Shown here in pieces: positions 1-64,000 of a stretch of DNA of 64,000 bases (position 1 is its first letter; each line of letters starts with the position of its first letter). Both the position numbers and the translations under genes were made by a program. Source of the DNA: Hyphomicrobiales bacterium. Its GTDB lineage: Bacteria > Pseudomonadota > Alphaproteobacteria > Rhizobiales > Rhizobiaceae. The notes beneath the pieces are model-generated. The model did no database searches. It was not told where the DNA came from and saw only the letters and a program-made list of their open reading frames with translations. The stretch covers positions 1 to 64,000 of the forward strand of contig JAPLOZ010000025.1 of NCBI GenBank assembly GCA_026400435.1. Direction: 5' to 3'.

Positions 1-736
1 CAATCTCGATGGCGAAGCCCAGCTCGGGGATTTCCATCTCGACCATCACCGAACCGATGCGCAACTCTCCCACAAAGGCATGCGTGCGCCCGTAGCCGCG
101 CTGCGTGGAATAGGCGAGGCCTAGGACAAAGCCCTCATCCCCCCGGGTCAGCGCTTGCAGCCGCAAGGGCCGCGTCGCGGGCAGCTCCAGTGGCTCGCGC
201 GTCAGGTCGGGCGGAGTGGCCTCGCCCTCCGGTGTCGCCTCGATGAGCCCGTCGCGGTTGAGAAAGCTCGTCACGTGCGCGACGGCCTCGGGCACAGTCT
301 GCACACGGGGTGCGACCGGCGGCTCCCCTTCGGCGGCCAGCGCGAAATCCAGAAGGCGGTGCGTATAGTCGAAGGTCGGACCCAGCATCTGACCGCCGGG
401 CAGGTCCTTGTAGGTCGCCGAGACGCGGCGCTCGGCGTGCATCGCGGTGGTGTCCACCGGGCGGGTGTAGCCAAAGCGGGGCAGGGTGGTGCGGTAAGCG
501 CGCACCAAGAAGATCGCCTCGATCAGGTCGCCGCGCGCCTGCATGATGGCAAGGGCGGCGAGTTCCTTGTCGTACAGCGATCCTTCGCTCATCACGCGGT
601 CGACGCCGAGGCCGAGCTGTTCGACGATCTGGTCGAGCCGCAGTGCAGGCACATTGCGATTGCCCCGCCTGCGGTCGGCGAGCAACCTGTGAGCGTTGCG
701 GATGGCGGCTTCTCCGCCCTTGACGGCCACGTACAT
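1..736 (-). CDS. phnI: Carbon-phosphorus lyase core complex subunit PhnI (3' end outside window)
   Basis: PhnI is a subunit of the PhnGHIJ C-P lyase core complex and, with PhnG/H/L, couples phosphonate to ATP to give ribose-1-phosphonate triphosphate in the cytoplasm. The ATG at 736 opens MYVAVKGGEAAIRNAHRLLA, a typical PhnI start, and the family segments EGSLYDKELAALAIMQARGD and GGQMLGPTFDYTHRLLDFAL follow. About 245 residues are visible; E. coli PhnI is about 354, so the C-terminal third lies left of position 1. It starts 3 bp after the phnH stop, so it is translated in the same phnGHI operon. Identity is very likely; only completeness is uncertain. Confidence 0.95.
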   Translation of the reverse strand, partial: MYVAVKGGEAAIRNAHRLLADRRRGNRNVPALRLDQIVEQLGLGVDRVMSEGSLYDKELAALAIMQARGDLIEAIFLVRAYRTTLPRFGYTRPVDTTAMHAERRVSATYKDLPGGQMLGPTFDYTHRLLDFALAAEGEPPVAPRVQTVPEAVAHVTSFLNRDGLIEATPEGEATPPDLTREPLELPATRPLRLQALTRGDEGFVLGLAYSTQRGYGRTHAFVGELRIGSVMVEMEIPELGFAIEI

Positions 737-739
737 GGT

Positions 740-1360
740 TCAGGCCTCCGAGGTGCGGATACGGGTCGAGCGGGGCAGGCAGGCGATGCCGGCCGGCGAA
801 GCCAGTATGACGTCGACGCCGCGCGGGAAACGGGCGCGGTTCTGCTTCCACTGTTCGACGAAATGGCGTGGCATCGAGGATGGAGCAATCAGCGCCGTGC
901 GTTCTATTCCGGGGCCTTCGAGAAGCAGGTTATCGCCCGCGACGAGGCTCTCGACCTGCAGGATGAGGGTCGTCGATCGGTCGGGATACTCCTGGGTTCC
1001 CTGAGCAAAATTCTCGAGTGCAATCAGGGCCGCGGGTTCTGCCACCAGGGCGAAATGCGCGTCGGCGGCGGTGTCGGCGAGCGGCGCGCCGGTGTGGAAC
1101 CCCAGCCAGCTTGCAACCGCAGGCATCTGCCTCAGCGATGGGTCTAGCCAGAGCGGCGTGTCGTGATCGCAAAGCGTCAGCGCGACCGCGGCAGCGGCCG
1201 GCGACAGTGGCTGCGGCGGTTTGGCCAAAGTGTGCGCCGGCTGGACGATGCCCGGTCGCGCCATCGCGTCCATCACCGCGCGAAAGATGGCCTGCGCGTC
1301 GAAGACGGGATTGGCGAACCCGCCGGCGATATGTTCGGCGGCTCTGTCGGATACGGACAT
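740..1360 (-). CDS. phnH: Phosphonate C-P lyase subunit PhnH
   Basis: PhnH is the dimeric core subunit of the PhnGHIJ complex. The 206-residue protein starts MSVSDRAAEHIAGGFANPVF and contains the family-like FRAVMDAMARPG near residue 27, LTLCDHDTPLWLD in the middle, and the C-terminal SRFPRGVDVILA-type segment (here ARFPRGVDVILASPAGIACL). Its ATG overlaps the phnG stop as TGATG (1362-1358), which implies translational coupling. An upstream in-frame extension exists but lies inside phnG, so the ATG at 1360 is preferred. Length is close to the usual ~195-205. Confidence 0.95.
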   Translation of the reverse strand: MSVSDRAAEHIAGGFANPVFDAQAIFRAVMDAMARPGIVQPAHTLAKPPQPLSPAAAAVALTLCDHDTPLWLDPSLRQMPAVASWLGFHTGAPLADTAADAHFALVAEPAALIALENFAQGTQEYPDRSTTLILQVESLVAGDNLLLEGPGIERTALIAPSSMPRHFVEQWKQNRARFPRGVDVILASPAGIACLPRSTRIRTSEA

Positions 1361-1851
1361 CAATCTTCTCCGCGCACCATGGTGAAGAAATCGACTTTCG
1401 TCGCGTTGACTTCGGCGCGTCGCCTCGCGTCGGTTTCGGCCTGCCGCCTCAGAAGCGGCGCCACTACCTTCTCTTCGACCATGGCGCGGGTTCTCGCGTC
1501 GCACCACACCGCGTCCAGGATGGCGGCGAGCCTGACCTTCTCCCTGTCTCGGCCGAGCGCATAGGCATGCCCGACTTGGCCCGAGGGCAATCTGACGGTG
1601 GCGCGCGTCACCGTAGCCTCGCCGGTGTTGAACGGGGCGCCGCCGCCGCCGATCCGCCCGCGCACGGTCACGAGACCGGTTTCGGGGCCGCGCAGCAACT
1701 CGGCATCAAGCGGCGCGGGCACGCCGGCGCCCAGCTCGCGCAGATCGGCGGCCGATGCGGATGCAAACGCCGCCATAGCCGCCTTGCGTGCGGAATTTTC
1801 CTCTAGATCCATCGGTTTCCTGCCGGACCGAGCGTCTCGTTCGCGCGACAT
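1360..1851 (-). CDS. phnG: Phosphonate C-P lyase subunit PhnG
   Basis: PhnG is the first gene of the C-P lyase operon and part of the PhnGHIJ core. The family signature is clear: ETGLVTVRGRIGGGGAPFN, GEATVTRATVRLPSGQVGHA, and the C-terminal RRAEVNATKVDFFTMVRGE, which closely matches the E. coli end. The ATG at 1851 has GAGG six bases upstream. An internal ATG at 1812 with AGGA upstream would give the 150-residue length of E. coli PhnG, so the start could be either. A further upstream TTG at 1884 would sit inside the probable PhnF operator and is rejected. Divergent from phnF. Confidence 0.92.
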   Translation of the reverse strand: MSRERDARSGRKPMDLEENSARKAAMAAFASASAADLRELGAGVPAPLDAELLRGPETGLVTVRGRIGGGGAPFNTGEATVTRATVRLPSGQVGHAYALGRDREKVRLAAILDAVWCDARTRAMVEEKVVAPLLRRQAETDARRRAEVNATKVDFFTMVRGED

Positions 1852-1864
1852 TGAAACCTCAAAT

Positions 1865-1884
1865 TTGTCTATTGATATATACAA
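1865..1884. promoter_or_regulatory. Probable PhnF operator in the phnF-phnG divergent region
   Basis: The 20-bp sequence TTGTCTATTGATATATACAA is an imperfect palindrome (arms match at 7 of 10 positions) in a short AT-rich island between divergent phnF and phnG, in an otherwise GC-rich region. HutC-type GntR regulators bind such short palindromes. Its position, 14 bp from the phnG ATG and 60 bp from phnF, would allow control of both. Inference from position and symmetry only. Confidence 0.55.
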
Positions 1885-1944
1885 CCATACAAATTATACA
1901 TGATTTTTAGCGCGTGTCGATGACGGCCGCGTGACAGGGGTTGA

Positions 1945-2694
1945 ATGTCGTCTCAAAAATCAGGAACCGCCGCCGAACCGGCCATGGAACGCCGCAACGG
2001 AATCTCGCTTTGGCGGCAAATCGCCGACCAGATCCGGTTGGCGATCGGTAGCGGGGAATTCGCCGACAGGCTGCCGCCCGAGGTGGTTCTGGCCGCGCGA
2101 TTCGGCGTGAACCGGCACACTGTGCGGAGCGCGATTGCCGCTCTGGAGCAGGAAGGGGTGCTACGCGCCGAGCAGGGGCGGGGAACATTCGTCAAGCGAA
2201 AACAGAAGCTTGCCTATCCAATCGGCGTCCGCACGCGCTTTTCGGAAGGTCTGCGCGGCCAGGCGCGTGATCGGCGCGGCGTGCTGCTGGACCATGCGGT
2301 CGAGGCATCGGACCAGCGCACGGCCGAGGCGCTGAATCTTGCGGCGGGGTCGCAGGTCCTCAGGCTCGAAACGGTGTCCGAGGCCGACGGCAGGCCGGTG
2401 TCGCGGGCCACAAGCTTCTTCGACGTCGCGAGATTTTCCGGGCTGGAGAACCACTATCGGGACAGCGGGTCGATCACGATCGCATTGAAAAGCTTGGGCA
2501 TTTTGGACTATTTCCGGCGCATGACGCTGATCTCGGCAAGACATGCGAGCGCTTCAGACCTGTCGGACCTGCGACTGTCGCCCGGCGCAATCGTGCTGGT
2601 GACAGTCTATGTCAACGTCGATGCCGAGGGCGTTCCGATCCAGTACTCGGAGACACGGTTCGCGGCCGACCTCGTCGAACTCTCGGTCAATTGA
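1945..2694 (+). CDS. phnF: Phosphonate operon regulator PhnF, GntR/HutC family
   Basis: 249 residues. An N-terminal winged HTH (about residues 19-85, with SLWRQIADQIRLAIGSGEF, LPPEVVLAARFGVNRHTVRS and QGRGTFV) is followed by a UTRA ligand-binding domain that ends YSETRFAADLVEL. Note PPE in place of the usual PSE in the GntR motif. PhnF proteins repress C-P lyase operons until phosphate is limiting or a ligand is present. It is transcribed divergently from phnGHI. An internal ATG at 1984 (MERRNGISLW) is an alternative start. Subfamily assignment rests mostly on the neighbouring phn genes. Confidence 0.9.
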   Translation: MSSQKSGTAAEPAMERRNGISLWRQIADQIRLAIGSGEFADRLPPEVVLAARFGVNRHTVRSAIAALEQEGVLRAEQGRGTFVKRKQKLAYPIGVRTRFSEGLRGQARDRRGVLLDHAVEASDQRTAEALNLAAGSQVLRLETVSEADGRPVSRATSFFDVARFSGLENHYRDSGSITIALKSLGILDYFRRMTLISARHASASDLSDLRLSPGAIVLVTVYVNVDAEGVPIQYSETRFAADLVELSVN

Positions 2695-2791
2695 CCTGCC
2701 AAACAGGCAGTTTCCGTCGGCAAAACAGCCAGTTTCCGCGGGGTATCCGGGACTTTCTGGATGGAAATACGGCCGAAAAGCCGGTCTCGCG

Positions 2792-3145
2792 TCAAACTTC
2801 GACGAATGCCTCGAAGCCGCCGAAAATCATCCGCTTGCCGTCGAAGGGCATGTTGCTCATCTCGGCCTTCATGCGTGGATCCTGCATCACGAGTTTTAAG
2901 ATGCGGTCGCGTTCCGAACGGGACTTGTAGGTGATGTGCGCAAAGATGACGATTTCGTCGTCTTTCGCCTGGACGGCGCGTGGGAAGGACGTCAATTCGC
3001 CGTAGGGAACGTCTTCGCCTGATGCCTCGATGTAGCTAAGCGCGCCATGCTCCATCCATACCTTGCTCGCCTTGCGCGCGATCTCTTTGTACTCCTCGAG
3101 GCGGGCCTTTGGCACCGCGAGCAGAAAGCCGTCGACATAGGTCAT
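2792..3145 (-). CDS. DUF1428 family protein (YbaA-like)
   Basis: 117 residues, exactly the length of E. coli YbaA, with the family landmarks MTYVDGFLLAVPK, YKEIARKASKVWMEHGAL, DPRMKAEMSNMPFDGKRMIF and terminal GGFEAFVEV. These are small ferredoxin-like alpha/beta-barrel proteins of unknown function. The start at 3145 removes 22 residues of implausible upstream sequence and matches YbaA (MKYVDGFVV). It is the last gene of the uvrB - pseudouridine synthase - DUF1428 run, 66 bp after the preceding stop. No function is claimed. Confidence 0.9.
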   Translation of the reverse strand: MTYVDGFLLAVPKARLEEYKEIARKASKVWMEHGALSYIEASGEDVPYGELTSFPRAVQAKDDEIVIFAHITYKSRSERDRILKLVMQDPRMKAEMSNMPFDGKRMIFGGFEAFVEV

Positions 3146-3211
3146 GATGTTTCTCCCTTTGCTGATACCCAATGACGAACGGGAGCGCATCGTTCCGACA
3201 CCGGCCGGCAT

Positions 3212-3958
3212 TTAGTCGGAAAGAAGCGCGCGTTCGTCGGCCGTGAGATGCCGGGCAGTGCCCTTGGCGAGATCGCCGAGGTGCAACCGGCCAATGGCGA
3301 CGCGGATAAGACGAAGCACCTCAATATCGTGGGCCTCGAGCAGGCGGCGGATGTGGCGGTTGCGCCCCTCGTCGAGAACGACAGTGAGCCATGCATTGCG
3401 CGAGCCCGAACGTAGCACCTCGATCGACCGCGCCAAGAGCTTTTCGCCGCCGACGATCACGCCTGCCCGCAATGCCGACAGCATCGCGACGTCGGGCACG
3501 ACGCCGACCTGTACGTGATAGAGCTTGTCGACCCCGGTAAGCGGGTCGAGCAGCCGGTTCGCCCATTGCGTATCGTTGGTCATCAGCAACAAGCCCTCGC
3601 TCGCCTTGTCGAGCCGGCCGACCGGGGAAACGAAAGGCAGGTCGAGCCCTTCAAGGCAATCGTAGACGGTGCCGCGCGCCTGCGGATCGTCGCGGGTCGT
3701 GACAAGCCCGCGCGGCTTGTTAAGCATCAGATACACCTTGCGTTCGCCGACCACCTTCTTGCCGTCGACGGCGATGTGGTCGCGATCGGGATCGACGCGC
3801 AGTTCCGGATCGCGCGCTACCTTGCCGCCTACGGCGACCCGCCCCTCAGCGATCAGCGCGTCCGCCTGGGTGCGCGAGCAGAAGCCGAGCTTCGACAGCG
3901 CGCGGTTCAGGCTGACGCCGGGACCGTTCGAGCGACTGCGCGGTGTCGTTGGTCGCAT
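3212..3958 (-). CDS. RsuA/RluB/E/F-family rRNA pseudouridine synthase
   Basis: 248 residues. An N-terminal S4 RNA-binding domain ([22 protein letters not shown], about 15-75) is followed by the pseudouridine synthase domain with the catalytic motif [16 protein letters not shown] (catalytic Asp in GRLD; the family usually has Thr/Ser where Ala-Ser is seen), [14 protein letters not shown] before it, and [19 protein letters not shown], the usual EGRNRQVRRM block. The enzyme isomerises uridines in 16S or 23S rRNA. Which site (RsuA, RluB, RluE or RluF type) cannot be set from sequence alone. It starts 6 bp after the uvrB stop, so it is probably cotranscribed. Confidence 0.9.
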
Positions 3959-4087
3959 GTCGCGCTAGCGGCCCGGACGGCCGGTCTTGCCGGTGCGTTT
4001 TTTCTGGCGGCCGGTGTCGCGGGGGTCTTCGTAGGAGCCGACGCCTGAGCGCGCGCGGACGACCGGTTTTGCATCGTCGGAGGAGTC

Positions 4088-4145
4088 GCGTTGCTTCGCG
4101 CCCCCCTCTGGCCTGCCGGCCATCTTCCCCACAGGGGGGGAGATC
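4088..4145. repeat. Rhizobial palindromic repeat inside the uvrB C-terminal tail (long copy)
   Basis: A 23-nt palindrome at 4122-4144 has arms ATCTTCCCC / GGGGGAGAT with one mismatch and a 5-nt loop, followed toward lower coordinates by a GCCGGCAGGCC imperfect palindrome and a GGGGGGCGCGAAGC tail. In the uvrB frame it encodes [17 protein letters not shown]. The same length and arms as the copy at 6834 identify one repeat family. It resembles the abundant intergenic repeats of Mesorhizobium-type genomes (from memory, not searched). Confidence 0.75.
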
Positions 4146-6833
4146 GGCTGTGGCTTGGTCGGCGCCTTGCCTTCGACCGGCTTCTCGGTGCGGCGCACTG
4201 TCATCTCGTCGAGCGAGTTCTTGCGGAACAGTTTCGGCGCGTCGCCGGGAAGGCCGTAGTCCGACCCGTGCGCTTCGGCCGCCGTCTGCTTCTTGAACAG
4301 CGAGCGGGACACGGCGCCGGCCGGCGTCACGGAGTCGGTGCCCGGTCCCATGTCGTCGACCGAAGGCTTGGCGAACAGGTTCGGCCGCGCGGCCTTCGCT
4401 TCCGCTTCAGCCTCGCGCGCAGCATCCAACTGACGGAAGCGCTCGCGCTCCTCGACAGTTCGGTGCTTGGCGACGCCCTTGTTGTGCTTGCCCTTCTCGC
4501 GGCCCGAGACCGGGCTTTGAGATTCTATGTCGCGGGCGAGCGGATCGTCGGAGACGAGAAGTTCCATTTCGGTGAGACGCTTGATCTCGTCACGCAACTG
4601 AGCGGCCCGCTCGAAATCGAGATCGGCGGCGGCGTCGCGCATCTTCTTCTGCAGATATTCGAGATGCGCCTTGAGGTTGTTGCCGACCATGTTGCCGTCG
4701 GCAGCGAAGTCGGAAATGTCGGGGCGGACGTGGTCCTTTTCATAGACGGAATCGAGGATGTCGGAGATGCGCGATTTCACGCTCTCCGGCGTGATGCCGT
4801 TGGCCTCGTTCCACGCCACCTGCTTTTCGCGGCGGCGCGCCGTCTCGGCCATGGCGCGCTCCATCGAGCCGGTGACCTGGTCGGCGTAAAGGATGACCTT
4901 GCCGTCGACGTTGCGCGCGGCGCGGCCGATGGTCTGGATCAGCGAGGTCTCGGAGCGCAGAAAACCTTCCTTGTCGGCGTCGAGGATTGCGACGAAACCG
5001 CATTCGGGAATGTCGAGGCCTTCGCGCAGGAGGTTGATGCCGACCAGCACGTCGAAGGCGCCGAGCCTGAGGTCGCGCAAAATCTCGATGCGCTCTAGCG
5101 TCTCGATGTCGGAGTGCATGTAGCGAACGCGCACGCCGTGCTCGTGCAAATACTCGGTGAGGTCCTCGGCCATCCGCTTGGTGAGCACGGTGACGAGCGT
5201 GCGGTAGCCCTTGCGCGTCGTCTCGCGGATTTCGCCGACCACGTCGTCGACCTGAGTCTTGGCCGGGCGCACCTCGACCGGCGGATCGATCAGGCCGGTG
5301 GGGCGGATGACCTGCTCGGCGAAGACGCCGCCGGACTGTTCCATTTCCCAGCCGCCCGGCGTCGCCGAAACGGCGACCGAAAGCGGGCGCATGGCATCCC
5401 ACTCCTCGAAACGCAAGGGACGGTTGTCCATGCAAGAGGGCAAGCGGAAACCGTACTCCGCCAGCGTCGCCTTGCGGCGGAAGTCGCCGCGATACATGCC
5501 GCCGATCTGCGGGATGGTGACGTGGCTTTAGTCGACGAAGACCAGCGCGTTGTCGGGGATGTATTCGAACAGAGTGGGTGGCGGATCGCCCGGCCGGCGG
5601 CCGGTGAGATAGCGCGAATAGTTCTCGATGCCGGCGCAGGAGCCGGTCGCTTCCAGCATCTCCAGATCAAAGCGGGTGCGCTGTTCCAGCCGCTGCGCTT
5701 CCAGGAGACGCCCAGCCTTTTCAAGCTCTTGCAGCCGATGCTGCAGCTCTTCCTTGATGGACTTGATGGCTTGATTCAACGTCGGGCGCGGCGTCACGTA
5801 GTGCGAGTTGGCGTAGATCTTGACCGACTTCAGATCGCCGGTCTTGTGGCCGGTGAGCGGATCGAATTCGGTGATGGTCTCGATCTCGTCGCCGAACATC
5901 GAGATGCGCCAAGCCGAGTCCTCAAGGTGGGCCGGAAAGATTTCGATGGTGTCGCCACGCACGCGGAAAGAACCGCGCACAAAGTTGATGTCCTGCCGCT
6001 TGTATTGCTGCGCCACGAGGTCGGCGAGCAGCGCGCGCTGGTCGAGCCGGTCGCCGACCTGCATCTGGAAGGTCATCGCCGTGTAGGTCTCGACCGAGCC
6101 GATACCGTAGATGCACGACACCGAGGCGACGATGATGACGTCGTCGCGTTCCAGCAGCGAGCGCGTCGCCGAATGGCGCATGCGGTCGATCTGCTCGTTG
6201 ATCGAGCTTTCCTTCTCGATGAAGGTGTCGGTGCGCGGGACGTAGGCCTCCGGCTGGTAGTAGTCGTAGTAGGAGACGAAATACTCGACCGCGTTGTCCG
6301 GGAAGAATTTTTTGAACTCGGAATAGAGCTGCGCGGCGAGGGTCTTGTTAGGCGCCAGGATGAGGGCAGGGCGCTGCGTCTCCTCGATGACCTTCGCCAT
6401 GGTGAAGGTTTTGCCCGAGCCCGTCACGCCAAGCAGCACTTGCGTGCGTTCAGCCTCCGAGACACCCGCGACCAGATCCTTGATCGCCTGCGGCTGGTCG
6501 CCTGCCGGCTCGAAGTCGCTGACCATCCTGATAGGCACGCCTCCTTCGGACTTTTCCGGACGGGCCGGGCGATGCGGCACCCAGAGTTCGCCGTTCTTGT
6601 GCAGCGGATTGCCGGATTCGATCAGCGCGGAAAGGGCGGCCACCGTGGCGGTGACGCCGGAATTGTCGAGCGCAGCTGCGTCTTCGAGGTCGATGTCGAG
6701 GCCGGCGACCGGATTGAGGCCGGCGGCCGCACGCTCCCTTGGCGTCGCGGCGCCGCCCATCGATGTGCCGCGCGCGGTTTTCGTGGGGGCAGAAGAGCGC
6801 TCGGGGATTCTTTTCGACTTGGAAGATTTGCTG

Positions 6834-6856
6834 ATCTCCCCCTCAAGGGGGGAGAT
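6834..6856. repeat. Rhizobial palindromic repeat inside the uvrB N-terminal extension (short copy)
   Basis: Perfect 9-bp arms ATCTCCCCC (6834-6842) and GGGGGAGAT (6848-6856) flank a 5-nt loop. The element is read through in the uvrB frame as residues 76-83, ISPLEGEI. It is 23 nt long like the palindrome at 4122-4144. It sits in the poorly conserved N-terminal extension, where an insertion would be tolerated. Confidence 0.8.
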
Positions 6857-7296
6857 TATCCGGCGCCTGTCATCTTCAGCCTCGCGGGCGATTTCGTTGG
6901 CCCAGTCCGCGATCGATCCCGACAGCGGCGCACCAGACAGCGCGGGCTGCGGCGCTTCGCCGAAGCCTGGGCGATCAAGCGGGACGGCCGCGTCGAGATA
7001 ATCGGTCAGCGGATTGCCCCGCTTGCGATAGGACGCCGAACCGTCCTCAGCCGGCGCTTTCTTTTCAGGGGTCTTGGCCATGTCGCGAATATGGGGCGAG
7101 TCAGGCCGAATGGAAAGTGCCGGATGATGGGCCGGAGAGAGCCTGACGGCGCTGCTGACAGGAGGGTGTCAGGAGCGTCGCACCTTGCGAAACGGCTTTA
7201 GCAGAGACACCGGGCAGGCTTACTTCTCAAGGACGTTGGTCGCGACACCAACCGCGAAAAACGCTATAGGAAGCGCACCGTGACAAGGGGACGGCG

Positions 7297-8271
7297 ATGG
7301 AGGCGAGAGATTTTCTGCCGGGCGACGGGGTAATCGCAGGCATAAGGGCTGACATCGACCGCTACGAGGCCGAGCGAAGCAGGGTGCACCGCGCCGTCAT
7401 GTGGCGGGTGCCGGTGCTCGACGGGTTGTGGATTGCGGCCATCCTTGGCGTTGCCCATCTCTTCAACCGGTTCGCGAACGCCAACGAGCAATGGCTTTCG
7501 ACGCCGCACGTGTTTCTTTACATCATCGGTTTCTTCACGCTTTTCTTCATCCATGGCCAGGCCGTGAAGCCGGCGAGGACGCTGCAGCAGTCGTTGCGCG
7601 AGCGCATCATGCCGCTGGTGTTCGGCTTCATCGAGGAGATGGCCTACCGCCACGAGGCAACGCCCGAGTCTTTCGCGCGGATGCCGCAGGAAGCAAGCGG
7701 CGCGTTCAACCGTCAGAACTTCGACGACGTTATCTCCGGTCGATACGAAGGATTTCCGTTCGAGCTTTACGAAGCGACACTGTCGCAGAAGTCCGGCAAG
7801 TCGCGGACCAGCGTCTTCAAGGGCGTCATCGTGGCGTTCGAGACCATCACGCCGTTTCCGGGCCTGCTGGTTGCAACGCGCAAGTCGGGCAGGGTGGTCG
7901 GGTTCCTCGAGGGCCTGTTCGGTGGCTCTCTTGAGGAGTTGAAGAGCGGAGTGGCGGCGCTCGACGAGAACTACGAGTTCCGCACCGACCATGTGGAAGC
8001 GGCGCGACCGCTGGTAACAGGCCGGCTGGCGCAGGCGCTGCAATGGCTGAACGAGACGTGGCCCGAACAGCCGGCGCGCGTGGCGCTGAAGGGCAGCGAC
8101 GGTTTTCTGCTGATTCCGCTCTCGAAGAACTTCTTCGAGTTGCCGGGCATATCGCAGCCGCTCGATTACAAGGCTGATGTCGAGCCGATGATCGCCGACA
8201 TGGGGGCTCTGCTCGCCACCGCGGCGCTGGTGCGCAAGATTGGCGCGCCGAAGGGCGGCGCCCCGGAGTGA
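7297..8271 (+). CDS. DUF3137 domain membrane protein
   Basis: 324 residues. After a short N-terminus come two hydrophobic segments (about 42-60, LDGLWIAAILGVAHLF, and about 72-90, VFLYIIGFFTLFFIHG), then a long soluble part with the DUF3137-type pattern VFGFIEEMAYRH...FDDVISGRYEGFPFELYEATL...VFKGVIVAF and a distal segment containing FELPGISQPLD. Function of the family is unknown; a two-TM anchored cytoplasmic protein is expected. It is a single gene, divergent from uvrB by about 215 bp, with no obvious partner nearby. Confidence 0.85.
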   Translation: MEARDFLPGDGVIAGIRADIDRYEAERSRVHRAVMWRVPVLDGLWIAAILGVAHLFNRFANANEQWLSTPHVFLYIIGFFTLFFIHGQAVKPARTLQQSLRERIMPLVFGFIEEMAYRHEATPESFARMPQEASGAFNRQNFDDVISGRYEGFPFELYEATLSQKSGKSRTSVFKGVIVAFETITPFPGLLVATRKSGRVVGFLEGLFGGSLEELKSGVAALDENYEFRTDHVEAARPLVTGRLAQALQWLNETWPEQPARVALKGSDGFLLIPLSKNFFELPGISQPLDYKADVEPMIADMGALLATAALVRKIGAPKGGAPE

Positions 8272-8769
8272 CGCCACCAAAACAGAGCGGCGCCGGGATT
8301 GCTCCCAGCGCCTCCCTGTCAGATCAGAGCCGTTGCACTGGCGCCGCCGTCCAAAAACGGGTCGCCGCACCGGCCTTCTCGTGACGGCTCCGCAAAACGC
8401 TTCCCGAAGAAATGCGCATCTGCCGAACCAGAGCCCGCATCTCCCGAGGGATCTACAGACACGCCATCGAAAGTCTTTCCCGGCCTTTCATGGCAGCATC
8501 GGTCCGCCGTACACGTTTGCACGCTTCCCGCGGTCCCCCGTTCGTTTGACCGGCGCGAACAGGCGAACCTGCCGCTTCCTGCCCCGATCCGGGGTTCCCC
8601 AGGTGGTTCCCTCACTTCAACTTCGCCTTGCGGCGCCGTTTGAGTGTAGGGCCTGAGATGGCTTGACCTTAGGTCGGGAGGGCGACGCGGGGAATAGCCG
8701 CGCGCCTGTGGAAAGGGGGATTAACGGGGATCAGCCGGCTAAAATTTCAGCCCAGGCGGTGGGTCTGCT
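8272..8769. other. Gene-poor stretch of ~500 bp
   Basis: Open frames of up to ~115 codons run on both strands, but none has a good ribosome-binding site or a recognisable domain, and they look like GC-driven chance frames. I looked for hallmarks of tmRNA (coding tag), RNase P RNA (GAGGAAAGTCCGG), SRP RNA and tRNA and saw none. It may contain an unrecognised RNA or a decayed gene. Confidence 0.5.
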
Positions 8770-8964
8770 TCAGGCGGCCCTGCGTCGCAGCAAGGTAGCC
8801 AGCACGGTGCGCATGCCGGAATAGGCCGGGCTGTCGATCTTCACTTCCCAGTCGGTGCTGCGCTTGCGCGGAAACTTCGCGGCGCGCAACGCCTTGCGGA
8901 ACGCTTCCGGATCGACGCCGATGTTGTGAGCCATGTCTGCGGCGGTGGTGTGCTTGACAATCAT
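8770..8964 (-). CDS. Small hypothetical protein, 64 aa
   Basis: The ATG at 8964 has AAGGA eight bases upstream and lies about 65 nt downstream of a good promoter (9036-9064). The product is basic (AFRKALRAAKFPRKRSTDWEVKIDSP), soluble, without a signal peptide or membrane segment. The beginning, MIVKHTTAADMAHNIGVDPE, followed by FRKALR, resembles a short HTH-like or nucleic-acid-binding fold, but that is only an impression. I do not recognise a named family. Confidence 0.7.
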   Translation of the reverse strand: MIVKHTTAADMAHNIGVDPEAFRKALRAAKFPRKRSTDWEVKIDSPAYSGMRTVLATLLRRRAA

Positions 8965-9035
8965 GGATTTTCCTTCTCTTTCCCACGCATATAGGGATCG
9001 GCCGCACCGTTCGCCATGATTCAGACGGTGCTTGT

Positions 9036-9064
9036 ATTATGAGACTGAATCAAGCGGCTTGCAA
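9036..9064 (-). promoter_or_regulatory. Sigma-70-type promoter for the 64-aa gene
   Basis: On the minus strand TTGCAA (9064-9059) and CATAAT (9041-9036) are separated by exactly 17 bp, which predicts a start near 9029 and a 5' leader of about 65 nt. The region is AT-rich relative to its surroundings. Prediction from sequence only. Confidence 0.6.
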
Positions 9065-9130
9065 AGTGAGTCCAGGTTCGCGTGTAAATTATTGATTCAT
9101 TTATGTTTTCTATCGGAATCGCCGGCGCGA

Positions 9131-10042
9131 TCACAGTTTGGCCGGGAAGCCAGGTGCGCGCAGATCCGATCCGGTGGCGTCCTCGAGCAGCTTGACGATC
9201 ATGGTTGACCAGGCGCCGCCTCCATAGGTCGCCTTGCCCTGTTCGAAGATGGCGTTGACGCGGGCCGCGAGGTCGAGCGGCGCACCGAACTCCTGGCCCA
9301 TGGCGAGCGCGAAGCCAAGGTCCTTCAGCGCCAGATCCATGGTGAAGCCGATGTCGTAAGATCCGTTCAGCACGAGCTGGCTTTCCGTCTCGTGCACGAA
9401 GCTGGTGCCGGACGAGGCGGCGATGGCATGAAACGCCTGAGCCAGATCCAGGCCGCCCCTTTTCGCCAGCATCAGCGCCTCGCCTGCGGCGACGAGATGG
9501 ATGAAGGCCAGCATGTTGGTGATGACCTTGATGACGGCGGCCGAACCGATCGGACCCATCAGGAACGAACGCGAACACATCGCCTCGATGGCGCGCCTGT
9601 GGCGTTCGTAGAGAGCCGGGTCGCCGCCGACGAGCGCCGTGATCTTGCCGGTAGCCGCAAGATGCACGCCGCCGGTGACGGGGCATTCCAGCGTCTCGAT
9701 GTTTCTTGCGGCGGCAAGGGCGGCGAGGCGCACGATCTCGTCGCGGCCGTTGGTCGACATCTCGATCCAGGTTGCGCCGGCCGGCAGGACCGTCAGCAGC
9801 CCATCGGGACCGGCAAGCACCCGTTCGCTGATGGAGGGCGAGGGCAGGCAAGTGATGGCATTGCCGGCACGGGAAGCTGCCTGCGCCGGCGATGCCGCAG
9901 CGGTTGCGCCGAGGGCGACGAGGCGGTCCACGGCGGCGGGGTCGCGGTCGAACACCGTGACGGCAAAGCCGTGGCGCAAGAGGCTTGCGGCGAGGTGTCC
10001 GCCGAGATGGCCAAGACCGATGAAGGCGTAGCTGTCGTCCAT
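9131..10042 (-). CDS. NAD(P)-dependent oxidoreductase, beta-hydroxyacid dehydrogenase (3-hydroxyisobutyrate dehydrogenase-like) family
   Basis: 303 residues, usual for the family. The N-terminal Rossmann motif is AFIGLGHLGGHLAASLLRHG (Gly-x-Gly-x-x-Gly), the substrate-binding block reads ECPVTGGVHLAATGKITALVGG, and the catalytic lysine is in GSAAVIKVITNML. The all-alpha C-terminal domain follows. Family members oxidise beta-hydroxyacids such as 3-hydroxyisobutyrate, tartronate semialdehyde or 6-phosphogluconate; the substrate cannot be assigned. The start at 10042 (MDDSYAFIGLGHLG) is used because upstream residues are non-homologous in character. It stands alone, divergent from the sorbosone dehydrogenase-like gene. 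Confidence 0.88.
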   Translation of the reverse strand: MDDSYAFIGLGHLGGHLAASLLRHGFAVTVFDRDPAAVDRLVALGATAAASPAQAASRAGNAITCLPSPSISERVLAGPDGLLTVLPAGATWIEMSTNGRDEIVRLAALAAARNIETLECPVTGGVHLAATGKITALVGGDPALYERHRRAIEAMCSRSFLMGPIGSAAVIKVITNMLAFIHLVAAGEALMLAKRGGLDLAQAFHAIAASSGTSFVHETESQLVLNGSYDIGFTMDLALKDLGFALAMGQEFGAPLDLAARVNAIFEQGKATYGGGAWSTMIVKLLEDATGSDLRAPGFPAKL

Positions 10043-10199
10043 GGGCGGCCCCCTGACTGCGAAGGCCGACGCTATCGCGGATGGGTTGGCGGGCACTATC
10101 GCATGAGCGGCGGATGATGAAGTTTTTCGGCCGCGGTGCAACCCGACCTGACCTTGGAGCATTGCCGGGGTATCATTGGCTCCACGCCGGGAGAACGAC

Positions 10200-11531
10200 T
10201 TGTTCAGGATCATCGCCCTAACCGTTGTCGCCATCGCCTTGGCGTCGGCGGGACTTTTCTATTTCTCGCGTGAGTCGGCCAGGCTGCCCGAAGAGCAGAC
10301 ATTCGGTCCGAGCCCGACAATCCCCCAGCCAAGCAAGACGCTGTTTCCGACCGTCAATATCGCGAAGGCGAGCTCGTGGCCGCAAGGCGTGACGCCGACC
10401 GCCGCACCGGGCTTTGAAGTCGCAGAGTTCGCCGGCGACCTCGACCATCCGCGCTGGCTGCATGTGCTGCCGAACGGCGACGTGCTGGTTGCCGAGAGCA
10501 ACAAGACCGCGAAGGAAAAGGGTGCATCCTTCAGCGTGCGCGGTTTCGTGGAGGGGTTGATCATGGGGCAGGCAGGCGCGAAGGCGCCGAGCGCCAACCG
10601 CATCACGCTGTTGCGCGATACGGACGGAGACGGGGTGGCGGACCTGAAGACGCCGTTCATCGAGGGCTTGAATTCGCCGTTCGGCATGACGCTTTCCGGC
10701 GCCACGCTGTACGTTGCCAATACCGACGCGGTGGTCGCATTCCCCTATGTCGAGGGCGAGACGAAAATAACCGCGCCTGGCGAAAAGGTGGTCGACCTGC
10801 CGGCCGGGCCGATCAACCACCACTGGACCAAGGACGTGATCGCCACGCCGGATGGCAGGGCGCTTTATGCGACCGTGGGCTCCAACAGCAATGTCGGCGA
10901 GAACGGCATCGCGGCGGAAGAAAACCGCGCGGCCGTGTTGAAGATCGATCCGGTGGCGAAGACCTCGACGGTGTTTGCCTCGGGCCTGCGCAACCCCAAC
11001 GGGTTGTCCTTCAACCCGGAGACGGGCGATTTGTGGGTGGTCGTCAACGAGCGCGACGAACTCGGCAGCGATCTGGTGCCCGACTACATGACGTCGGTGA
11101 AGGAAGGTGCATTCTACGGCTGGCCGTACAGCTATTATGGACAGCACGTCGACACCCGCGTCGAACCGCCACGGCCGGCCCTCGTCGCAAAAGCGATCCC
11201 CCCGGACTATGCGCTCGGAACCCATACCGGATCGCTGGGGCTTACGTTTGATAACGCCGACCTGCTCGGGCCTCAGTTCAAGGGCGGCGCATTCGTCGGG
11301 CAGCATGGCTCGTGGAACCGCCGGCCGCGCAGCGGCTACAAGGTCATTTTCGTGCCGTTCACCGCCGGCAGACCGTCCGGCATGCCGCGCGACATCTTGA
11401 CAGGCTTTGTCGGCGGCGATGATGACGAGGCGCGCGGCAGGCCGGTCGGTGTGGCAATCGACGGCACGGGCGCGCTGCTGGTCGCCGATGATGTCGGCGA
11501 CAAGGTTTGGCGGGTGACGCCGGCCCCGTAG
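10200..11531 (+). CDS. Sorbosone dehydrogenase-type PQQ-dependent beta-propeller protein
   Basis: About 443 residues from a TTG at 10200 with GGGAG eight bases upstream; an in-frame TTG at 10176 would add eight residues. One N-terminal hydrophobic segment (IIALTVVAIALASAGLFYF) indicates export or membrane anchoring. The rest is a soluble quinoprotein glucose/sorbosone dehydrogenase-type propeller: DLDHPRWLHVLPNGDVLVAE, NRITLLRDTDGDGVAD, GLRNPNGLSFNP, GAFYGWPYSYYG and HTGSLGLTFDNADLLG. Members are periplasmic and thought to oxidise sugars or aldoses with PQQ. Substrate unknown; no PQQ synthesis genes are in view. Confidence 0.87.
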   Translation: MFRIIALTVVAIALASAGLFYFSRESARLPEEQTFGPSPTIPQPSKTLFPTVNIAKASSWPQGVTPTAAPGFEVAEFAGDLDHPRWLHVLPNGDVLVAESNKTAKEKGASFSVRGFVEGLIMGQAGAKAPSANRITLLRDTDGDGVADLKTPFIEGLNSPFGMTLSGATLYVANTDAVVAFPYVEGETKITAPGEKVVDLPAGPINHHWTKDVIATPDGRALYATVGSNSNVGENGIAAEENRAAVLKIDPVAKTSTVFASGLRNPNGLSFNPETGDLWVVVNERDELGSDLVPDYMTSVKEGAFYGWPYSYYGQHVDTRVEPPRPALVAKAIPPDYALGTHTGSLGLTFDNADLLGPQFKGGAFVGQHGSWNRRPRSGYKVIFVPFTAGRPSGMPRDILTGFVGGDDDEARGRPVGVAIDGTGALLVADDVGDKVWRVTPAP

Positions 11532-11548
11532 GCGGCTTCGAACTAGAG

Positions 11549-12760
11549 CTACGGAAACAGCGGATCCTGCGCCATCTGCAGGTGCAGGTCCTTGCCGGCG
11601 TAGGGGTGCGCCTCGCAGACCGCCTCGTCGAGCTCGACGCCGATGCCGGGCTCCTTGGAAGGAATGACGTTGCCGTCCTGCCACTCGATCTTCTTCTTGA
11701 GCAGCGCCGCGTGGAAGCCGTCCCACTGTTTCAGCGATTCCAGGACCAGGAAGTTCGGCAGCGTCACCGCCAGCTGGATGTTGGCGGCGCCGACGATCGG
11801 CCCGCAGTAGCAGTGCGGTGCGATCTGGATGTGGTAGGCCTCGGCCATGGCGGCGATCTTCTTGGTTTCGAGGATGCCGCCGGAGCGGCCGAGATCGGGC
11901 TGCAGGATGGTCGCCGCGCGCATCTCGATGACGCGGGCGAACTCGAATTTCGTGGTCAGCCGCTCGCCGGTCGCGATCGGGATGGACGTGCCGCGCGCGA
12001 CCTCGGCCATTACCTCGGGCATGTCGGGCGGAACCGGCTCCTCGAACCACAGGGGATCGTAAGGCTCGATGGCGCGGGCCATGCGCAGAGCGCCCGAGGC
12101 GGTGAACTGGCCGTGCGTGCCAAAGAGGATGTCGGCTTTCGTGCCGACCGCTTCCCGGATAGCCTTCACCATGCGCGCGGAGAGGTCGATGTCGACAAGG
12201 CGCGGCTGGTGGCCGTCGAAGGCGGTGTAGGGGCCGGCGGGGTCGAGCTTGACGGCGGTAAAGCCCTGCTCGACGTATAGGCTCGCGCACTCGGCCGCCA
12301 TGTCGGGATCGTTGTAGACGTTCTTCGGGGCGACATCCTCGGTGTGGACGCTGCCGGTGTGCGGGTAGAGATAGGTGTAGGTGCGCAGCCGTTCGTGGAC
12401 CTGGCCGCCCAGCAGCTAGTAGACGGGCTTGTTCGCCTCCTTGCCGATGATGTCCCAGCAGGCGATTTCCAACGCCGAAAAGCAGCCCATGCCGGAGACG
12501 TCCGGGCGCTGTGTGAATCCGGACGAATAGGCGCGGCGAAAGAAGGTCTCGATGTCGTGCGGGTCGCGGCCCACCAGATAGCGCTCGGCCATGTCTTCGA
12601 TCATCTTCGCCGTGACATGGGCGGAGAAAGTCGCGTTGTAGGCCTCGCCATAGCCAACCACGCCGGAGTCGGTGGTGAGCCTGACGAAGATGAAGTATTT
12701 TCCGCCGATGCCGGGCGGCGGGTTGCCGACGACCCAGGTCTTCACGTCGGTGATTTTCAT
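11549..12760 (-). pseudogene. Mandelate racemase/muconate lactonizing (enolase superfamily) enzyme with an in-frame TAG
   Basis: The reading frame is 403 codons and starts MKITDVKTWVVGNPPPGIGG. The capping domain runs into ACWDIIGKEANKPVY, then TAG at 12418-12416 (codon 115), then LLGGQVHERLRTYTYLYP in the same frame; homologues have NKPVYELLGG, so GAG to TAG is likely. The barrel keeps AVKLDPAGP, LWFEEPVPPD, IPIATGERLTTKFEF, ILQPDLGRSGGI and APHCYCGPIVGAANIQL. The first metal-ligand strand reads LFGTHGQFT. Members dehydrate or isomerise acid sugars. The ATG overlaps the GMC gene stop as ATGA, so the pair forms one operon. A restart at ATG 12301 would lack the capping domain. Confidence 0.9.
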
Positions 12761-14373
12761 GCCTGGTCCTCCAGCACCATTTCTGCGCCCTTCCAGCCGG
12801 TCATGATAGAGGCGGCGTTGGTATTGCCGGATATGTTGTCGGGGAAGATCGAGGCGTCGATGACGCGCAGGCCGGCAATGCCGTGCACGCGAAGGCGCGG
12901 ATCGACCACGTTGCGCAGGAGATCGGGGCCCATGCGGCAGGTCGATACCGGGTGATAGACGGTGCCCGAGCGCCTGCGGAAGTCGCTGATCAGATCGGCG
13001 TCCGACTGGACGGCCGGGCCGGGCAGCACTTCCTCCTCGATGATCTCGGCAAGTGCCGGCTGCGCGGCGATGCGGCGCACGAATTTCAACGCGGCGAGCA
13101 TTTCGGCGACGTCGGCTTCGGTCGAATAGGCGTTGGCGACGATTTTGGGATAGTCGCGCGGATTGGCCGAGCGGATCATGATCTCGCCCCGGCTCGACGG
13201 CCGGCAGTTGGACAGGCCGATCGAGAAGCCCGGCCACGGGTCGGGGGTGAGGATCGGCCGCTCGCCGTTTTTCGGAATGACCGTCGAGAATGCCTGGAAA
13301 TAGAGCTGCATGTTGGGCCGCGTCATCGCCGGGTCGGTGCGGAAGAAGCCGCCGGCGTTGTTCATGGAGAGCGAGAGTGGGCCGCTGCGCAACAGGATGT
13401 ACTGCATGCCGACCAGAAGCTTGCCCCACCACGGGCGAAGGATCTGGTTGAGCGTCGGCAGCCTCCCCTTGAAGGTGTAGTTGATGCCGACATGGTCCTG
13501 CATGTTGGCGCCCACATTGGCGTTGGCGTGCAAGATGGGAATGCCTAGCCCTTGCAGCAGGGATTCCGGGCCGACGCCGGAGAGCTGCAGCAGTTGCGGC
13601 GAGTTGACCGAGCCGCCCGAGACGATGACTTCGCGGCCGGCGCGGACGGTTTTCGTCTCGCCGCGCTGCTGGTATTCGACGCCGACAGCGCGGGTCCCTT
13701 CAAAGAGGATTTTGGTCGCCAGCGCGTCCGTCTCGACGCGAACGTTCGCGCGTTTCATCGCCGGCCACAGGAACGCGCGGGCGGCGGACATGCGCCGGCC
13801 GCCCTTGGCGTTGATCTGGTAGACGCCGACGCCTTCCTGGCTGGCGCCGTTAAAGTCCGGGTTCAGCGGCAAGCCCGCCTGGTTGGCGGCTTGAAGGTAG
13901 CGCTTCGTCAGCGGGTGAACCTTGTCGCGGCAATCGGTAATGTGGACCGGGCCGCCCGAGCCGCGCCATGCGTCCGCGCCGGCTTCATTGTCCTCGATCG
14001 CCTTGAAGGCCGGCAGGAGGTCGTCATAGGACCAGCCGGGATTGCCTGCGGCCGCCCAGGCGTCGAAATCCTCGCGCTGGCCCCTGATCCAGACCATGGC
14101 GTTGATGGAACTTGAGCCGCCGAGCAGCTTTCCGCGCGGCCAGTGGTCGGTATTCCCGGCGAGGCCGGGGTCGGCTTCGGCGCGGTAGTTCCAGTTGACG
14201 GCGGGGTCGAAGAAGGTTTTTCCGTAGCCGAGCGGCATCTGGACATAGAAACGCCGGTCGGTGCCGCCGGCTTCCAGCACGAGAACGGAATAGCGGCCGC
14301 TCGCCGACAGGCGCTCGGCCAGGACCGACCCGGCCGAGCCGGAACCGACGACGATAAAATCATAGGTTTGCAT
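12757..14373 (-). CDS. GMC-family FAD-dependent alcohol/choline dehydrogenase
   Basis: 538 residues, full length. The N-terminal FAD motif YDFIVVGSGSAGSVLAERL is followed by the GMC signature GKLLGGSSSINAMVWIRG, GREVIVSGGSVNSPQLLQLSGVGP, and the C-terminal catalytic region TVYHPVSTCRMG (catalytic His) and ASIFPDNISGNTNAASIM (Asn in place of a second His, as in choline dehydrogenases). Members oxidise primary alcohols or polyols. Pairing with the acid-sugar enolase by an ATGA overlap suggests a role in polyol or sugar-acid metabolism rather than choline oxidation, since betaine genes are absent. No signal peptide; cytoplasmic or peripheral. Confidence 0.9.
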   Translation of the reverse strand: MQTYDFIVVGSGSAGSVLAERLSASGRYSVLVLEAGGTDRRFYVQMPLGYGKTFFDPAVNWNYRAEADPGLAGNTDHWPRGKLLGGSSSINAMVWIRGQREDFDAWAAAGNPGWSYDDLLPAFKAIEDNEAGADAWRGSGGPVHITDCRDKVHPLTKRYLQAANQAGLPLNPDFNGASQEGVGVYQINAKGGRRMSAARAFLWPAMKRANVRVETDALATKILFEGTRAVGVEYQQRGETKTVRAGREVIVSGGSVNSPQLLQLSGVGPESLLQGLGIPILHANANVGANMQDHVGINYTFKGRLPTLNQILRPWWGKLLVGMQYILLRSGPLSLSMNNAGGFFRTDPAMTRPNMQLYFQAFSTVIPKNGERPILTPDPWPGFSIGLSNCRPSSRGEIMIRSANPRDYPKIVANAYSTEADVAEMLAALKFVRRIAAQPALAEIIEEEVLPGPAVQSDADLISDFRRRSGTVYHPVSTCRMGPDLLRNVVDPRLRVHGIAGLRVIDASIFPDNISGNTNAASIMTGWKGAEMVLEDQA

Positions 14374-14511
14374 GCGGATTGCGGTTCGCCCGGACCAGAT
14401 ACCGGCAAACCTAGTCCCACGGCAGAGCAGGTGTCATGCAGCCTTGCGGCGCGCCTTGTGGAAAATGCGACCGGCAAGGCCTTGGCTTGCGGCCGCGCCT
14501 GCGGCATTGAG

Positions 14512-14931
14512 ATGACTGACCGACTGGCGAGGATCACTGAGGTGGCAGGCAAAGATGCGGGACCAATCGGCGAATTGACGTTGCGGACGCTGGCGATGCC
14601 GGCCGACACGAACGCGGCCGGCGACATTTTCGGCGGCTGGGTGATGGCGCAGATGGACCTTGCCTGCGGCATCCGCGCCGCCGAACGCGCGCACGGCCGC
14701 GTGGTGACAGCGGCGGTGAAGGAGATGGCGTTCGCGGCGCCGATGAAGGTCGGCGACACGCTCAGCATTTACACCCACATCGAGCGGGTCGGCCGGACCT
14801 CCATGACGCTGAAGGTCGAGGCCTGGGCGCAGCGCTACCTGTCGCATGTGATGGACAGGGTGACCCATGCCGAGTTCGTCATGGTGGCGCTTGACGCCGA
14901 TGGCAAGCCGACGCCGGTGCCCGTGGAGTGA
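14512..14931 (+). CDS. yciA: YciA-type acyl-CoA thioesterase (hotdog fold)
   Basis: 139 residues. Core motifs: GELTLRTLAMPADTNAAGDI then FGGWVMAQMDLACGIRA, the hotdog helix with catalytic Asp after GWVM, AVKEMAFAAPMKVGDTLSIY, and VERVGRTSMTLKVEAW-like IERVGRTSMTLKVEAW. It hydrolyses acyl-CoA thioesters in the cytoplasm. The ATG at 14512 gives the usual family length; longer in-frame extensions lack similarity. It is divergent from the GMC gene and monocistronic. Confidence 0.92.
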   Translation: MTDRLARITEVAGKDAGPIGELTLRTLAMPADTNAAGDIFGGWVMAQMDLACGIRAAERAHGRVVTAAVKEMAFAAPMKVGDTLSIYTHIERVGRTSMTLKVEAWAQRYLSHVMDRVTHAEFVMVALDADGKPTPVPVE

Positions 14932-15120
14932 AACTGAGCTATCAGTTCGGTTTCGAGGCCGGTCCCAAAACGGCGGAAATCGATTTGCGCCCCGTTGTGA
15001 TGGGGCTGCCTATCAAATTCGATAGTTGGAAGCGTTCGTGCCTCACCGCCTCTGGGTCACGTCGTTTGGGGCCACCAGACCGGGGGACCGGTTTCACTTT
15101 CCCCGCGACCGCGACATGGA

Positions 15121-17637
15121 TCAGACTAGTCCAAGCTCACGGGCCCTAGCCGCAGCTTGAAGGCGGGAATTGACAGCCAGCTTGCCGAGCACTGCCGAAA
15201 CGTGATGATCGACCGTCTTGGCCGATATGGTGAGGCCTTTTGCAATCGACTTGTTGCTCAAGCCCTGGCCAATGAGAGTCAGCACCTGCATTTCGCGCGA
15301 TGTCAGACCAGCCGGGTTGGCCAGGGTCGATCGATTCGACCTGCGGGACGCCCGGCCGGTCGTGCCAGGCATGCGAGCGCGTTCGAGCGCAGCGCGTGCG
15401 CCGAGTTCCATCAAGATGGAAACGGCTTCAGACCGCTCGGCCAGATTTCCGTCGAGCAGCACCATGGCTCGCTCGAACGGCATCTCCGCCGAGACCAGCG
15501 CGGCATTGGCTTGCGCGTCGGGAGGAAGGCCGTTCAGCTTGGCGTGCCAGAAAATCAGGTCCGGGTAGAGCTTGCGGTTGGGCAGCAGCTTCATGGACTG
15601 CTCAAGAAGGTCGAGCGCTTCGTCCCGGCCGCGGCCGTCGATCCAGGCGGCTTCAGCTCGCAGCACGGCATAAGGGGCTAGCCGCTGGAACTCTCGGCCG
15701 CGAACCAGATACCGGTCTAGTTGCTGAATCAAGGCGCCGGCACTGTCGCCGCGCCGGATGCGAAGGCGCGCCAAGGTCAGGCCAGCAGGAAACCGGGCCA
15801 GCGGCGTCGCCTGGGGCTTGTCGAGAACAGAAAGAGCGGTCGCCGCCGCCTCTTCCCAGCGGCCAAGGCGGAGAGCCAGTTCCCCCTGCCATGCCTGCAT
15901 GTAGTCCCGCCATGTGTCGAGATCGCGCTCGATACAATAGGCAACCCCGAGCGACAGGACCCGCTCGGCCTCGCCATAGACAAACCAATTGATCAGCAGG
16001 CAGCCGAGATTGCAGTAGGCGCGGGCGGCATGCTCCTGCAGATCGTCCGCTAGCGCCATTTCGAGGCTTGCCGTCAGCCCGGCTCGGGCGGTGTCGAGAT
16101 CCCACCACTGTTGTACAGATCCCATGTTGTTGAGCGCATGGCAGACTATGTCCCGGCGCCCGATCGACTCGGCGAGACTAATGGCCGCCTGTCCGGAGCG
16201 CAGGCATTCGTCGACACGATCCGCCAGAACGGCGAGTTGCGACTGGTTGGACAGGGCCATTGCCAGTTCGCCCCCCGGCGGCTGGGCGGAAAGCAGTCGC
16301 ACCGCCGCTGTCGCATGAGTTTCGGCAGCCACACGATCGCCGTTGAGGTAGTTGAAACGCGAAATCCAGCGCAGGCAGTCCCCTACCTTGAGCAGGTCGC
16401 CGTGCTGTTCGTACCGGCGACGTGCATCCTCTACCCGCAGCAACGCTTCATCCATGCGGCCGAGCAGGTAGAGTTCGATGCCGAGTGCCATCGACAATTC
16501 GGCACGATCGATGAGGGGTTCGCCTCCCGGGCCGTCAAGAAGCGTCGAGAGCATTTCGGCCGCCTCACGATGCGATCCGAGTGCCGAAGCATCTGCAGCC
16601 GCTGCCGGCGCAAGGCGCCGGACAGTCTCCCACACATGGGCTTGCCGCGCATGGTGCACAAGCCGCACTGCCGGGATGTCCGCGACACCGCTCAACGCGG
16701 CCAGCACTTTGCCGTTGATCGAACGCCTCGCGTCCTCCGGCAGCGTAGCCTCGATGGCGCGGCGGGCGATCTCGTGGCGGAACTGCAAGTGTTCGCCGGT
16801 GTCGGTCAGCAGTCCGGCCGCAATCGCTTCGCGGACGTGGAGCCCTCCGTCCGCACCGAGCAGGGAAACGAGAATCGTGCGTTCTGCCCGGCTCGGAAAA
16901 ACTGCTGTAATATCGAGAGCCTCCCTCGCTTCGGACGAAAGCCGTTCCGCGCGACGGAGCACGGCGTCCCGGACGCTGCCGGGCAGGGCGTCAGTGTTGC
17001 CTGCTTCGATCAGTTCGCTTGTGTAGAAGGCATTTCCTTCGGTCGCGCGGAACACGGCCGCGGCATCAAGACCGGCTTCCGCAGCAAGGAGCGCCACGGC
17101 CGTCTCGCTCAGCAACGGCACCTCCATGCGACGCACGGCTCCCGCGGGGATTTCTCCGAGGGCCTGCCGCAGCCGACTCTGCTCCGCGGTCGCCTCGTTC
17201 CGTGCACTGAGCACCAGAAGGATGTTGGTGTCGGCGATCCGCCGCCCGAGAAAGCGGATCAGGTCGAGCGTTGCGCCGTCGGCCCAATGCACGTCCTCGA
17301 TGATCAGAACGGTCGGCAGGACTCCCTGGCTCAATCGATGCAAAAATTCGGAAAAGAGCTGCAGGCGCGACCCGCCAGATTGAGCAACCGCCAAATCGAG
17401 CCTCGCCGCACGAACCAGGTCGTACAGCGGCCCTAGCGGCTCGGGAATGGAGAGGTCATCGCAGGCGCTGCGAAAGACGCGCGCACGATCTCCGACCCTG
17501 CGAACGAAAGCATTGACCAGACTTGTCTTGCCAACGCCCGCCTCTCCCACAAGCGCGACAATGCATCCCTCCGCCGCATGGGCACGGCCAAGCAGCTGCA
17601 TCATACGTTCGATATGGTCCTCGCGTTCCAGAAGCAA
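15121..17637 (-). CDS. LuxR-family transcriptional regulator with N-terminal AAA ATPase and TPR-like region (LAL/MalT-like)
   Basis: From the TTG chosen at 17637 the protein has 838 residues. It opens LLLEREDHIERMMQLLGRAH, then Walker A GEAGVGKTSLV, Walker B TVLIIEDVHWAD, a long helical repeat region, and a C-terminal LuxR HTH: LTSREMQVLTLIGQGLSNKS and IAKGLTISAKTVDHHVSAVL. Such proteins are ATP-dependent, ligand-responsive activators. No ATG fits well: in-frame ATGs at 17901 and 17832 lie inside the oppositely oriented DUF4242 gene, while TTG 17637 has CGGAG upstream. The divergent DUF4242 gene is a candidate target. Confidence 0.85.
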   Translation of the reverse strand: MLLEREDHIERMMQLLGRAHAAEGCIVALVGEAGVGKTSLVNAFVRRVGDRARVFRSACDDLSIPEPLGPLYDLVRAARLDLAVAQSGGSRLQLFSEFLHRLSQGVLPTVLIIEDVHWADGATLDLIRFLGRRIADTNILLVLSARNEATAEQSRLRQALGEIPAGAVRRMEVPLLSETAVALLAAEAGLDAAAVFRATEGNAFYTSELIEAGNTDALPGSVRDAVLRRAERLSSEAREALDITAVFPSRAERTILVSLLGADGGLHVREAIAAGLLTDTGEHLQFRHEIARRAIEATLPEDARRSINGKVLAALSGVADIPAVRLVHHARQAHVWETVRRLAPAAAADASALGSHREAAEMLSTLLDGPGGEPLIDRAELSMALGIELYLLGRMDEALLRVEDARRRYEQHGDLLKVGDCLRWISRFNYLNGDRVAAETHATAAVRLLSAQPPGGELAMALSNQSQLAVLADRVDECLRSGQAAISLAESIGRRDIVCHALNNMGSVQQWWDLDTARAGLTASLEMALADDLQEHAARAYCNLGCLLINWFVYGEAERVLSLGVAYCIERDLDTWRDYMQAWQGELALRLGRWEEAAATALSVLDKPQATPLARFPAGLTLARLRIRRGDSAGALIQQLDRYLVRGREFQRLAPYAVLRAEAAWIDGRGRDEALDLLEQSMKLLPNRKLYPDLIFWHAKLNGLPPDAQANAALVSAEMPFERAMVLLDGNLAERSEAVSILMELGARAALERARMPGTTGRASRRSNRSTLANPAGLTSREMQVLTLIGQGLSNKSIAKGLTISAKTVDHHVSAVLGKLAVNSRLQAAARARELGLV

Positions 17638-17785
17638 AGGCGAACTCCGATGACCAGGAAGACATAGTCGATCAGGCGAGGCAAAAATAGGGAATCGAGC
17701 GTCCTGGCATGGGGAATTCCGCCGATGCGCCCGCCGCTTGGGCAGCGCAGTCTCGGCATGTCGCCTCAAACGCAAGGAGCCAGCA

Positions 17786-18058
17786 ATGCCACGGTATCTC
17801 GTCGAACGAACCTTTCCCGACGGCCTCGCCATCCCGACAAACGCCGCCGGCGCTGAAGCTTGCGGGGGCGTCGTTTCCCGCAACGCCGAAGGGGGCGTCA
17901 CCTGGGTGCATTCCTATGTTTCGCCCGACAAGAAGCAGACCTACTGCATCTACGACGCGCCGTCCCCGGAAGCGATCCGAAGCGCTGCCAAGAGGAGCAG
18001 CTTGCCAGTGGATAAGATAACCGAGGTAAGCGTGCTCGACCCCTACTTCTATCACTGA
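17786..18058 (+). CDS. DUF4242 domain (nickel-responsive SCO4226-like) small protein
   Basis: 90 residues from ATG 17786, preceded by AAGGAG. The sequence MPRYLVERTFPDGLAIPTNA, VTWVHSYVSPDKKQTYCIYD and the ending ITEVSVLDPYFYH fit the DUF4242 ferredoxin-like family, one member of which is a nickel-binding protein. Function here is unknown. It is divergent from the LuxR-family regulator by about 150 bp, which suggests regulation by that protein. Confidence 0.88.
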   Translation: MPRYLVERTFPDGLAIPTNAAGAEACGGVVSRNAEGGVTWVHSYVSPDKKQTYCIYDAPSPEAIRSAAKRSSLPVDKITEVSVLDPYFYH

Positions 18059-18217
18059 CTAGTATGGAGTTGGGCTGGCCGGGCCAGCTTCTCGAACCGC
18101 AACCGGACAGTCAGCAGCCACCCCCACTGCGCACGATCTATCTCGCAACAGAACCGTATTGGGTTTCAGGGGACCGAGGTGGAGGCCTAGCGCGAGCAGA
18201 GACTCAAGACTGGGCCG

Positions 18218-18589
18218 TCACCGCGCCTGGCTCTGGTCAAAGCGCGCGCGGGCAGCCCTGACCCGTTCGGTGTTGATGCGCGCCCATTCGCCGAGTGCGT
18301 TGACCGGCTGGAGCAGTTCGCAACCAAGGTCGGTGAGTTCGTAGTCGACGCGCGGCGGGATCGTCGGGAACACGGTGCGGGTGACGAAGCCGTCGCGCTC
18401 CAGCCCGCGCAGCGTGGTGGTCAGCATCTTCTGGGAGATGCCGCCGACGGATGTGCGCAGTTCGTTGAAGCGCATCGAACCGGCGCCGAGCTTGCCCACG
18501 ACCAGCACCGTCCACTTGTCGCCGACGCGCTGGAGGATATCGCTGACCGCGCGGCAGTCTTCGGTGAGGTGTTCGTGCCTTGGTTTCAC
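18218..18589 (-). CDS. HxlR-family (DUF24) winged-helix transcriptional regulator
   Basis: 123 residues from GTG 18589, with a perfect AAGGAGG eight bases upstream. HxlR landmarks: EDCRAVSDILQRVGDKWTVL, LGAGSMRFNELRTSVGGISQ, KMLTTTLRGLERDGFVTRTV, PPRVDYELTDLGCELLQPV. HxlR proteins respond to redox, quinone or electrophile stress, and the divergent neighbour is an FMN reductase, a classic target arrangement. The Cys in EDCRAV is the conserved redox-sensing cysteine position of the family. Confidence 0.93.
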   Translation of the reverse strand: MKPRHEHLTEDCRAVSDILQRVGDKWTVLVVGKLGAGSMRFNELRTSVGGISQKMLTTTLRGLERDGFVTRTVFPTIPPRVDYELTDLGCELLQPVNALGEWARINTERVRAARARFDQSQAR

Positions 18590-18618
18590 AAAAGTGCCTC
18601 CTTGTGGGGCCTGGCAAC

Positions 18619-18652
18619 GGTATCTTATGTAATTCAGGTATCCTTCAGATAC
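18619..18652. promoter_or_regulatory. Probable HxlR operator in the divergent promoter region
   Basis: GTATC (18638-18642) and GATAC (18648-18652) form a perfect 5-bp inverted repeat with a 5-bp spacer, and a third half-site GGTATC lies at 18619-18624. HxlR/DUF24 dimers bind such GTATC-like inverted repeats. It lies between the GTG of the regulator and the ATG of the reductase. Confidence 0.6.
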
Positions 18653-18674
18653 TAGAGCTTCATAGGAGACTGGA

Positions 18675-19277
18675 ATGTCCAAACCAAAGATCGGCGTGAT
18701 CGTAGGTTCGACCCGCGCCACCCGTTTCGCCGACAAGCCGGCGGAATGGATCGCCAGCATAGCAAAGGCACGCGGCGATTTCGACGTCGAGATCGTCGAC
18801 CTGCGCGACTATCCGATGCCTTTCTTCGACGAGGTCGCCTCTTCACTCTGGGCGCCGTCCAAGAACGAGGTGGCGCTGCGCTGGCAGAAGAAGGTCGCCG
18901 AACTCGACGGTTTCGTCGTGATTGCCGCCGAATACAATCGCGGCCCGACGGCGGTGCTGAAGAACGCGCTCGACTACGCCTATACGGAATGGAACCGCAA
19001 GCCGGTGACCTTCGTGGGCTACGGCGGCGTCGGTGGCGCGCGCGCGGTGGAGCAGCTTCGTCTGCATGCCGTCGAGCTGCAGATGGCGCCGGTACGCAAT
19101 GCCGTGCACATCGGCGGAGCCGACTTCATGGGTGTCTGGCAGCAGGGCAAGAAGCTCGAGGACCTCGAGCATCTCCACCAGGCTGCGACAGTGGCGCTGG
19201 ACGACCTCGCCTGGTGGGCGAAGGCGCTGCTGAAGGCGCGCGCCGAGGACCTCGTGGCGAAGCAGGCGGCTGAGTAG
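18675..19277 (+). CDS. NADPH-dependent FMN reductase / quinone reductase family protein
   Basis: 200 residues from ATG 18675 with AGGAG upstream. The flavodoxin-like NAD(P)H:FMN reductase fold is shown by KIGVIVGSTRATRFADKPAE (FMN phosphate loop GSTR), DGFVVIAAEYNRGPTAVLKN followed by ALDYAYTEW, and KPVTFVGYGGVGGARAVEQL. Members reduce quinones, chromate, azo dyes or FMN with NAD(P)H. Likely repressed by the divergent HxlR regulator, so probably induced by electrophiles or quinones. Confidence 0.93.
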   Translation: MSKPKIGVIVGSTRATRFADKPAEWIASIAKARGDFDVEIVDLRDYPMPFFDEVASSLWAPSKNEVALRWQKKVAELDGFVVIAAEYNRGPTAVLKNALDYAYTEWNRKPVTFVGYGGVGGARAVEQLRLHAVELQMAPVRNAVHIGGADFMGVWQQGKKLEDLEHLHQAATVALDDLAWWAKALLKARAEDLVAKQAAE

Positions 19278-19301
19278 GCTTTCATCGGACGTGCGACGTC
19301 A

Positions 19302-19334
19302 AAAGGGGTGGCTTGGGCCGCCCCTTTTCATTTG
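19302..19334. terminator. Bidirectional intrinsic terminator
   Basis: A 12-bp stem (AAAAGGGGTGGC at 19302-19313 pairing with GCCGCCCCTTTT at 19318-19329, one G-U) with a TTGG loop sits between the converging FMN reductase and CNNM genes. A-tract on one side and T-rich sequence on the other fit termination in both directions. Confidence 0.85.
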
Positions 19335-19347
19335 CCCGGGCTGGTCA

Positions 19348-20655
19348 TCAGGTCTTCGCCCTGCGGTGGACGCCCGGCAGGCGCGAGGCGATGATCTTGT
19401 CGATGCGGCGTCCGTCGAGATCGACCACTTCGAAGCGGTAGCCCTGCGCATCGACGCATTCGCCGGTCGCGGGCAGGCGATGGAGCAGCGAGAGGATGTA
19501 GCCGGCGACCGTTTCGTAGTCGCGGGTCTCGGGCAGGTCGATGCCGAGCTGCTCGGCCATCTCGTCGGCCGGCATGTAGCCGGCAAGCAGCCACGAGCCG
19601 TCCTCGCGGCGGACGGACGGCGGTTCGTCCTCCTCGTCGAGATCGGAGCGGAAGACGCCGGTGATGGCCGCCAGGATGTCGGCCGGCGTGACGATGCCTT
19701 CGAAATGGCCGTATTCGTCATGCACAAGCGCCACCGGCACTTCGGATTCCTTCAGCGAGGTAAGCACGTCCAGCGCGTCGGCCTGGTCGTGCACGATGGG
19801 GGCAGGGCGCAGATGCTTGCGCGGTTCGTAGCCTTGGCCACCGAGCAGCGCGGCGAGCAGATCGCGCGTCTTCACGACGCCGATCATGCTGTCGACCGCG
19901 CCCTCGCCGACCGGAAGGCGGGAATGCTGCGTTTCCATCAACATCTTCTTCGCGGTCGCTTCGTCCCATTCGAGGTTCAGCCAGTCGATCTCGGTGCGCG
20001 GCGTCATCACGCCGCGAACGGCGCGGTCGCCAAGGCGCATGACGCCGGCGATCATGCGGCGTTCGTCGGATTCGATCGTGCCGTGATGCTCGGCCTCCGC
20101 GACCAGCATCTTGATCTCCTCGTCGGTGACCTTTTCGTCGTTGCCGCCCGACTGGCCCAGCAGCCACAGCAGCGCCCGCCCCGAGAAATCGAGTAGGAAG
20201 ACCAGCGGCAGGGCTATCTTCGAGAGGACGGTCATCGCTGGTGCGACCATGACGGCGATGCGCTCGGGGTCACGTAGCGCGATCTGCTTGGGCACCAGTT
20301 CGCCGACGATCAGCGAGGCGTAGGTGATGGCCGCCACGACGATGCCGACGCCGAGCGTGCTGGCGAGCGCCGGCGAAAACCCCGAGGCGGCCAGGGATGC
20401 CGTCAGCCGCTCGCCAAGCGTGGCGCCAGAAAACGCGCCAGACAGCACACCGACCAGCGTGATGCCGATCTGTACGGTTGACAGGAAGCGTCCAGGATTG
20501 GCGCCGAGCGCCAGCGCGCGGCCTGCGCCGTGCACGTTGCGGTCGATCATCGCCTTGAGGCGGGCGGGGCGGGCGGAGACAACGGCCAGTTCCGACATGG
20601 CCAGGAGGCCGTTCACGCAGATCAGGACGACGACAATCGCGATTTCAAGCAGCAT
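19348..20655 (-). CDS. CNNM/CorC (hemolysin C-like) membrane protein with CBS pair
   Basis: 435 residues. The N-terminal DUF21/CNNM domain has about four hydrophobic helices (IAIVVVLICVNGLLAMSELA first, with the conserved NxxxxMSE), then GELVPKQIALRDPERIA. A CBS pair follows (RGVMTPRTEIDWLNLEWDEA; VALVHDEYGHFEGIVTPADI) and a CorC_HlyC domain (DGSWLLAGYMPADEMAEQLG). Such proteins are linked to divalent cation (Mg2+/Co2+) export or homeostasis; the hemolysin label is historical. Single gene, leftward. Confidence 0.92.
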   Translation of the reverse strand: MLLEIAIVVVLICVNGLLAMSELAVVSARPARLKAMIDRNVHGAGRALALGANPGRFLSTVQIGITLVGVLSGAFSGATLGERLTASLAASGFSPALASTLGVGIVVAAITYASLIVGELVPKQIALRDPERIAVMVAPAMTVLSKIALPLVFLLDFSGRALLWLLGQSGGNDEKVTDEEIKMLVAEAEHHGTIESDERRMIAGVMRLGDRAVRGVMTPRTEIDWLNLEWDEATAKKMLMETQHSRLPVGEGAVDSMIGVVKTRDLLAALLGGQGYEPRKHLRPAPIVHDQADALDVLTSLKESEVPVALVHDEYGHFEGIVTPADILAAITGVFRSDLDEEDEPPSVRREDGSWLLAGYMPADEMAEQLGIDLPETRDYETVAGYILSLLHRLPATGECVDAQGYRFEVVDLDGRRIDKIIASRLPGVHRRAKT

Positions 20656-20726
20656 CGATGGTCAATAGCACTCCGACCGCACTGCACAAAATAGGGATTG
20701 CAAAGAAATTCGGCAGTGTTTCCAGG

Positions 20727-21464
20727 TTATTTCGGCGGGTCGAGCACGCCGACCATGATCTTGCCGTCGGTGAAATAGGGATCGCCGCCGCCGTTGCGGC
20801 CGTCCTTGGTGGCTCCGGAGCCCTCGATCTCGTAGCTGGAGCTTATCCAGCCGGCTTTCTTGAGGTCGGCGATGACGAGGTCGCGCTCCGCGTCGAGATC
20901 GGGTCCGATGTGATGCGTAATCTGGCCGGTATCGTGGCTGAAGCCTACGCCGCGATCGAAGCTGGCCGAGGCAAGCCATAGCGGCCGGCCGTCAGCCGTC
21001 TGATCCTGGACCGGATCGGTTCGCCACAACCGTATGTGGTTGCGCTGGTCGGCGCTTCCACCGACCGGCTTCTCGAAAGCCAGATCCTGACGCCTGCCGT
21101 CATAGATGAGGGTCGAGACTGGAGCATCGGGGTCGGCAATGTGCAGCGCTACGCTGATGCCGATCTCGATGCTGGTCTTCAGCGTGATCGCGTCGGCGGG
21201 CCGCCATCCGGCCGCCGCGAAAGCCCGCAGCACGTCGTCTCGCGCGCCGACGAGGCCGACATTCAGCGGATCGCCTGGAATGCCGTCGGTGGTGGTCGTG
21301 CGCATGGTGAGGTGCTCAACGCCGCCATCGTGGACCCACCAGAATTCGGGCGCCGCTATATAAGCGACGGCGAGATAGGCAAGCAAGGCGACGAGGCTGA
21401 TGGTTGCGGCCCTGCGGCTGCGCCTGGGATGGTGTTTCCTGCCGTCCGCCGGGGTTGTCGTCAT
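20727..21464 (-). CDS. LssY C-terminal domain protein
   Basis: 245 residues. An N-terminal TM segment (ATISLVALLAYLAVAYIAAP) anchors a periplasmic domain with the LssY-C pattern GDPLNVGLVGARDDVLRAFA then AGWRPADAITLKTSIEIG, and SFDRGVGFSHDTGQITHHIG toward the end. In other bacteria this domain is fused to DedA or PAP2 membrane domains; here it is alone. Function unknown. Confidence 0.85.
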   Translation of the reverse strand: MTTTPADGRKHHPRRSRRAATISLVALLAYLAVAYIAAPEFWWVHDGGVEHLTMRTTTTDGIPGDPLNVGLVGARDDVLRAFAAAGWRPADAITLKTSIEIGISVALHIADPDAPVSTLIYDGRRQDLAFEKPVGGSADQRNHIRLWRTDPVQDQTADGRPLWLASASFDRGVGFSHDTGQITHHIGPDLDAERDLVIADLKKAGWISSSYEIEGSGATKDGRNGGGDPYFTDGKIMVGVLDPPK

Positions 21465-21509
21465 TGCCGCAGACTATGACGGTTCGTACCGCGCTGGAAG
21501 AGGTCAGCG

Positions 21510-22430
21510 TCAGCGGCACGCGACGTAGTTGTTGCGACGCTGCTTGATGTCGAAGTGGAAATGGTTGCGGTGGTCGTAGTTGTAGCCGGGACCGAGCACT
21601 GTGTTGAAATACTGGCAGCCATCGGCGCGGACATTGTTGAGGAAACCACGCTCGCGAAACGAAAACAGGCCGGGTTTCCTGACGTCGATGTCCTTGCCGT
21701 TGTTCAGGTCGATGCTCATGATGTCGAGCGCGTTGCCCTTGCCGTGCTCGGACAGCACGCCGCGGCCGTCGGCAATCTTGCGGCAGGAATAGCTGGATCC
21801 CTGGTTGATGGTCCTGACGCCCGAGAAATAGCGCCTTCGGGCGGACGGAATGAGTTCGTTCTTCGTCCACTGCGCGAAGGTCAGCGCCATGGCGCAGGTC
21901 AGCGTGGCGGCTGGTTTCATCTCGACGCTACCGATCGCCGACACCTTGACGGGGTGATCGATGCCGCACTGGCCTTCCTGTATCGGCCGTACGTCGACAT
22001 AGGCGACCTTGAGCGTCTTAAGCTCGCGGCGACAATCGACTTCATCGGACGGCAGGATGTTGTCTTGCGGCGCGACCGGCTGATCCAAGCGCGGATAGCC
22101 CACGAGATAGGGATCGGACGGGACGAGGGTCTGGAGGCCGCCGCCGCGCGGCATGACCGCGGCAGTCTCAGGGTTCATCTGCGGGGCCTGCTCGAACCGC
22201 GGCGCAGGCGGCGCTTCGAGGCGCGAAACAGGCTGCTCGAAGCGCGCAACCGAGGCCGTGGCAGAGCCGACGTCGACGGCAGGCTCGAGTGACAGCACGC
22301 TGCCGGTCGTGCAGGCAGCGACAAAGACCGCAAGCAGCGTCAACGCACCTGCGCCGAAGAGGCCGGGCACCTTGCGCGGCGCACCCGCAGGGGTCAGCGG
22401 GCGGCGATATTTCGCCATCTGGGACGCCAT
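21510..22430 (-). CDS. Extensin-like family lipoprotein, copy 1
   Basis: About 306 residues from ATG 22430, with GGAG upstream. An N-terminal hydrophobic stretch ends in a lipobox-like AVFVAACTTGS, so a lipoprotein in the periplasm is expected. The C-terminal extensin-like domain starts near VDCRRELKTLKVAYVDV and has SEHGKGNALDIMSIDL, then YNTVLGPG-like FNTVLGPGYNYDHRNHFHFD, a His/Asp-rich motif reminiscent of metal-dependent peptidases of the LAS type. Role in cell-wall metabolism is inferred. It is 66 bp downstream of the second copy and probably part of one operon. Confidence 0.88.
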   Translation of the reverse strand: MASQMAKYRRPLTPAGAPRKVPGLFGAGALTLLAVFVAACTTGSVLSLEPAVDVGSATASVARFEQPVSRLEAPPAPRFEQAPQMNPETAAVMPRGGGLQTLVPSDPYLVGYPRLDQPVAPQDNILPSDEVDCRRELKTLKVAYVDVRPIQEGQCGIDHPVKVSAIGSVEMKPAATLTCAMALTFAQWTKNELIPSARRRYFSGVRTINQGSSYSCRKIADGRGVLSEHGKGNALDIMSIDLNNGKDIDVRKPGLFSFRERGFLNNVRADGCQYFNTVLGPGYNYDHRNHFHFDIKQRRNNYVACR

Positions 22431-22562
22431 CTGGGCTCCGAAACTCGTACACAAAGAGCGCCAGCGACAGCCGGACCATGCTCTGGAGAGTTCCAAGTCT
22501 AGAGCCGAATTGTAAAGGAAAGCTCAGCGAGTCAATTTACGCGTGCGGCCAAATTGCGGCGA

Positions 22563-23705
22563 TCACTCGCACACGATGCCGCCGTTGCGGCGCGGTGCGA
22601 GGTCCAGGTGGAGGTGCCCGGAATGGTCGGGGTCGCCGGGTCCGAGAACCGTTTTGAACGGGCCGCAAGCCGACCGGCGCACTGTGTCGACGAACTTTCC
22701 GTCCTTCTCCGGCGGATCAAGCTCGACGGCGACCGACGTGCCGTCGGCGAGCGTGAAGGAGGCGATGTCCAGCGCATTGCCGAATGCATGCTCGGACAGT
22801 GTGCGCGTGCCGGCGCGCGGCCGGCATACATAGGCCGAAGCGTGCGCAACCGATTTGAGCTTCTGGCGGAAAATCTTCTGGGCGTGCGGCGAGATCACAT
22901 CCTTTGCGAACCGCGCGGTGGCCTCCGCCATGGCGCAGTTCATCTCCGCCTCGGGCTGCAGGCCGATGTTGCCGCCAAGCGATTTGACAGTCAGCGGATA
23001 CGGAATGGAGCAGCCTTCCGGGTCGGACTCGGCCTTGTGCTCGGTGAACGCGACGCCGAGTTCGGTCAGGCGACGACGGCAGGCGGCTTCCTCGGTGGGC
23101 AATACGCCGGAGGGATCGGGTACATCGGCCGAGCGCGGATCAGGTTGAAACGGCGGTTCGGCCGGCTTTGCGATATCGGGTGCGACTGCATCCGGGGTCG
23201 GTATATCGGGGCGCGGTTCCGGCTTGGGCGGGTCGATGGGTTCCACGACCTGAGGCTGGGTATCGTCGGGGCGCAATTCGGGTTTGGGCGGCTCGACAGG
23301 TGCAGCCTCAAGGACTTTGTCGGGCACCGCTTCGTCAGGCACCGCGTCGGGCACCTTGTCGGGTGATGGCTTTGCCTCCTGAACCGGAACCTCCTGCGGC
23401 TTCTCTTCGGGCAGGGTCGGCGTGGCTTCGGGCAAGGCTGCGCCCGATGCGGCACCCGATTCCGGGGCACGGGGGGTGGCAGCCTGTGGCACGGGAGCGG
23501 TTTCGGGCAGACGGATAGCCTGGCCTTTTGATCCGGCAGCAGCGCGGGACTTGCGCTTTTTTGCAGGTTTGGGGTGATCCGGAGCAAACACTTTCTCCAG
23601 CCAACCCGGCGCCGCGAAAGATTGCGCCGGGGCGATTGCGAGCGCTCCGCAAATCGCTACAGCCAACGCAAATCGAGAAATGGATAGACCGCCCATGCGC
23701 ATCAA
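22563..23705 (-). CDS. Extensin-like family protein, copy 2, with Pro/Glu-rich linker
   Basis: 380 residues. A signal peptide (FALAVAICGALAIAPAQSFA, cleavage after SFA) is followed by a low-complexity Pro/Glu/Ala/Lys region (about 45-200) and an extensin-like C-terminal domain: EEAACRRRLTELGVAFTEHK, TLSEHAFGNALDIASFTLAD, FKTVLGPGDPDHSGHLHLDL. The shared SEH-GNALDI and H-x-H-x-D landmarks show it is a paralogue of the next gene. The Pro-rich linker is suited to crossing peptidoglycan. Confidence 0.88.
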   Translation of the reverse strand: MMRMGGLSISRFALAVAICGALAIAPAQSFAAPGWLEKVFAPDHPKPAKKRKSRAAAGSKGQAIRLPETAPVPQAATPRAPESGAASGAALPEATPTLPEEKPQEVPVQEAKPSPDKVPDAVPDEAVPDKVLEAAPVEPPKPELRPDDTQPQVVEPIDPPKPEPRPDIPTPDAVAPDIAKPAEPPFQPDPRSADVPDPSGVLPTEEAACRRRLTELGVAFTEHKAESDPEGCSIPYPLTVKSLGGNIGLQPEAEMNCAMAEATARFAKDVISPHAQKIFRQKLKSVAHASAYVCRPRAGTRTLSEHAFGNALDIASFTLADGTSVAVELDPPEKDGKFVDTVRRSACGPFKTVLGPGDPDHSGHLHLDLAPRRNGGIVCE

Positions 23706-23757
23706 CGAGCAGGCTTGAGAGTGGTTGCCCGGCGACCCTCGGCGGGGCCTTCACGAT

Positions 23758-24177
23758 TCATTGCGCGGCTGAAACCCCAATTGCCTCAAGGCCCTCTTCC
23801 AGCCAGTCGCCCAGCATCGGCATGCCGAGCAGGTAGCGGGTCGGCCGGTAGTTGCGCTGCCGTGCCTCCGCGACGGCGTCGGCGAATTCTGCCGGCTCGT
23901 AGTCGCCGCGGCCGATCCAGGTCAGCGCGATCAGTTCGGCCGCTTCGTCTACGTTCAACGCGCGCACGATCTGACGTAACTCGCGCTCGGTCTGATCCTC
24001 CGTCTCCTCCTCGGCGAGTCCATCGTGATGATGGCCCTCATGAGCCTCGCCGTCGATCTCGACCTCGTGCTCGGCACCGTCGTCATAATCCTCGTTGACG
24101 GCGGCACTGACCGTGCGCGCCTTTTCGACGATCAGGCGGACGGTGTCGGGCGCGATGGTAAGGTCCCAGACCTGCAC
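23758..24177 (-). CDS. DUF3775 domain protein
   Basis: 139 residues from the GTG at 24177. The pattern is DLTIAPDTVRLIVEKARTVS at the start, an acidic His-rich middle (GEAHEGHHHDGLAEEE), then RALNVDEAAELIALTWIGRG followed by DYEPAEFADAVAEA, typical of DUF3775. A longer start at 24261 (MHADGRLHWGLLF) is possible but adds non-family residues. Function unknown; it lies downstream of the permease gene on the same strand. Confidence 0.78.
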   Translation of the reverse strand: MQVWDLTIAPDTVRLIVEKARTVSAAVNEDYDDGAEHEVEIDGEAHEGHHHDGLAEEETEDQTERELRQIVRALNVDEAAELIALTWIGRGDYEPAEFADAVAEARQRNYRPTRYLLGMPMLGDWLEEGLEAIGVSAAQ

Positions 24178-24286
24178 GACAGGCTTCTGCAAGCGGCGCT
24201 CCCATTGTTCGCGCCAGTAAACAAACAGAAGCCCCCAATGTAAACGCCCGTCCGCATGCATACCCTGGCAGGCGCCGGCGTGCGCC

Positions 24287-25513
24287 TTACAACGGCACCA
24301 GACCGGTGACCCAGAGCCAGGCAACCGTCACCAGGAGGCTGAATAGGGTCATCGGGATGCCGGAACGCGCGAAATCGACGAAACCGAGCCTGACGCCACA
24401 GGCCGATGCGCGCTCGGCGACGATGATGTTGCAGAGCGAACCGGTGAGCAACAGGTTTCCGGCGAAGGTCGACAACAACGCAAGCGCGGTCAGAACGCCG
24501 TCGGAAAGGTCCGGCACGAGCTTGATCATCAGAATTACAGCCGGCACGTTGCCGATGGTGTTGGAAGCGGCAAGCGTCAGCGGCGCGAGCACAGAGAGAC
24601 GGTCGGGAAGCAGCCCCCGGGCCGCCAGCCAGGCAAGACCATCCTGCGACAGGCCTGTCTTGGCGAAAGACGCGGTTATGCCGAACAGGCAGACGAAAAG
24701 CAAAAGCAACTGCCAGTCGACGGCGCCGATCATGTTGCGCGAGGAAAGCCGGCGCGACAGGAGCAGCAGGCCGGCGATGGCGAGCGCCGAAAGCTCGCGC
24801 GGGAGCGGCGTCAGGAAAAGCCCGATCAGCACGGCGACGGCAGCAATGCCCTTCCACAGCTGGAAGCGGTCGATTTGCGGCGGCACCGTGCCCTCCGGCG
24901 CCTTGCCGCTGCCTGCTGTCAGCCGCCATGTGGCGATGACCGCCACGAATGTTATCACCAGGCATGCGATGGTCGGCGGGATGGCGAAGGCGAGGTATTT
25001 CCAGAAATCGAGCCCGCCTGCCTGGCCGATCAGGATGTTCTGCGGATTGCCGATCAGGGTGGCTGCGGAGCCAGCGTTGGCGGCTCCCGCAAGTCCGATA
25101 AGGTAGGGGCGCGGGTCGAGCTTTTCCGACATGAGTCCGGCGGCGACGAGCGGCGTCAGCGCAAACACGACTACATCGTTTGTGAAGATCGCCGCAAGCA
25201 CGCCGGTGACTGCGATCAGTACGGCGAGAAGGCGCTTGGGATTGCGCGCGGCATGCACCACCTTGTGGGCGATCCAGCCGTAGAAGCCGGAATGCTCGAA
25301 CTGTGCCGAGAGGATCATCAGCGCGAACAGCAGCGCGATGGTGGGGACGTCGATGGCGGCGCCTGCCTCTGCCAGCGAAAGATCCTCGGACGCGAGAAGG
25401 GCGATCAGGCCAAGCAGCGCCACGCCGGTCCGGTCAACGGCGAGGCCGGGTATGCGGCCGAGCGCCATGCCCAAATAGACCAGAACAAAGACGGCGACTG
25501 AGAGCGTTGTCAT
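24287..25513 (-). CDS. SLC13/ArsB-NhaD type anion permease
   Basis: 408 residues and 11-12 hydrophobic segments. Ion-transporter superfamily motifs: DVPTIALLFALMILSAQFEH, IFTNDVVVFALTPLVAAGLM (the hairpin with TND), AGAANAGSAATLIGNPQNIL and in the second repeat LAASNTIGNVPAVILMIKLV. The inverted-repeat topology supports an inner-membrane Na+- or H+-coupled anion transporter (dicarboxylate, arsenite or similar). Substrate cannot be assigned; no arsenic genes are adjacent. Confidence 0.87.
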   Translation of the reverse strand: MTTLSVAVFVLVYLGMALGRIPGLAVDRTGVALLGLIALLASEDLSLAEAGAAIDVPTIALLFALMILSAQFEHSGFYGWIAHKVVHAARNPKRLLAVLIAVTGVLAAIFTNDVVVFALTPLVAAGLMSEKLDPRPYLIGLAGAANAGSAATLIGNPQNILIGQAGGLDFWKYLAFAIPPTIACLVITFVAVIATWRLTAGSGKAPEGTVPPQIDRFQLWKGIAAVAVLIGLFLTPLPRELSALAIAGLLLLSRRLSSRNMIGAVDWQLLLLFVCLFGITASFAKTGLSQDGLAWLAARGLLPDRLSVLAPLTLAASNTIGNVPAVILMIKLVPDLSDGVLTALALLSTFAGNLLLTGSLCNIIVAERASACGVRLGFVDFARSGIPMTLFSLLVTVAWLWVTGLVPL

Positions 25514-25698
25514 TCGGATGCCCTAGGGGAACCAATTGGATTTTCAGCCGGCGGCAGGAGGAGCCGGCTATGAAATAGCGCAGTCGAGTGGATTGTGCGC
25601 GGGGACGCTGAAAATTTTGCGTGCTGCTGTCTCGCTGCGTGAGCCTTGCCAGCACCCGCCGCAAGCGGCAAGGATCGGCGCCACCGAGGAGGAACGCT

Positions 25699-26568
25699 AT
25701 GTCGCTCAAGGGCAAGACGCTTTTCATTTCCGGCGGGTCGCGCGGGATCGGGCTGGCGATCGCGCTGCGCGCCGCGCGCGACGGCGCAAATGTGACGATC
25801 GCGGCCAAGACCGCCGAGCCGCATCCGAAACTTCCGGGCACCATCTATTCAGCCGCCGAAGAGATCGGGAAAGCAGGCGGCAAGGCGCTGCCTGTACTTT
25901 GCGACATACGCGATGAGGCGCAGGTCCTCGATGCAGTGGCCAAGACGGTCGATACATTCGGCGGCATCGACATCTGCGTCAACAATGCGAGCGCCATCAA
26001 CCTGACCGGCACGCTGCAAACCGACATGAAGCGCTACGACCTGATGCATCAGATCAACACGCGCGGCACGTTCCTGGTGTCGAAGACCTGCATCCCGCAC
26101 CTGAAGAGGGCGGCCAATCCGCATATATTGAACCTCGCGCCACCGCTCGACATGAAGGCGAAGTGGTTCAAGGGGCACGTCGCCTACACCATGGCGAAGT
26201 TCGGCATGTCGATGTGCACGCTCGGCATGAGCGCCGAGTTCGCGAAAGACGGTATCGCGGTCAACTCGCTTTGGCCGCTGACGGCAATCGACACGGCTGC
26301 CGTCCGCAACCTGCTCGGCGGCGAAACCGTGGCGGCGATGAGCCGTTCGCCGGAGATCCTGGCGGATGCGGCCTATGCGATCTTCAACCGGCCGTCGCGC
26401 GAGACCACAGGCAATTTCTTCATCGACGAGGAGGTGCTGCGCGCCGAAGGCATCAGCGACTTTTCGGTCTATGCGCCGCACGCCAAGGGGGCGCTGGCGG
26501 GCGACTTCTTTGTTCCCGATGCGGTGTTCGAGCGCAGTCCGACCAAGGTGGCACGGACGTTCGGTTGA
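25699..26568 (+). CDS. SDR-family oxidoreductase (HSDL2-like)
   Basis: 289 residues from ATG 25699, preceded by GAGGAAC. Rossmann TLFISGGSRGIGLAIALRAA, NNASAINLTGTLQT (NNA motif), catalytic YTMAKFG (Tyr-x3-Lys), but the Ser strand reads HILNLAPPLDM, with Ala/Pro at the usual Ser position, as in hydroxysteroid dehydrogenase-like 2 (HSDL2) proteins. The C-terminus has FFIDEEVLRAEGISDFSVYA. NAD(P)-dependent; substrate unknown. Confidence 0.9.
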   Translation: MSLKGKTLFISGGSRGIGLAIALRAARDGANVTIAAKTAEPHPKLPGTIYSAAEEIGKAGGKALPVLCDIRDEAQVLDAVAKTVDTFGGIDICVNNASAINLTGTLQTDMKRYDLMHQINTRGTFLVSKTCIPHLKRAANPHILNLAPPLDMKAKWFKGHVAYTMAKFGMSMCTLGMSAEFAKDGIAVNSLWPLTAIDTAAVRNLLGGETVAAMSRSPEILADAAYAIFNRPSRETTGNFFIDEEVLRAEGISDFSVYAPHAKGALAGDFFVPDAVFERSPTKVARTFG

Positions 26569-26962
26569 GCTGGCAGGTGGACGAAGAAACCCGGCCGGGG
26601 AGGGGGGAGCCGGCCGGGTTTCGATCCCGATTCCGGCAAAGCCGTCACGGGATAGGGCAGGGAAGCCTTGGCATGGAATCTGGGGTCGACCGCGCAGGAT
26701 TCAAGGGAGGGATATCAGGTGGCGCCGGGCAAGCCGCCGGCAGGGCAATCGGGGTAAAGCGGCCCGGGCACCCAACTGGCGGGAGGGAACCCGGGCCTGC
26801 CGGGAACGGATTTCCCAAGCCCCCGGCTCATCAAGCATCTGCCCAATGAAGGCCAAACCAAGGCATATGGCTGGTCCGCGGGGAGGAATCGCGCCGACCT
26901 GAACGCTCAAAGCCCGCATCGCCTCTCCCTGTCGGGGGGAGAGGGTGCGGCAAAGGTTCAGC
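26569..26962. other. Intergenic region with hairpins, between converging genes
   Basis: About 390 bp without a credible gene. Besides the terminator at 26587-26621 it holds GC-rich inverted repeats such as GCCCGGG (about 26779) with CCCGGGC further on, and a CTCTCCC/GGGAGAG hairpin near 26925. No RNA gene recognised. It is unlike the flanking genes in being packed with G-runs. Confidence 0.5.
26587..26621. terminator. Intrinsic terminator-like hairpin after the SDR gene
   Basis: Perfect 11-bp arms AAACCCGGCCG (26587-26597) and CGGCCGGGTTT (26611-26621) flank a 13-nt purine loop, 18 bp after the SDR stop. The A-rich left arm and T-rich right arm are symmetrical, so it could act on either strand. 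Confidence 0.65.
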
Positions 26963-28762
26963 TCAGTTGGCGCTGGCGACCGGCGCGACAAGCGGTGTGA
27001 TGCGGCGCATGGCGACGCGTCGGTTCTCGCGCTCCGGCCCGTTGGTCTTCACCTTCAGGTAGCGCTCGCCATAGCCTTGCGTGGCAAGGTTCTCGGGCGG
27101 GATGCCAAAGACATTGGTGAGCGCTTCCGCCACGGATTCGGCGCGACGGTCAGACAGCGCCAGATTGGCGACATCCGACCCGACGGCGTCGGTGTGGCCT
27201 TCGATGAGGAAGGTTTCGGCGGGATTCTTGTCGAGGAGCCTTTCCATCGCCTGGGCGACGCCCTCCAGCTTGGTGATCTCGCTCTCGGGGATCGAGGCGG
27301 AGCCGAACTCGAAGGTGAGTGTGTCGAGATCGACCCTGCGGGCGATGTCGCGAACACGGGCCGAACGCTTCACCTCGTCGACAGAATAGAGACGCTGAAC
27401 CTGCTCGACAGGCGGTTGCTCGAGGAAGTCGTAGTAGTCATCCGGACCCTGGACATTCTCGGATTCGAGTATGTAGCGGTTGCGCGGAATGTTGAGGCGC
27501 ATCGGCGGCAGGTCGAGGCCGGGATCGCGCCATTCGCGAACGCGGTCAAAGTTGTCGTCGTCGACATAGACCAGCACATATTCGCGACCGTCCGGCGTGA
27601 TGCGGGAACGCCGGATGATATCGCCGTTTCGGTTGCGGATGGTGACGATCTGCACGCCATTGTCGCGCAGGATGGTCTCGCGGACGCGGCCACGCGGCAA
27701 ATCCTCGTAGTAGACATCACGCGCACCGCGAGTCATGCGGGGACGGTCGTTGCTTTCCACGATCGTCTGCCCGCCGAGCTGCAGGATGATGCGGTCGCCG
27801 ATTTCGCGAAGAACGTCGACGCCTTCGGGGCGCTCGCGGCGCAAACGATCCTTGTCGTCTAGCGCGCGATCGCGGCGCTTGCCCTTCTCCTCGCGGACGG
27901 CCTCGACGCGCGCCGGCTGTGCGGCTTCGGTCGCGGCGGCGTCGGTGGCGGGCGGCGGACCCTGATCGACCGGCGCGAGGGGCTCTGCGGCCTGTTCGCC
28001 CTGCTGGCCCCTCTGCTTGCCGCCTTCGCGGCTCGGCTTCTTGCCCTGTTCAGGCGCAGGCTCTTCCTTCTGGCTGTCGAGGATCGGCGCGTCGTTGGGA
28101 CCGGCCTGCGGGTCCGCCTGCTGTTCGGGAACGGCTTCGCCGGATTGCGCCGGCTCCTCGGCGGCGGGAGCCAGGGTCTCGGCCGGCGCTGTGGGCTGCT
28201 GCTCGCTCGCCGGCGCCTCGGGTGCGGTCTGCGATGCGTCGGGAGCCTGGGGCTTTTCGCGACGCTTCTTGCGCTCGGGAGCCTGTTCGGTTGCCGGCTG
28301 TTCGGCGGCGGGCTGTTCGGGCTGAACCTGCTCGGGTGCGACCTGCGGTTCTGGCGCAGGCTCGGCTTGCGGGGCGGCTTCAGGTTGTGGTGCGGGTTGC
28401 GGGGCTGGCTGCTCGGCGGGCGCTTCCTGCGCGGGAGCCGCCTCGGGCTGCGGAGCGGGCTCCGGCTGGGGCTGAACCTCGGGCGGGGGCGCCGGCTCCT
28501 CGGCAGGCGCGGCAGGCTGCTCGGCTGGCGGGGCGGGCTGCTCGGCTGGCGGGGCGGGCTGTTCCTGTGGCTGGCGGGCGGCGCAATCCTCAGCGCTTTC
28601 GCCTTCCGCGCAGTCGACCTGGGCGAGAGCGAATACCGGCTTTGATGCAGGGTCGGGCAGGTTGCCGGGAATGTGGAAAGACAGCGGCATCGCGCCCAAT
28701 GGCGCGGATGCGATGAACAGGCCGATAGCCGTCCCCGCCAGAATCCTGGATTGGCGTTTCAT
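26963..28762 (-). CDS. OmpA-family envelope protein with long Pro/Ala/Glu-rich region
   Basis: 599 residues from ATG 28762. The N-terminal signal sequence (RILAGTAIGLFIASAPLGA) is followed by a very long low-complexity stretch with repeated AEQPAPP and QPEPAP units (about residues 55-330), then a positively and negatively charged region, then a C-terminal OmpA-like peptidoglycan-binding domain: LTFEFGSASIPESEITKLEG, FLIEGHTDAVGSDVANLALS, DRRAESVAEALTN, ENLATQGYGERYLKV, NRRVAMRRITP. Expected to bridge the envelope to peptidoglycan. An upstream extension to 29305 overlaps the divergent YcgN gene and is rejected. Confidence 0.9.
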   Translation of the reverse strand: MKRQSRILAGTAIGLFIASAPLGAMPLSFHIPGNLPDPASKPVFALAQVDCAEGESAEDCAARQPQEQPAPPAEQPAPPAEQPAAPAEEPAPPPEVQPQPEPAPQPEAAPAQEAPAEQPAPQPAPQPEAAPQAEPAPEPQVAPEQVQPEQPAAEQPATEQAPERKKRREKPQAPDASQTAPEAPASEQQPTAPAETLAPAAEEPAQSGEAVPEQQADPQAGPNDAPILDSQKEEPAPEQGKKPSREGGKQRGQQGEQAAEPLAPVDQGPPPATDAAATEAAQPARVEAVREEKGKRRDRALDDKDRLRRERPEGVDVLREIGDRIILQLGGQTIVESNDRPRMTRGARDVYYEDLPRGRVRETILRDNGVQIVTIRNRNGDIIRRSRITPDGREYVLVYVDDDNFDRVREWRDPGLDLPPMRLNIPRNRYILESENVQGPDDYYDFLEQPPVEQVQRLYSVDEVKRSARVRDIARRVDLDTLTFEFGSASIPESEITKLEGVAQAMERLLDKNPAETFLIEGHTDAVGSDVANLALSDRRAESVAEALTNVFGIPPENLATQGYGERYLKVKTNGPERENRRVAMRRITPLVAPVASAN

Positions 28763-28948
28763 AGTCCTTATTCTCCTGAAAATCGATTGGGTCCCTATGA
28801 ACGCCGAAACCGCCGACGGCATGATTTGGTTCCGCATCCGGTTTCGGAATGACGCCGGCATGCCGTAGTCGAGATCGACGACTGCTCTATGGCGATATCG
28901 TGGTAGAACGATGTCCGCTCGCTTGACGCAACGCCCGGAAGGCATCAC

Positions 28949-29404
28949 ATGCCTGCGATGGCCAAGCCGTTCTGGAAGACCAAAGCGCTCGAGGAGATGA
29001 GCGCAGCCGAGTGGGAATCGCTCTGCGACGGGTGCGGCAAATGCTGCCTGTCCAAACTCGAGGACGAGGATACCGGCGAGATCTACTTCACCAGCATCGG
29101 TTGCCGACTGTTCAACGACAGGACCTGCCGCTGCCGCGATTACGAGAATAGGCAGGCGCAGGTTTCCGACTGCGTGCGCCTGACGCCGGAAAATGTGCGA
29201 ACCATCAAGTGGCTGCCCAGCACGTGCGCCTATCGGCTGGTCGCCGAAGGCAAAGACCTCTACGCGTGGCATCCGCTCATTTCGGGCGACCGCAAGAGCG
29301 TCCACAGGGCGGGCGCTTCGGTGCGCGGCCGGGTGACAGCGTCAGAAGCCGACATGAATGAGCCGGACGACTATCTCGACCACATGCTGGACGGCGAGCC
29401 TTGA
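28949..29404 (+). CDS. YcgN-family (UPF0260) cysteine-cluster protein
   Basis: 151 residues with the family's Cys pattern: [55 protein letters not shown] and [20 protein letters not shown]. The cysteines suggest metal or Fe-S binding; function of the family is unknown. ATG 28949 lies close to the usual start; a second ATG at 28958 ([11 protein letters not shown]) is an alternative. Divergent from the OmpA-family gene. Confidence 0.93.
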
Positions 29405-29476
29405 TTCCAGAATAACCGTTTAAAAACATATATTTATGGTATTAAACCGGATGCATGAACCTGGTATGAACGGGCG

Positions 29477-29491
29477 GTTCCCCTCCGGTTC
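29477..29491. promoter_or_regulatory. Possible alphaproteobacterial LexA (SOS) box
   Basis: GTTC-N7-GTTC, the consensus LexA box of Rhizobiales, occurs as GTTCCCCTCCGGTTC 55 bp upstream of the small exported protein gene. Further GAAC copies lie at 29457 and 29468. About two chance matches are expected per 64 kb on both strands, so this is weak. Confidence 0.3.
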
Positions 29492-29546
29492 AGCCACGGG
29501 TTGGCATTCTCCCCTCATCGCCTCGGCGAGGACAAGGAGAATGACA

Positions 29547-29924
29547 ATGTTCAACAGGTTCAAGAACGCTACCCTTTCGGCCATCATCGGCCTTGGCACA
29601 CTGGCGGCCATTCCGCCCACCGCGCAGGCGGACGGGGTCTATCTCAACTATGGCACAGGCCATCACGGTGCTGGCATCGGAATGCAGGTCGGCGAGTACG
29701 ACCGCGCCGACTACCGCTATCGCGACGAATATCGCGGCGGACGCCATAGCGGCTGGGGCTGCACCCCCTACCGCGCGGTCGACAAAGCCGAACGTTACGG
29801 CGTGCGCCGCGCCCGCGTAGTCGATATGAACCACCGCTCGATCACGGTCGCCGGGCGCAAATGGGGCAACTATGTGCGCATGACCTTCGGCCGCGAACCG
29901 AGCTGTCCGATCGTTCGCTGGTAG
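29547..29924 (+). CDS. Small exported basic protein, hypothetical
   Basis: 125 residues from ATG 29547, chosen over ATG 29541 because AAGGAG is then seven bases upstream rather than one. A signal peptide (NATLSAIIGLGTLAAIPPTA, cleavage after AQA) precedes a Gly/Tyr/Arg-rich segment (DYRYRDEYRGGRHSGWGCTP) and ITVAGRKWGNYVRMTFGREP with two cysteines. Similar short periplasmic proteins are common in rhizobia; function unknown. Confidence 0.8.
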   Translation: MFNRFKNATLSAIIGLGTLAAIPPTAQADGVYLNYGTGHHGAGIGMQVGEYDRADYRYRDEYRGGRHSGWGCTPYRAVDKAERYGVRRARVVDMNHRSITVAGRKWGNYVRMTFGREPSCPIVRW

Positions 29925-29945
29925 GTACGGCGCCGGCGCGAACCG

Positions 29946-29980
29946 AAAAGCCCCGGAGGTCAAACCTCCGGGGCTTTTTT
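29946..29980. terminator. Strong intrinsic terminator
   Basis: A 14-bp stem (AAAGCCCCGGAGGT / ACCTCCGGGGCTTT) with a 3-nt loop and T6 tail sits between the converging small exported protein and SIMPL genes; the A-run on the left arm makes it bidirectional. Confidence 0.92.
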
Positions 29981-29994
29981 GCCTGATGAGGCAG

Positions 29995-30714
29995 CTACTT
30001 CAGTTCGAAGATCATGTTGACCTGAACCCGGTAGGAATTCTCGCCGGCCTCGATCGGCACGGGCGCGGGAGAAGGTGCCCGGTCAAAAGCCTTTGCGGCA
30101 ATGGACATCGGCTGGGCGCCGAATGACTGGTCGGAAATCTCCACCACCCGGCCCAGCTTGACGCCGGCTGCGTCGGCGAGCGTATTGGCCTTGGCGGTAG
30201 CCTCGGCGACGGCGTTCCTACGCGCCTCGGTGATGATGGCGGAAGGATCATCGTTGACGAAGGTGATGTTGCCGCCCTGGTTGACGCCGAGCGACACCGC
30301 CTTGTCGAGAATCTCGCCGGTCTTGACGAGATCGCGCACGCGCACTGACAGCGTGTTGGTCACCTGGTAGGCGACGAGCTTGGCCTCCTGTGAGCCATCA
30401 GGCTTGTTGGTGAAGTCGTAGCGCGGCATGATCTGCAGGCCGGCCGTCTGCAGATCCCGGTCGGCAATGCCGAACAGCCTGATCGCTTCGGTGACGGCGG
30501 TCATGGCCGCGTTGTTCGCGTCAAGCGCCTCACGGGCGCTTGCCGCCTCGCGCATGACACTGAGCGACAGGAGCGCCATGTCGGGCGCGACGCTCGCCTC
30601 GCCCTCTCCGGTCACCACGATACGCGGCTGGACCGCCGGTTCGGCCGCCGAAGCCATTGCCGGAACCGCAAGCGCGGCAGCAGCCAGTCCGAGCGCCATA
30701 ATTCGTCTGTTCAT
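29995..30714 (-). CDS. SIMPL domain (DUF541) periplasmic protein
   Basis: 239 residues. Signal peptide ALGLAAAALAVPAMASAAEP; the SIMPL domain follows with IVVTGEGEASVAPDMALLSL, LQTAGLQIMPRYDFTNKPDG, YQVTNTLSVRVRDLVKTGEI, DKAVSLGVNQGGNITFVNDD and the ending YRVQVNMIFELK. Family members are periplasmic or outer-membrane associated, some linked to oxidative stress; biochemical role unknown. Divergent from the RND efflux operon. Confidence 0.92.
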   Translation of the reverse strand: MNRRIMALGLAAAALAVPAMASAAEPAVQPRIVVTGEGEASVAPDMALLSLSVMREAASAREALDANNAAMTAVTEAIRLFGIADRDLQTAGLQIMPRYDFTNKPDGSQEAKLVAYQVTNTLSVRVRDLVKTGEILDKAVSLGVNQGGNITFVNDDPSAIITEARRNAVAEATAKANTLADAAGVKLGRVVEISDQSFGAQPMSIAAKAFDRAPSPAPVPIEAGENSYRVQVNMIFELK

Positions 30715-30810
30715 TGAAATCTCCCCGTCATCGGTTTCGAGATGTCCGGTAGGCTCCGATTATGGATGCAATGCGGCAGCCGCGACGATTGGACGGCAAC
30801 CGCGGCGCTA

Positions 30811-30828
30811 TTTGACCGCGCTGTCAAA
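30811..30828. promoter_or_regulatory. Possible operator upstream of the RND efflux operon
   Basis: Perfect inverted repeat TTTGAC-N6-GTCAAA, 102 bp upstream of the adaptor GTG. Such repeats are typical of TetR-family sites that control RND pumps, but no TetR gene is in view, so the regulator is unknown. Confidence 0.4.
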
Positions 30829-30929
30829 GGCCGGTGGAGCGGCATGATGGCTCTGGTCGAATGGACGGAGATTCACTAAGAGTGACCCAGCAGGCGAAGC
30901 GGGTCTGATTACGAGGGGAGTCCAGAATC

Positions 30930-32087
30930 GTGGCACGTCGCAGCATCCTCGTTGCAGGTCTTTTCATCCTTTCCAGTTCGACCGCCTTTGCCCAGGAACA
31001 GGCGCCCCCGCCGCCGATGGTGGAGACCGCCGCCGTGAAGCTGATGTCGGTGACAAACCAGACCGAATTCGTCGGCTCGGTGGTGGCGGCACAGCAGGTG
31101 GCGCTGACGGCGCGTGTCGAAGGCTTCCTCGATTCGGTCAACTTCACGGAAGGCAGCTTCGTGAAGGCCGACAGCATTGCCTTCCAGATCGAGAAGGACA
31201 CCTATCAGGCTTCGGTGGAGGGGGCGCAGGCGCAACTGGAGTCGGCGATAGCCGCGGAGGCAGGAACCGAGGCCAATCTCAAGAATGCCGACATCACGCT
31301 TGTCCGGCAGAAGGAATTGCTCAAGACGAACGCCGTATCGCAGTCGACCGTCGACCAGGCGCAGGCAACGCGCGACAGCAGCGCGGCGCAGGTCGACCAG
31401 GCTAAGGCGCAGGTATCGCTGATGCAGTCGCAACTGACTACGGCGCAGCTCAATCTGTCCTACACCGATATCCGCTCGCCGATCGCTGGCCGCATCGGCA
31501 AGGCGCTGGTCACCGAGGGAAATCTCGTTTCGCCGCAGACCGGAACGCTCGCCACGGTCGTGCAAACCGATCCGATCCGCGTGGTATTTTCGATCTCCGA
31601 CCGTGAGTATCTCGCGGTCATCAAGTCACTGAAGCCCGACAACTCAGGCATGGCCGCCGACGCCGGCGCGTATTCGCCTAAGCTCAAGCTGCCCGACGGA
31701 AGCGAATACGACCAGCCCGGAAAAATTTCCTTCATCGACAATGCGATCGATCCGACGACCGGCACGATCGCCGTCTATGCCGAATTCGCCAATCCGCAGT
31801 TGAAGCTTGTTCCGGGTCAGTTCGTGAACGTCATCGTTCAGGCTGGCGAGAGCGTAGAGCTTCCTGTCGTGCCGGCCGCCGCGATCCTGCAGGACCAGCA
31901 GGGCGCCTATGTGTTTGGCCTTGGCGATGACGACCGCGCCGAAATCCGGCGGGTGACGCTTGGACAGAGGGTGGGCACGGACTGGGCGATCACCGGGGGC
32001 CTGGTGAACGGCGAGATGGTGATCGTTTCGGGCATCCAGAAGGTTGAGGCGGGCATCGTCGTCAAGCCGCAACCGGCGGGGAACTGA
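30930..32087 (+). CDS. RND efflux periplasmic adaptor (membrane fusion protein, AcrA/BepD type)
   Basis: 385 residues from GTG 30930. Signal peptide (SILVAGLFILSSSTAFAQEQ), lipoyl half-motif VAAQQVALTARVEGFLDSVN with EGSFVKAD, a coiled-coil hairpin (about 90-160; QAQLESAIAAEAGTEANLKN onward), second lipoyl half LSYTDIRSPIAGRIGKALVT, then beta-barrel and membrane-proximal domains (IDPTTGTIAVYAEFANPQLK; LVPGQFVNVIV). It links the inner-membrane pump to an outer-membrane channel; no TolC-like gene is adjacent. The stop is 3 bp before the pump ATG. Confidence 0.93.
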   Translation: MARRSILVAGLFILSSSTAFAQEQAPPPPMVETAAVKLMSVTNQTEFVGSVVAAQQVALTARVEGFLDSVNFTEGSFVKADSIAFQIEKDTYQASVEGAQAQLESAIAAEAGTEANLKNADITLVRQKELLKTNAVSQSTVDQAQATRDSSAAQVDQAKAQVSLMQSQLTTAQLNLSYTDIRSPIAGRIGKALVTEGNLVSPQTGTLATVVQTDPIRVVFSISDREYLAVIKSLKPDNSGMAADAGAYSPKLKLPDGSEYDQPGKISFIDNAIDPTTGTIAVYAEFANPQLKLVPGQFVNVIVQAGESVELPVVPAAAILQDQQGAYVFGLGDDDRAEIRRVTLGQRVGTDWAITGGLVNGEMVIVSGIQKVEAGIVVKPQPAGN

Positions 32088-32090
32088 CCG

Positions 32091-35081
32091 ATGTTCGCCG
32101 ACATCTTCATCCGCCGTCCCCGGCTGGCGATGGTGATCGCCATCGTCATAACGCTGGCCGGCACGATCTCGCTCCTCAACATCCCGGTGGCGCAATATCC
32201 AGACATCACGCCGCCGACTGTCCAGGTCAGCGCCAGCTATCCCGGCGCCGATGCGCAGACACTGGCCGAGACCGTGGCTGCCCCGATCGAGCAGCAGGTC
32301 AACGGCGTCGAGGGCATGATCTACATGGCCTCGACCACCAGCTCGAGCGGCACTTACACGCTGACGGTGACTTTTGCCGTTGGCACGGATTCCGATATCG
32401 CCCAGGTCAACGTACAAAACCGCGTGGCGCTTGCGACGCCGCTGCTGCCGAGCGTCGTCAATCAGCTTGGCGTCAGTGTACGCGCACAGCAGCCCAATTT
32501 CCTGCTGATCGCCAACATCTTCTCGCCAAAGGGCACGCGCGACGGACTGTTCCTGTCGAACTACTCGCAGATCAACGTGGTCAACCCGGTGGCGCGCGTT
32601 TCCGGCGTCGGCTCGGCAAATCTGATGGGCGGGCTGTCCTATTCGATGCGCGTCTGGCTCGACCCGCAGCGCATGGCCGCGCTGGGCATCACATCCGACG
32701 ACGTGACCAGCGCGATCCAGCAACAGAACGTTCAGGCCGGCGCCGGACTGATCGGGGCTGCCCCCATTCCCGACGACCAGGTACTGCAATACTCGATCAC
32801 CGCGCTCGGCCGCCTGGCGAGCACCGATCAGTTCGCCGACATTATCCTCAGGACCAATGCCGACGGCGGCATCGTGCGCGTGCGTGACATCGCCAGGGTG
32901 GAACTCGGCGCCCAGAGCTATGTGTCGACCAGCCAACTGAACGGCAGCCCGGCGGCGACGATGGCGGTCTATCAGTCGCCCGGGTCGAACGCACTCGGCG
33001 TCGCCCAGGCGGTCAAGGCGGAACTTGAGTCGCTCAAGAGCCGGTTCCCCGACGACGTCTCCTACCAGGTGATCTACGATTCCACCGATTTCGTGCGCGC
33101 CACCGTGCATGAAATCGTCTACACGCTGGCGCTGACCGGCGTCATCGTGCTCCTGGTCGTGTTCATATTCCTGCAGGACTGGCGCGCGACGCTGATCCCG
33201 GCCCTGACGATCCCGGTGTCGCTGATCGGCGTTTTTGCCGTGCTGCTGGCTTTCGGTTTCTCTGCCAACACGGTGACGCTGTTCGCGCTCATCCTGGCGA
33301 TCGGCCTGGTCGTCGACGATGCGATCGTGGTGGTCGAAAACGTCCAGCGCGTGATGGAAGAGGAGCCGGGTATCCACGCCGCCGAAGCCGCGCACAAGGC
33401 AATGGCGCAGGTAACCGGGCCGATCATCTCGACGACGCTGGTGCTGATCGCGGTGTTCCTGCCGGTGGCGTTCCTGCCCGGCATCACCGGCCAGCTCTAC
33501 CGCCAATTCGCCATCACCATCACGGCATCGGTGACAATCTCGGCGCTGAACGCTCTTACCCTGAGCCCAGCGCTGTGCGCCGTCTTCCTGCGGCCGCCGC
33601 GCGAAGGCCGGGGGCCGTTCCGCTATTTCAACCGTGCGCTCGACAAGACGCGCAACGGCTATTCCTCCATCAACAGGCTGCTCGCACGTCGGTCGCTGGT
33701 GGCCGGCCTGATCATTGTCGCCGCCGCGGGGCTCGCGGTGTGGCAATTCGCGCGCACGCCGACGGCTTTCATCCCGAACGAGGACCAGGGCGTTCTTTTC
33801 GCCAACGTCCAACTACCCGACGCAGCGGCGCTGCCCAGAACTCAGGCCGTGCTCGACAAGGTTGGCGAGATCGCGCGCAAGACCGACGGCGTGGCCAACG
33901 TGGTGACGATCTCGGGATATTCGCTGCTGACCGGCGCCGTGCAGTCAAACAGCGGCCTTGTGCTGATCGTCATGAAGCCGTGGGACGAACGCAAGACGCC
34001 AGAGACAGGACTGCGTGGCATCTACAACAAGCTGAACCAGGATTTTGCAGCTCTAGGGGCTGCCGACATCATCGTTTTTCCGCCGCCGGCAATCCCTGGC
34101 GTTGGCAACGCGGAAGGTTTCGATTTCAGGCTGCAGGCGCTGGGTGGCCAAGCTCCCGAAGAACTCGCGCAGGTAATGCGCTCTTTCATCGTGGCGGCGA
34201 ATTCCGACCCATCGATCGGCAGGGCGTATTCCACCTTCTCCGCCGAAATCCCCGGTCTGTTCGTCGATATCGACCGGGTCAGCGCACAGCGCCTCAATGT
34301 GCCGATTTCATCGATCTTCAGCACGCTGCAGGCACAGCTCGGATCGAGCTATGTGAACAATTTCACCATCCAGGGGCAGGTCTATCAGGTCAACGTCCAG
34401 GCCGACCAGCAGTTTCGCCGTACGCCCGACGACATCCTGAAAATCTATGTGCGCAGCACGACCGGCGCGATGGTGCCGATGCGCGCCATCGCGACGGTCA
34501 GGACGGACCTGCAGCCGACGCTGCTGGCGCGCTACAACCAGTTTACGGCGGCGACGATCAACGGAGCGCCGGTCGGCTATCTATTCCTGGTGGCGCAGTA
34601 TGAAAGCTGGACCATTCCGTTCGCCGTGATGACGTCGGTGGTGGTAGCCGTGCTCGGCGCGATCGTCGGCATCTCCATCATCAAGCTCGGCCTCAACATC
34701 TATGCGCAGATCGGTCTTGTCCTCTTGATCGGGCTGGCGGCGAAAAACGCCATCCTGATCGTCGAGTTCTCCAAGGAGAGCTACGAATCCGGCAAGAGCC
34801 TGCAGGAAGCGGCGGTCGAAGGCGGGCACATGCGCTTCCGCGCCGTGCTCATGACTGCGATCGCCTTCATTCTCGGTTCGGTGCCGCTGGTGCTGACGAC
34901 AGGCGCGGGCGCTGCCAGCCGCATCTCGATCGGTGCGACGGTGGTCGGCGGCATGGTGGCCGCGACACTGATAGGCATCCTTCTGATCCCCGGGCTGTTC
35001 GTGCTGTTCGTGAAGATGGGCAACCTGTTCGGAGGCAGCGAGCGCAAGGTCGATGCTGACGCAGGGCAGCCTTCGGACTGA
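32091..35081 (+). CDS. RND efflux transporter permease (AcrB/BepE type) with an internal in-frame deletion
   Basis: 996 residues against ~1045-1060 usual for the HAE1 family. N-terminal [20 protein letters not shown], the porter and TM4 region [20 protein letters not shown] (with the DD proton-relay pair), and C-terminal [16 protein letters not shown] are present. At residues 825-835 the sequence runs [16 protein letters not shown], whereas family members have about 50 residues between GAPxPGY (PC2 pore subdomain end, then WTGxxYQE and most of TM8) and the FLVAQYESW motif. The frame is kept, but one transmembrane helix would be missing, so a functional pump is doubtful. Either a real deletion or an assembly collapse. 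Confidence 0.9.
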
Positions 35082-35135
35082 AACGCAGCTTCGGCAGGCA
35101 TTGGGGCGGATCGCACGACGCGGCCAGGGCGCGTC

Positions 35136-35213
35136 AAAAAAAGCGCCCGCCAGGGGAGGAGGTCTGGCGGGCGTCATTGGATCGGCGCCGCGGGAGGAGG
35201 TGCAGTGCCGACT
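35136..35213 (-). ncRNA. Candidate cuckoo-type sRNA with two anti-Shine-Dalgarno hairpin loops
   Basis: On the minus strand two stem-loops both expose ACCTCCTCCC: the 5' one at 35209-35184 (8-9 bp stem, one mismatch), the 3' one at 35173-35144 with perfect 10-bp arms CGCCCGCCAG / CTGGCGGGCG, followed by T7. A TTGCCG-N17-TAGTTA promoter (35247-35219) places a start near 35212. CCUCCUCCC loops in paired hairpins define the alphaproteobacterial cuckoo/CcsR family, which can titrate RNA-binding proteins or pair with Shine-Dalgarno sequences. Predicted length ~77 nt. Assignment is from structure and recall of the family. Confidence 0.65.
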
Positions 35214-35218
35214 CTTCA

Positions 35219-35247
35219 TAACTAGTGCGCGCTCAAAGATTCGGCAA
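35219..35247 (-). promoter_or_regulatory. Promoter for the cuckoo-like sRNA
   Basis: Minus-strand TTGCCG (35247-35242) and TAGTTA (35224-35219) with 17-bp spacing, ending seven bases before the proposed start of the sRNA. Rhizobial stress sigma factors could also use this region. Sequence-based prediction. Confidence 0.45.
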
Positions 35248-35435
35248 TAGGTCAATGTGCCTGTCATATGTGCAGATTGTCGCAGGGGTTTCGATTGCGA
35301 TCCGGGTGGCCGACGTGGGTCGGAGAGCCGCGCAACTGCTGCGCGGACCCGCGCCGGCGCGGCCGACGGGTCAATTGCTTAACATCCCTGCCGTGGCTTG
35401 TGCGCGCCGGCAAAAGACACTAATGCAGCCGCGTG

Positions 35436-35511
35436 GGGCCTGTAGCTCAATGGTTAGAGCCGGCGGCTCATAACCGCTTGGTTGTGGGTTCGAGTCCCTC
35501 CGGGCCCACCA
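35436..35511 (+). tRNA. tRNA-Ile2 (anticodon CAT; C34 probably modified to lysidine)
   Basis: Cloverleaf of 76 nt with encoded CCA. Acceptor GGGCCTG pairs with CGGGCCC; anticodon arm GGCGG-CTCATAA-CCGCT with CAT at 35469-35471; T loop TTCGAGT. The CAATGGTTAGAGC D-arm and CTCATAA-C-CGCTTGGT match the tRNA-Ile2 (ileX) pattern rather than elongator or initiator Met, so it should decode AUA after TilS modification. The T stem GTGGG / CCCTC has a T-T mismatch (35485 x 35499); a CCCAC arm would be fully paired, so an A to T change is suspected. Confidence 0.9.
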
Positions 35512-35641
35512 TTCAGTCGCGCCTTCCTGGGCTGCTCGGACGGTCTCTAAAAGTACTGCGACTTCCAAGGCTTACGCAGCCCCCGCCTGCAACGCCTGGC
35601 TGAAATTCTCAGATTTCGGTCGCTGAGACGTCGGGGCGCTT

Positions 35642-36415
35642 CTACAATCGACCGATCGAAAGGCCGCCATCGGCCGAGACAACCGTGCCAGTCGCAAACG
35701 ACAGGTCGTTCTGCACCAGCAGCCGTACCGCCCGTGCGATGTCCTCCGGCTCGCCCCAGCGGCCTGCGGGTACCAGCCCGCCTTCGATCAGCGGATCGTA
35801 GCGCGCGACGACGCCCGCTGTCATCGGCGTTCGGATGATGCCCGGCCTGATCTCGAAGACGCCGATGCCGTGTTCGGCGAGCCGCAGCGCGAAGAGCTGC
35901 ACCAGCATCGGCAGCGCCGACTTGGAGACGCAATACTCGCCGCGTTCCGGAGAGGCCATCACGGCGCTGACGGAAGAGATCACCACGATAGCGCGCGCTG
36001 CCCCTTCGACACGCGGCCGCGATGCCATCCGGCGGCCGACGGCCTGCGTTAGGAAGAAGGTGCCGCGCAGATTGATCCCGAGAACGTGGTCGAAAGAATC
36101 GGGCTTCATCTCGAGCAGGTCGCCGCGCACCTTGGCCGGCACACCCGCATTGTTCACCAGTATGTCGATGGGTCCCAGAGCCGCTTCGATCGCGTCGAGA
36201 AGCGCATCATGCGTCCCTATCGCGGCGAGGTCGCCTGACAGGACGTGCGCTTTCGGCGCGCCGAGCGCCCTTAGTTCGTTCGCCAGTCCGCCGGCATCCG
36301 GGACCGTGCGGTCCATGATGCCGACAGACAGGCCGCTGCTTGCAAGATCGCGCGCTACCGCGAGCCCGATGCCGCTGCAGCCGCCGGTGACGAACGCAAC
36401 GCGCCCGTCGCTCAT
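35642..36415 (-). CDS. SDR-family dehydrogenase (FabG-like)
   Basis: 257 residues. Rossmann FVTGGCSGIGLAVARDLA, NNAG at ILVNNAGVPAKVRG, catalytic Ser in VVISSVSAVMASPERG and YCVSKSA, then RPGIIRTPMTAGVVARY and the ending TGTVVSADGGLSI. Last gene of the leftward acid-sugar operon, 24 bp after the aldolase gene. Likely a NAD(P)-dependent step on a sugar acid or keto-acid intermediate. Substrate unknown. Confidence 0.9.
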   Translation of the reverse strand: MSDGRVAFVTGGCSGIGLAVARDLASSGLSVGIMDRTVPDAGGLANELRALGAPKAHVLSGDLAAIGTHDALLDAIEAALGPIDILVNNAGVPAKVRGDLLEMKPDSFDHVLGINLRGTFFLTQAVGRRMASRPRVEGAARAIVVISSVSAVMASPERGEYCVSKSALPMLVQLFALRLAEHGIGVFEIRPGIIRTPMTAGVVARYDPLIEGGLVPAGRWGEPEDIARAVRLLVQNDLSFATGTVVSADGGLSIGRL

Positions 36416-36439
36416 GGTCGAAATTCTCGTTGGGGTAGG

Positions 36440-37252
36440 TCAGTGCGCATATTCCGGCTCCTCCCGGTCAAGCTGGCGGCGCACCGAAGCCAGATGCAGC
36501 CTTGCAGATTCCGGATCGCCCTCGCGCATCTGGCGGTAGGCAACCTCGGCGATGGCGGGATCAACTGGCAGCACCCTGCGCCCGGTGGACAGCGCCAATA
36601 CCTGCACCTCGGCGGCGCGTTCCAGGTAGTAGAGATCGTCCCAGGCTTCGGCGATGTTCGGGGCCAGCACCATGACGCCATGATTCTTCATGAAGACGAT
36701 GTCGGCGGCGCCGGCCGCCCCGGCGATGCGATCTCCTTCGCGTTCGTCAAGCGCAAGGCCGTTGTAGTCGCGGTCGAAGACGGTGCGACCATAGAATTTG
36801 AGCGCGGTTTGGCCGGCGAAGATCAGCGGATCACCTTCGGTCATCGACAGCGCGGTTGCGTAGGGCATGTGCGTGTGAAAGGCCGCACGGGCTCGCGGGA
36901 TCTGCTTGTGGATCCGGGCGTGGATGTGGAAGGCGGTGGCTTCGGGCTGGCCCGCGCCGGAGACCACATTGCCAGCGAAATCGCATACCAGCAGGTCCGA
37001 GGCGGTCAGTTCGCGAAAGGCGTAGCCGTAGGGATTGACGATGAAGAGGTCGTCATAGCCGGGCACCAGTGCCGAGAAATGGTTGCAGATGCCTTCCTCC
37101 ATGCCATAGCGCGCGGCCATGCGGAAGCAGGCGGCGAGATCGGCCTTGGCCTGCCAGACCTCCGGCGACTCGAGGTCGGGCTGATTGCCGCTTGGCGACG
37201 GATTGGATTGCAGCTTCGGCCCGGAAGCCGGCGTGTTCAGTGCATGCGCCAC
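36440..37252 (-). CDS. Class II aldolase/adducin-family protein
   Basis: 270 residues. Metal-binding histidines are visible in FHTHMPYATALS and in KNHGVMVLAP; substrate loop ICNHFSALVPGYDDLFIVNP at the start of the fold. Members cleave or epimerise sugar phosphates such as fuculose-1-phosphate or act as decarboxylases. No phosphate-specific signature could be read. Sits between a DHDPS-type gene and an SDR in one operon, 12 bp and 24 bp from its neighbours. Confidence 0.9.
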   Translation of the reverse strand: MAHALNTPASGPKLQSNPSPSGNQPDLESPEVWQAKADLAACFRMAARYGMEEGICNHFSALVPGYDDLFIVNPYGYAFRELTASDLLVCDFAGNVVSGAGQPEATAFHIHARIHKQIPRARAAFHTHMPYATALSMTEGDPLIFAGQTALKFYGRTVFDRDYNGLALDEREGDRIAGAAGAADIVFMKNHGVMVLAPNIAEAWDDLYYLERAAEVQVLALSTGRRVLPVDPAIAEVAYRQMREGDPESARLHLASVRRQLDREEPEYAH

Positions 37253-37264
37253 GAGATCCTCCCG

Positions 37265-38188
37265 TCAGGATGCGCCGCGGCCGGCCGCGGCTGGCGCCTC
37301 GCCGTCAAGCGCGGCGATTGTGTCTTCAATCACCGCGATAACGCGCTGACGCTCGGCGCCTTCGAGCGGCAGCCTTGGCGCACGCACCCATTCCGGCGCA
37401 CCGTAGACGAGGCTTTCTGCCAACTTGATGTACTGGACGAGCTTCACATGGGTGTCGAGGTGGAAGGCAGGCGTCATGATGCGGTAGAGCGCGCGCGCTT
37501 CGTCATAACGCCCGGCGCGGGCAAGGTTGAAGAGCTTTACGCATTCCTCAGGCCAGGCGTTGGTCATGCCGGACACCCAGCCGGTGACGCCGAGCGCGAC
37601 GCTTTCGAGGATCAGATCGTCGACACCGCAAAACACGGAGAAACGGTTGCCGCAGGCGTTGTAGAGGTCGGTGACGCGTCGGATGTCGCCGCACTCTTCC
37701 TTGATACATACGATGGAGGGCGTGTCGGCGAGTTGCGAAAGGATCGGTGGCGTAACGTCGACGCCGTAGGCGATAGGGTTGTTGTAGATCATGATCGGCA
37801 GGCCGCACGCAGCCGCCAGATCCTTGTACCAGGCAACCGTCTCGCGCGGATCGCTCTTGTAGGCGATGGACGGGAAGGCCATCAGGCCCTCTGCGCCGAG
37901 CTTCTCATAGTGGCGCGCTGAGGCGGCGGCTGCCGCGGTGGAGACTTCGGCAAGGCCGCTGAGCAGCGGCACGCGGCCTGCCACGGCTTCCTTGGCCGCC
38001 CGGATCACAGTTTCGCGCTCGCCCATTGCCAGAGACGCGTTCTCGCCCAACATGGGCAGGACGATCACACCAGACACGCCGGATAAGATCAGCCGTTCGA
38101 TGCCACTCTGCATCCAGGCAAGATCGATTTCGCCGGTCTGTTTAAGCTTCGTCGTAACCGCCGGGAAGACGCCACTCCACGCCGTCAT
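37265..38188 (-). CDS. DHDPS/KDG-aldolase family protein, copy 1
   Basis: 307 residues, a single (beta/alpha)8 barrel. The Schiff-base lysine is in SIVCIKEECGDIRRVTDL and the catalytic Tyr in LPIMIYNNPIAYG. Where DHDPS usually has GTTGE, this enzyme has MLGENASLAMGER, so its substrate is not that of lysine biosynthesis. Likely a retro-aldol or dehydratase step on 2-keto-3-deoxy sugar acids. Start at 38188 is used because the extra upstream residues overlap the next gene and resemble no family sequence. Confidence 0.9.
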   Translation of the reverse strand: MTAWSGVFPAVTTKLKQTGEIDLAWMQSGIERLILSGVSGVIVLPMLGENASLAMGERETVIRAAKEAVAGRVPLLSGLAEVSTAAAAASARHYEKLGAEGLMAFPSIAYKSDPRETVAWYKDLAAACGLPIMIYNNPIAYGVDVTPPILSQLADTPSIVCIKEECGDIRRVTDLYNACGNRFSVFCGVDDLILESVALGVTGWVSGMTNAWPEECVKLFNLARAGRYDEARALYRIMTPAFHLDTHVKLVQYIKLAESLVYGAPEWVRAPRLPLEGAERQRVIAVIEDTIAALDGEAPAAAGRGAS

Positions 38189-38208
38189 CTCAATGTCCTT
38201 CCTGAATT

Positions 38209-39222
38209 TTAGAGCGCGCGCCTCAGCGGAAGGACGTTGCCTTCCGCCGCCGGCGCATCGTCGCCAAAAAAACTGCGCATGGAAGCCGGCAGCGACCGCT
38301 CCCAGCGCTCGAAGTCCCGCACCATCCATCCGCGCTCGGGATAATGCAATTCGTCCAGCGGCGGCAGCATGCGTCCCCAGGCCGGATTGCCCGTTACATG
38401 CGCCAGTACGGCCTTGATCGATGCGCCAAAAGACTGGCGCGACAGGATCAGGTCGCCCGAGGTGACCTGCGGAATGAGCTTGCGGCCGTCGAAGGCGGTC
38501 GGCGCGTCAACCATTGCGCGAAGCAGCTTCGGCATGATGTTGCCGAGCCCGCAGATCGTCCCGCGCGCGCCGATGGCCAGCGCCTGCGGGATATGGATCT
38601 CGCTGCCGACATAGACGCCGAGATGGCCCGCGGAGCGGACCAGCGACTCGGTGAAGCCGAAATCACCGCCACTGTCCTTGATGCCGGTGATGATGCCGGG
38701 AAACGCCTCGTCGAGACGCCGAATGATAGGGGGGGTGAGCGGCACGCCGCAGATGTCGGGAAAATGATAGAGGCAGAGCCTCAGGTCGTTGCGGCCAAGG
38801 CGGTCGATCACCGAAGCGTAAAAGCGGAACGTGCCCTCGGCTGTAATGTTCGAGCGGAACATGCAGGGCGGCATCAGGAGAATGCTGTCAACGTCGGCGT
38901 CCATGGCGTGGCGCGTCAGGTCGACGGTCTCGCCAATGGACAGTGCTGTCGTGGACACGATCAGGCGGCGTGGCGCGACGCCGGCGTTCAGCACGGCTTC
39001 AAGCCCGGCCTTGCGGTCCGCTCCGGTGAATTCCGGCCCTTCACCGGTGGTGCCGAAGATCGCAATGCCGTCGCAGCCGGCGTCGAGTAGCGTCGAGACG
39101 TGCTCGGCGAGCAGCACGTTGTCGGGCGACAGATCAGCGGTTACCGGCGTGGCGGAAGCAACCGCGAGACACTTTGTTCCCGGAAGAAGGCCGCGCGTCA
39201 GCCCGTGCGAAGTCGCTATCAT
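38209..39222 (-). CDS. DHDPS/KDG-aldolase family protein, copy 2
   Basis: 337 residues, with GIAIFGTTGEGPEFTGADRK (pyruvate site), LCLYHFPDICGVPLTPP (Tyr) and GIITGIKDSGGDFGFTES (Schiff-base Lys). It opens the leftward operon and diverges from the TRAP transporter across about 180 bp. The C-terminal extension of roughly 30 residues (ERGWMVRDFERWERSLPASM) is longer than in classical DHDPS. It differs from copy 1, so two distinct keto-acid reactions are expected. Confidence 0.9.
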   Translation of the reverse strand: MIATSHGLTRGLLPGTKCLAVASATPVTADLSPDNVLLAEHVSTLLDAGCDGIAIFGTTGEGPEFTGADRKAGLEAVLNAGVAPRRLIVSTTALSIGETVDLTRHAMDADVDSILLMPPCMFRSNITAEGTFRFYASVIDRLGRNDLRLCLYHFPDICGVPLTPPIIRRLDEAFPGIITGIKDSGGDFGFTESLVRSAGHLGVYVGSEIHIPQALAIGARGTICGLGNIMPKLLRAMVDAPTAFDGRKLIPQVTSGDLILSRQSFGASIKAVLAHVTGNPAWGRMLPPLDELHYPERGWMVRDFERWERSLPASMRSFFGDDAPAAEGNVLPLRRAL

Positions 39223-39401
39223 GCGTGAATCCAGTTGGCTTGGACGACGGCGTGGCCGCCATCGATCGAAAGAAATGATGATTGATTGCACATTGTCAAC
39301 ATTTATCTTGACGCTCGCTTTGCCGTGTGTGAGCCTTCATCCCGTGAGGAAGCGGATTCAGTCTACCGCCGACAATCCGAAGCTTGAGAGGGGTCCATAC
39401 A

Positions 39402-40398
39402 ATGACAAAACCGTATTCGCATCCGCTCGGACCGAGCGTTACCCGTCGTACAGTTCTAGCAGGCGTCGCCGGCGTTGCCGCCGCAGCGATCCTGCCAAGC
39501 ATGGCCTTCGCTCAGGCCAAGGCGATCCGCATTTCCACCCCCGGCGCAGCCGAGGAGTGGCAGTCCAAGGCGCTGCAGAAGTTCAAGGAATCGCTTGAGG
39601 CAGCCGCGCCCGGCAAGTTCGACGTGCAGATTCACTACAACGGCACCCTGTTCGGCCAGGGCACCGAGATCGAGGCCATGCAGCGCGGCGGACATCGCTG
39701 CGCTCATTCCGGAATATTCGATCTTCACCACCGGCTACCTGATGCGCGACGCCGCCCATCTCGATGCGGTCTACGACGGCGAGATCGGCAAGGAGTACAA
39801 GGATCGCGTGGCCAAGGATCTGCAGCTGCACATCGTGCGCAGCCAGTATCTCGGCAGCCGCCAGGTCATGCTGCGCCAGCCCAAGGATGTAAAGGTTCCG
39901 GCCGACCTCGCCGGCCTCAAGCTGCGCATGCCCGGCTCCGAGGCCTGGCAGTTCCTCGGCAACGCGCTCGGCGCCAACGCCACGCCGCTTTCCTTCGAGG
40001 AAATCTACCTCGCGCTGCAGACCGGCACGATCGACGGCCTCGAGAATCCGTTGCCGGACATCATCTCCAACAAGTTCTACGAAGTCGCCAAGCAGGTGGT
40101 GCTGACCGACCACATGGTTTCGAACACCTTCTTCACCATGTCAGGCCCCTTCTGGGATGGCCTGACCGACGAGGAGAAGGCGGCGATCGAGAAGGCCGAG
40201 GGCGAGGCCAAGGCGTTCAACGACCAGGGTGTGCTGGGCACCGAGAAGGAAGCGGTCGCCGTGCTTGAAGGCAAGGGGGTTGCCGTCGGCACGCCTGACG
40301 TCGCGGCCTTCCGCAAGAAGGTGCTCGACGCCTTCGCGAGTTCCGATTTCGCCAAGACCTGGCCAGCCGGCCTGCTCGAGCGCATCCAGGCCGCGTAA
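39402..40398 (+). pseudogene. TRAP transporter substrate-binding protein (DctP family), frameshifted
   Basis: ATG 39402 opens a Tat-like signal (TRRTVLAGVAGVAAAAILPS) and AIRISTPGAAEEWQSKALQK; the frame reaches TEIEAMQRG at 39689, then homology continues in the +1 frame with DIAALIPEYSIFTTGYLMRD, YLGSRQVMLRQPKDVKVPAD, GLKLRMPGSEAW and TIDGLENPLPD to a stop at 40398. Total length is 3n+1. Family members have about ten residues (NLDMALISPQ type) between QRG and the next block, so a small deletion with loss of frame, or one extra G at 39690-39691, explains it. The periplasmic protein binds a carboxylate or sugar-acid ligand. Confidence 0.88.
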
Positions 40399-40406
40399 GC
40401 CTTGCT

Positions 40407-40934
40407 GTGAGCGTTCAGGAATACATTGCCGAGGCGGGGCCAGAGCAGGCAAAGCCGCAAGGCTGGCCTGGTGTCTGGGCCCGCTTCTCGGAGGGCATGG
40501 CGGCGTTCTTCTTCGCCGTCATGTTCGTCGGCTTCATCATCCAGATATTCAGCCGATATGTGCTGAACATGCCGGTCTCGTGGTCGCTGGAGCTCTGCTC
40601 CATCGGCTACATCTGGGTTGTGTTCTGGAGCTGCGACATACTGGTAAGCGAGCGCAAGCAGATCGTGTTCGACCTTCTCTACAACAAGTTCCCGCCGCGT
40701 GCCCGAAGGGTGCTCGCCATCGTCAATACTGGCACGCTCGGGTTGATCTTCCTGGCTGCCCTGCCGGGCGTGATCGACTACATCCTTTTCCTCGGCCGGC
40801 GGACTTCGCTGATGCTTCATATCCGCATGGATCTTGTCTATTCCTGCTTCGTGATCTTCATGCTGGCGGTGGTGATCAGGGCCGCGGTCCGCATCTGCCG
40901 CCTGCTCGGGCGCCAGTGGCAGTCGGAACTCTAG
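40407..40934 (+). CDS. TRAP transporter small permease (DctQ family)
   Basis: 175 residues from GTG 40407. Four hydrophobic segments (about 31-52, 66-84, 105-125, 142-165), with the family segment FSRYVLNMPVSWSLELCSIG and YIWVVFWSCDILVSERKQIV. Small permease of the Na+-dependent tripartite system; it begins 9 bp after the binding protein stop and ends 8 bp before the large permease. Confidence 0.93.
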   Translation: MSVQEYIAEAGPEQAKPQGWPGVWARFSEGMAAFFFAVMFVGFIIQIFSRYVLNMPVSWSLELCSIGYIWVVFWSCDILVSERKQIVFDLLYNKFPPRARRVLAIVNTGTLGLIFLAALPGVIDYILFLGRRTSLMLHIRMDLVYSCFVIFMLAVVIRAAVRICRLLGRQWQSEL

Positions 40935-40941
40935 GACTTCC

Positions 40942-42252
40942 ATGAGCTCCGCAGCCTACATAATGTTCATCCTGTTCTTCGCATGGTCGTTCCTCGGAAT
41001 GCCTATCGGCCATGCAATGCTCGCCTCGGCAATCGTCTATCTGTTCATAACAGGCCAGGACATCGGCCTCGTCGCGTCACAGAGCCTCAACGGTCTGTTC
41101 TCAAGCTTCGTGCTGATGGCCGTGCCGCTGTTCATCTTCTCGGCCGAGATCATGAACCAGTCGAAGATCACCGACCGGCTGTTCCAGTTCGCCAACCTGC
41201 TCGTCGGCCGCTTCAAGGGCGGTCTCGCCCATGTCAACATCGTCGCCAGCGTGATCTTTTCCGGCATGAGCGGCAGCGCGCTTGCCGACGCCGCCGGTCC
41301 CGGCAAGCTCGAAGTCGACATGATGGTGAAGGCCGGCTACTCGCCCGGCTTCTCGGCAGCACTTTCCACGACATCGGCGGTCATCGGCCCGATCATTCCG
41401 CCGTCGATCCCGATGATCCTATACGGCGTGGTGACGAACACATCGATCGGCTACCTCTTTCTCGGCGGCGTCATTCCCGGCCTGCTGCTGGCGCTCGCGC
41501 AGTCGGGCGTCGTTGTCTATCTGTCGAGGCGGCGGAATTTCCCGACCGAACTGCCGCCGACACTCAACGAGGCGGTGCGCGCAACGGCCACGGCGCTGCC
41601 GGCGCTGATGATCCCGGCGATCATGCTCGGCGGCATCTACAGCGGCGCGGTGACCCCGACCGAGGCGGCAGCGGTCTGCGCCATGGTCGGCTTGCTGCTC
41701 GCCTTCCTGTGGTATCGCTCGTTCTCGTTTCACGACCTCTACAAGGTGCTGGTGGAATCGTCGCGCGCCACCGGGATCGTCGCCATCACCATTGCCGGCG
41801 CGCTGGTCATGAACTGGATAGTGGCGGCGGAGCAGATCCCCGAGCGCATGGGCACCTGGCTCGCCGCGCTGGACCTTTCGCCGGCCATATTCCTGCTCAT
41901 GGTCAACGTGCTGTTCCTGGTGCTCGGCGCCTTCCTCGACACGCTGCTGATGCTCCTGATCATCGTCCCGATCCTGATGCCGACGGTCGTACATCTCGGC
42001 ATCGACCCCGTGCATTTCGGCGTCACTGCGGTGGTTAACATGATGATCGGCCTGGTGACCCCGCCGATGGGCGAGCTCGTCTTCCTGATCGCGGGCGTGT
42101 CGGGCATCAAGGTCGCCGAGATCACCAAGGAATTGTGGATATTCTTGTTCGTGCTGATCGCTCTGCTGCTTGTTCTAGTCTACGTGCCGAGCATCACGCT
42201 CTGGCTGCCGGAGCTGATGGGATATGAACCGCTTCGGGCGCCCGTCGGCTGA
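40942..42252 (+). CDS. TRAP transporter large permease (DctM family)
   Basis: 436 residues with ~12 hydrophobic segments. Family blocks: FFAWSFLGMPIGHAMLASAI, VFIFSAEIMNQ-type FIFSAEIMNQSKITDRLFQF, SVIFSGMSGSALADAAGPGK, STTSAVIGPIIPPSIPMILY, GVTPTEAAAVCA-type AVTPTEAAAVCAMVGLLLAF and NMMIGLVTPPMGELVFLIAG. It forms the translocation channel. Uptake probably of a sugar acid, given the operon to the left and the aldehyde dehydrogenase to the right. Confidence 0.94.
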   Translation: MSSAAYIMFILFFAWSFLGMPIGHAMLASAIVYLFITGQDIGLVASQSLNGLFSSFVLMAVPLFIFSAEIMNQSKITDRLFQFANLLVGRFKGGLAHVNIVASVIFSGMSGSALADAAGPGKLEVDMMVKAGYSPGFSAALSTTSAVIGPIIPPSIPMILYGVVTNTSIGYLFLGGVIPGLLLALAQSGVVVYLSRRRNFPTELPPTLNEAVRATATALPALMIPAIMLGGIYSGAVTPTEAAAVCAMVGLLLAFLWYRSFSFHDLYKVLVESSRATGIVAITIAGALVMNWIVAAEQIPERMGTWLAALDLSPAIFLLMVNVLFLVLGAFLDTLLMLLIIVPILMPTVVHLGIDPVHFGVTAVVNMMIGLVTPPMGELVFLIAGVSGIKVAEITKELWIFLFVLIALLLVLVYVPSITLWLPELMGYEPLRAPVG

Positions 42253-42298
42253 GAACCAAACCGTGTTTCGAGAAATCACGCCGAGAAAGAGATAGCCC

Positions 42299-43768
42299 AT
42301 GCCTACGATGAAAGAACTGGTGAAGGGCGTCGATCGCTACAAGCACTTCATCGGCGGCCAGTGGGTTGAATCGTCCGTAAAGGAATGGATCGATGTCGAG
42401 AACCCGGCCACGGAGCAGGTCATCGCCTCCGTGCCGAGCGGCGGCGCCGACGATGCCGACCGCGCGCTGGTAGCCGCGCGCGCGGCACAGCCGGGCTGGG
42501 AGGCGATGCCGCCCGCCTCGCGCGGACAGTTGTTGAAGGATCTGGCGCGCCTGATCCTGGAAAACCGCGAACGGCTCGCCCGGATCGTCGTGGCCGAACA
42601 GGGCAAGCCGATACAGGAAGCGCGCGGCGAGATCGAGGGCGCGGCTCTCTACCTCACCTACGCGGCGGAGGAGGCGCGCCGCATCACCGGCGACATCATT
42701 CCTTCCGACATGCCCGAAGAGCAGGTCTGGATCCAGCGCGTGGCGCACGGCGTCGTCGTTGCGCTGACGGCCTGGAACTATCCGGCGGCGCTGATGTGCC
42801 GCAAGATCGGTCCGGCTCTGCTTGCCGGCAATACGGTCGTGGTGAAGTCGCATGAGGGCACGCCGATCTCGGCGCTGGAGATCGCCCAGCTGTCCTCGCA
42901 GCTCGATTTTCCGCCCGGCGTCATTAACGTGGTCAGCGGAACAGGCGAAGGCATCGGCTCGGCGCTGGTGCGCCACCCGATACCGAGGCTGATCACGCTG
43001 ACCGGCAGCGTGCGCGCCGGCAAGGAGATCTTCCGCAACGCCGCCGACGACCTGAAGCTGCTGCGCCTCGAACTTGGCGGCAAGGCTCCCTTCATCGTGG
43101 CCGAGGACGCCGACATCGGCGCGGCGGTCCGCGCCGCCGTGCTGTCGCGCTTCGAGAACTGCGGCCAGATCTGCATTTGCAACGAACGCATGTATGTGCA
43201 CAGGAAGATCGCCGGCGAGTTCACCGAACGCTTCATCCAGGCCGTGAAGGCGCTGAAGGTCGGCGACCCGACCACGCTGGTCGATGTCGGGCCGAAATTC
43301 TCGAAGGCCGAGGTCGAGAAGGTCGAGCGCATGGTCGAGCAGGCCAGGCAGGCGGGCGGCGAAGTGCTGACCGGTGGCGGGCGCATGCCCGGCGAGGAAT
43401 TCGCGCGTGGTCACTGGTTCGAGCCGACCGTCATGTCGGTCAACGACAACCAGATGCGCATAATGCAGGACGAGGTGTTCGGCCCGGTCGTGCCGATCAT
43501 GACTGTGACGGATTTCGACGAGGGCCTGCGCCTTGCCAACGAATCCCGCTACGGCCTCTCGGCTTACGTCTTCACCAAGGATATGCGCCGCATGATGCGG
43601 CTGGTGCGAGAGCTGAAATTCGGCGAGATCTATGTCAATCGCCCCGGCGGCGACGCAGTCCATGCGCACCACGCCGGCATCCGCGACAGCGGCATCGGCG
43701 GCGAGGACGGGAAGTACGGCCTTGACGCCTATTTCCAGAAGAAGACGATGTACATTAACTACGCCTGA
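42299..43768 (+). CDS. Aldehyde dehydrogenase (lactaldehyde/glycolaldehyde dehydrogenase AldA-like)
   Basis: 489 residues. NAD-binding and catalytic landmarks: TAWNYPAALMCRKIGPALLA (N of WNY), TLTGSVRAGKEI, catalytic Glu in RLELGGKAPFIV, catalytic Cys in RFENCGQICICNERMYV, EEVFGPVVP-type QDEVFGPVVPIMTV. It oxidises aldehydes made by the aldolase/dehydratase pathway to acids with NAD(P). Close to E. coli AldA in the NCGQ-C-C motif. 46 bp after dctM, so cotranscribed. Confidence 0.92.
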   Translation: MPTMKELVKGVDRYKHFIGGQWVESSVKEWIDVENPATEQVIASVPSGGADDADRALVAARAAQPGWEAMPPASRGQLLKDLARLILENRERLARIVVAEQGKPIQEARGEIEGAALYLTYAAEEARRITGDIIPSDMPEEQVWIQRVAHGVVVALTAWNYPAALMCRKIGPALLAGNTVVVKSHEGTPISALEIAQLSSQLDFPPGVINVVSGTGEGIGSALVRHPIPRLITLTGSVRAGKEIFRNAADDLKLLRLELGGKAPFIVAEDADIGAAVRAAVLSRFENCGQICICNERMYVHRKIAGEFTERFIQAVKALKVGDPTTLVDVGPKFSKAEVEKVERMVEQARQAGGEVLTGGGRMPGEEFARGHWFEPTVMSVNDNQMRIMQDEVFGPVVPIMTVTDFDEGLRLANESRYGLSAYVFTKDMRRMMRLVRELKFGEIYVNRPGGDAVHAHHAGIRDSGIGGEDGKYGLDAYFQKKTMYINYA

Positions 43769-43794
43769 CGCGCCGAACGCGGAGGAGAAGGCTC

Positions 43795-44793
43795 GTGAAT
43801 CTCGCCGCCTGGCTCGGCGTTGCCGACCCTCCCGGCCTGCCGCCGGACAGGCGTCCGGCGGTGCTGCTTGAGGGCAGCAAGCAGTATGTCGAGGCGCTCT
43901 GGCCGGTCGTCGATGCGGCATTGCGCAAGCGTACTGACTACCGGCTGGTGATCGCGGTGCCCGAGATTCAGCATGAGGCCACCGAGCGGCGCTTCAGTCA
44001 CGAGCGTGTGGTGACAAGTTCATCGCTGGCCGGTGTCCGTCGAAGCAAGCAGGACTTTGCGCTTGTCATCAATGCTGCCGCCGATCCCGAGGCAGTTTCG
44101 GAAACGATCGGCGGGCTTCCCCCGCGGACAGAACGTAGGGATGACCTGCTCGCCGGCTTCGCCATGGCGCTGCTGCCGATGCTGGGTGGACGCCGGCTTG
44201 CTTCCATCGATGCGTTGAAAGACGCGCTGGGCTCGCCCGACACGATCCTGTGCCTCGGCAACGGTCCGACCTCGGAGGAGCCCGCCCTTTCCGCCTACTC
44301 CGACGCGACGCTGTTTCGCGTCAACTGGACATGGCGCGCACGCGGCAGGATGACCAGGCCAAGCACAGTGTTCACCGCCGACCCTGACCTGCCTCCTGAA
44401 GGCTTGAGTACGATCCTCGTTTTCCCGCGCGCCGCCAGCGGCAAGCTCGTGCTGGCGCAGCATCTTCTCGCGATGCGGCTGCCACGCGCCGGCTACCTTT
44501 TCGCCGACGCGTTGTCGCCGCCAGTTGCTGATCTTGCTGCGCCGGTGACGCCGACCAACGGCGCGCTGATGATTGCGGTGGCTGCGCAGCTGCAACCCCG
44601 CCGGCTGGCGATCGCCGGCATGGATCTCTACCGCCATGCCAAAGGACGATATCCCGGCAGCAATGCGGTCGAGGGCTACGCGCGCGGCCATAGCGCGGAA
44701 TGCGATCTGGCCGTGATCGGCAAGGCGCTCGCCGGCTTTTCCGGCGACGTCGAGATACTCAGCCCCAATCTCGCCGCCGCGCTGAAGAAGTAG
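43795..44793 (+). CDS. Uncharacterised protein with a sialyltransferase-/DUF115-like fold signature
   Basis: 332 residues from GTG 43795, 26 bp after the aldehyde dehydrogenase. I do not recognise a named family. The middle reads DTILCLGNGPTSEEPALSAY then SDATLFRVNWTWRARGRMTR and VFTADPD, and later TPTNGALMIAVAAQLQPRRL, AIAGMDLYRHAKGRYPG. The GNGPS-like loop, a 'N-W' pair and a late TNG-AM-A pattern resemble GT29-like sialyltransferase or MptE-like proteins. No signal peptide. Its operon position is odd for a glycosyltransferase; it may recognise a nucleotide or sugar-acid. Confidence 0.7.
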   Translation: MNLAAWLGVADPPGLPPDRRPAVLLEGSKQYVEALWPVVDAALRKRTDYRLVIAVPEIQHEATERRFSHERVVTSSSLAGVRRSKQDFALVINAAADPEAVSETIGGLPPRTERRDDLLAGFAMALLPMLGGRRLASIDALKDALGSPDTILCLGNGPTSEEPALSAYSDATLFRVNWTWRARGRMTRPSTVFTADPDLPPEGLSTILVFPRAASGKLVLAQHLLAMRLPRAGYLFADALSPPVADLAAPVTPTNGALMIAVAAQLQPRRLAIAGMDLYRHAKGRYPGSNAVEGYARGHSAECDLAVIGKALAGFSGDVEILSPNLAAALKK

Positions 44794-44982
44794 CTATTTC
44801 GGATCGCTGGCCAGCTTGCCAGCGACAGCCCAGTCCTCGCGCGCGACAGGCGCGAATACGACGTTGATGGCCTCGGGCGTGCAGCGCAGGATGCGCGCGC
44901 CCTCGCGCGTCACCACCTCGGCGAACTCGCGCTTCTGCTCGACGGTGCGGCCTTCCAGCAGCTCGACGCGGATGATCGGCAT
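44794..44982 (-). CDS. 4-oxalocrotonate tautomerase-family protein
   Basis: 62 residues, with Pro directly after the initiator Met (MPIIRVELLEGRTVEQKREF), the catalytic Pro-1 of the superfamily. It continues AEVVTREGARILRCTPEAIN and VVFAPVAREDW. The superfamily catalyses keto-enol tautomerisation of 2-hydroxymuconate-like acids or dehalogenation. It lies 26 bp downstream of the UxaA-type dehydratase on the same strand and is probably part of the sugar-acid pathway. Confidence 0.9.
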   Translation of the reverse strand: MPIIRVELLEGRTVEQKREFAEVVTREGARILRCTPEAINVVFAPVAREDWAVAGKLASDPK

Positions 44983-45008
44983 CACAATTCTCCCAAAGCC
45001 AGTCGATA

Positions 45009-46550
45009 TCAGAGCCACGCGTTGACGTGCCATGGCGAAAACTCGTCCTCGCCATAGCCGAGAAGTTCGCTCCGCGTCGGCGTGCCTGACGCTGCCGCGA
45101 GCATGGCGCGAAAAATCCGTTCGCCCATCTCGTCCAGGCTCGTCGAACCGTCGAGGATTTCTCCGCAGTTGATGTCCATGTCGTCTTCCATGCGCAGGAA
45201 CATCGGCGTGTTGGTCGCGAGCTTCAGCGATGGCGCGGGGCGGCAGCCGAAGCAGGAGCCACGTCCCGTGGTGAAGCAGATGAGGTTGGCGCCGCCGGCG
45301 ACCTGCCCGGTCGCCGAAATCGGGTCGAAGCCCGGCGAATCCATGAACACCAGCCCTCGCGTCACCGGCTGGTCGGCATAGGCGATGACATCGGTGAGAT
45401 TGGTGCCGCCGCCCTTGGCGACGGCGCCGAGCGACTTTTCGAGGATCGTCGTCAGACCGCCGGCCTTGTTGCCAGGCGATGGGTTGTTGTCGAGACCGGC
45501 CGGCTCGTCACGCGTGTGTTCCTCCCACCAGGAGAGCAGGCCGATCAACTTCTCGCCGACCTCGCGGCTCACCGCGCGTTCGAGCAGCAGATTCTCCGCG
45601 CCGTAGATCTCCGGCGTCTCGGACAGGATCGCCGTCCCGCCGCAAGCGACCAGCCGATCGACGGCGACTCCAAGCGCCGGGTTGGCCGTAATGCCGGAAA
45701 AGCTGTCGGAGCCGCCGCATTGCAGCCCGACGACAAGCTCGCTCGCCGGGATCGGCTCGCGCCTGGTCTGCGAGGCAATGGCCAGCATTTCCCGGACGGC
45801 GTCGATGCCCGCCTGCACGCTGGAGCGCGTGCCGCCGACATCCTGCATCACCAGAGTGCGCAGGAGCGGCCCTTCCTCCAGACGCTCGTCGCGCATCAGA
45901 GCCCCGATCTGGTTGTCCTCGCAGCCCAGGCCGACGAGAAGGATTCCGCAGAAATTTGGATGGCGCGCATAGCCGCCGAGCGTACGCCGGAGCATGCCCA
46001 TCGAGCGGCCGCCCTCGGAGACGCTGCAGCCGGACTTGTGCGTCAGCGCTACGACGCCGTCGACGCCGGCGAAGTCGGCGAGCGCCGCTGGGGCGCGGAA
46101 ATGGTCGGCGATCATCCTGGCGACGAGCGAGGAACAGTTCACCGAGGTCAGGATGCCGACATAGTTGCGCGTGCCGGCGCGGCCGTCGGCGCGGCGAAAA
46201 CCCTGGAAGGTCGGGATTTGCGCGGCCGGGAGCCGCACTGCGTTGCTCAGCCGCGTGCCGATCTGGCGTTCGGCGAGCGACTGCTCGAAGCCCATGTTGT
46301 GGGTGTGGACATGCGCCCCCGCGGGGATAGCCACGGTGGCGAGGCCGATCGGCTGCCCGAGGCGATGCAGCGCCGCACCCTGCGCGATATGGTCAAGCGA
46401 AACCTTGTGCCCGAAGGGGATCGGCTCGCGCGCAACGACAGGAAAGGGAGCCAGTGTCTCGCCAGCCGCAATGTCGCGCATGGCGACCGCGACCTCGTCT
46501 CCCTCGCGCAATTGCAAGGCGATCGCCGAGGAGTGCGGCTGGGTCGACAC
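45009..46550 (-). CDS. UxaA/GarD-family altronate/galactarate dehydratase
   Basis: 513 residues from GTG 46550. An N-terminal SAF domain (LREGDEVAVAMRDIAAGETL, then GHKVSLDHIAQGAALHRLGQ) precedes the dehydratase domain: GRAGTRNYVGILTSVNCSSL, FAGVDGVVALTHKSGCSV, LVVGLQCGGSDSFSGITANP, SETPEIYGAENLL and ICFTTGRGSCFGCRPAPSLK with conserved cysteines. Members dehydrate altronate or galactarate to 2-keto-3-deoxy sugar acids, the substrate class of the DHDPS-type enzymes nearby. Exact substrate is unknown. Confidence 0.92.
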   Translation of the reverse strand: MSTQPHSSAIALQLREGDEVAVAMRDIAAGETLAPFPVVAREPIPFGHKVSLDHIAQGAALHRLGQPIGLATVAIPAGAHVHTHNMGFEQSLAERQIGTRLSNAVRLPAAQIPTFQGFRRADGRAGTRNYVGILTSVNCSSLVARMIADHFRAPAALADFAGVDGVVALTHKSGCSVSEGGRSMGMLRRTLGGYARHPNFCGILLVGLGCEDNQIGALMRDERLEEGPLLRTLVMQDVGGTRSSVQAGIDAVREMLAIASQTRREPIPASELVVGLQCGGSDSFSGITANPALGVAVDRLVACGGTAILSETPEIYGAENLLLERAVSREVGEKLIGLLSWWEEHTRDEPAGLDNNPSPGNKAGGLTTILEKSLGAVAKGGGTNLTDVIAYADQPVTRGLVFMDSPGFDPISATGQVAGGANLICFTTGRGSCFGCRPAPSLKLATNTPMFLRMEDDMDINCGEILDGSTSLDEMGERIFRAMLAAASGTPTRSELLGYGEDEFSPWHVNAWL

Positions 46551-46562
46551 GAGTATTGCCGC

Positions 46563-47264
46563 TCAGACGCTTTCGGCGTCAAGGCGGCCGGACTGATCGC
46601 CCTGCTGCAGCGAGGCGGTGAGCAATCGGACCTCGGCATCGTTGTGGTTGCGCGCAAGCCGCTCCGCGCGCTCCGCGTCGCCAGCGATAACGGCCTCGAT
46701 CAGTTCCTTGTGCTCGGCGATCAGCTCGTCATAGTCTTTGGGCAGGAAGCCCGACTGCACCATGTGGAAACGCACCTGGTGCATGATCAGCCTGTGCTGG
46801 TCGGCGAGGCGGCGGTGCCTCGCCAGCGCGATGATGGCGGCATGCAGGTCGAAATCGATGTCGGTGGCGTCCTGGAAGCGGCGCTCGCTGATGGCGCGCA
46901 GCAGTTCGGATCCAATCGTGCGTAACCGGCTGGCATCCTCGGCAGTGACGTTGGCCGCCGCGAGATTTGCGCCCAGGCCTTCCAGCGCGCCGCGCAGCGT
47001 GTAGATCTCCCACCCGTCCGTGGTGGACGAGCCCGAAACCTCCCAGCGGGTGAAGGCGACCTGCTTGACCAGACCTTCGCTGGCGAGCTGAGCAAGCGCC
47101 GAGCGCACGGTGCCGCGGCTGACCTCCAGCTCGTCGGAAAGCTGGGTCTCCAAGAGACGGCTGTTGGCCGGAAAAATACCGTCAAGGATGTGAGAGCGGA
47201 TGTGGTCGGCCGCGCGCCGGTCGAGTTGGCGTTTTTCCGCCTTCAAGCTGGTAAGCTTCGCCAT
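46563..47264 (-). CDS. GntR-family regulator, FCD type
   Basis: 233 residues from ATG 47264 (a TTG/ATG nine codons upstream is possible). An N-terminal winged HTH (RRAADHIRSHILDGIFPANS, LLETQLSDELEVSRGTVRSA, LAQLASEGLVKQV) precedes the FCD all-helical ligand domain with metal-binding pattern DFDLHAAIIALARHRRL and EHKELIEAVIAGDAERAERL. FadR/FCD regulators sense sugar acids or keto acids. It ends 12 bp before the UxaA stop-side gene start, so it is in the same leftward transcript, and is divergent from hyuA. Confidence 0.9.
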   Translation of the reverse strand: MAKLTSLKAEKRQLDRRAADHIRSHILDGIFPANSRLLETQLSDELEVSRGTVRSALAQLASEGLVKQVAFTRWEVSGSSTTDGWEIYTLRGALEGLGANLAAANVTAEDASRLRTIGSELLRAISERRFQDATDIDFDLHAAIIALARHRRLADQHRLIMHQVRFHMVQSGFLPKDYDELIAEHKELIEAVIAGDAERAERLARNHNDAEVRLLTASLQQGDQSGRLDAESV

Positions 47265-47327
47265 TGATTCTCGCAAACATTCAGGTTCCATTCCTCATAC
47301 GAGTGTGCCGAAACCGGCGCAACAGAA

Positions 47328-47394
47328 ATTGCTGACAATCGGCGATTGACAAAGGCCGATAGATGCGGACACAACTTTGTTGAATGTCAGCAAT
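47328..47394. promoter_or_regulatory. GntR regulator / hyuA divergent control region with long-range inverted repeat
   Basis: ATTGCTGACA (47328-47337) and TGTCAGCAAT (47385-47394) are perfect 10-bp inverted copies 47 bp apart. Between them lie TTGACA (47346-47351), a consensus -35, and CAACTTTGTTG, a small palindrome. The right copy ends nine bases from the hyuA ATG. This fits two operators for a dimeric GntR regulator, possibly with looping. Inference. Confidence 0.55.
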
Positions 47395-47402
47395 GGTGAT
47401 GC

Positions 47403-49475
47403 ATGTCTCTGAGAGTTCGGGTCGGAGTTGATGTCGGAGGGACTTTTACCGACTTTGTGCTGCTTGCCGGCGACGGTTCGACCCGCACACTGAAGATTCC
47501 ATCAACGCCAGGCCAGCCCGAGCGCGCCGTCGTCGAGGGCATTGGCACGCTGCTCGCGCGGGACGACATCAGTCCGGATTCCGTTTCTGAAGTCCTGCAC
47601 GGCACGACGGTCGGATCGAATACGCTGCTGCAGAAGACCGGAGCGCGCTGCGGGCTCATAACCACCGCAGGTTTCCGAGACGTGCTGGAGATTGGCCGGG
47701 TGCGGACGCCGAACATGTTCGATCTGTCCTGGCGAAAACCCGAGCCGCTTGTGCCGCGCCGCTGGCGCCTGGAGGTCAGGGAACGCATCGCCGCAGACGG
47801 CTCGGTTCTGGAACCGCTCGATACGCAAGGAGTCCTCGAAGCAGGCAAAGCGCTTGTGGGGCACGGCATCGAGTCGATCGCGATCTGCTTCCTCAATTCC
47901 TACGTCAATCCCGTACACGAGCAGGCGGCCGCGCGTGTACTTGCCGAAGCCTTTGAAGACATAGCGGTGACAGCCTCGGTCGATGTTCTTCCGTCGATGG
48001 GCGAGTACGAACGCTGCTCGACGACTGTGGTGAACGCCTACGTTATTCCTGCGTTGCGCGGATATCTCAGGCGGCTCGGACAAGGCTTGCGCGAGATCGG
48101 CATCGACGCGCCGCTCCTGATAGGCAATTCCAATGGTGGCCTGTCGACCGCGGAAGTGGCGCAGACGAAGCCGGTGTTCTTTATCACCTCCGGTCGTGCA
48201 TCTGGTGCCGTGGGCGCCGCGCGGCTCGGCACGAGCATCGGAACCCCCGACCTGATCGCCTTCGACATGGGCGGCACGACGGCGTCGGCCACCATGGTGC
48301 GCGGCGGCGACGTCAGCCGCACGCATGAGTATGAATTCCGCGACGGCATCTCGACGCCCAGCCGGTTCATCAAGGCTGGTGGCTACATGATGCGCGTCCC
48401 GACGGTAGACGTGGCCGAGGTTGGCAGCGGAGCCGGCTCGATCGCCTCGCTTGACGAAGGCGGCCTGTTGCGGGTCGGCCCGGTCTCGGCCGGCGCGCTG
48501 CCCGGCCCGGCCTGCTACGGCCTCGGCGGCGACAGGCCCACGGTGACCGACGCCAATGTCGCGCTCGGCCTGCTACCGATGGTGCTGGGCGGCGGCACAC
48601 TGCATCTCGACCGCGAGGCGGCGCAGGCAGCGATCGTGCGTCACGTCGGCGAACCCGCTGGTCTCGGCCTGGACGACGCGGCGCAGGGCATCCGCGACGT
48701 GGTGAATGCCAACATGGCGCGCGCTATTCGCGCCGTCACGGTGGAGCGTGGCCTTGACCCGCGCGACTTCATGCTGCTCGCCTTCGGAGGGTCCGGGCCA
48801 GTGCACGCTTGCGATGTTGCAGCGTCGCTAGGCATGAAGCGCGTGCTGTTTCCGGCGGCACCCGGCGTCTTCACCGCGGCCGGAATGCTGGCCGGACGGT
48901 TGGAGCATCATTTCCTGCGCCCGTTCGGAGGCTATCTGGACCTGCTCGATCCGCGGGCGCTGGCCGCGACCCGCCGCGACATGGAAGCGGTCGCCCGTAC
49001 GGCCTTCGGCGCAGAAGGCCACAGCGCAGCTGCGGTCGACTTTGCTTTCTCGCTCGACATGCGCTTTCAAGGTCAGGAGGCGTCGCTGCCCGTCCAGCTT
49101 CACGCCACGCCGGAAGCCGCTGCGCTGCGCTGCGCCTTCCTCGATGCTTACCGTGAGACCTACGGCTACGTCTCGGATGACCGTGTGGAGATCGTTGCGA
49201 TCCGGCTTGCCGCAACGCTTGCCGACGGTCAGGTGCTCGACTTCTCGGCAATGCGTCGCGCCGACACGGCTGGGGTTGTTGAACGGCATATCCGGCGTGC
49301 CCATTTCGGACGGAAGGCAGGTTGGATAGACGCTCCGGTGATGACCCGGGCAGCAATAGTCGACGCCACCACAGGCCCGCTTATCCTGGAGAGCGACGAT
49401 TGCACCATCGTCATTCCGGTAGGGGCAATGGCAGAGCCGGACGCCACCGGTAATCTGCTGGTCACGCTCGCTTGA
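47403..49475 (+). CDS. hyuA: Hydantoinase/oxoprolinase HyuA-family subunit
   Basis: 690 residues. The ATPase domain starts VRVGVDVGGTFTDFVLLAGD and has DLIAFDMGGTTASATMVRGG as second phosphate loop; EYRDGISTP-like EFRDGISTPSRFIKAGGYMM and VDVAEVGSGAGSIASLDEGG follow. HyuA pairs with HyuB for ATP-dependent opening of 5-membered cyclic ureides or lactams (N-methylhydantoin, 5-oxoproline). The ATG at 47403 lies 10 bp before nothing else and is followed by hyuB 10 bp after the stop. The real substrate is unknown. Confidence 0.93.
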   Translation: MSLRVRVGVDVGGTFTDFVLLAGDGSTRTLKIPSTPGQPERAVVEGIGTLLARDDISPDSVSEVLHGTTVGSNTLLQKTGARCGLITTAGFRDVLEIGRVRTPNMFDLSWRKPEPLVPRRWRLEVRERIAADGSVLEPLDTQGVLEAGKALVGHGIESIAICFLNSYVNPVHEQAAARVLAEAFEDIAVTASVDVLPSMGEYERCSTTVVNAYVIPALRGYLRRLGQGLREIGIDAPLLIGNSNGGLSTAEVAQTKPVFFITSGRASGAVGAARLGTSIGTPDLIAFDMGGTTASATMVRGGDVSRTHEYEFRDGISTPSRFIKAGGYMMRVPTVDVAEVGSGAGSIASLDEGGLLRVGPVSAGALPGPACYGLGGDRPTVTDANVALGLLPMVLGGGTLHLDREAAQAAIVRHVGEPAGLGLDDAAQGIRDVVNANMARAIRAVTVERGLDPRDFMLLAFGGSGPVHACDVAASLGMKRVLFPAAPGVFTAAGMLAGRLEHHFLRPFGGYLDLLDPRALAATRRDMEAVARTAFGAEGHSAAAVDFAFSLDMRFQGQEASLPVQLHATPEAAALRCAFLDAYRETYGYVSDDRVEIVAIRLAATLADGQVLDFSAMRRADTAGVVERHIRRAHFGRKAGWIDAPVMTRAAIVDATTGPLILESDDCTIVIPVGAMAEPDATGNLLVTLA

Positions 49476-49485
49476 GGACGCCGAC

Positions 49486-51135
49486 ATGACCCACAGTGCC
49501 TTCGACCCCATTACGTTCGCGGTCTTGAAGAACGCGCTCGATACCATCGTTGACGACATGGCCTACGCCGTGATGCGAACGGCGCGTTCGCCGATCGTGC
49601 GCGACGTGCTCGACTATTCCGTCACCATCTGCGACCGCCACGGTCGCATCCTCTCGCAGGCCAAGACCGTCGCGTTGCACCTCGGCGCCGTGCCGGATGC
49701 CATGGAAGTGCTCATGGAACGCTTCGCGCACAATCTGGCGCTGGGTGACGTCGTGGTCCTCAACGACCCTTATGCCGGCGGCATGCACCTTCCCGACATC
49801 TTCATGTTCAAGCCGGTGTTCTTCGAAGGGGCGCTCTGCGGCTTCACGGTGGTGATCGCCCATCACTGCGATGTCGGCGGCCGCGTGCCCGGTTCCAACG
49901 CCAGCGACTCCACCGAGATATTCCAGGAAGGGTTGCGCATTCCGCCGATGAAACTCTTCGAGGGCGGACGGCGCAACGAGACGCTGTTTGCGCTGATCCG
50001 CGCCAACGTGCGGCTGCCCGACCTCGTGCTCGGCGACCTCGACGCCCAGCACGCGACCTGCTCTCTGGGAGAGCGCGACCTGCTGCGGCTCTTCGAGCGC
50101 TACGGGCAGACGGAACTGGAAAGCTATTTCGACCGGCTGATCGATTATGGAGAGGCACTGACCCGCAAGGCGATTGCCTCATGGCCTGACGGAAGCTACA
50201 GCTTCAAGGACTATATCGACGGTGACGGCTTCTCGCCGGATCCCATCCCGATCTGTTGCACGCTGACCGTCGATGGCGACCATCTCCACGCCGACTTCAC
50301 TGGTTCGTCGCCGCAGGTTCGCGGCGCGATCAATTCGACCTTTTCCTTCGTCAAGTCATCGACCTATCTCACCGTGCGTTGCATGCTCGATCATGAAGTG
50401 CCGAACAATGCCGGCGTCTACCGGTGCATCACGGTGACCGCGCCCGAGGGTTCGATCCTCAATCCCAGGATGCCGGCGCCGGTCGCCGCCCGCGCCCTTA
50501 CTGGCTACCGCGTTGTCGACACGGTGATGGGCGCGTTGGCGCAGATCGTGCCACTCAAGGTGATGGCAGCCGGCGAAGGCGGCAATACAGTCGTTGCCAT
50601 CGGCGGTTATCAGGGCGAGGAGCGCGAGCCCTTTATCCTGGTCGACATGATCAACGGCGCCTGGGGCGGGCGCGCGGACCAGGATGGCATCGAGGGCGTG
50701 ACCAACCCGTCGCAGAACATGTCCAACCTGCCGATCGAGACTCTGGAGGCGCGCTATCCGATACGGGTCGAGTCCTACGGCCTGCGGAAAGACTCCGGCG
50801 GCGCCGGCAAGTATCGCGGCGGGCTTGGACTGACGCGGTCCTATCGCCTGCTGGCCGACGAGGCCGTGCTTCAGTTGCGCGCCGACCGCACCGACCATCC
50901 GCCCTACGGCCTGTTTGGCGGCATGCCCGGCGCGCCGTCGCGCAACTACATCGCGGAGCCCGGCAGCGAGTTGAAGCCTTTGCCGGGCAAGACCACCCTG
51001 AACATCACCAAGGGCACGCTGATCCGTCACGATCAGGCGGGCGGCGGCGGCTACGGCCCGCCGCAGGAGCGCGACATCCAACGCATCCTGGACGACATCG
51101 CCGATGACAAGATATCCGCGCCCGGCGCGTCATGA
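49486..51135 (+). CDS. hyuB: Hydantoinase B-family subunit
   Basis: 549 residues. Opens DPITFAVLKNALDTIVDDMA then YAVMRTARSPIVRDVLDYSV; has NDPYAGGMHLPDIFMFKPVF, DVGGRVPGSNASDSTEIFQE, GSSPQVRGAINSTFSF and MPAPVAARALTGYRVVDTVM, family landmarks of the HyuB/oxoprolinase beta subunit. It forms the amidohydrolase part of the ATP-dependent complex. Ten bp after hyuA; converges on the frameshifted SDR. Confidence 0.93.
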   Translation: MTHSAFDPITFAVLKNALDTIVDDMAYAVMRTARSPIVRDVLDYSVTICDRHGRILSQAKTVALHLGAVPDAMEVLMERFAHNLALGDVVVLNDPYAGGMHLPDIFMFKPVFFEGALCGFTVVIAHHCDVGGRVPGSNASDSTEIFQEGLRIPPMKLFEGGRRNETLFALIRANVRLPDLVLGDLDAQHATCSLGERDLLRLFERYGQTELESYFDRLIDYGEALTRKAIASWPDGSYSFKDYIDGDGFSPDPIPICCTLTVDGDHLHADFTGSSPQVRGAINSTFSFVKSSTYLTVRCMLDHEVPNNAGVYRCITVTAPEGSILNPRMPAPVAARALTGYRVVDTVMGALAQIVPLKVMAAGEGGNTVVAIGGYQGEEREPFILVDMINGAWGGRADQDGIEGVTNPSQNMSNLPIETLEARYPIRVESYGLRKDSGGAGKYRGGLGLTRSYRLLADEAVLQLRADRTDHPPYGLFGGMPGAPSRNYIAEPGSELKPLPGKTTLNITKGTLIRHDQAGGGGYGPPQERDIQRILDDIADDKISAPGAS

Positions 51136-51256
51136 CCGGTTAAGCAGCCCGAACCTCCGCCGCGCGGCTCCTGCTTGGTTCTGCGTTGCCGCGTTACAAG
51201 TTCCAGCCTGCTCTTTCGACCGAGCGAGGCGTTGGCGCGTTGGTGCTTGGTCACCC

Positions 51257-52029
51257 TCAGCCCGCCATCCAGCCGCCGTCCACCATCAGGTTGATCCCTG
51301 TGACGTAGCTTGCCATGTCGCTGGCAAGGAAGAGTGCGGCTCCGGCGACGTCATTGGGGTGCCCGAGCCGTGGCCAGGGCGTGCGACGGTGTGAATAGTC
51401 GAGCGCGCCGGGTCGTTGGCAACGCCAGGCTTGCCGGTGATGATCTTGCCGGGTGCGATGGCATTGCAAATGATCAGGTCTTCGGCGTGGTCGACGGCGA
51501 TCTGGCGCGTCATCTGAACAATGGCCCCCTTGCTTACCGAATAGGGAAAATCGCCGGGGCAGGCGACCATGCCGTGCTGCGAGGAGATGTTGATGATTCG
51601 ACCGCGAGCCTCGTTGACCGGCGCCTGGGCGAGCATCTGGATCACCGCCCGTTTCGAGCAGTAGAAGAAGCCTGTCAGGTTGACGCTCATAACGAGATGC
51701 CACTGTTCGGACGTTGTGTCGATCAGATTGGTGCTGGTGTAGATCGCGGCATTGTTGACCATAACGTCGAGCCGCCCGAACAGCTTCACCGTCTCACCGA
51801 CCAGGGTATCGACGGCGCTCCAGTCCGCGATGTCTGTTCTCACGTTAGCAGCAGTTCCGCCGGCCGAGCGGATCAACTCCAAGGTACTCTGATCGCCCTC
51901 GATCGGCTGCTCCACCGTGTCGGCTATGACGACATTAGCGCCCTCGGCCGCAAATTTCAGCGCGATCGCGCGGCCGATGCCGGAACTGCCTCCCGTGACG
52001 ATGGCGGTTTTGTTGGCGAGCAGGTGCAT
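51257..52029 (-). pseudogene. SDR-family oxidoreductase, frameshifted near the C-terminus
   Basis: ATG 52029 opens [28 protein letters not shown], catalytic [15 protein letters not shown] and YSVSKGA are present. After GVANDPAR (about 51404) homology switches frame to [20 protein letters not shown], then [20 protein letters not shown] with VDGGWMAG to a stop at 51257. Total length is 3n+2; one missing C in GCGCGC-TCGAC would restore the frame. Last gene of the leftward ureide operon, 5 bp after the amidohydrolase stop-side gene. In the broken form it ends as a 247-residue protein with a wrong tail. Confidence 0.88.
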
Positions 52030-52034
52030 GGCCC

Positions 52035-53369
52035 TCAGCTTTCCCGGGTGACGACGTGTCCAACTTTCGTGCCGATCAGTTCTCCCTCATGCACGATCTC
52101 GCGACCGCGCAGGAAGACGTTTGTCAGCCGCCAGCCGACAGTCCAGCCGTCGAATGGCGTGTAGCCCGCGCGCGACACCTGGTCGGCATTGGCGATCGTG
52201 CTGGACTGGCGCGGGTCGAGGATGAGGATATCGGCATCGTAGCCAACCGCGAGCTTGCCTTTGCGACGGCCGAGGCCGAAACGCTGCGCTGGATTGCTGG
52301 CGCACATGCGCACCAGGTCGGGCAGGGCGATGAGTCCTTCGTCGACCAGTTTCAGCATCGCCTGCAGCAGCGTCTGCAGCCCTGGCAAGCCGCCCGGAAT
52401 GTCGGCGAAGGCCGCATAGGGTGCTGCCTTTTCGGCTGGCGTGTGCGGCGCGTGGTCAGTGGCGACGATGTCGATCAGTCCTGCGCGCAGCGCGGTGCGC
52501 AGCGCTGCCACATCAAGCGGCGAGCGCAGGGGCGGAGAGGCCTTCAGATTGGCGCCTTGGAGCTCATAATCGCCGGCCGTGAAGAAGAGGTTCTGCGGCG
52601 TGGTTTCGACGCTGGCGTCGGCCATGCCGCGCAGCCGGCTCCACGTCTCGACGCCGAGTTCGGAATTGATCTGCCGCACATGGATCCTGGCCTGGGCCGA
52701 GGCGGCGGCGATGAGCGCCCGGGCGATGCCGATTGCTTCGGCCAGCGGCGGCCGACTCGCCTCAAAGGCTGCGATGGTGCCGGTGCGGTCGCGCATTGCG
52801 CTGTGGGCCAGCATCGATTGATCGCCAGGCGAGATGCCGATCAAAGTGTCGCTGCCGGCGAAAGCGTTCAACGCCTCGGCCACGACGTCGGGCCCAGCAA
52901 ACAGGAAGTCATCGGGCACATCGGCGGTGAACAACTCGAACGAGACCGGTGCGAGATCGAGCAGGCCCGGGATCAGCGACAGGTTGCGGCTGATCACTGT
53001 CTGGAAGCCGACATCGACATGGATGCGGGCCTCGGTCATCGCCATCTTGTCGGCAAGCTGTTCGGCCGTGGCCGTCCATGGCTCGTCGGTAGGCATGTCG
53101 AGCACCGTCGTCACGCCGCCCAGGGCCGCGGCATGCGTGCCGGAGGAAAAGTCCTCCTTGTGGGTCAGGCCAGGGTCGCGCAGATGCGCATGCGCGTCGA
53201 CCAGGCCGGGCAGCAGATAGGCACCGGCGGCATCGAAAACCCTCCGGGCCGAAGCCGTCTCGCCGGGAGCGACAAGGGCTGCGATGCGGCCGTCGGTGAT
53301 GCCTACATCGCGGCGATCCAAACCTTGGCCGTTGACGATGGTAGCACCCCGGATCAGCGTTTCGAACAT
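52035..53369 (-). CDS. Dihydroorotase/allantoinase-like cyclic amidohydrolase
   Basis: 444 residues from ATG 53369. Amidohydrolase metal motif GLVDAHAHLRDPGLTHKEDF (HxH), DMPTDEPWTATAEQL, ARIHVRQINSELGVETWSRL, and IVATDHAPHTPAEKAAPYAA (catalytic Asp). Where hydantoinases and allantoinases carry the carboxylated lysine (GFKxF), this protein reads PVSFELFTADVPDDF, with no Lys, closer to lysine-less dihydroorotase types. It likely opens a cyclic ureide, but which one is unknown. It is next to a PuuE-type gene, 22 bp apart. Confidence 0.87.
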   Translation of the reverse strand: MFETLIRGATIVNGQGLDRRDVGITDGRIAALVAPGETASARRVFDAAGAYLLPGLVDAHAHLRDPGLTHKEDFSSGTHAAALGGVTTVLDMPTDEPWTATAEQLADKMAMTEARIHVDVGFQTVISRNLSLIPGLLDLAPVSFELFTADVPDDFLFAGPDVVAEALNAFAGSDTLIGISPGDQSMLAHSAMRDRTGTIAAFEASRPPLAEAIGIARALIAAASAQARIHVRQINSELGVETWSRLRGMADASVETTPQNLFFTAGDYELQGANLKASPPLRSPLDVAALRTALRAGLIDIVATDHAPHTPAEKAAPYAAFADIPGGLPGLQTLLQAMLKLVDEGLIALPDLVRMCASNPAQRFGLGRRKGKLAVGYDADILILDPRQSSTIANADQVSRAGYTPFDGWTVGWRLTNVFLRGREIVHEGELIGTKVGHVVTRES

Positions 53370-53391
53370 GCCGCCATTCTCTTTGAGGGTG

Positions 53392-54324
53392 TCAGTCGCG
53401 CCGCTCGAAGCCGGCATGATTTTCCAGCCAGAACCGGGCAATGGCTTCGCGGCGCATGAAGGCAGCAGCCGGATTCTGCTTCACGTGCTCGATCACCGCG
53501 CGCAGCCCGGACGCCCGGTTGGGTTGGCCCATCCAGCGCGCGTGGATGCCGATCGTCAGCATGCGCCCGCCGGTCTCGCCGGCCTCGTCCAGCATGTAGT
53601 CGATCGCCGAGCGGCAATCCTCGGCGAAGTCGCTCGGATTGCTGTAGCCCGGCGCGACCAGGTAGCGGCTGTTGTTGAGCGTCTTGGAATAGGGCACGAC
53701 CAGGATCTCTGTCCCACCATGGTCGAGGAAATAGGGCAGGTCGTCATTGCAGGGATCGGAGTGGTAGAGGAAGCCGCCTTCCTCGACGAGCAGATCGCGC
53801 GTGTTGACGCTTGGCAGAGAGCGGCAGTTCCAGCCCAACGGGCGCGTTCCAAGCAGCCTCTCGTAGAGGGCCACCGCCTCGTGCAGATGGCGCTTTTCCT
53901 CGTTGCGCTCCGTCGTCGAATAATCGATCCAGCGCAGGCCGTGACCGAGCAGGTCATGCTGACGCGCCTTCATCCATTTGACGAAGGGCGGGTTGCGCTC
54001 CAATGCCACCGCGCAAGCGGAGATGGTGATCGGGATGTCGTAGCGATCGAAGAGCCGTGCCAGGCGCCAGACACCGGCACGGCTGCCATATTCGAAATGC
54101 GTCTCGGTGCCAAGGTCACGCACCGGCGGGCTCGAGGTGAGATTGTATTCGCCCCAATTATCGTTGCGGCCGTCTTCCAGCCACGAATACTCCGAGCCCT
54201 CCTCGTAGTTGAGCACGAGGTTGATGGCGAGCTTTACGTCGCCCGGCCAGGTCACGATGGGCGGACGTGGACCATAGCCGACGAAGTCGCGCGGTTGCTT
54301 CGCTTGCTGCTGATCGGTCGGCAT
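53392..54324 (-). CDS. PuuE-type polysaccharide deacetylase-family protein (allantoinase-like)
   Basis: 310 residues. RDFVGYGPRPPIVTWPGDVK opens the family-specific region; ALNYEEGSE-type VLNYEEGSEYSWLEDG, EYGSRAGVWRLARLFDRYDI, LLGHGLRWIDYSTTERNEEK and GWNCRSLPSVNTRDLLVEEG follow a NodB-like barrel. PuuE proteins are cofactor-light allantoinases unrelated to AllB. Its presence next to an amidohydrolase suggests two different ring-opening activities or successive steps. Substrate inferred, not known. Confidence 0.9.
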   Translation of the reverse strand: MPTDQQQAKQPRDFVGYGPRPPIVTWPGDVKLAINLVLNYEEGSEYSWLEDGRNDNWGEYNLTSSPPVRDLGTETHFEYGSRAGVWRLARLFDRYDIPITISACAVALERNPPFVKWMKARQHDLLGHGLRWIDYSTTERNEEKRHLHEAVALYERLLGTRPLGWNCRSLPSVNTRDLLVEEGGFLYHSDPCNDDLPYFLDHGGTEILVVPYSKTLNNSRYLVAPGYSNPSDFAEDCRSAIDYMLDEAGETGGRMLTIGIHARWMGQPNRASGLRAVIEHVKQNPAAAFMRREAIARFWLENHAGFERRD

Positions 54325-54349
54325 CGGCTGGTCTCCCTAATTGGTCTGC

Positions 54350-55372
54350 TCAGTTTTCGTTGGCTGATATCCAGTCCATGTAGGCGTGGAACGCTTCCTT
54401 GCCGGGACGCGGCCGCCATCTGGTGTCGCGCAGGATGCGGGCGATGTCATACGCGCCCCACATGCCGCCTTGCAGTATCACATCCTGGACGATGTTGGCG
54501 TCTTCACCTGACGTCACTTCGGCCTTCAGTCCGGGCACGCGTTCCCTTGCCCAGCCGATGATCTCACCGATCGTCTGGCTAGAACCGGAGCCGATGTTGT
54601 AGTGACGATAATTGAGCACCGGTGCATCAATCAGCGCGATGACTGCGTCGGCAACGTCGGTCGAAACGACATAGTCGCCGGCCGGGTCCAGGCTGTTCGG
54701 GCTGATCGTCTCGCCGGCCAGGGCCATGTGCGCGACGCGGTTGGGAACATGGCGAAAGTTGCGGCTCTCGGTCGCGCGGTCCATCGGGCCGTAGACAGAA
54801 GCGAGCCGCACCGAGACCGCCGGCAGACCGAACAGGTCGGCATAGCGGTTGGTCACCATCTCTGCGGCGAATTTCGAGATTCCGTAGAGCGTCAGCGGCG
54901 CGACATAGCCGTCTTCCGGTAGCGGCTCGCCGCTCCAGTCAGGCCCATTGTGACGGTAGACGGAACCGGAACTGACATAAACGAAGCGCTTGAGGCCTGG
55001 TGTCGCGCGCGCCCAGTCCAGCATGCGCACGGTGCCCATGAGATTGACGTTGACGATGCGGGCAGGATCTTCAGCCTCCGGCTGCCGTTTTGCCTCCGAT
55101 GCGCTACCGCGCGCAATCGGCGTGATCGTCGCGCCATGCACGATTGCCGTGATGCCTTGCTGGTCGAGGGTCGCGCCCCAGGTATTCGGGTCGAGGATAT
55201 CGGCGGTGATCACTGTGAGCCGGTCGCGCACCGGGGCGAAATGCTTTTCGGCCGCCGCGTCTAGGCCGGACCGGTCCAGGATCACGGCGCGGGCTTGCGG
55301 GTCACGGTCGAGCCATGCGCGTGCGACCACGCTCATGACAAAACCTGTCCCTCCAGTGACGAGCAGCGTCAT
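54350..55372 (-). CDS. NAD-dependent epimerase/dehydratase-family protein
   Basis: 340 residues from ATG 55372. Extended SDR: LLVTGGTGFVMSVVARAWLD (Gly-x-x-Gly-x-x-Met rather than the usual third Gly), ITADILDPNTWG, VHGATITPIARG, FVYVSSGSVYRHNG, catalytic LTLYGISKFAAE (Tyr-x3-Lys). Nucleotide-sugar epimerases and related dehydrogenases share this fold; no sugar nucleotide signature was recognised. In the leftward ureide operon between the SDR at 55403 and PuuE. Confidence 0.88.
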   Translation of the reverse strand: MTLLVTGGTGFVMSVVARAWLDRDPQARAVILDRSGLDAAAEKHFAPVRDRLTVITADILDPNTWGATLDQQGITAIVHGATITPIARGSASEAKRQPEAEDPARIVNVNLMGTVRMLDWARATPGLKRFVYVSSGSVYRHNGPDWSGEPLPEDGYVAPLTLYGISKFAAEMVTNRYADLFGLPAVSVRLASVYGPMDRATESRNFRHVPNRVAHMALAGETISPNSLDPAGDYVVSTDVADAVIALIDAPVLNYRHYNIGSGSSQTIGEIIGWARERVPGLKAEVTSGEDANIVQDVILQGGMWGAYDIARILRDTRWRPRPGKEAFHAYMDWISANEN

Positions 55373-55402
55373 GGAAACTCCTTCAAAGCGCAACGGAAAG
55401 GG

Positions 55403-56152
55403 TCAGCGCGTCGCATAGCCGCCGTCCACCAGCATGTCGGATCCGGTGACGAAAGATGCATCCGACGACAAAAGGAAGGCTGCCGCCGCCGCGATCTCGT
55501 CCGGCTCTGCAATGCGGCCGAGCAGATGGGCGGGTCCGAGACCTGCATTTGCGGCCTCGTAGTCGGGAAACCTACGCAGCAGGCGCGCTGTCGCAACCGC
55601 GCCTGGTGATAGGCTGTTGACGCGCACCTTGTCCGGCGCATGGTCGACCGCCATCGCCTTCGCGAGATGGATCAGCCCGGCTTTGGCTGCGCAATAGGCG
55701 ACGGCCCTGGAGGTCGCTACCCGTCCGAACTGCGAGCCGATGAATACCACCGAGCCGCCGCCACCGGCCGCAATCAAAGGCACCGCGAACTTGCTCATCA
55801 GGAACGCGCCGGTCAGACTGACGTCGAGTTCGCGGCGCCATGAATGTTCGTCGAGATCGACGACGTTCGCGTTGGTCGATGGCGCGGCCGCGTTGTGCAC
55901 CAGTCCGTCCAGTCGGCCGAAGCGCTGCCTTGCGATGCCCACGGCGCCGCAGGCGGAAGCTGCATCGGTCACATCGCAGTGGCAGGCCGCCGCAGCGGCG
56001 CCGAGCCCGTCGGCAAGTGCTTGTGCCGCCGCAAGCTCCTGGTCGGCGCAGACCACGCTTGCGCCTTCTGCAACGCAGCGCCGGGCAATGGCGGCGCCAA
56101 TGCCGCTTGCGGCGCCCGCGATCAGGACAACACTGCCATCGAGCCGGTTCAT
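55403..56152 (-). CDS. SDR-family oxidoreductase
   Basis: 249 residues from ATG 56152; upstream residues have no SDR character. VVLIAGAASGIGAAIARRCV, CDVTDAASA, LVHNAAAPSTNANV, FIGSQFGRVATSRA (Ser), YCAAKAGLIHLAKAM (Tyr-x3-Lys), VNSLSPGAVATARL and DMLVDGGYATR complete the classical SDR layout. It precedes the epimerase by 30 bp. Substrate unknown; a NAD(P)-dependent alcohol oxidation in ureide breakdown is plausible. Confidence 0.9.
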   Translation of the reverse strand: MNRLDGSVVLIAGAASGIGAAIARRCVAEGASVVCADQELAAAQALADGLGAAAAACHCDVTDAASACGAVGIARQRFGRLDGLVHNAAAPSTNANVVDLDEHSWRRELDVSLTGAFLMSKFAVPLIAAGGGGSVVFIGSQFGRVATSRAVAYCAAKAGLIHLAKAMAVDHAPDKVRVNSLSPGAVATARLLRRFPDYEAANAGLGPAHLLGRIAEPDEIAAAAAFLLSSDASFVTGSDMLVDGGYATR

Positions 56153-56162
56153 CGCGGCAACC

Positions 56163-57404
56163 TCAAACCCGTTCCTCGACACGTTGCATGACCGGCGCGC
56201 GCAGAAGATTGAAAGTGGCCGCCAACGTGACCAGGGCCGCTCCGCCGCCGAGCAGCAGGAACATGGCGGAAGGCCCAAGATGCGTCATCAACCCGGTTGC
56301 AACGCCAGGCGTCGCCACATTGCCGATCGAGTAGAGCAGGAGCAGCGTGCCGGAGGCGGCGACCATGTGCCGGCTATGAAGCTGCGATGCACCGAAGGCC
56401 ATCGCCACCGGATAGATCGTCAGCGCCGTGGCGCCATAGATGAAAAACAGAACGAACAGCAGAGGCACCGACAGGGTGCCGATCCATGCGATGGAAGCGC
56501 AGGCCGCCACCGATATCAGCCCTTGCACCAATAGTATCAGGCGGCGGTCGAACCGGTCCGACAGCCACCCGACCGGGGTCTGCGCCAGCATGCCGGCGAT
56601 GCTTATCGTGGTCACCAGCCAGACGGTGGCCGCCGCCGAAAGGCCGATCTGCGTGCCATAAAGAGGCGTCAGCACGAAGACGTTCATGTTGGTGATGCCG
56701 CCCTGGAAAATCGCGACGACCGTCACCGGCGCCAGCTTAAAGATCGCCAGCGGTCCGAGCCGCCTGTCTGCCTTGGCTCCGGGCGCAAGCGCCGGATCGG
56801 CCGGCACAGAAGGCAGCGCCGGCCAGCGCAGCCCCGCGAACTTGGGCGCAAAAGCCAGAAGCACCGTCGATGTCGCGACCAAGAATAGGTGGGGAGATTG
56901 CGGTCCGACCAGCGCCACCAGGATCTGGCCAAGCAGCACGGCGATCGCCGTCGTCAGCATGTAGATCGAGAACATCGCGCCGCGATTATGCTGTTCGGCA
57001 TAGAGATTGATCCAGCTCTCGCAGATGACGAACATCGAGGCCATCGACATGCCACCGAGTAGCCGGAAGCAGAACCAGGCAGGCATGAAGTCGGTGACGA
57101 CGAAGCCCAAGGCCGACAGCAGCGCGGTTGCTAGGACCAGCAGGAATGTCCGCTCATGGCCGTAGCGGGTCACCAATGGACGCGTCATCAGGCATCCGAT
57201 CAGGAAGCCGGCCGGATAGGCCGTCAGCACGATCTGCACGATTTTGGAGGCGACGCCTGTTTTGCCGAGGTGGAACGATACCGCGGTGGTCAGCATGGCG
57301 CTGCCGATACAGGCGAGACAGACGCTTGCCATCATCGGCAACGTGCCACGGGAGCGCTCGGCGTTCCGCCAAAAGCGCGTTGCGGATTGAACGATCGACC
57401 GCAT
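56163..57404 (-). CDS. MFS transporter
   Basis: 413 residues from ATG 57404 with 12 hydrophobic segments (first SVCLACIGSAMLTTAVSFHL; motif A-like GCLMTRPLVTRYGHERTFLL; second half GWLSDRFDRRLILLVQGLIS). The conserved MFS motif A (G-x-x-x-D/T-R) is visible in both halves. First gene of the leftward ureide operon, 10 bp before the SDR. Probably exports or imports the ureide substrate or product; direction unknown. Confidence 0.9.
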   Translation of the reverse strand: MRSIVQSATRFWRNAERSRGTLPMMASVCLACIGSAMLTTAVSFHLGKTGVASKIVQIVLTAYPAGFLIGCLMTRPLVTRYGHERTFLLVLATALLSALGFVVTDFMPAWFCFRLLGGMSMASMFVICESWINLYAEQHNRGAMFSIYMLTTAIAVLLGQILVALVGPQSPHLFLVATSTVLLAFAPKFAGLRWPALPSVPADPALAPGAKADRRLGPLAIFKLAPVTVVAIFQGGITNMNVFVLTPLYGTQIGLSAAATVWLVTTISIAGMLAQTPVGWLSDRFDRRLILLVQGLISVAACASIAWIGTLSVPLLFVLFFIYGATALTIYPVAMAFGASQLHSRHMVAASGTLLLLYSIGNVATPGVATGLMTHLGPSAMFLLLGGGAALVTLAATFNLLRAPVMQRVEERV

Positions 57405-57720
57405 CAATGAGCCGTCGCTGGCTAGGACGGGCGCCGAACATCGCAAGGATATTCAACAGCAGGCGCCGGATTCTTGTGCATTGCGACGGTTTCCCTTGGC
57501 AGTCACGCTGGCCTGTTGCTGCGGCCGGCGGCTGCTCTCCCAGACATAAGCTACACTCCGATATGCCTGCAGCAAGCGAAGATTGACACGGCTATGGCGT
57601 CATTTTTTTTGGTCATCCCGGCGGCGGAAAACGCCGTTGCGCCGTGCGACAGGCTTTACAGTCCTTTTGTGCGCTCCCTACGATAGGTCCGCCTGCCAGA
57701 GATCGAGAGGATTCCAGGAG
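57405..57720. other. Divergent promoter region of the two ureide operons
   Basis: No gene seen. It separates the MFS-first leftward operon from RidA-first rightward operon. TTGACA at 57583-57588 is a consensus -35, though the matching -10 is poor, and CGGCG-GAAAA-CGCCG at 57622-57636 is a small hairpin or operator. A regulator is not encoded nearby apart from the FCD-GntR at 46563. Confidence 0.5.
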
Positions 57721-58071
57721 ATGACGATCGAACGTCTTGAGAACGGGCAACGCTTCTGCCGGGTGTTGCGCCATAACGGTACCGTCTATGTCTCCGGCCT
57801 GACGGCGGACGACCTTTCCGGAGACACCGCCGCGCAGACCAAGCAGATATTCGCCAAGATCGATGCGTTTCTGGCCAAAGCCGGCAGCGACAAGTCGAAA
57901 CTCTTGAGCGCCCAGATCTGGCTGCGCGACATTGCAGACTTCGACATGATGAATACGGCTTGGGATGCATGGATCGACCGCAGCGCGATGCCGGTGCGTG
58001 CGACGGTGGAGGCGCGACTTGCCGGCGACCAGTATCGCGTCGAGATCATGGTGACAGCGGCGGTCGGCTGA
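57721..58071 (+). CDS. RidA/YjgF-family enamine/imine deaminase-like protein
   Basis: 116 residues from ATG 57721 with CAGGAG upstream. Family motifs: NGTVYVSGLTADDLSGDTAA, QTKQIFAKIDAFLAKAGSDK, SAQIWLRDIADFDMMNTAWD, and VRATVEARLAGDQYRVEIMV. The Arg in AMPVRATVEARLA is the RidA catalytic arginine position, and the ending VEIMV is typical. RidA hydrolyses reactive enamines/imines from amino-acid breakdown, so it would detoxify imines made by the downstream oxidase. Confidence 0.92.
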   Translation: MTIERLENGQRFCRVLRHNGTVYVSGLTADDLSGDTAAQTKQIFAKIDAFLAKAGSDKSKLLSAQIWLRDIADFDMMNTAWDAWIDRSAMPVRATVEARLAGDQYRVEIMVTAAVG

Positions 58072-58094
58072 CGCCGATTGAGGTGGCAAACCGA

Positions 58095-59525
58095 ATGCAT
58101 GAGCTGGTGATCAAAGGCGGACGCGTTGCCCTCGACGACGGTTGGGCCGAATGCGATATCGGTATCGACGACGGCCGCTTCGCCGCCATCGGGGCGGGCC
58201 TGAGCGGCAAATCCGTGATCGGCGCCGATGGCCTTTGGGTCATGCCCGGCGGCATCGATGCCCATTGTCATCTCGACCAGCCGGTCTGGGGCGGGGCAGG
58301 CAATGCGGACGATTTCGAATCCGGCACCGTCTCGGCTGCCTTCGGGGGCACGACATGCATAGTCCCGTTCGGCATGCCGGGTCCTGAGATGAGCACCGTC
58401 GGCGCCATCGATCGAGCGCTCGACCGTGCCATCGGGCGCGCGGTGATCGACTACGGATTGCACGCGGTGGTGACTATGGGCACCGGCCCGGATGTCGAAC
58501 AACAGCTTTCGCAACTCGCGGCCCGCGGCATCGCTTCGGTCAAGCTGTTCATGACCTATCAGGGTTTTGCCGTCGATGACGATCTGTTCTTCAGGGTGCT
58601 CGATACTGCACGTCGGCTTGGCTGGATCGTCATGGTCCATGCCGAGAACGACGCCGCCATAAGGCGCACGCGGCAGCGCCTGATCGATCTTGGCCGCACC
58701 GATATCCGCTACCATGTCGTGGCTCACAGCGAGACGATGGAGCGCGAGGCAACGCATCGTGCGCTGGCTTTTGCCGAAATGACCGGCGCGCGCATGACCA
58801 TCGTCCACGTCTCTTCCTGGCAGTCTGCCGAGGAGGTGGCGCGGGCGCGCACGCGAGGGGTCGATGCGATAGCCGAGACCTGCCCGCAATATCTGTTCAT
58901 CGGCGCCGCCGACCTCGATCGGCCGGCCATCGATGCGGCGCGTTTTGTGTTTTCGCCGCCGCCGCGCTCGCCGCGCAGCCATCGGCAACTGTGGCAGGCG
59001 CTTATCGATGGCGGCATCGACTTGTGGTCCTCGGACCATTCGCCCTATTTCTTCGCCGACAAGATCGCGAGATCGCAGACGCCCAGCTTCACAACCACGC
59101 TGAGCGGCATTCCGGGCATCGAAACCCGCCTGCCGCTTCTGTTCTCGGAAGGGCTGCTGACCGGCCGCCTGCCGCTTGACCGCTATCTCGACCTCACCTC
59201 GCGCAATGCCGCCGCGATTTATGGTCTCGCCCATGCCAAGGGACGGATAGCGGTCGGGCTCGATGCCGATTTGGCGCTTTGGGACCCGACGGTGACCTGG
59301 ACGCTTGGCCATACCGCCTTGCATTCCCGTGTCGACTTCACGCCCTACGAGGGCAGGGCCGTGACCGGCAAACCCACCACCGTGCTTGTCCGGGGCGTGC
59401 CGGTCGTCGCCGACGGCGTGCTGAAGGTTCAGCCCGGGTTCGGACAGTTCTTGGAGCGCATCGCGGCCGATCCGGCCCGTTCGGGCGAACCAGTCGAGGA
59501 GACGACGCCATGGCTCGATGCCTGA
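58095..59525 (+). CDS. D-hydantoinase/dihydropyrimidinase-type amidohydrolase
   Basis: 476 residues from ATG 58095. Metal motif GGIDAHCHLDQPVWGG (HxH), carboxylated Lys in IASVKLFMTYQGF, VHAENDAAIRRT (His), IVHVSS, and catalytic Asp in DLWSSDHSPYFFADK. These are the full catalytic set of dihydropyrimidinases/hydantoinases. It opens 5-substituted hydantoins or dihydrouracils to N-carbamoyl acids. The downstream carbamoylases fit as the next step. 23 bp after RidA. Confidence 0.94.
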   Translation: MHELVIKGGRVALDDGWAECDIGIDDGRFAAIGAGLSGKSVIGADGLWVMPGGIDAHCHLDQPVWGGAGNADDFESGTVSAAFGGTTCIVPFGMPGPEMSTVGAIDRALDRAIGRAVIDYGLHAVVTMGTGPDVEQQLSQLAARGIASVKLFMTYQGFAVDDDLFFRVLDTARRLGWIVMVHAENDAAIRRTRQRLIDLGRTDIRYHVVAHSETMEREATHRALAFAEMTGARMTIVHVSSWQSAEEVARARTRGVDAIAETCPQYLFIGAADLDRPAIDAARFVFSPPPRSPRSHRQLWQALIDGGIDLWSSDHSPYFFADKIARSQTPSFTTTLSGIPGIETRLPLLFSEGLLTGRLPLDRYLDLTSRNAAAIYGLAHAKGRIAVGLDADLALWDPTVTWTLGHTALHSRVDFTPYEGRAVTGKPTTVLVRGVPVVADGVLKVQPGFGQFLERIAADPARSGEPVEETTPWLDA

Positions 59526-60424
59526 CTATCGCGGTCGCCCAGACCGGGCCCATCCAGCGCAGCGCGACGCGGGCCGAGACGGTCGATCGCCTCGTCCACC
59601 TGCTGGAGCGTTCCGCCGCCGCAGGTGCGGAAATTGTGGCGTTCCCGGAGATGGCGCTCACCACCTTCTTCCCGCGTTGGCGCATCGACGATCAGGCGGA
59701 GATCGACGCCTTCTTCGAACAGTCTATGCCAGGCCCTGAAACGCAGCGTCTCTATGATGCCGCCGCCCGCCTCAAGGTCGGCTTCGCGCTCGGCTATTGC
59801 GAGATCGCCAGGGAAGACGGCCTGACGCTCCATTTCAACACGATGGACCTCGTCGGCCCTGACGGGCGCTTCATCGGCCGCTACCGCAAGATGCATGTGC
59901 CTGGGTCGAGCGAGCCGGAGGAAGGTACCACGACCCATCTCGAACGGCGGTACTTCGAGCCGGGCAATCTTGGCTTCCCTGTCTTCGATTATCGCGACTT
60001 GCGTGTCGGCATGGCGATCTGCAACGACCGCCGTTGGCCCGAGACCTACCGCATGCTTTGCCTCAATGGCGCAGAGGTTGTGCTGCTTGGCTACAACACG
60101 CCGTTGCTGCTCGACGAAGCACCGGCGCTGGCGCACCTGCGAATGTTCCACAACCATCTGCCGATGCAGGCGGGCGCCTACCAGAACACACTCTGGGTCG
60201 CTGCCGCTGCCAAGGCAGGGCTCGAAGACGGCCAGGCACTGATCGGCGGGTCATGCATAATTGCACCAACCGGCGAGATCACAGCGCAGGCGATGTCTCT
60301 CGACGACGAGGTCATCATCCATCGCGCTGATCTCGACCTGATCGAGACCTGCCGGAAGGTGAATTTCAACTTCGCCCTCTATCGCCGCCCCGATCAGTAC
60401 GCGCGCATTTCGCAACCGGCCTGA
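59510..60424 (+). CDS. N-carbamoyl-D-amino-acid hydrolase (nitrilase superfamily)
   Basis: 304 residues from ATG 59510, overlapping the hydantoinase stop by 16 bp. The nitrilase catalytic triad is visible: Glu in VAFPEMALTTFFPRW, Lys in RYRKMHVPGSSEP, Cys in MAICNDRRWPETYRML, which with GYNTP and HNHLPMQAGAYQNTLWV is specific for the D-carbamoylase group. It removes CO2 and NH3 from N-carbamoyl-D-amino acids. The overlap with hydantoinase implies tight coupling. Confidence 0.94.
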   Translation: MARCLTIAVAQTGPIQRSATRAETVDRLVHLLERSAAAGAEIVAFPEMALTTFFPRWRIDDQAEIDAFFEQSMPGPETQRLYDAAARLKVGFALGYCEIAREDGLTLHFNTMDLVGPDGRFIGRYRKMHVPGSSEPEEGTTTHLERRYFEPGNLGFPVFDYRDLRVGMAICNDRRWPETYRMLCLNGAEVVLLGYNTPLLLDEAPALAHLRMFHNHLPMQAGAYQNTLWVAAAAKAGLEDGQALIGGSCIIAPTGEITAQAMSLDDEVIIHRADLDLIETCRKVNFNFALYRRPDQYARISQPA

Positions 60425-60436
60425 GATCGAAACCAG

Positions 60437-61744
60437 ATGGGCCTCAGCGAAACCAGCCAGGACACGGCACCGCGCGCGGCCGAACCGCTTTCGCTCGGCG
60501 AGATCGTGGAGAACGGACTCTGCATCGGTTGCGGTCTCTGCTGTTCGATCGCTGACCCAGGCACTGTCGAGATGGTCATGACGCCAGAAGGGCGCGAGCG
60601 GCCGAAGGCGAGGCAGGCGTTGGACAGATCGACATTGGCGAAGATCAACGCCGTCTGCCCGGGAACGCGTATCGCCGGTCCGCCGGCGGCAGCGTTCAAT
60701 GCGGAGTTGACGGACATCGTCTGGGGGCCAGCCGAACGGCTTGTGCTCGGTCGCGCGGGAGATCCCACCGTGCGGTTCGTCGGATCGGGAGGCGGCGTGT
60801 TGACGGCGCTCGGCCAATTCCTGCTGAGTTCCGGGCGCGTCAAGTCCGTGCTGCATGTCGCGGCATCCCGCTCACAGCCGATGCGCAATGAGCGGCGCCT
60901 GAGCTTCGATGCCGCTTCGGTGCTTGAGGGCGCCGGGTCGCGCTATGGCCCCGCCGCGACCCTCCTGGATTTCGGCGACATCCTCGATCGCGGCGAGCCT
61001 TTCGCATTGATCGCCAAGCCCTGCGACATCACCGCCGTGCGAAATTTGGCGCTGCTCGATCCGCGCGTCGACGAATATATGCGCTATGCCCTGGCCTTCG
61101 TCTGCGGCGGCGCATCGGACCTTTCGAAATCGGAACAGGTACTGCAGCGTTTCGGGCTTTGCGAGGACGAGCTCACGTTGTTTCGCTATCGCGGCCATGG
61201 CAATCCCGGCGTCAACCGTATCGAAACCAGGGACCGCCGCGCCTTCGAAATCACCTATCGGCAGTTGTGGGAGGACGAGGACAAATGGATGATCCAGCCG
61301 CGCTGCAAGATCTGTCCGGATGCGATCGGCCAGGTGGCGGATATCGCGGTGCATGACGCTTGGCTGAATGGCGGGCCGGCCGTCGAGAACGAACCGCTCA
61401 ACAGCATCATCGTGCGCTCCGGGCGTGGCCTCGAACTGTTCGACGCGGCGGTCGAGGCCGGCGCTCTGGTGATCAAGCGCGAGACCGACATTGCCGAAAT
61501 CAGCGAGTTGCAGTCCCACCAGGTGCGCAAGCGGCGCGCCGTCTGGGCCCGGTTGAAAGGCATGGAGATCGCCGGGAGGCCGGTGCCTTTTGTCACCGAT
61601 CTCGCCCTTGCAGATTGCGCCGCGCAGAATTCGCTGGCGGAGAATCTGGCCGAGGGGCGCGGTGCCCGCGAGCGTGCGCGGCGCGGGCGCCTGGGCGAGG
61701 CGCCTGCCGTGCCGCGCGAAGGCAAGGGTGGGCAATCATGTTGA
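60437..61744 (+). CDS. Coenzyme F420 hydrogenase/dehydrogenase beta subunit (FrhB) family iron-sulphur flavoprotein
   Basis: 435 residues. Fe-S cysteines in GLCIGCGLCCSIADPG, CPGTR, KPCDITAVRNLALLDPRVDE, FVCGGASDLSKSEQ, and IQPRCKICPDAIGQVADIAV followed by HDAWLNGGPAVENEPLNSII. These are N-terminal and C-terminal FrhB domains with FAD and [4Fe-4S] sites. Family members pass electrons to F420, ferredoxin or other carriers; F420 use in a rhizobium is not expected. 12 bp after the carbamoylase and 13 bp before the oxidase, so part of the same transcript. Confidence 0.9.
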   Translation: MGLSETSQDTAPRAAEPLSLGEIVENGLCIGCGLCCSIADPGTVEMVMTPEGRERPKARQALDRSTLAKINAVCPGTRIAGPPAAAFNAELTDIVWGPAERLVLGRAGDPTVRFVGSGGGVLTALGQFLLSSGRVKSVLHVAASRSQPMRNERRLSFDAASVLEGAGSRYGPAATLLDFGDILDRGEPFALIAKPCDITAVRNLALLDPRVDEYMRYALAFVCGGASDLSKSEQVLQRFGLCEDELTLFRYRGHGNPGVNRIETRDRRAFEITYRQLWEDEDKWMIQPRCKICPDAIGQVADIAVHDAWLNGGPAVENEPLNSIIVRSGRGLELFDAAVEAGALVIKRETDIAEISELQSHQVRKRRAVWARLKGMEIAGRPVPFVTDLALADCAAQNSLAENLAEGRGARERARRGRLGEAPAVPREGKGGQSC

Positions 61745-61757
61745 GGCATGGGTTGAC

Positions 61758-62924
61758 ATGAACGCCGCCGCGGAAACGGACGTCATCATTGTCGGCGGCG
61801 GCATGGCCGGCGCCGGGGCCGCCTTCGAGATTTCCCGCTCCGCAAAGGTGGTGCTGCTTGAGCGGGAAAGCCGTTGCGGCTATCACAGCACCGGACGCTC
61901 GGCGGCGAGCTTCACCGAAAACTACGGCAACGGCATCATCCGTCGTATCGTGCTGGCGAGCCGGTCTTTTCTGACCGAACCGCCGGCCGGCTTTTCCGAA
62001 TATCCGCTGCTTGGCAAGCGCGGCATGATCACCGTGGCCCGCGCCGATCAGCTCGGTCTCCTGCGAGAGGATCTGGCGGCCGCGCAGGCGCTGGTGCCCT
62101 CGATCGTCGCCGTGACGCCGGCCGAAGCGATCGCCCGCGTACCGGTGCTGCGCAAGGACTATCTTGCCGGCGCCTATATTGAACCGCATTCGATGGACAT
62201 CGACGTCAACGGCCTGCACCAGGGCTATCTGCGCGGCGCCCGCGCGCGCGGCGCGCGCATCGTCACCGATGCCGGCGTGACGACGATCGACCGGCACAGC
62301 GGCCAGTGGCGGGTCGAGACGCCGGCGGGGACTTTCCTTGCGCCAATGCTTGTCAATGCGGCCGGCGCCTGGGGCGACGAGGTCGCCGCCATGGCTGGGG
62401 TGCGCCCGGTCGGCCTGCAGCCGAAGCGCCGAACCGCCTTCAACATTCCGGCGCCCGCCGGCGTCGACATATCACAGTGGCCCCTGGTCAATGATGTCGG
62501 CGCCGAATTCTATTTCAAACCCGATGCCGGCCAATTGTTCGTCTCTCCGGCCGATGCCACACCGTCGGTGCCCATGGACGCTTATGCCGAGGACATTGAC
62601 GTCGCCATCGGCGCCGAGCGCCTCGAAAGGGCGACGACAATCGAGGTGCAGCGCGTTTCGCGCTCGTGGGCCGGCTTGCGGACCTTTGTCGCCGACGGGT
62701 CGCCGGTGGTCGGGCCGGATGACGAGGCTCCGGATTTTATCTGGCTGGTCGGGCAGGGGGGCTACGGCATCAAGACCTCGCCGGCGCTGTCGCGTGTCTG
62801 TGCCAGCCTGATCGCCGGCAAGGGTTTTCCGGACGATGTCGCAAGGCAAGGCGTTTCGATGGACGATCTCACGCCACACCGGCTGCGCGGCGTCGATCCT
62901 CAAGCCAGGCAGGCTGCTTCATGA
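61758..62924 (+). CDS. FAD-dependent oxidoreductase of the D-amino-acid oxidase/dehydrogenase (DadA) family
   Basis: 388 residues from ATG 61758. FAD motif DVIIVGGGMAGAGAAFEISR, GRSAASFTENYG, WRVETPAGTFLAPMLVNAAG, and C-terminal RSWAGLRTFVADGSPVVGPD then FIWLVGQGGYGIKTSPALSR. It oxidises an amine or amino acid, feeding electrons perhaps to the FrhB-like protein. It overlaps the next gene by ATGA. Glycine/sarcosine-type versus D-amino-acid specificity cannot be told. Confidence 0.92.
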   Translation: MNAAAETDVIIVGGGMAGAGAAFEISRSAKVVLLERESRCGYHSTGRSAASFTENYGNGIIRRIVLASRSFLTEPPAGFSEYPLLGKRGMITVARADQLGLLREDLAAAQALVPSIVAVTPAEAIARVPVLRKDYLAGAYIEPHSMDIDVNGLHQGYLRGARARGARIVTDAGVTTIDRHSGQWRVETPAGTFLAPMLVNAAGAWGDEVAAMAGVRPVGLQPKRRTAFNIPAPAGVDISQWPLVNDVGAEFYFKPDAGQLFVSPADATPSVPMDAYAEDIDVAIGAERLERATTIEVQRVSRSWAGLRTFVADGSPVVGPDDEAPDFIWLVGQGGYGIKTSPALSRVCASLIAGKGFPDDVARQGVSMDDLTPHRLRGVDPQARQAAS

Positions 62925-64000
62925 GCAATGCCGCGTTGACAGCCGGCGGCAGGCTTGCCGCCAATTTGCTTGAGAGGCTTGCGCAAGCCACGGCTGACCT
63001 TCCGGGCGTGACGCGTGCGGCTTATGGGCCGGGCGAGCGTTTTGCCCATGACCTCATTCGCGACGAAGCCGAGCAGATCGGCGCGAAGGCGCGTGTCGAT
63101 GCCGCGGGCAACCTCTATTTGACGCTGAAGGGCCGCAATCCCGATTTGCCGGCGATCGTTGTCGGTTCGCATCTCGACAGCGTGCCGCATGGCGGCAATT
63201 TCGACGGTGCCGCGGGCGTTTTGGCGGGGCTGGCGGTGATGGCCGAGCTGGTCCGGCAAGGCATCCAATTGCCGCGCGACCTGATCCTGTTCGCGGCGCG
63301 CGCCGAGGAAGCGGTCTGGTTTCCGTTGTCCTACCCCGGCAGCCGGGCCGCGCTCGGCCTGCTGGAGCCGACAGCACTGGAGGCGAAGCGTTCCGACAGT
63401 GGACGCTCTCTGGCTGACCATATGTTGGAGGAGGGCTTCGACCCTGATGCCGTGCGCCGCGGTGCGCCGGGTATCGATGCCGAACAGATCGCGGCTTTCG
63501 TCGAAGTGCATATAGAGCAGGGACCACGCCTGATCGCAGCCGGCGCGCCGGTCGGCATCGTCACCGGGATCGCCGGTGGGTTTCGCCATGTCGATGCGAG
63601 ATGCCTTGGTGCTTATGGCCATTCCGGCGCCGAGCCGCGCTTTGCCCGCCACGACAGCGTGCTCGGCTTTGCCGATCTGGTCGCTGGCCTTGAAGCGGAA
63701 TGGGACGCACTCGAGCGCGACGGGCATGAGGCCACGATCACTTTCGGTCGCGTGGAATCGGATCCGAGCCAGCATGGTGGCAGCCGCGTGCTTGGCGACC
63801 TTCGCTTCACGCTCGATGTGCGCAGCGCCGAGGCCGCGGTGCTGGACCGGATCGAGGCTAAGCTGCACGCGCTTTTCGCAGAAGTGGGCAACAAGCGCGG
63901 CGTCAGTTTCGAGGCTGGGCCAAGGTTCACCTGGGAGCCGGCGACCATGTCGCCGGCGTTGATTGCGAGGCTGGACCGCGCCGCTGCCGAGCTGCGAATT
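62921..64000 (+). CDS. M20-family Zn-dependent amidohydrolase (N-carbamoyl-L-amino-acid hydrolase/allantoate amidohydrolase type), truncated by the window end
   Basis: The first 360 residues. Metal sites: GSHLDSVPHGGNFDGAAGVL (HxD and D), FAARAEEAVWFPLSYPGSRA (EE, where most AllC/HyuC have EEGxRF), FVEVHIEQGPRLIAAGAPVG, then the dimerisation/lid domain with GAYGHSGAEP. It cleaves N-carbamoyl or ureido groups. ATGA overlap with the preceding oxidase. It and the D-carbamoylase would cover both stereo-isomers, or a further ureido cut. Confidence 0.9.
   Translation, partial: MSNAALTAGGRLAANLLERLAQATADLPGVTRAAYGPGERFAHDLIRDEAEQIGAKARVDAAGNLYLTLKGRNPDLPAIVVGSHLDSVPHGGNFDGAAGVLAGLAVMAELVRQGIQLPRDLILFAARAEEAVWFPLSYPGSRAALGLLEPTALEAKRSDSGRSLADHMLEEGFDPDAVRRGAPGIDAEQIAAFVEVHIEQGPRLIAAGAPVGIVTGIAGGFRHVDARCLGAYGHSGAEPRFARHDSVLGFADLVAGLEAEWDALERDGHEATITFGRVESDPSQHGGSRVLGDLRFTLDVRSAEAAVLDRIEAKLHALFAEVGNKRGVSFEAGPRFTWEPATMSPALIARLDRAAAELRI

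Follow-up and report, generated by a model that had tools for sequence, protein, structure and literature searches.

What does an FrhB-family protein do in a putative operon for hydantoin breakdown? The family is best known from methane-making microbes, and here one of its members is encoded in a 64,000 bp stretch of DNA from a soil-type Hyphomicrobiales bacterium (contig JAPLOZ010000025.1; the whole stretch analysed is called the window). The gene is part of a packed operon on the plus strand, for which we confirm the order RidA, D-hydantoinase, D-carbamoylase, FrhB, DauA-like dehydrogenase (DAO), M20 hydrolase and isochorismatase-family amidase (Table 1). All genes named in a first-pass annotation are present in the order given there and form a single operon. 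Its description of the junctions as gaps or overlaps of 10-20 bp stands with the exception of the RidA-hydantoinase gap, which is 23 bp. Hydantoinase and carbamoylase overlap by 16 bp; the spacings depend on the start codons, since for RidA, hydantoinase, carbamoylase and DAO we chose an in-frame ATG inside a longer listed open reading frame. The gaps from carbamoylase to FrhB and from FrhB to DAO are 12 and 13 bp, and DAO and M20 overlap by 4 bp. The same gene order, which the annotation had proposed to look for in other genomes, recurs: all seven genes are in place in 31 of 32 loci, and 30 of these 32 carry the name Mesorhizobium. Thus, the arrangement is beyond chance.

Table 1. Genes of the operon and of the divergent module, with the basis of each assignment
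Gene product	Length (aa)	Position	Strand	Basis and remarks
Rid-family imine/enamine deaminase (RidA)	116	57721-58071	+	NCBIfam TIGR00004 E 3.9e-12, under curated cut-off; RutC weakly
D-hydantoinase/dihydropyrimidinase	476	58095-59525	+	TIGR02033, 441.7 bits; structure 1nfg
N-carbamoyl-D-amino-acid amidohydrolase	304	59510-60424	+	structure 1fo6; motifs
FrhB-family protein	435	60437-61744	+	Pfam PF04422 and PF04432; two predicted [4Fe-4S] and FAD
DauA-like FAD D-amino-acid dehydrogenase (DAO)	388	61758-62924	+	structure 3nyc (DauA)
M20 hydantoinase/carbamoylase-family amidohydrolase		62921-64195 (window ends at 64000)	+	TIGR01879
Isochorismatase-family gene, last of the operon		64192-64866 (past the window)	+	family by sequence matches; 4 bp overlap with M20
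MFS transporter, first gene of the module		56163-57446	-	MFS models, all under cut-offs; match in 31/32 loci
SDR oxidoreductase		55403-56182	-	match in 31/32 loci
NAD-dependent epimerase/dehydratase-like		54350-55372	-	named by eye; match in 31/32 loci
PuuE-like polysaccharide-deacetylase-type protein		53392-54324	-	TIGR03212 E 1.9e-81, under cut-off
Cyclic amidohydrolase DHO (dihydroorotase/allantoinase type)		52035-53441	-	over no cut-off among the 25 of 66 models listed
Second SDR		51286-52029	-	named by eye; 31-36% SDR match in place in 31/32 loci

The hydantoinase lies above the TIGR02033 D-hydantoinase cut-off of 393.25 bits, and its best solved relative is 1nfg (E 1.8e-100). For the carbamoylase the best solved relative is 1fo6 (E 2.9e-99), and the protein scores 335 bits against D-carbamoylases and 86 or less against beta-ureidopropionases. 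N-carbamoyl-D-amino-acid amidohydrolases use a Glu-Lys-Cys triad; E47 and the motifs YRK[MI]H and [IL]CNDRRWPE are found in all four sequences checked, in the window copy as YRKMH and ICNDRRWPE. Close relatives of this carbamoylase at E 1e-118 occur in one of the 385 genomes of our class sample, namely the source genome, and relatives of at least 75% in three of the 297 genomes of the order sample (source genome, G253 and G235). The part of M20 inside the window reaches 210 bits with TIGR01879 (cut-off 204); the full protein (L003) has the N-carbamoyl-L-amino acid hydrolase 3n5f as best solved relative (E 7e-50).

The dehydrogenase had been labelled a DadA-like oxidase. This label should be given up: the best solved relative is the D-arginine dehydrogenase DauA (3nyc, E 5.9e-99), and the two listed NCBIfam models for D-amino-acid dehydrogenases give 32.9 and 25.4 bits at cut-offs of 383 and 494. 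The active-site residues of DauA and the role of E87 and E246 towards the arginine side chain are taken from PMC11193025. The equivalents of Y53, R222, Y249 and R305 are kept in seven of seven sequences and the carboxylate site is retained. In total six active-site positions are identical in the seven DAO sequences compared, with and without FrhB. At the guanidinium site E87 is replaced by M (7/7 sequences) and E246 by A (window DAO only, from the alignment); H48 is replaced by S. Because of these replacements D-arginine appears an unlikely substrate.

We suggest that the core pathway proceeds in the following steps. The hydantoinase would open the ring of a D-configured hydantoin and the carbamoylase would release the D-amino acid. 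The DauA-like dehydrogenase would then convert the D-amino acid into the imino acid, whose hydrolysis to the 2-oxo acid could be aided by the Rid protein. According to PMC5619798, members of Rid subfamilies 2 and 3 take the imine produced by DauA. The M20 and isochorismatase-family enzymes and the D-aminoacylase-like protein, the gene of which neighbours the operon in several Mesorhizobium loci, might serve as further C-N hydrolases.

The FrhB protein scores well above the cut-offs for both Pfam domains of its family, FrhB_FdhB_C (PF04432, 93.1 bits, cut-off 23.3) and FrhB_FdhB_N (PF04422, 52.3 bits, cut-off 22). Eight cysteines are putative ligands of two predicted [4Fe-4S] clusters, C29, C32, C35 and C74 on the one hand and C196, C223, C290 and C293 on the other; the second set we take to be the [4Fe-4S] ligands of the reductase domain. 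In the printed alignment this set is in register with the F420-FdhB 9t1s. All eight are invariant in a 17-row FrhB alignment and in 32 of 32 orthologues, to which the damaged locus L030 (see below) does not belong. The median omega is 0.158, that is, the gene is under purifying selection, and it is the fastest-evolving of the seven operon genes. Because the eight cysteines are kept and omega is low, FrhB looks functional. Two AlphaFold models, based on 19 orthologues and on five viral-contig relatives with 13 orthologues, had a mean pLDDT of 38.8 and 49.3 and were too poor to use. The source genome has another FrhB-family gene near photosynthesis-type genes (L001/L004), with 24% identity to the operon FrhB.

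F420 was rejected as partner of FrhB on the basis of CofD, the one gene of F420 synthesis searched: no CofD was found in the source genome (87.6% complete) or in four Mesorhizobium genomes (G253, G822, G823 and G824). CofD is present in five of 23 FrhB carriers searched; the other 18, some of them incomplete genomes, gave no match. Since these hosts are without CofD match, F420 seems an unlikely partner.

We then have to ask how tightly FrhB is bound to the pathway. An FrhB orthologue is present in 39 of 146 Mesorhizobium genomes and adjoins the D-carbamoylase in all 39, on the same contig and with at most 65 bp between the matches; among the 97 genomes without carbamoylase there is none with an FrhB orthologue. 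One of the 39 has a damaged carbamoylase copy, and five of the 39 FrhB matches run through a stop, which in the two inspected (L226, L227) is the normal C-terminal end. Since the loci with FrhB go back to a single gain, their co-occurrence counts effectively as one event. Ten Mesorhizobium carbamoylase carriers are without FrhB, nine of them with a short operon and the tenth being genome G926. Orthologous sets of DAO, RidA and carbamoylase without FrhB are found in G235 and in nine Mesorhizobium genomes. G235, in which no FrhB-family match is found anywhere in the genome, and the Neorhizobium plasmid pNCHU2750a have the core including the hydantoinase; the stretches seen of these two long operons contain no match to DHO, PuuE or the epimerase. 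Because the core is found without FrhB in G235 and on the plasmid, the core pathway does not need FrhB.

In G926 a choline-dehydrogenase-like GMC flavoprotein is located exactly between carbamoylase and DAO, in the place of FrhB. This protein scores 689.1 bits with the betA equivalog model, under the cut-off of 732.1, and reaches the wider subfamily PRK02106.1 (777 vs 605). G926 retains the divergent module and is nested among the FrhB-bearing loci. As only one genome shows this replacement, a chance insertion could account for it. BciB and HCAR are F420-free FrhB-family reductases acting on chlorophylls, whereas GMC choline dehydrogenases oxidise alcohols, and therefore an equivalence of the GMC protein and FrhB is not obvious. 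Overall, FrhB seems to be a swappable redox step that was added to the core pathway and is not part of it.

These operons bear on both roles that the first-pass annotation had considered. It had proposed that FrhB takes electrons from the amine oxidase, that is, the DauA-like dehydrogenase would pass electrons to the Fe-S/FAD centres of FrhB and onward to a carrier or quinone. The FrhB gene ends 13 bp ahead of the DAO gene, and for PaDADH, which is strictly a dehydrogenase, PMC11193025 gives the physiological electron acceptor as unknown. In CODH and Fwd complexes, proteins of the FrhB type gather electrons from a partner oxidoreductase (PMC11493965), and FrhB relatives elsewhere overlap a FAD_binding_2 dehydrogenase gene by 4 bp (L066) or lie downstream of two dimethylglycine-dehydrogenase-like genes (L064, by eye). 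However, DAO occurs without FrhB with the same six residues in the sequences compared, the GMC enzyme takes the place of FrhB in G926, and there is no co-variation between the distances of FrhB and those of DAO (partial r -0.31). Three of 42 other FrhB loci have a match to the DAO family inside 6 kb, compared with one of 40 control stretches, one of the two DAO queries coming from such a locus. The role of electron acceptor is thus possible but disfavoured, and we judge this electron route to be quite unlikely. The other proposal was that FrhB reduces a pyrimidine- or unsaturated-hydantoin-like ring into a form which the hydantoinase can open. F420-free BciB and HCAR do reduce organic substrates and the hydantoinase family opens dihydropyrimidines too, but G235 and the Neorhizobium plasmid retain the hydantoinase in the absence of FrhB, the next enzyme is D-carbamoylase-like by its scores, and the GMC family, the stand-in of FrhB in G926, to our knowledge reduces no rings. 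Ring reduction ahead of opening is accordingly weakened and in our view improbable.

A different hint comes from the divergent module. Five module genes were tested for co-variation of their distances with those of FrhB. The epimerase-like gene (partial r 0.69) and DHO (0.64) co-vary, and MFS (-0.40), SDR (-0.24) and PuuE (-0.12) do not; RidA likewise shows no co-variation. Recombination blocks may give rise to this pattern. The missing co-variation with DAO and RidA also speaks against the idea of FrhB as a reductase of the imino acid from the DAO reaction, which would turn a D- into an L-amino acid with Rid as competing safety valve. We know of no imine reductase in the FrhB family. A pyrroline-5-carboxylate-reductase-type gene in a short FrhB-less operon (over the model cut-off in L216, by eye in L218) and FrhB relatives that adjoin or lie close to genes of the ornithine-cyclodeaminase family (L065 by profile, L069 by eye) would fit such a reaction, which we nevertheless regard as highly improbable.

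We prefer the following explanation. FrhB would have been gained once, in a Mesorhizobium-type lineage, along with the divergent MFS-SDR-epimerase-PuuE-amidohydrolase module. As a non-F420 [4Fe-4S]/FAD oxidoreductase it could oxidise or reduce, at the substrate level, a compound of this front-end module ahead of the hydantoin and carbamoyl steps, and it might trade electrons with ferredoxin-like carriers as in BciB and HCAR. In favour of this reading are the conserved operon, the constraint on FrhB and its cysteines, the missing CofD matches, the two long FrhB-less operons without matches to DHO, PuuE or the epimerase, G926 with its retained module, and the co-variation with the epimerase-like gene and DHO; the single gain, the fast evolution of FrhB, the other FrhB loci without matches to the hydantoin genes and the case of L030 below count against it. 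This whole explanation, a D-hydantoin operon with an FrhB acting on a front-end substrate, is put forward tentatively, as we give it somewhat less than an even chance; pathway, cofactors and the action of FrhB are all deduced from sequence.

The locus L030 of M. loti UFLA 01-765 demands caution. Here carbamoylase and FrhB form one open frame, with a transposase-like open reading frame (by eye) alongside. We rejected this fusion as Rosetta-stone evidence for coupling, because in this carbamoylase the catalytic Glu (E47 to Q) and the stop codon are gone and omega, at 0.146-0.200, is about twice the usual 0.065-0.081. The 16 kb seen, just upstream of which the contig ends, contain no match to hydantoinase, Rid, DAO or the divergent module except a 34% SDR. 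FrhB persists at little-changed omega, and this survival suggests a role outside the pathway. FrhB could then have its own job unrelated to hydantoins and merely be retained in the operon, for which its relatives in many other neighbourhoods might also be quoted. In Mesorhizobium, however, FrhB is only found with the carbamoylase gene, and we consider an independent job unlikely.

Relatives of FrhB in Alphaproteobacteria were found in 14 of 297 genomes of the order sample (E 1e-30) and in 23 of 385 of the class sample (E 1e-40), the source genome being included in both. At 42 other FrhB loci, with relatives of 28-52% identity, nothing within 6 kb matches the D-hydantoinase type or the D-carbamoylase, although at L064 the FrhB gene is next to a hydantoinase A gene of the ATP-dependent type. 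Unrelated neighbourhoods, which had been named as an argument against the link to hydantoins, are thus seen for these distant relatives, whereas orthologues of at least 75% lie beside the carbamoylase in 39 of 39 cases. In a test for shared neighbours, for which some stretches were shortened by contig ends, listed amine and amide genes occur at 13 of 42 FrhB loci vs two of 40 controls (p 0.003); we set this aside as biased because several queries were taken from the same FrhB loci. Rid is near FrhB in 5/42 vs 0/40 (p 0.055), where L059-L061 are one arrangement and two of three Rid queries stem from these loci, and polysaccharide-type neighbours give 6/42 vs 0/40 (p 0.026), with one query from the related locus L073. 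An MttB-family gene adjoins the operon, which raised the idea of a corrinoid-activase partner; the activase family PF14574 occurs in 19 of the 23 genomes covered, all of them FrhB carriers. Because this count spans FrhB carriers alone, and because RamQ, the name behind the idea, is the ATP-dependent activase itself (PMC8604678), the idea was dropped.

How does the locus compare with known systems? In open-licence PMC our search found no paper that joins FrhB with hydantoinase or F420 hydrogenase with hydantoin. As far as this search goes, the annotation was right that FrhB does not belong to the standard hydantoin genes. With FrhB, FdhB and the CODH- and Fwd-linked F420 reductases (8riu, 8rja, 6qgr) our protein shares both Pfam domains and the reductase-domain cysteines, but the host is without CofD match and no genes for a partner complex are recognised. 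According to PMC11493965, 8riu has two clusters, whereas the four conserved N-terminal cysteines of FrhB here would hold one predicted cluster. The FrhB locus is without the tetrapyrrole context of BciB and HCAR; with HCAR (5dqr) it has in common an FrhB-type domain match (E 2.6e-9) and a host without CofD match. From the D-hydantoinase/D-carbamoylase route the operon takes a hydantoinase above the TIGR02033 cut-off, the overlapping carbamoylase gene and the catalytic motifs, and adds to it the DauA-like dehydrogenase, Rid, M20, the isochorismatase-family amidase and FrhB. FrhB might be the missing redox partner of the DauA-type dehydrogenase or an F420-free FrhB oxidoreductase of small N-heterocycles, in both cases replaceable by a GMC enzyme, although we find this formulation rather doubtful. 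If true, it would be the first enzyme of the FrhB family with a part in the breakdown of hydantoins or D-amino acids by aerobic bacteria. The locus offers natural controls, as the pathway exists with FrhB, without FrhB and with GMC instead, and it bears on the physiological electron acceptor of DauA, an open point according to PMC11193025. Compared with P. aeruginosa DauA and its Rid2/Rid3 proteins, E87, E246 and H48 are replaced and no DauB is recognised here; what both systems share, going by PMC5619798, is a DauA-type FAD dehydrogenase and a Rid gene in one operon.

A packed hydantoinase/carbamoylase operon with an FrhB gene and an amine oxidase, as proposed in the first-pass annotation, is real and conserved. 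Seven genes lie at the window end, coding for RidA, D-hydantoinase, D-carbamoylase, FrhB, a DauA-like FAD dehydrogenase (DAO), an M20 amidohydrolase and, beyond the window end, an isochorismatase-family amidase. With the chosen start codons, neighbouring genes overlap by up to 16 bp or are separated by at most 23 bp. Scanning one genome per species, we found 32 loci (30 named Mesorhizobium, two named only Rhizobiales or Hyphomicrobiales bacterium), and the seven genes in order, the divergent module upstream and the MttB side are kept in 31 of them. In the sole exception, L030 of M. loti UFLA 01-765, the carbamoylase is damaged while FrhB is intact. Within the genus of the Mesorhizobium genome G253, the carbamoylase is present in 49 of 146 genomes (at E 1e-118) and an FrhB orthologue (75% or more) in 39, a set that shares genomes with the 32 loci (judged by length, L030 is the same contig as L225 of G847). 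All 39 are among the 49 carbamoylase carriers, the matches lying within 65 bp on one contig, and none of the other 97 genomes has an FrhB orthologue. For five of the 39, the FrhB match runs on past a stop codon, and in both of the two checked this stop is the normal end. G859, G868 and G960 have only 38-42% FrhB relatives.

Features in and around the operon and related loci
Feature	Position	Strand	Remark
HyuA-/HyuB-like genes	window 47403-51135	+	ATP-dependent hydantoinase/oxoprolinase type, by eye; 6.6 kb upstream of operon
Divergent set, in order: MFS, SDR, epimerase-like, PuuE-like, cyclic amidohydrolase (DHO), SDR	upstream of operon	-	epimerase-like by eye
FrhB	window 60437-61744	+	
MttB-family gene	L003:8031-9569, past window end	-	TIGR02369 E 5.1e-91, below cut-off
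D-2-hydroxyacid dehydrogenase-like gene	downstream of operon	opposite	NF041369, below cut-off
DapA-like gene, sarcosine-oxidase-like genes, MmgE/PrpD	downstream of operon	opposite	by eye
GMC oxidoreductase, 556 aa	L221:7662-9332 (G926)	-	above choline dehydrogenase subfamily cut-off, below BetA equivalog cut-off
Second FrhB-family gene of own genome	L004:8846-10117 (L004 = G000:C68:26000-45000)	-	
Gene annotated 'cytochrome c2'	L170:6260-6607 (CP030828.1)		71% identity to window RidA
FrhB-family gene, viral contig	L240:3001-4239		

Given the nearby HyuA-/HyuB-like genes, hydantoinase systems of two kinds may be present in the region. In 31 of the 32 loci the operon is followed by an MttB-family methyltransferase gene; by eye no corrinoid protein was recognised near it, and a corrinoid-activase-family gene is found elsewhere in the own genome.

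The protein families suggest the core chemistry. Among solved structures the top matches are D-hydantoinases for the hydantoinase, D-specific N-carbamoyl amino acid amidohydrolases for the carbamoylase and the D-arginine dehydrogenase DauA for DAO. In the alignment DAO retains the equivalents of Y53, R222, Y249 and R305 of DauA, but has S, M and A at the positions of H48, E87 and E246. As E87 and E246 interact with the arginine side chain (PMC11193025), the substrate would be expected to be a D-amino acid whose side chain differs from that of arginine. According to PMC5619798, the imine from DauA is deaminated by Rid2 and Rid3 proteins and not by the RidA and Rid1 proteins tested.

The core also occurs without FrhB. 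Nine genomes (G856, G860, G872, G896, G911, G918, G958, G960 and G963) have the short order DHDH-DAO-RidA-carbamoylase; in L216 and L218, the two of these loci with complete gene calls, a pyrroline-5-carboxylate-reductase gene comes before it. Seven of the nine have a peptide-type ABC transporter next to the set, the other two being on short contigs. The stretches seen of these genomes gave no hydantoinase, FrhB, M20 or isochorismatase matches; G960 has a 40% FrhB relative on a separate contig. From another family, G235 encodes hydantoinase (67%), carbamoylase (75%) and DAO (68%) together with M20, isochorismatase-type and RidA proteins, an ABC transporter and a cystathionine-lyase-like gene, and its whole genome yields no FrhB-family match. 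Plasmid CP030828.1 of Neorhizobium sp. NCHU2750, the replicon searched in this strain, carries hydantoinase, carbamoylase, M20, isochorismatase-type and RidA genes. No DAO match was found in the 28.9 kb stretch seen at a threshold of E 1e-8, and an annotated dadA lies 4.8 kb beyond the isochorismatase gene. The 'cytochrome c2' label on this plasmid is apparently a misannotation.

In G926, which has the full operon and divergent module, the GMC oxidoreductase stands between carbamoylase and DAO; among 138 genomes of the genus, no other match to it exceeds 52%. No convincing FrhB remnant was found in this locus (best tblastn E = 0.25). G926 is nested within FrhB-bearing loci, and the window placed among Mesorhizobium loci, in trees of carbamoylase, DAO and RidA (46 loci, L030 excluded) and of these plus hydantoinase (37 loci), both read irrespective of support values.

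Both Pfam domains of FrhB exceed their cut-offs. Cysteines 29, 32, 35, 74, 196, 223, 290 and 293 are invariant in a diverse 17-row alignment and in all 32 orthologues (window plus 31 loci, L030 excluded), for which median omega is 0.158 versus 0.060-0.127 for the other six genes of the operon. By profile the closest solved relatives are F420 reductases of ethane-oxidising archaea (8riu, 8rja; PMC11493965). Because searches for the F420-synthesis gene CofD gave no match in the own genome (87.6% complete), in G253 or in the genomes of L005, L007 and L023, F420 is an unlikely partner here, judged by CofD as the one F420 gene considered; 5 of 23 FrhB carriers searched have CofD.

Elsewhere, 42 FrhB relatives (28-52% identity) from other Alphaproteobacteria, one Pseudomonas and plasmids have diverse neighbours: dimethylglycine-dehydrogenase-like (by eye) and hydantoinase A genes (L064), ornithine cyclodeaminase family (L065), an overlapping FAD_binding_2 dehydrogenase (L066), aconitase X (L067), amidase (L070), or aminotransferase, SMP-30 and Rid (L060). 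Others of the 42 lie beside polysaccharide genes. Within 6 kb of FrhB no D-hydantoinase-type or D-carbamoylase match occurs in any of these loci, some of which are ended by contig ends. In both L103 (G685) and L104 (G764) an FrhB gene is next to one that resembles, by eye, 2-oxoglutarate/Fe(II) oxygenases; the L104 copy also faces, in convergent orientation, a cluster of PuuE-like, M20-type and hydantoin-racemase-like genes (partly by eye), another N-heterocycle setting for FrhB.

The second FrhB-family gene of the own genome, which is placed in the same family as the genus of G253, lies beside bacteriochlorophyll- and heme-gene-like ORFs (by eye); the organism is probably a phototroph with a BciB-like protein. 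FrhB-family genes also occur on six IMG/VR viral contigs (L240-L245; about 30% GC), five of them complete, sharing 39-41% identity with the window FrhB, and the sixth partial, with phage polymerase, RecA/UvsX-like and radical-SAM neighbours by eye, and are possibly phage-borne auxiliary metabolic genes. A phage collection holds two relatives at 29%, both from human faecal phage records.

Since the core occurs with and without FrhB and six DAO positions are identical in the sequences compared from both, FrhB is not needed everywhere for the core steps and is not the obligatory acceptor of DAO. FrhB, or GMC, accompanies the divergent module in the loci seen; DHO, PuuE and epimerase genes were not detected in the stretches of the short-operon genomes, G235 and the Neorhizobium plasmid. 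FrhB distances co-vary with those of the epimerase-like gene (partial r 0.69) and DHO (0.64), and not with DAO (-0.31), RidA (-0.34) or the MFS (-0.40), SDR (-0.24) and PuuE (-0.12) genes of the module. We suggest that FrhB might be a substrate-level oxidoreductase belonging to this front-end module. Its history comprises very few independent events, one gain and one replacement, and recombination could have produced the co-variation.

In the open-licence literature we found no paper linking FrhB with hydantoinase, or hydantoin with F420 hydrogenase, and titles and abstract beginnings on Mesorhizobium, hydantoinase and MttB and on hydantoinase/carbamoylase clusters describe no such operon. To this extent the combination is, as first supposed, undescribed. 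The operon is a variant of the D-hydantoin catabolic type whose redox gene is exchangeable, and the function of FrhB in it is putative.
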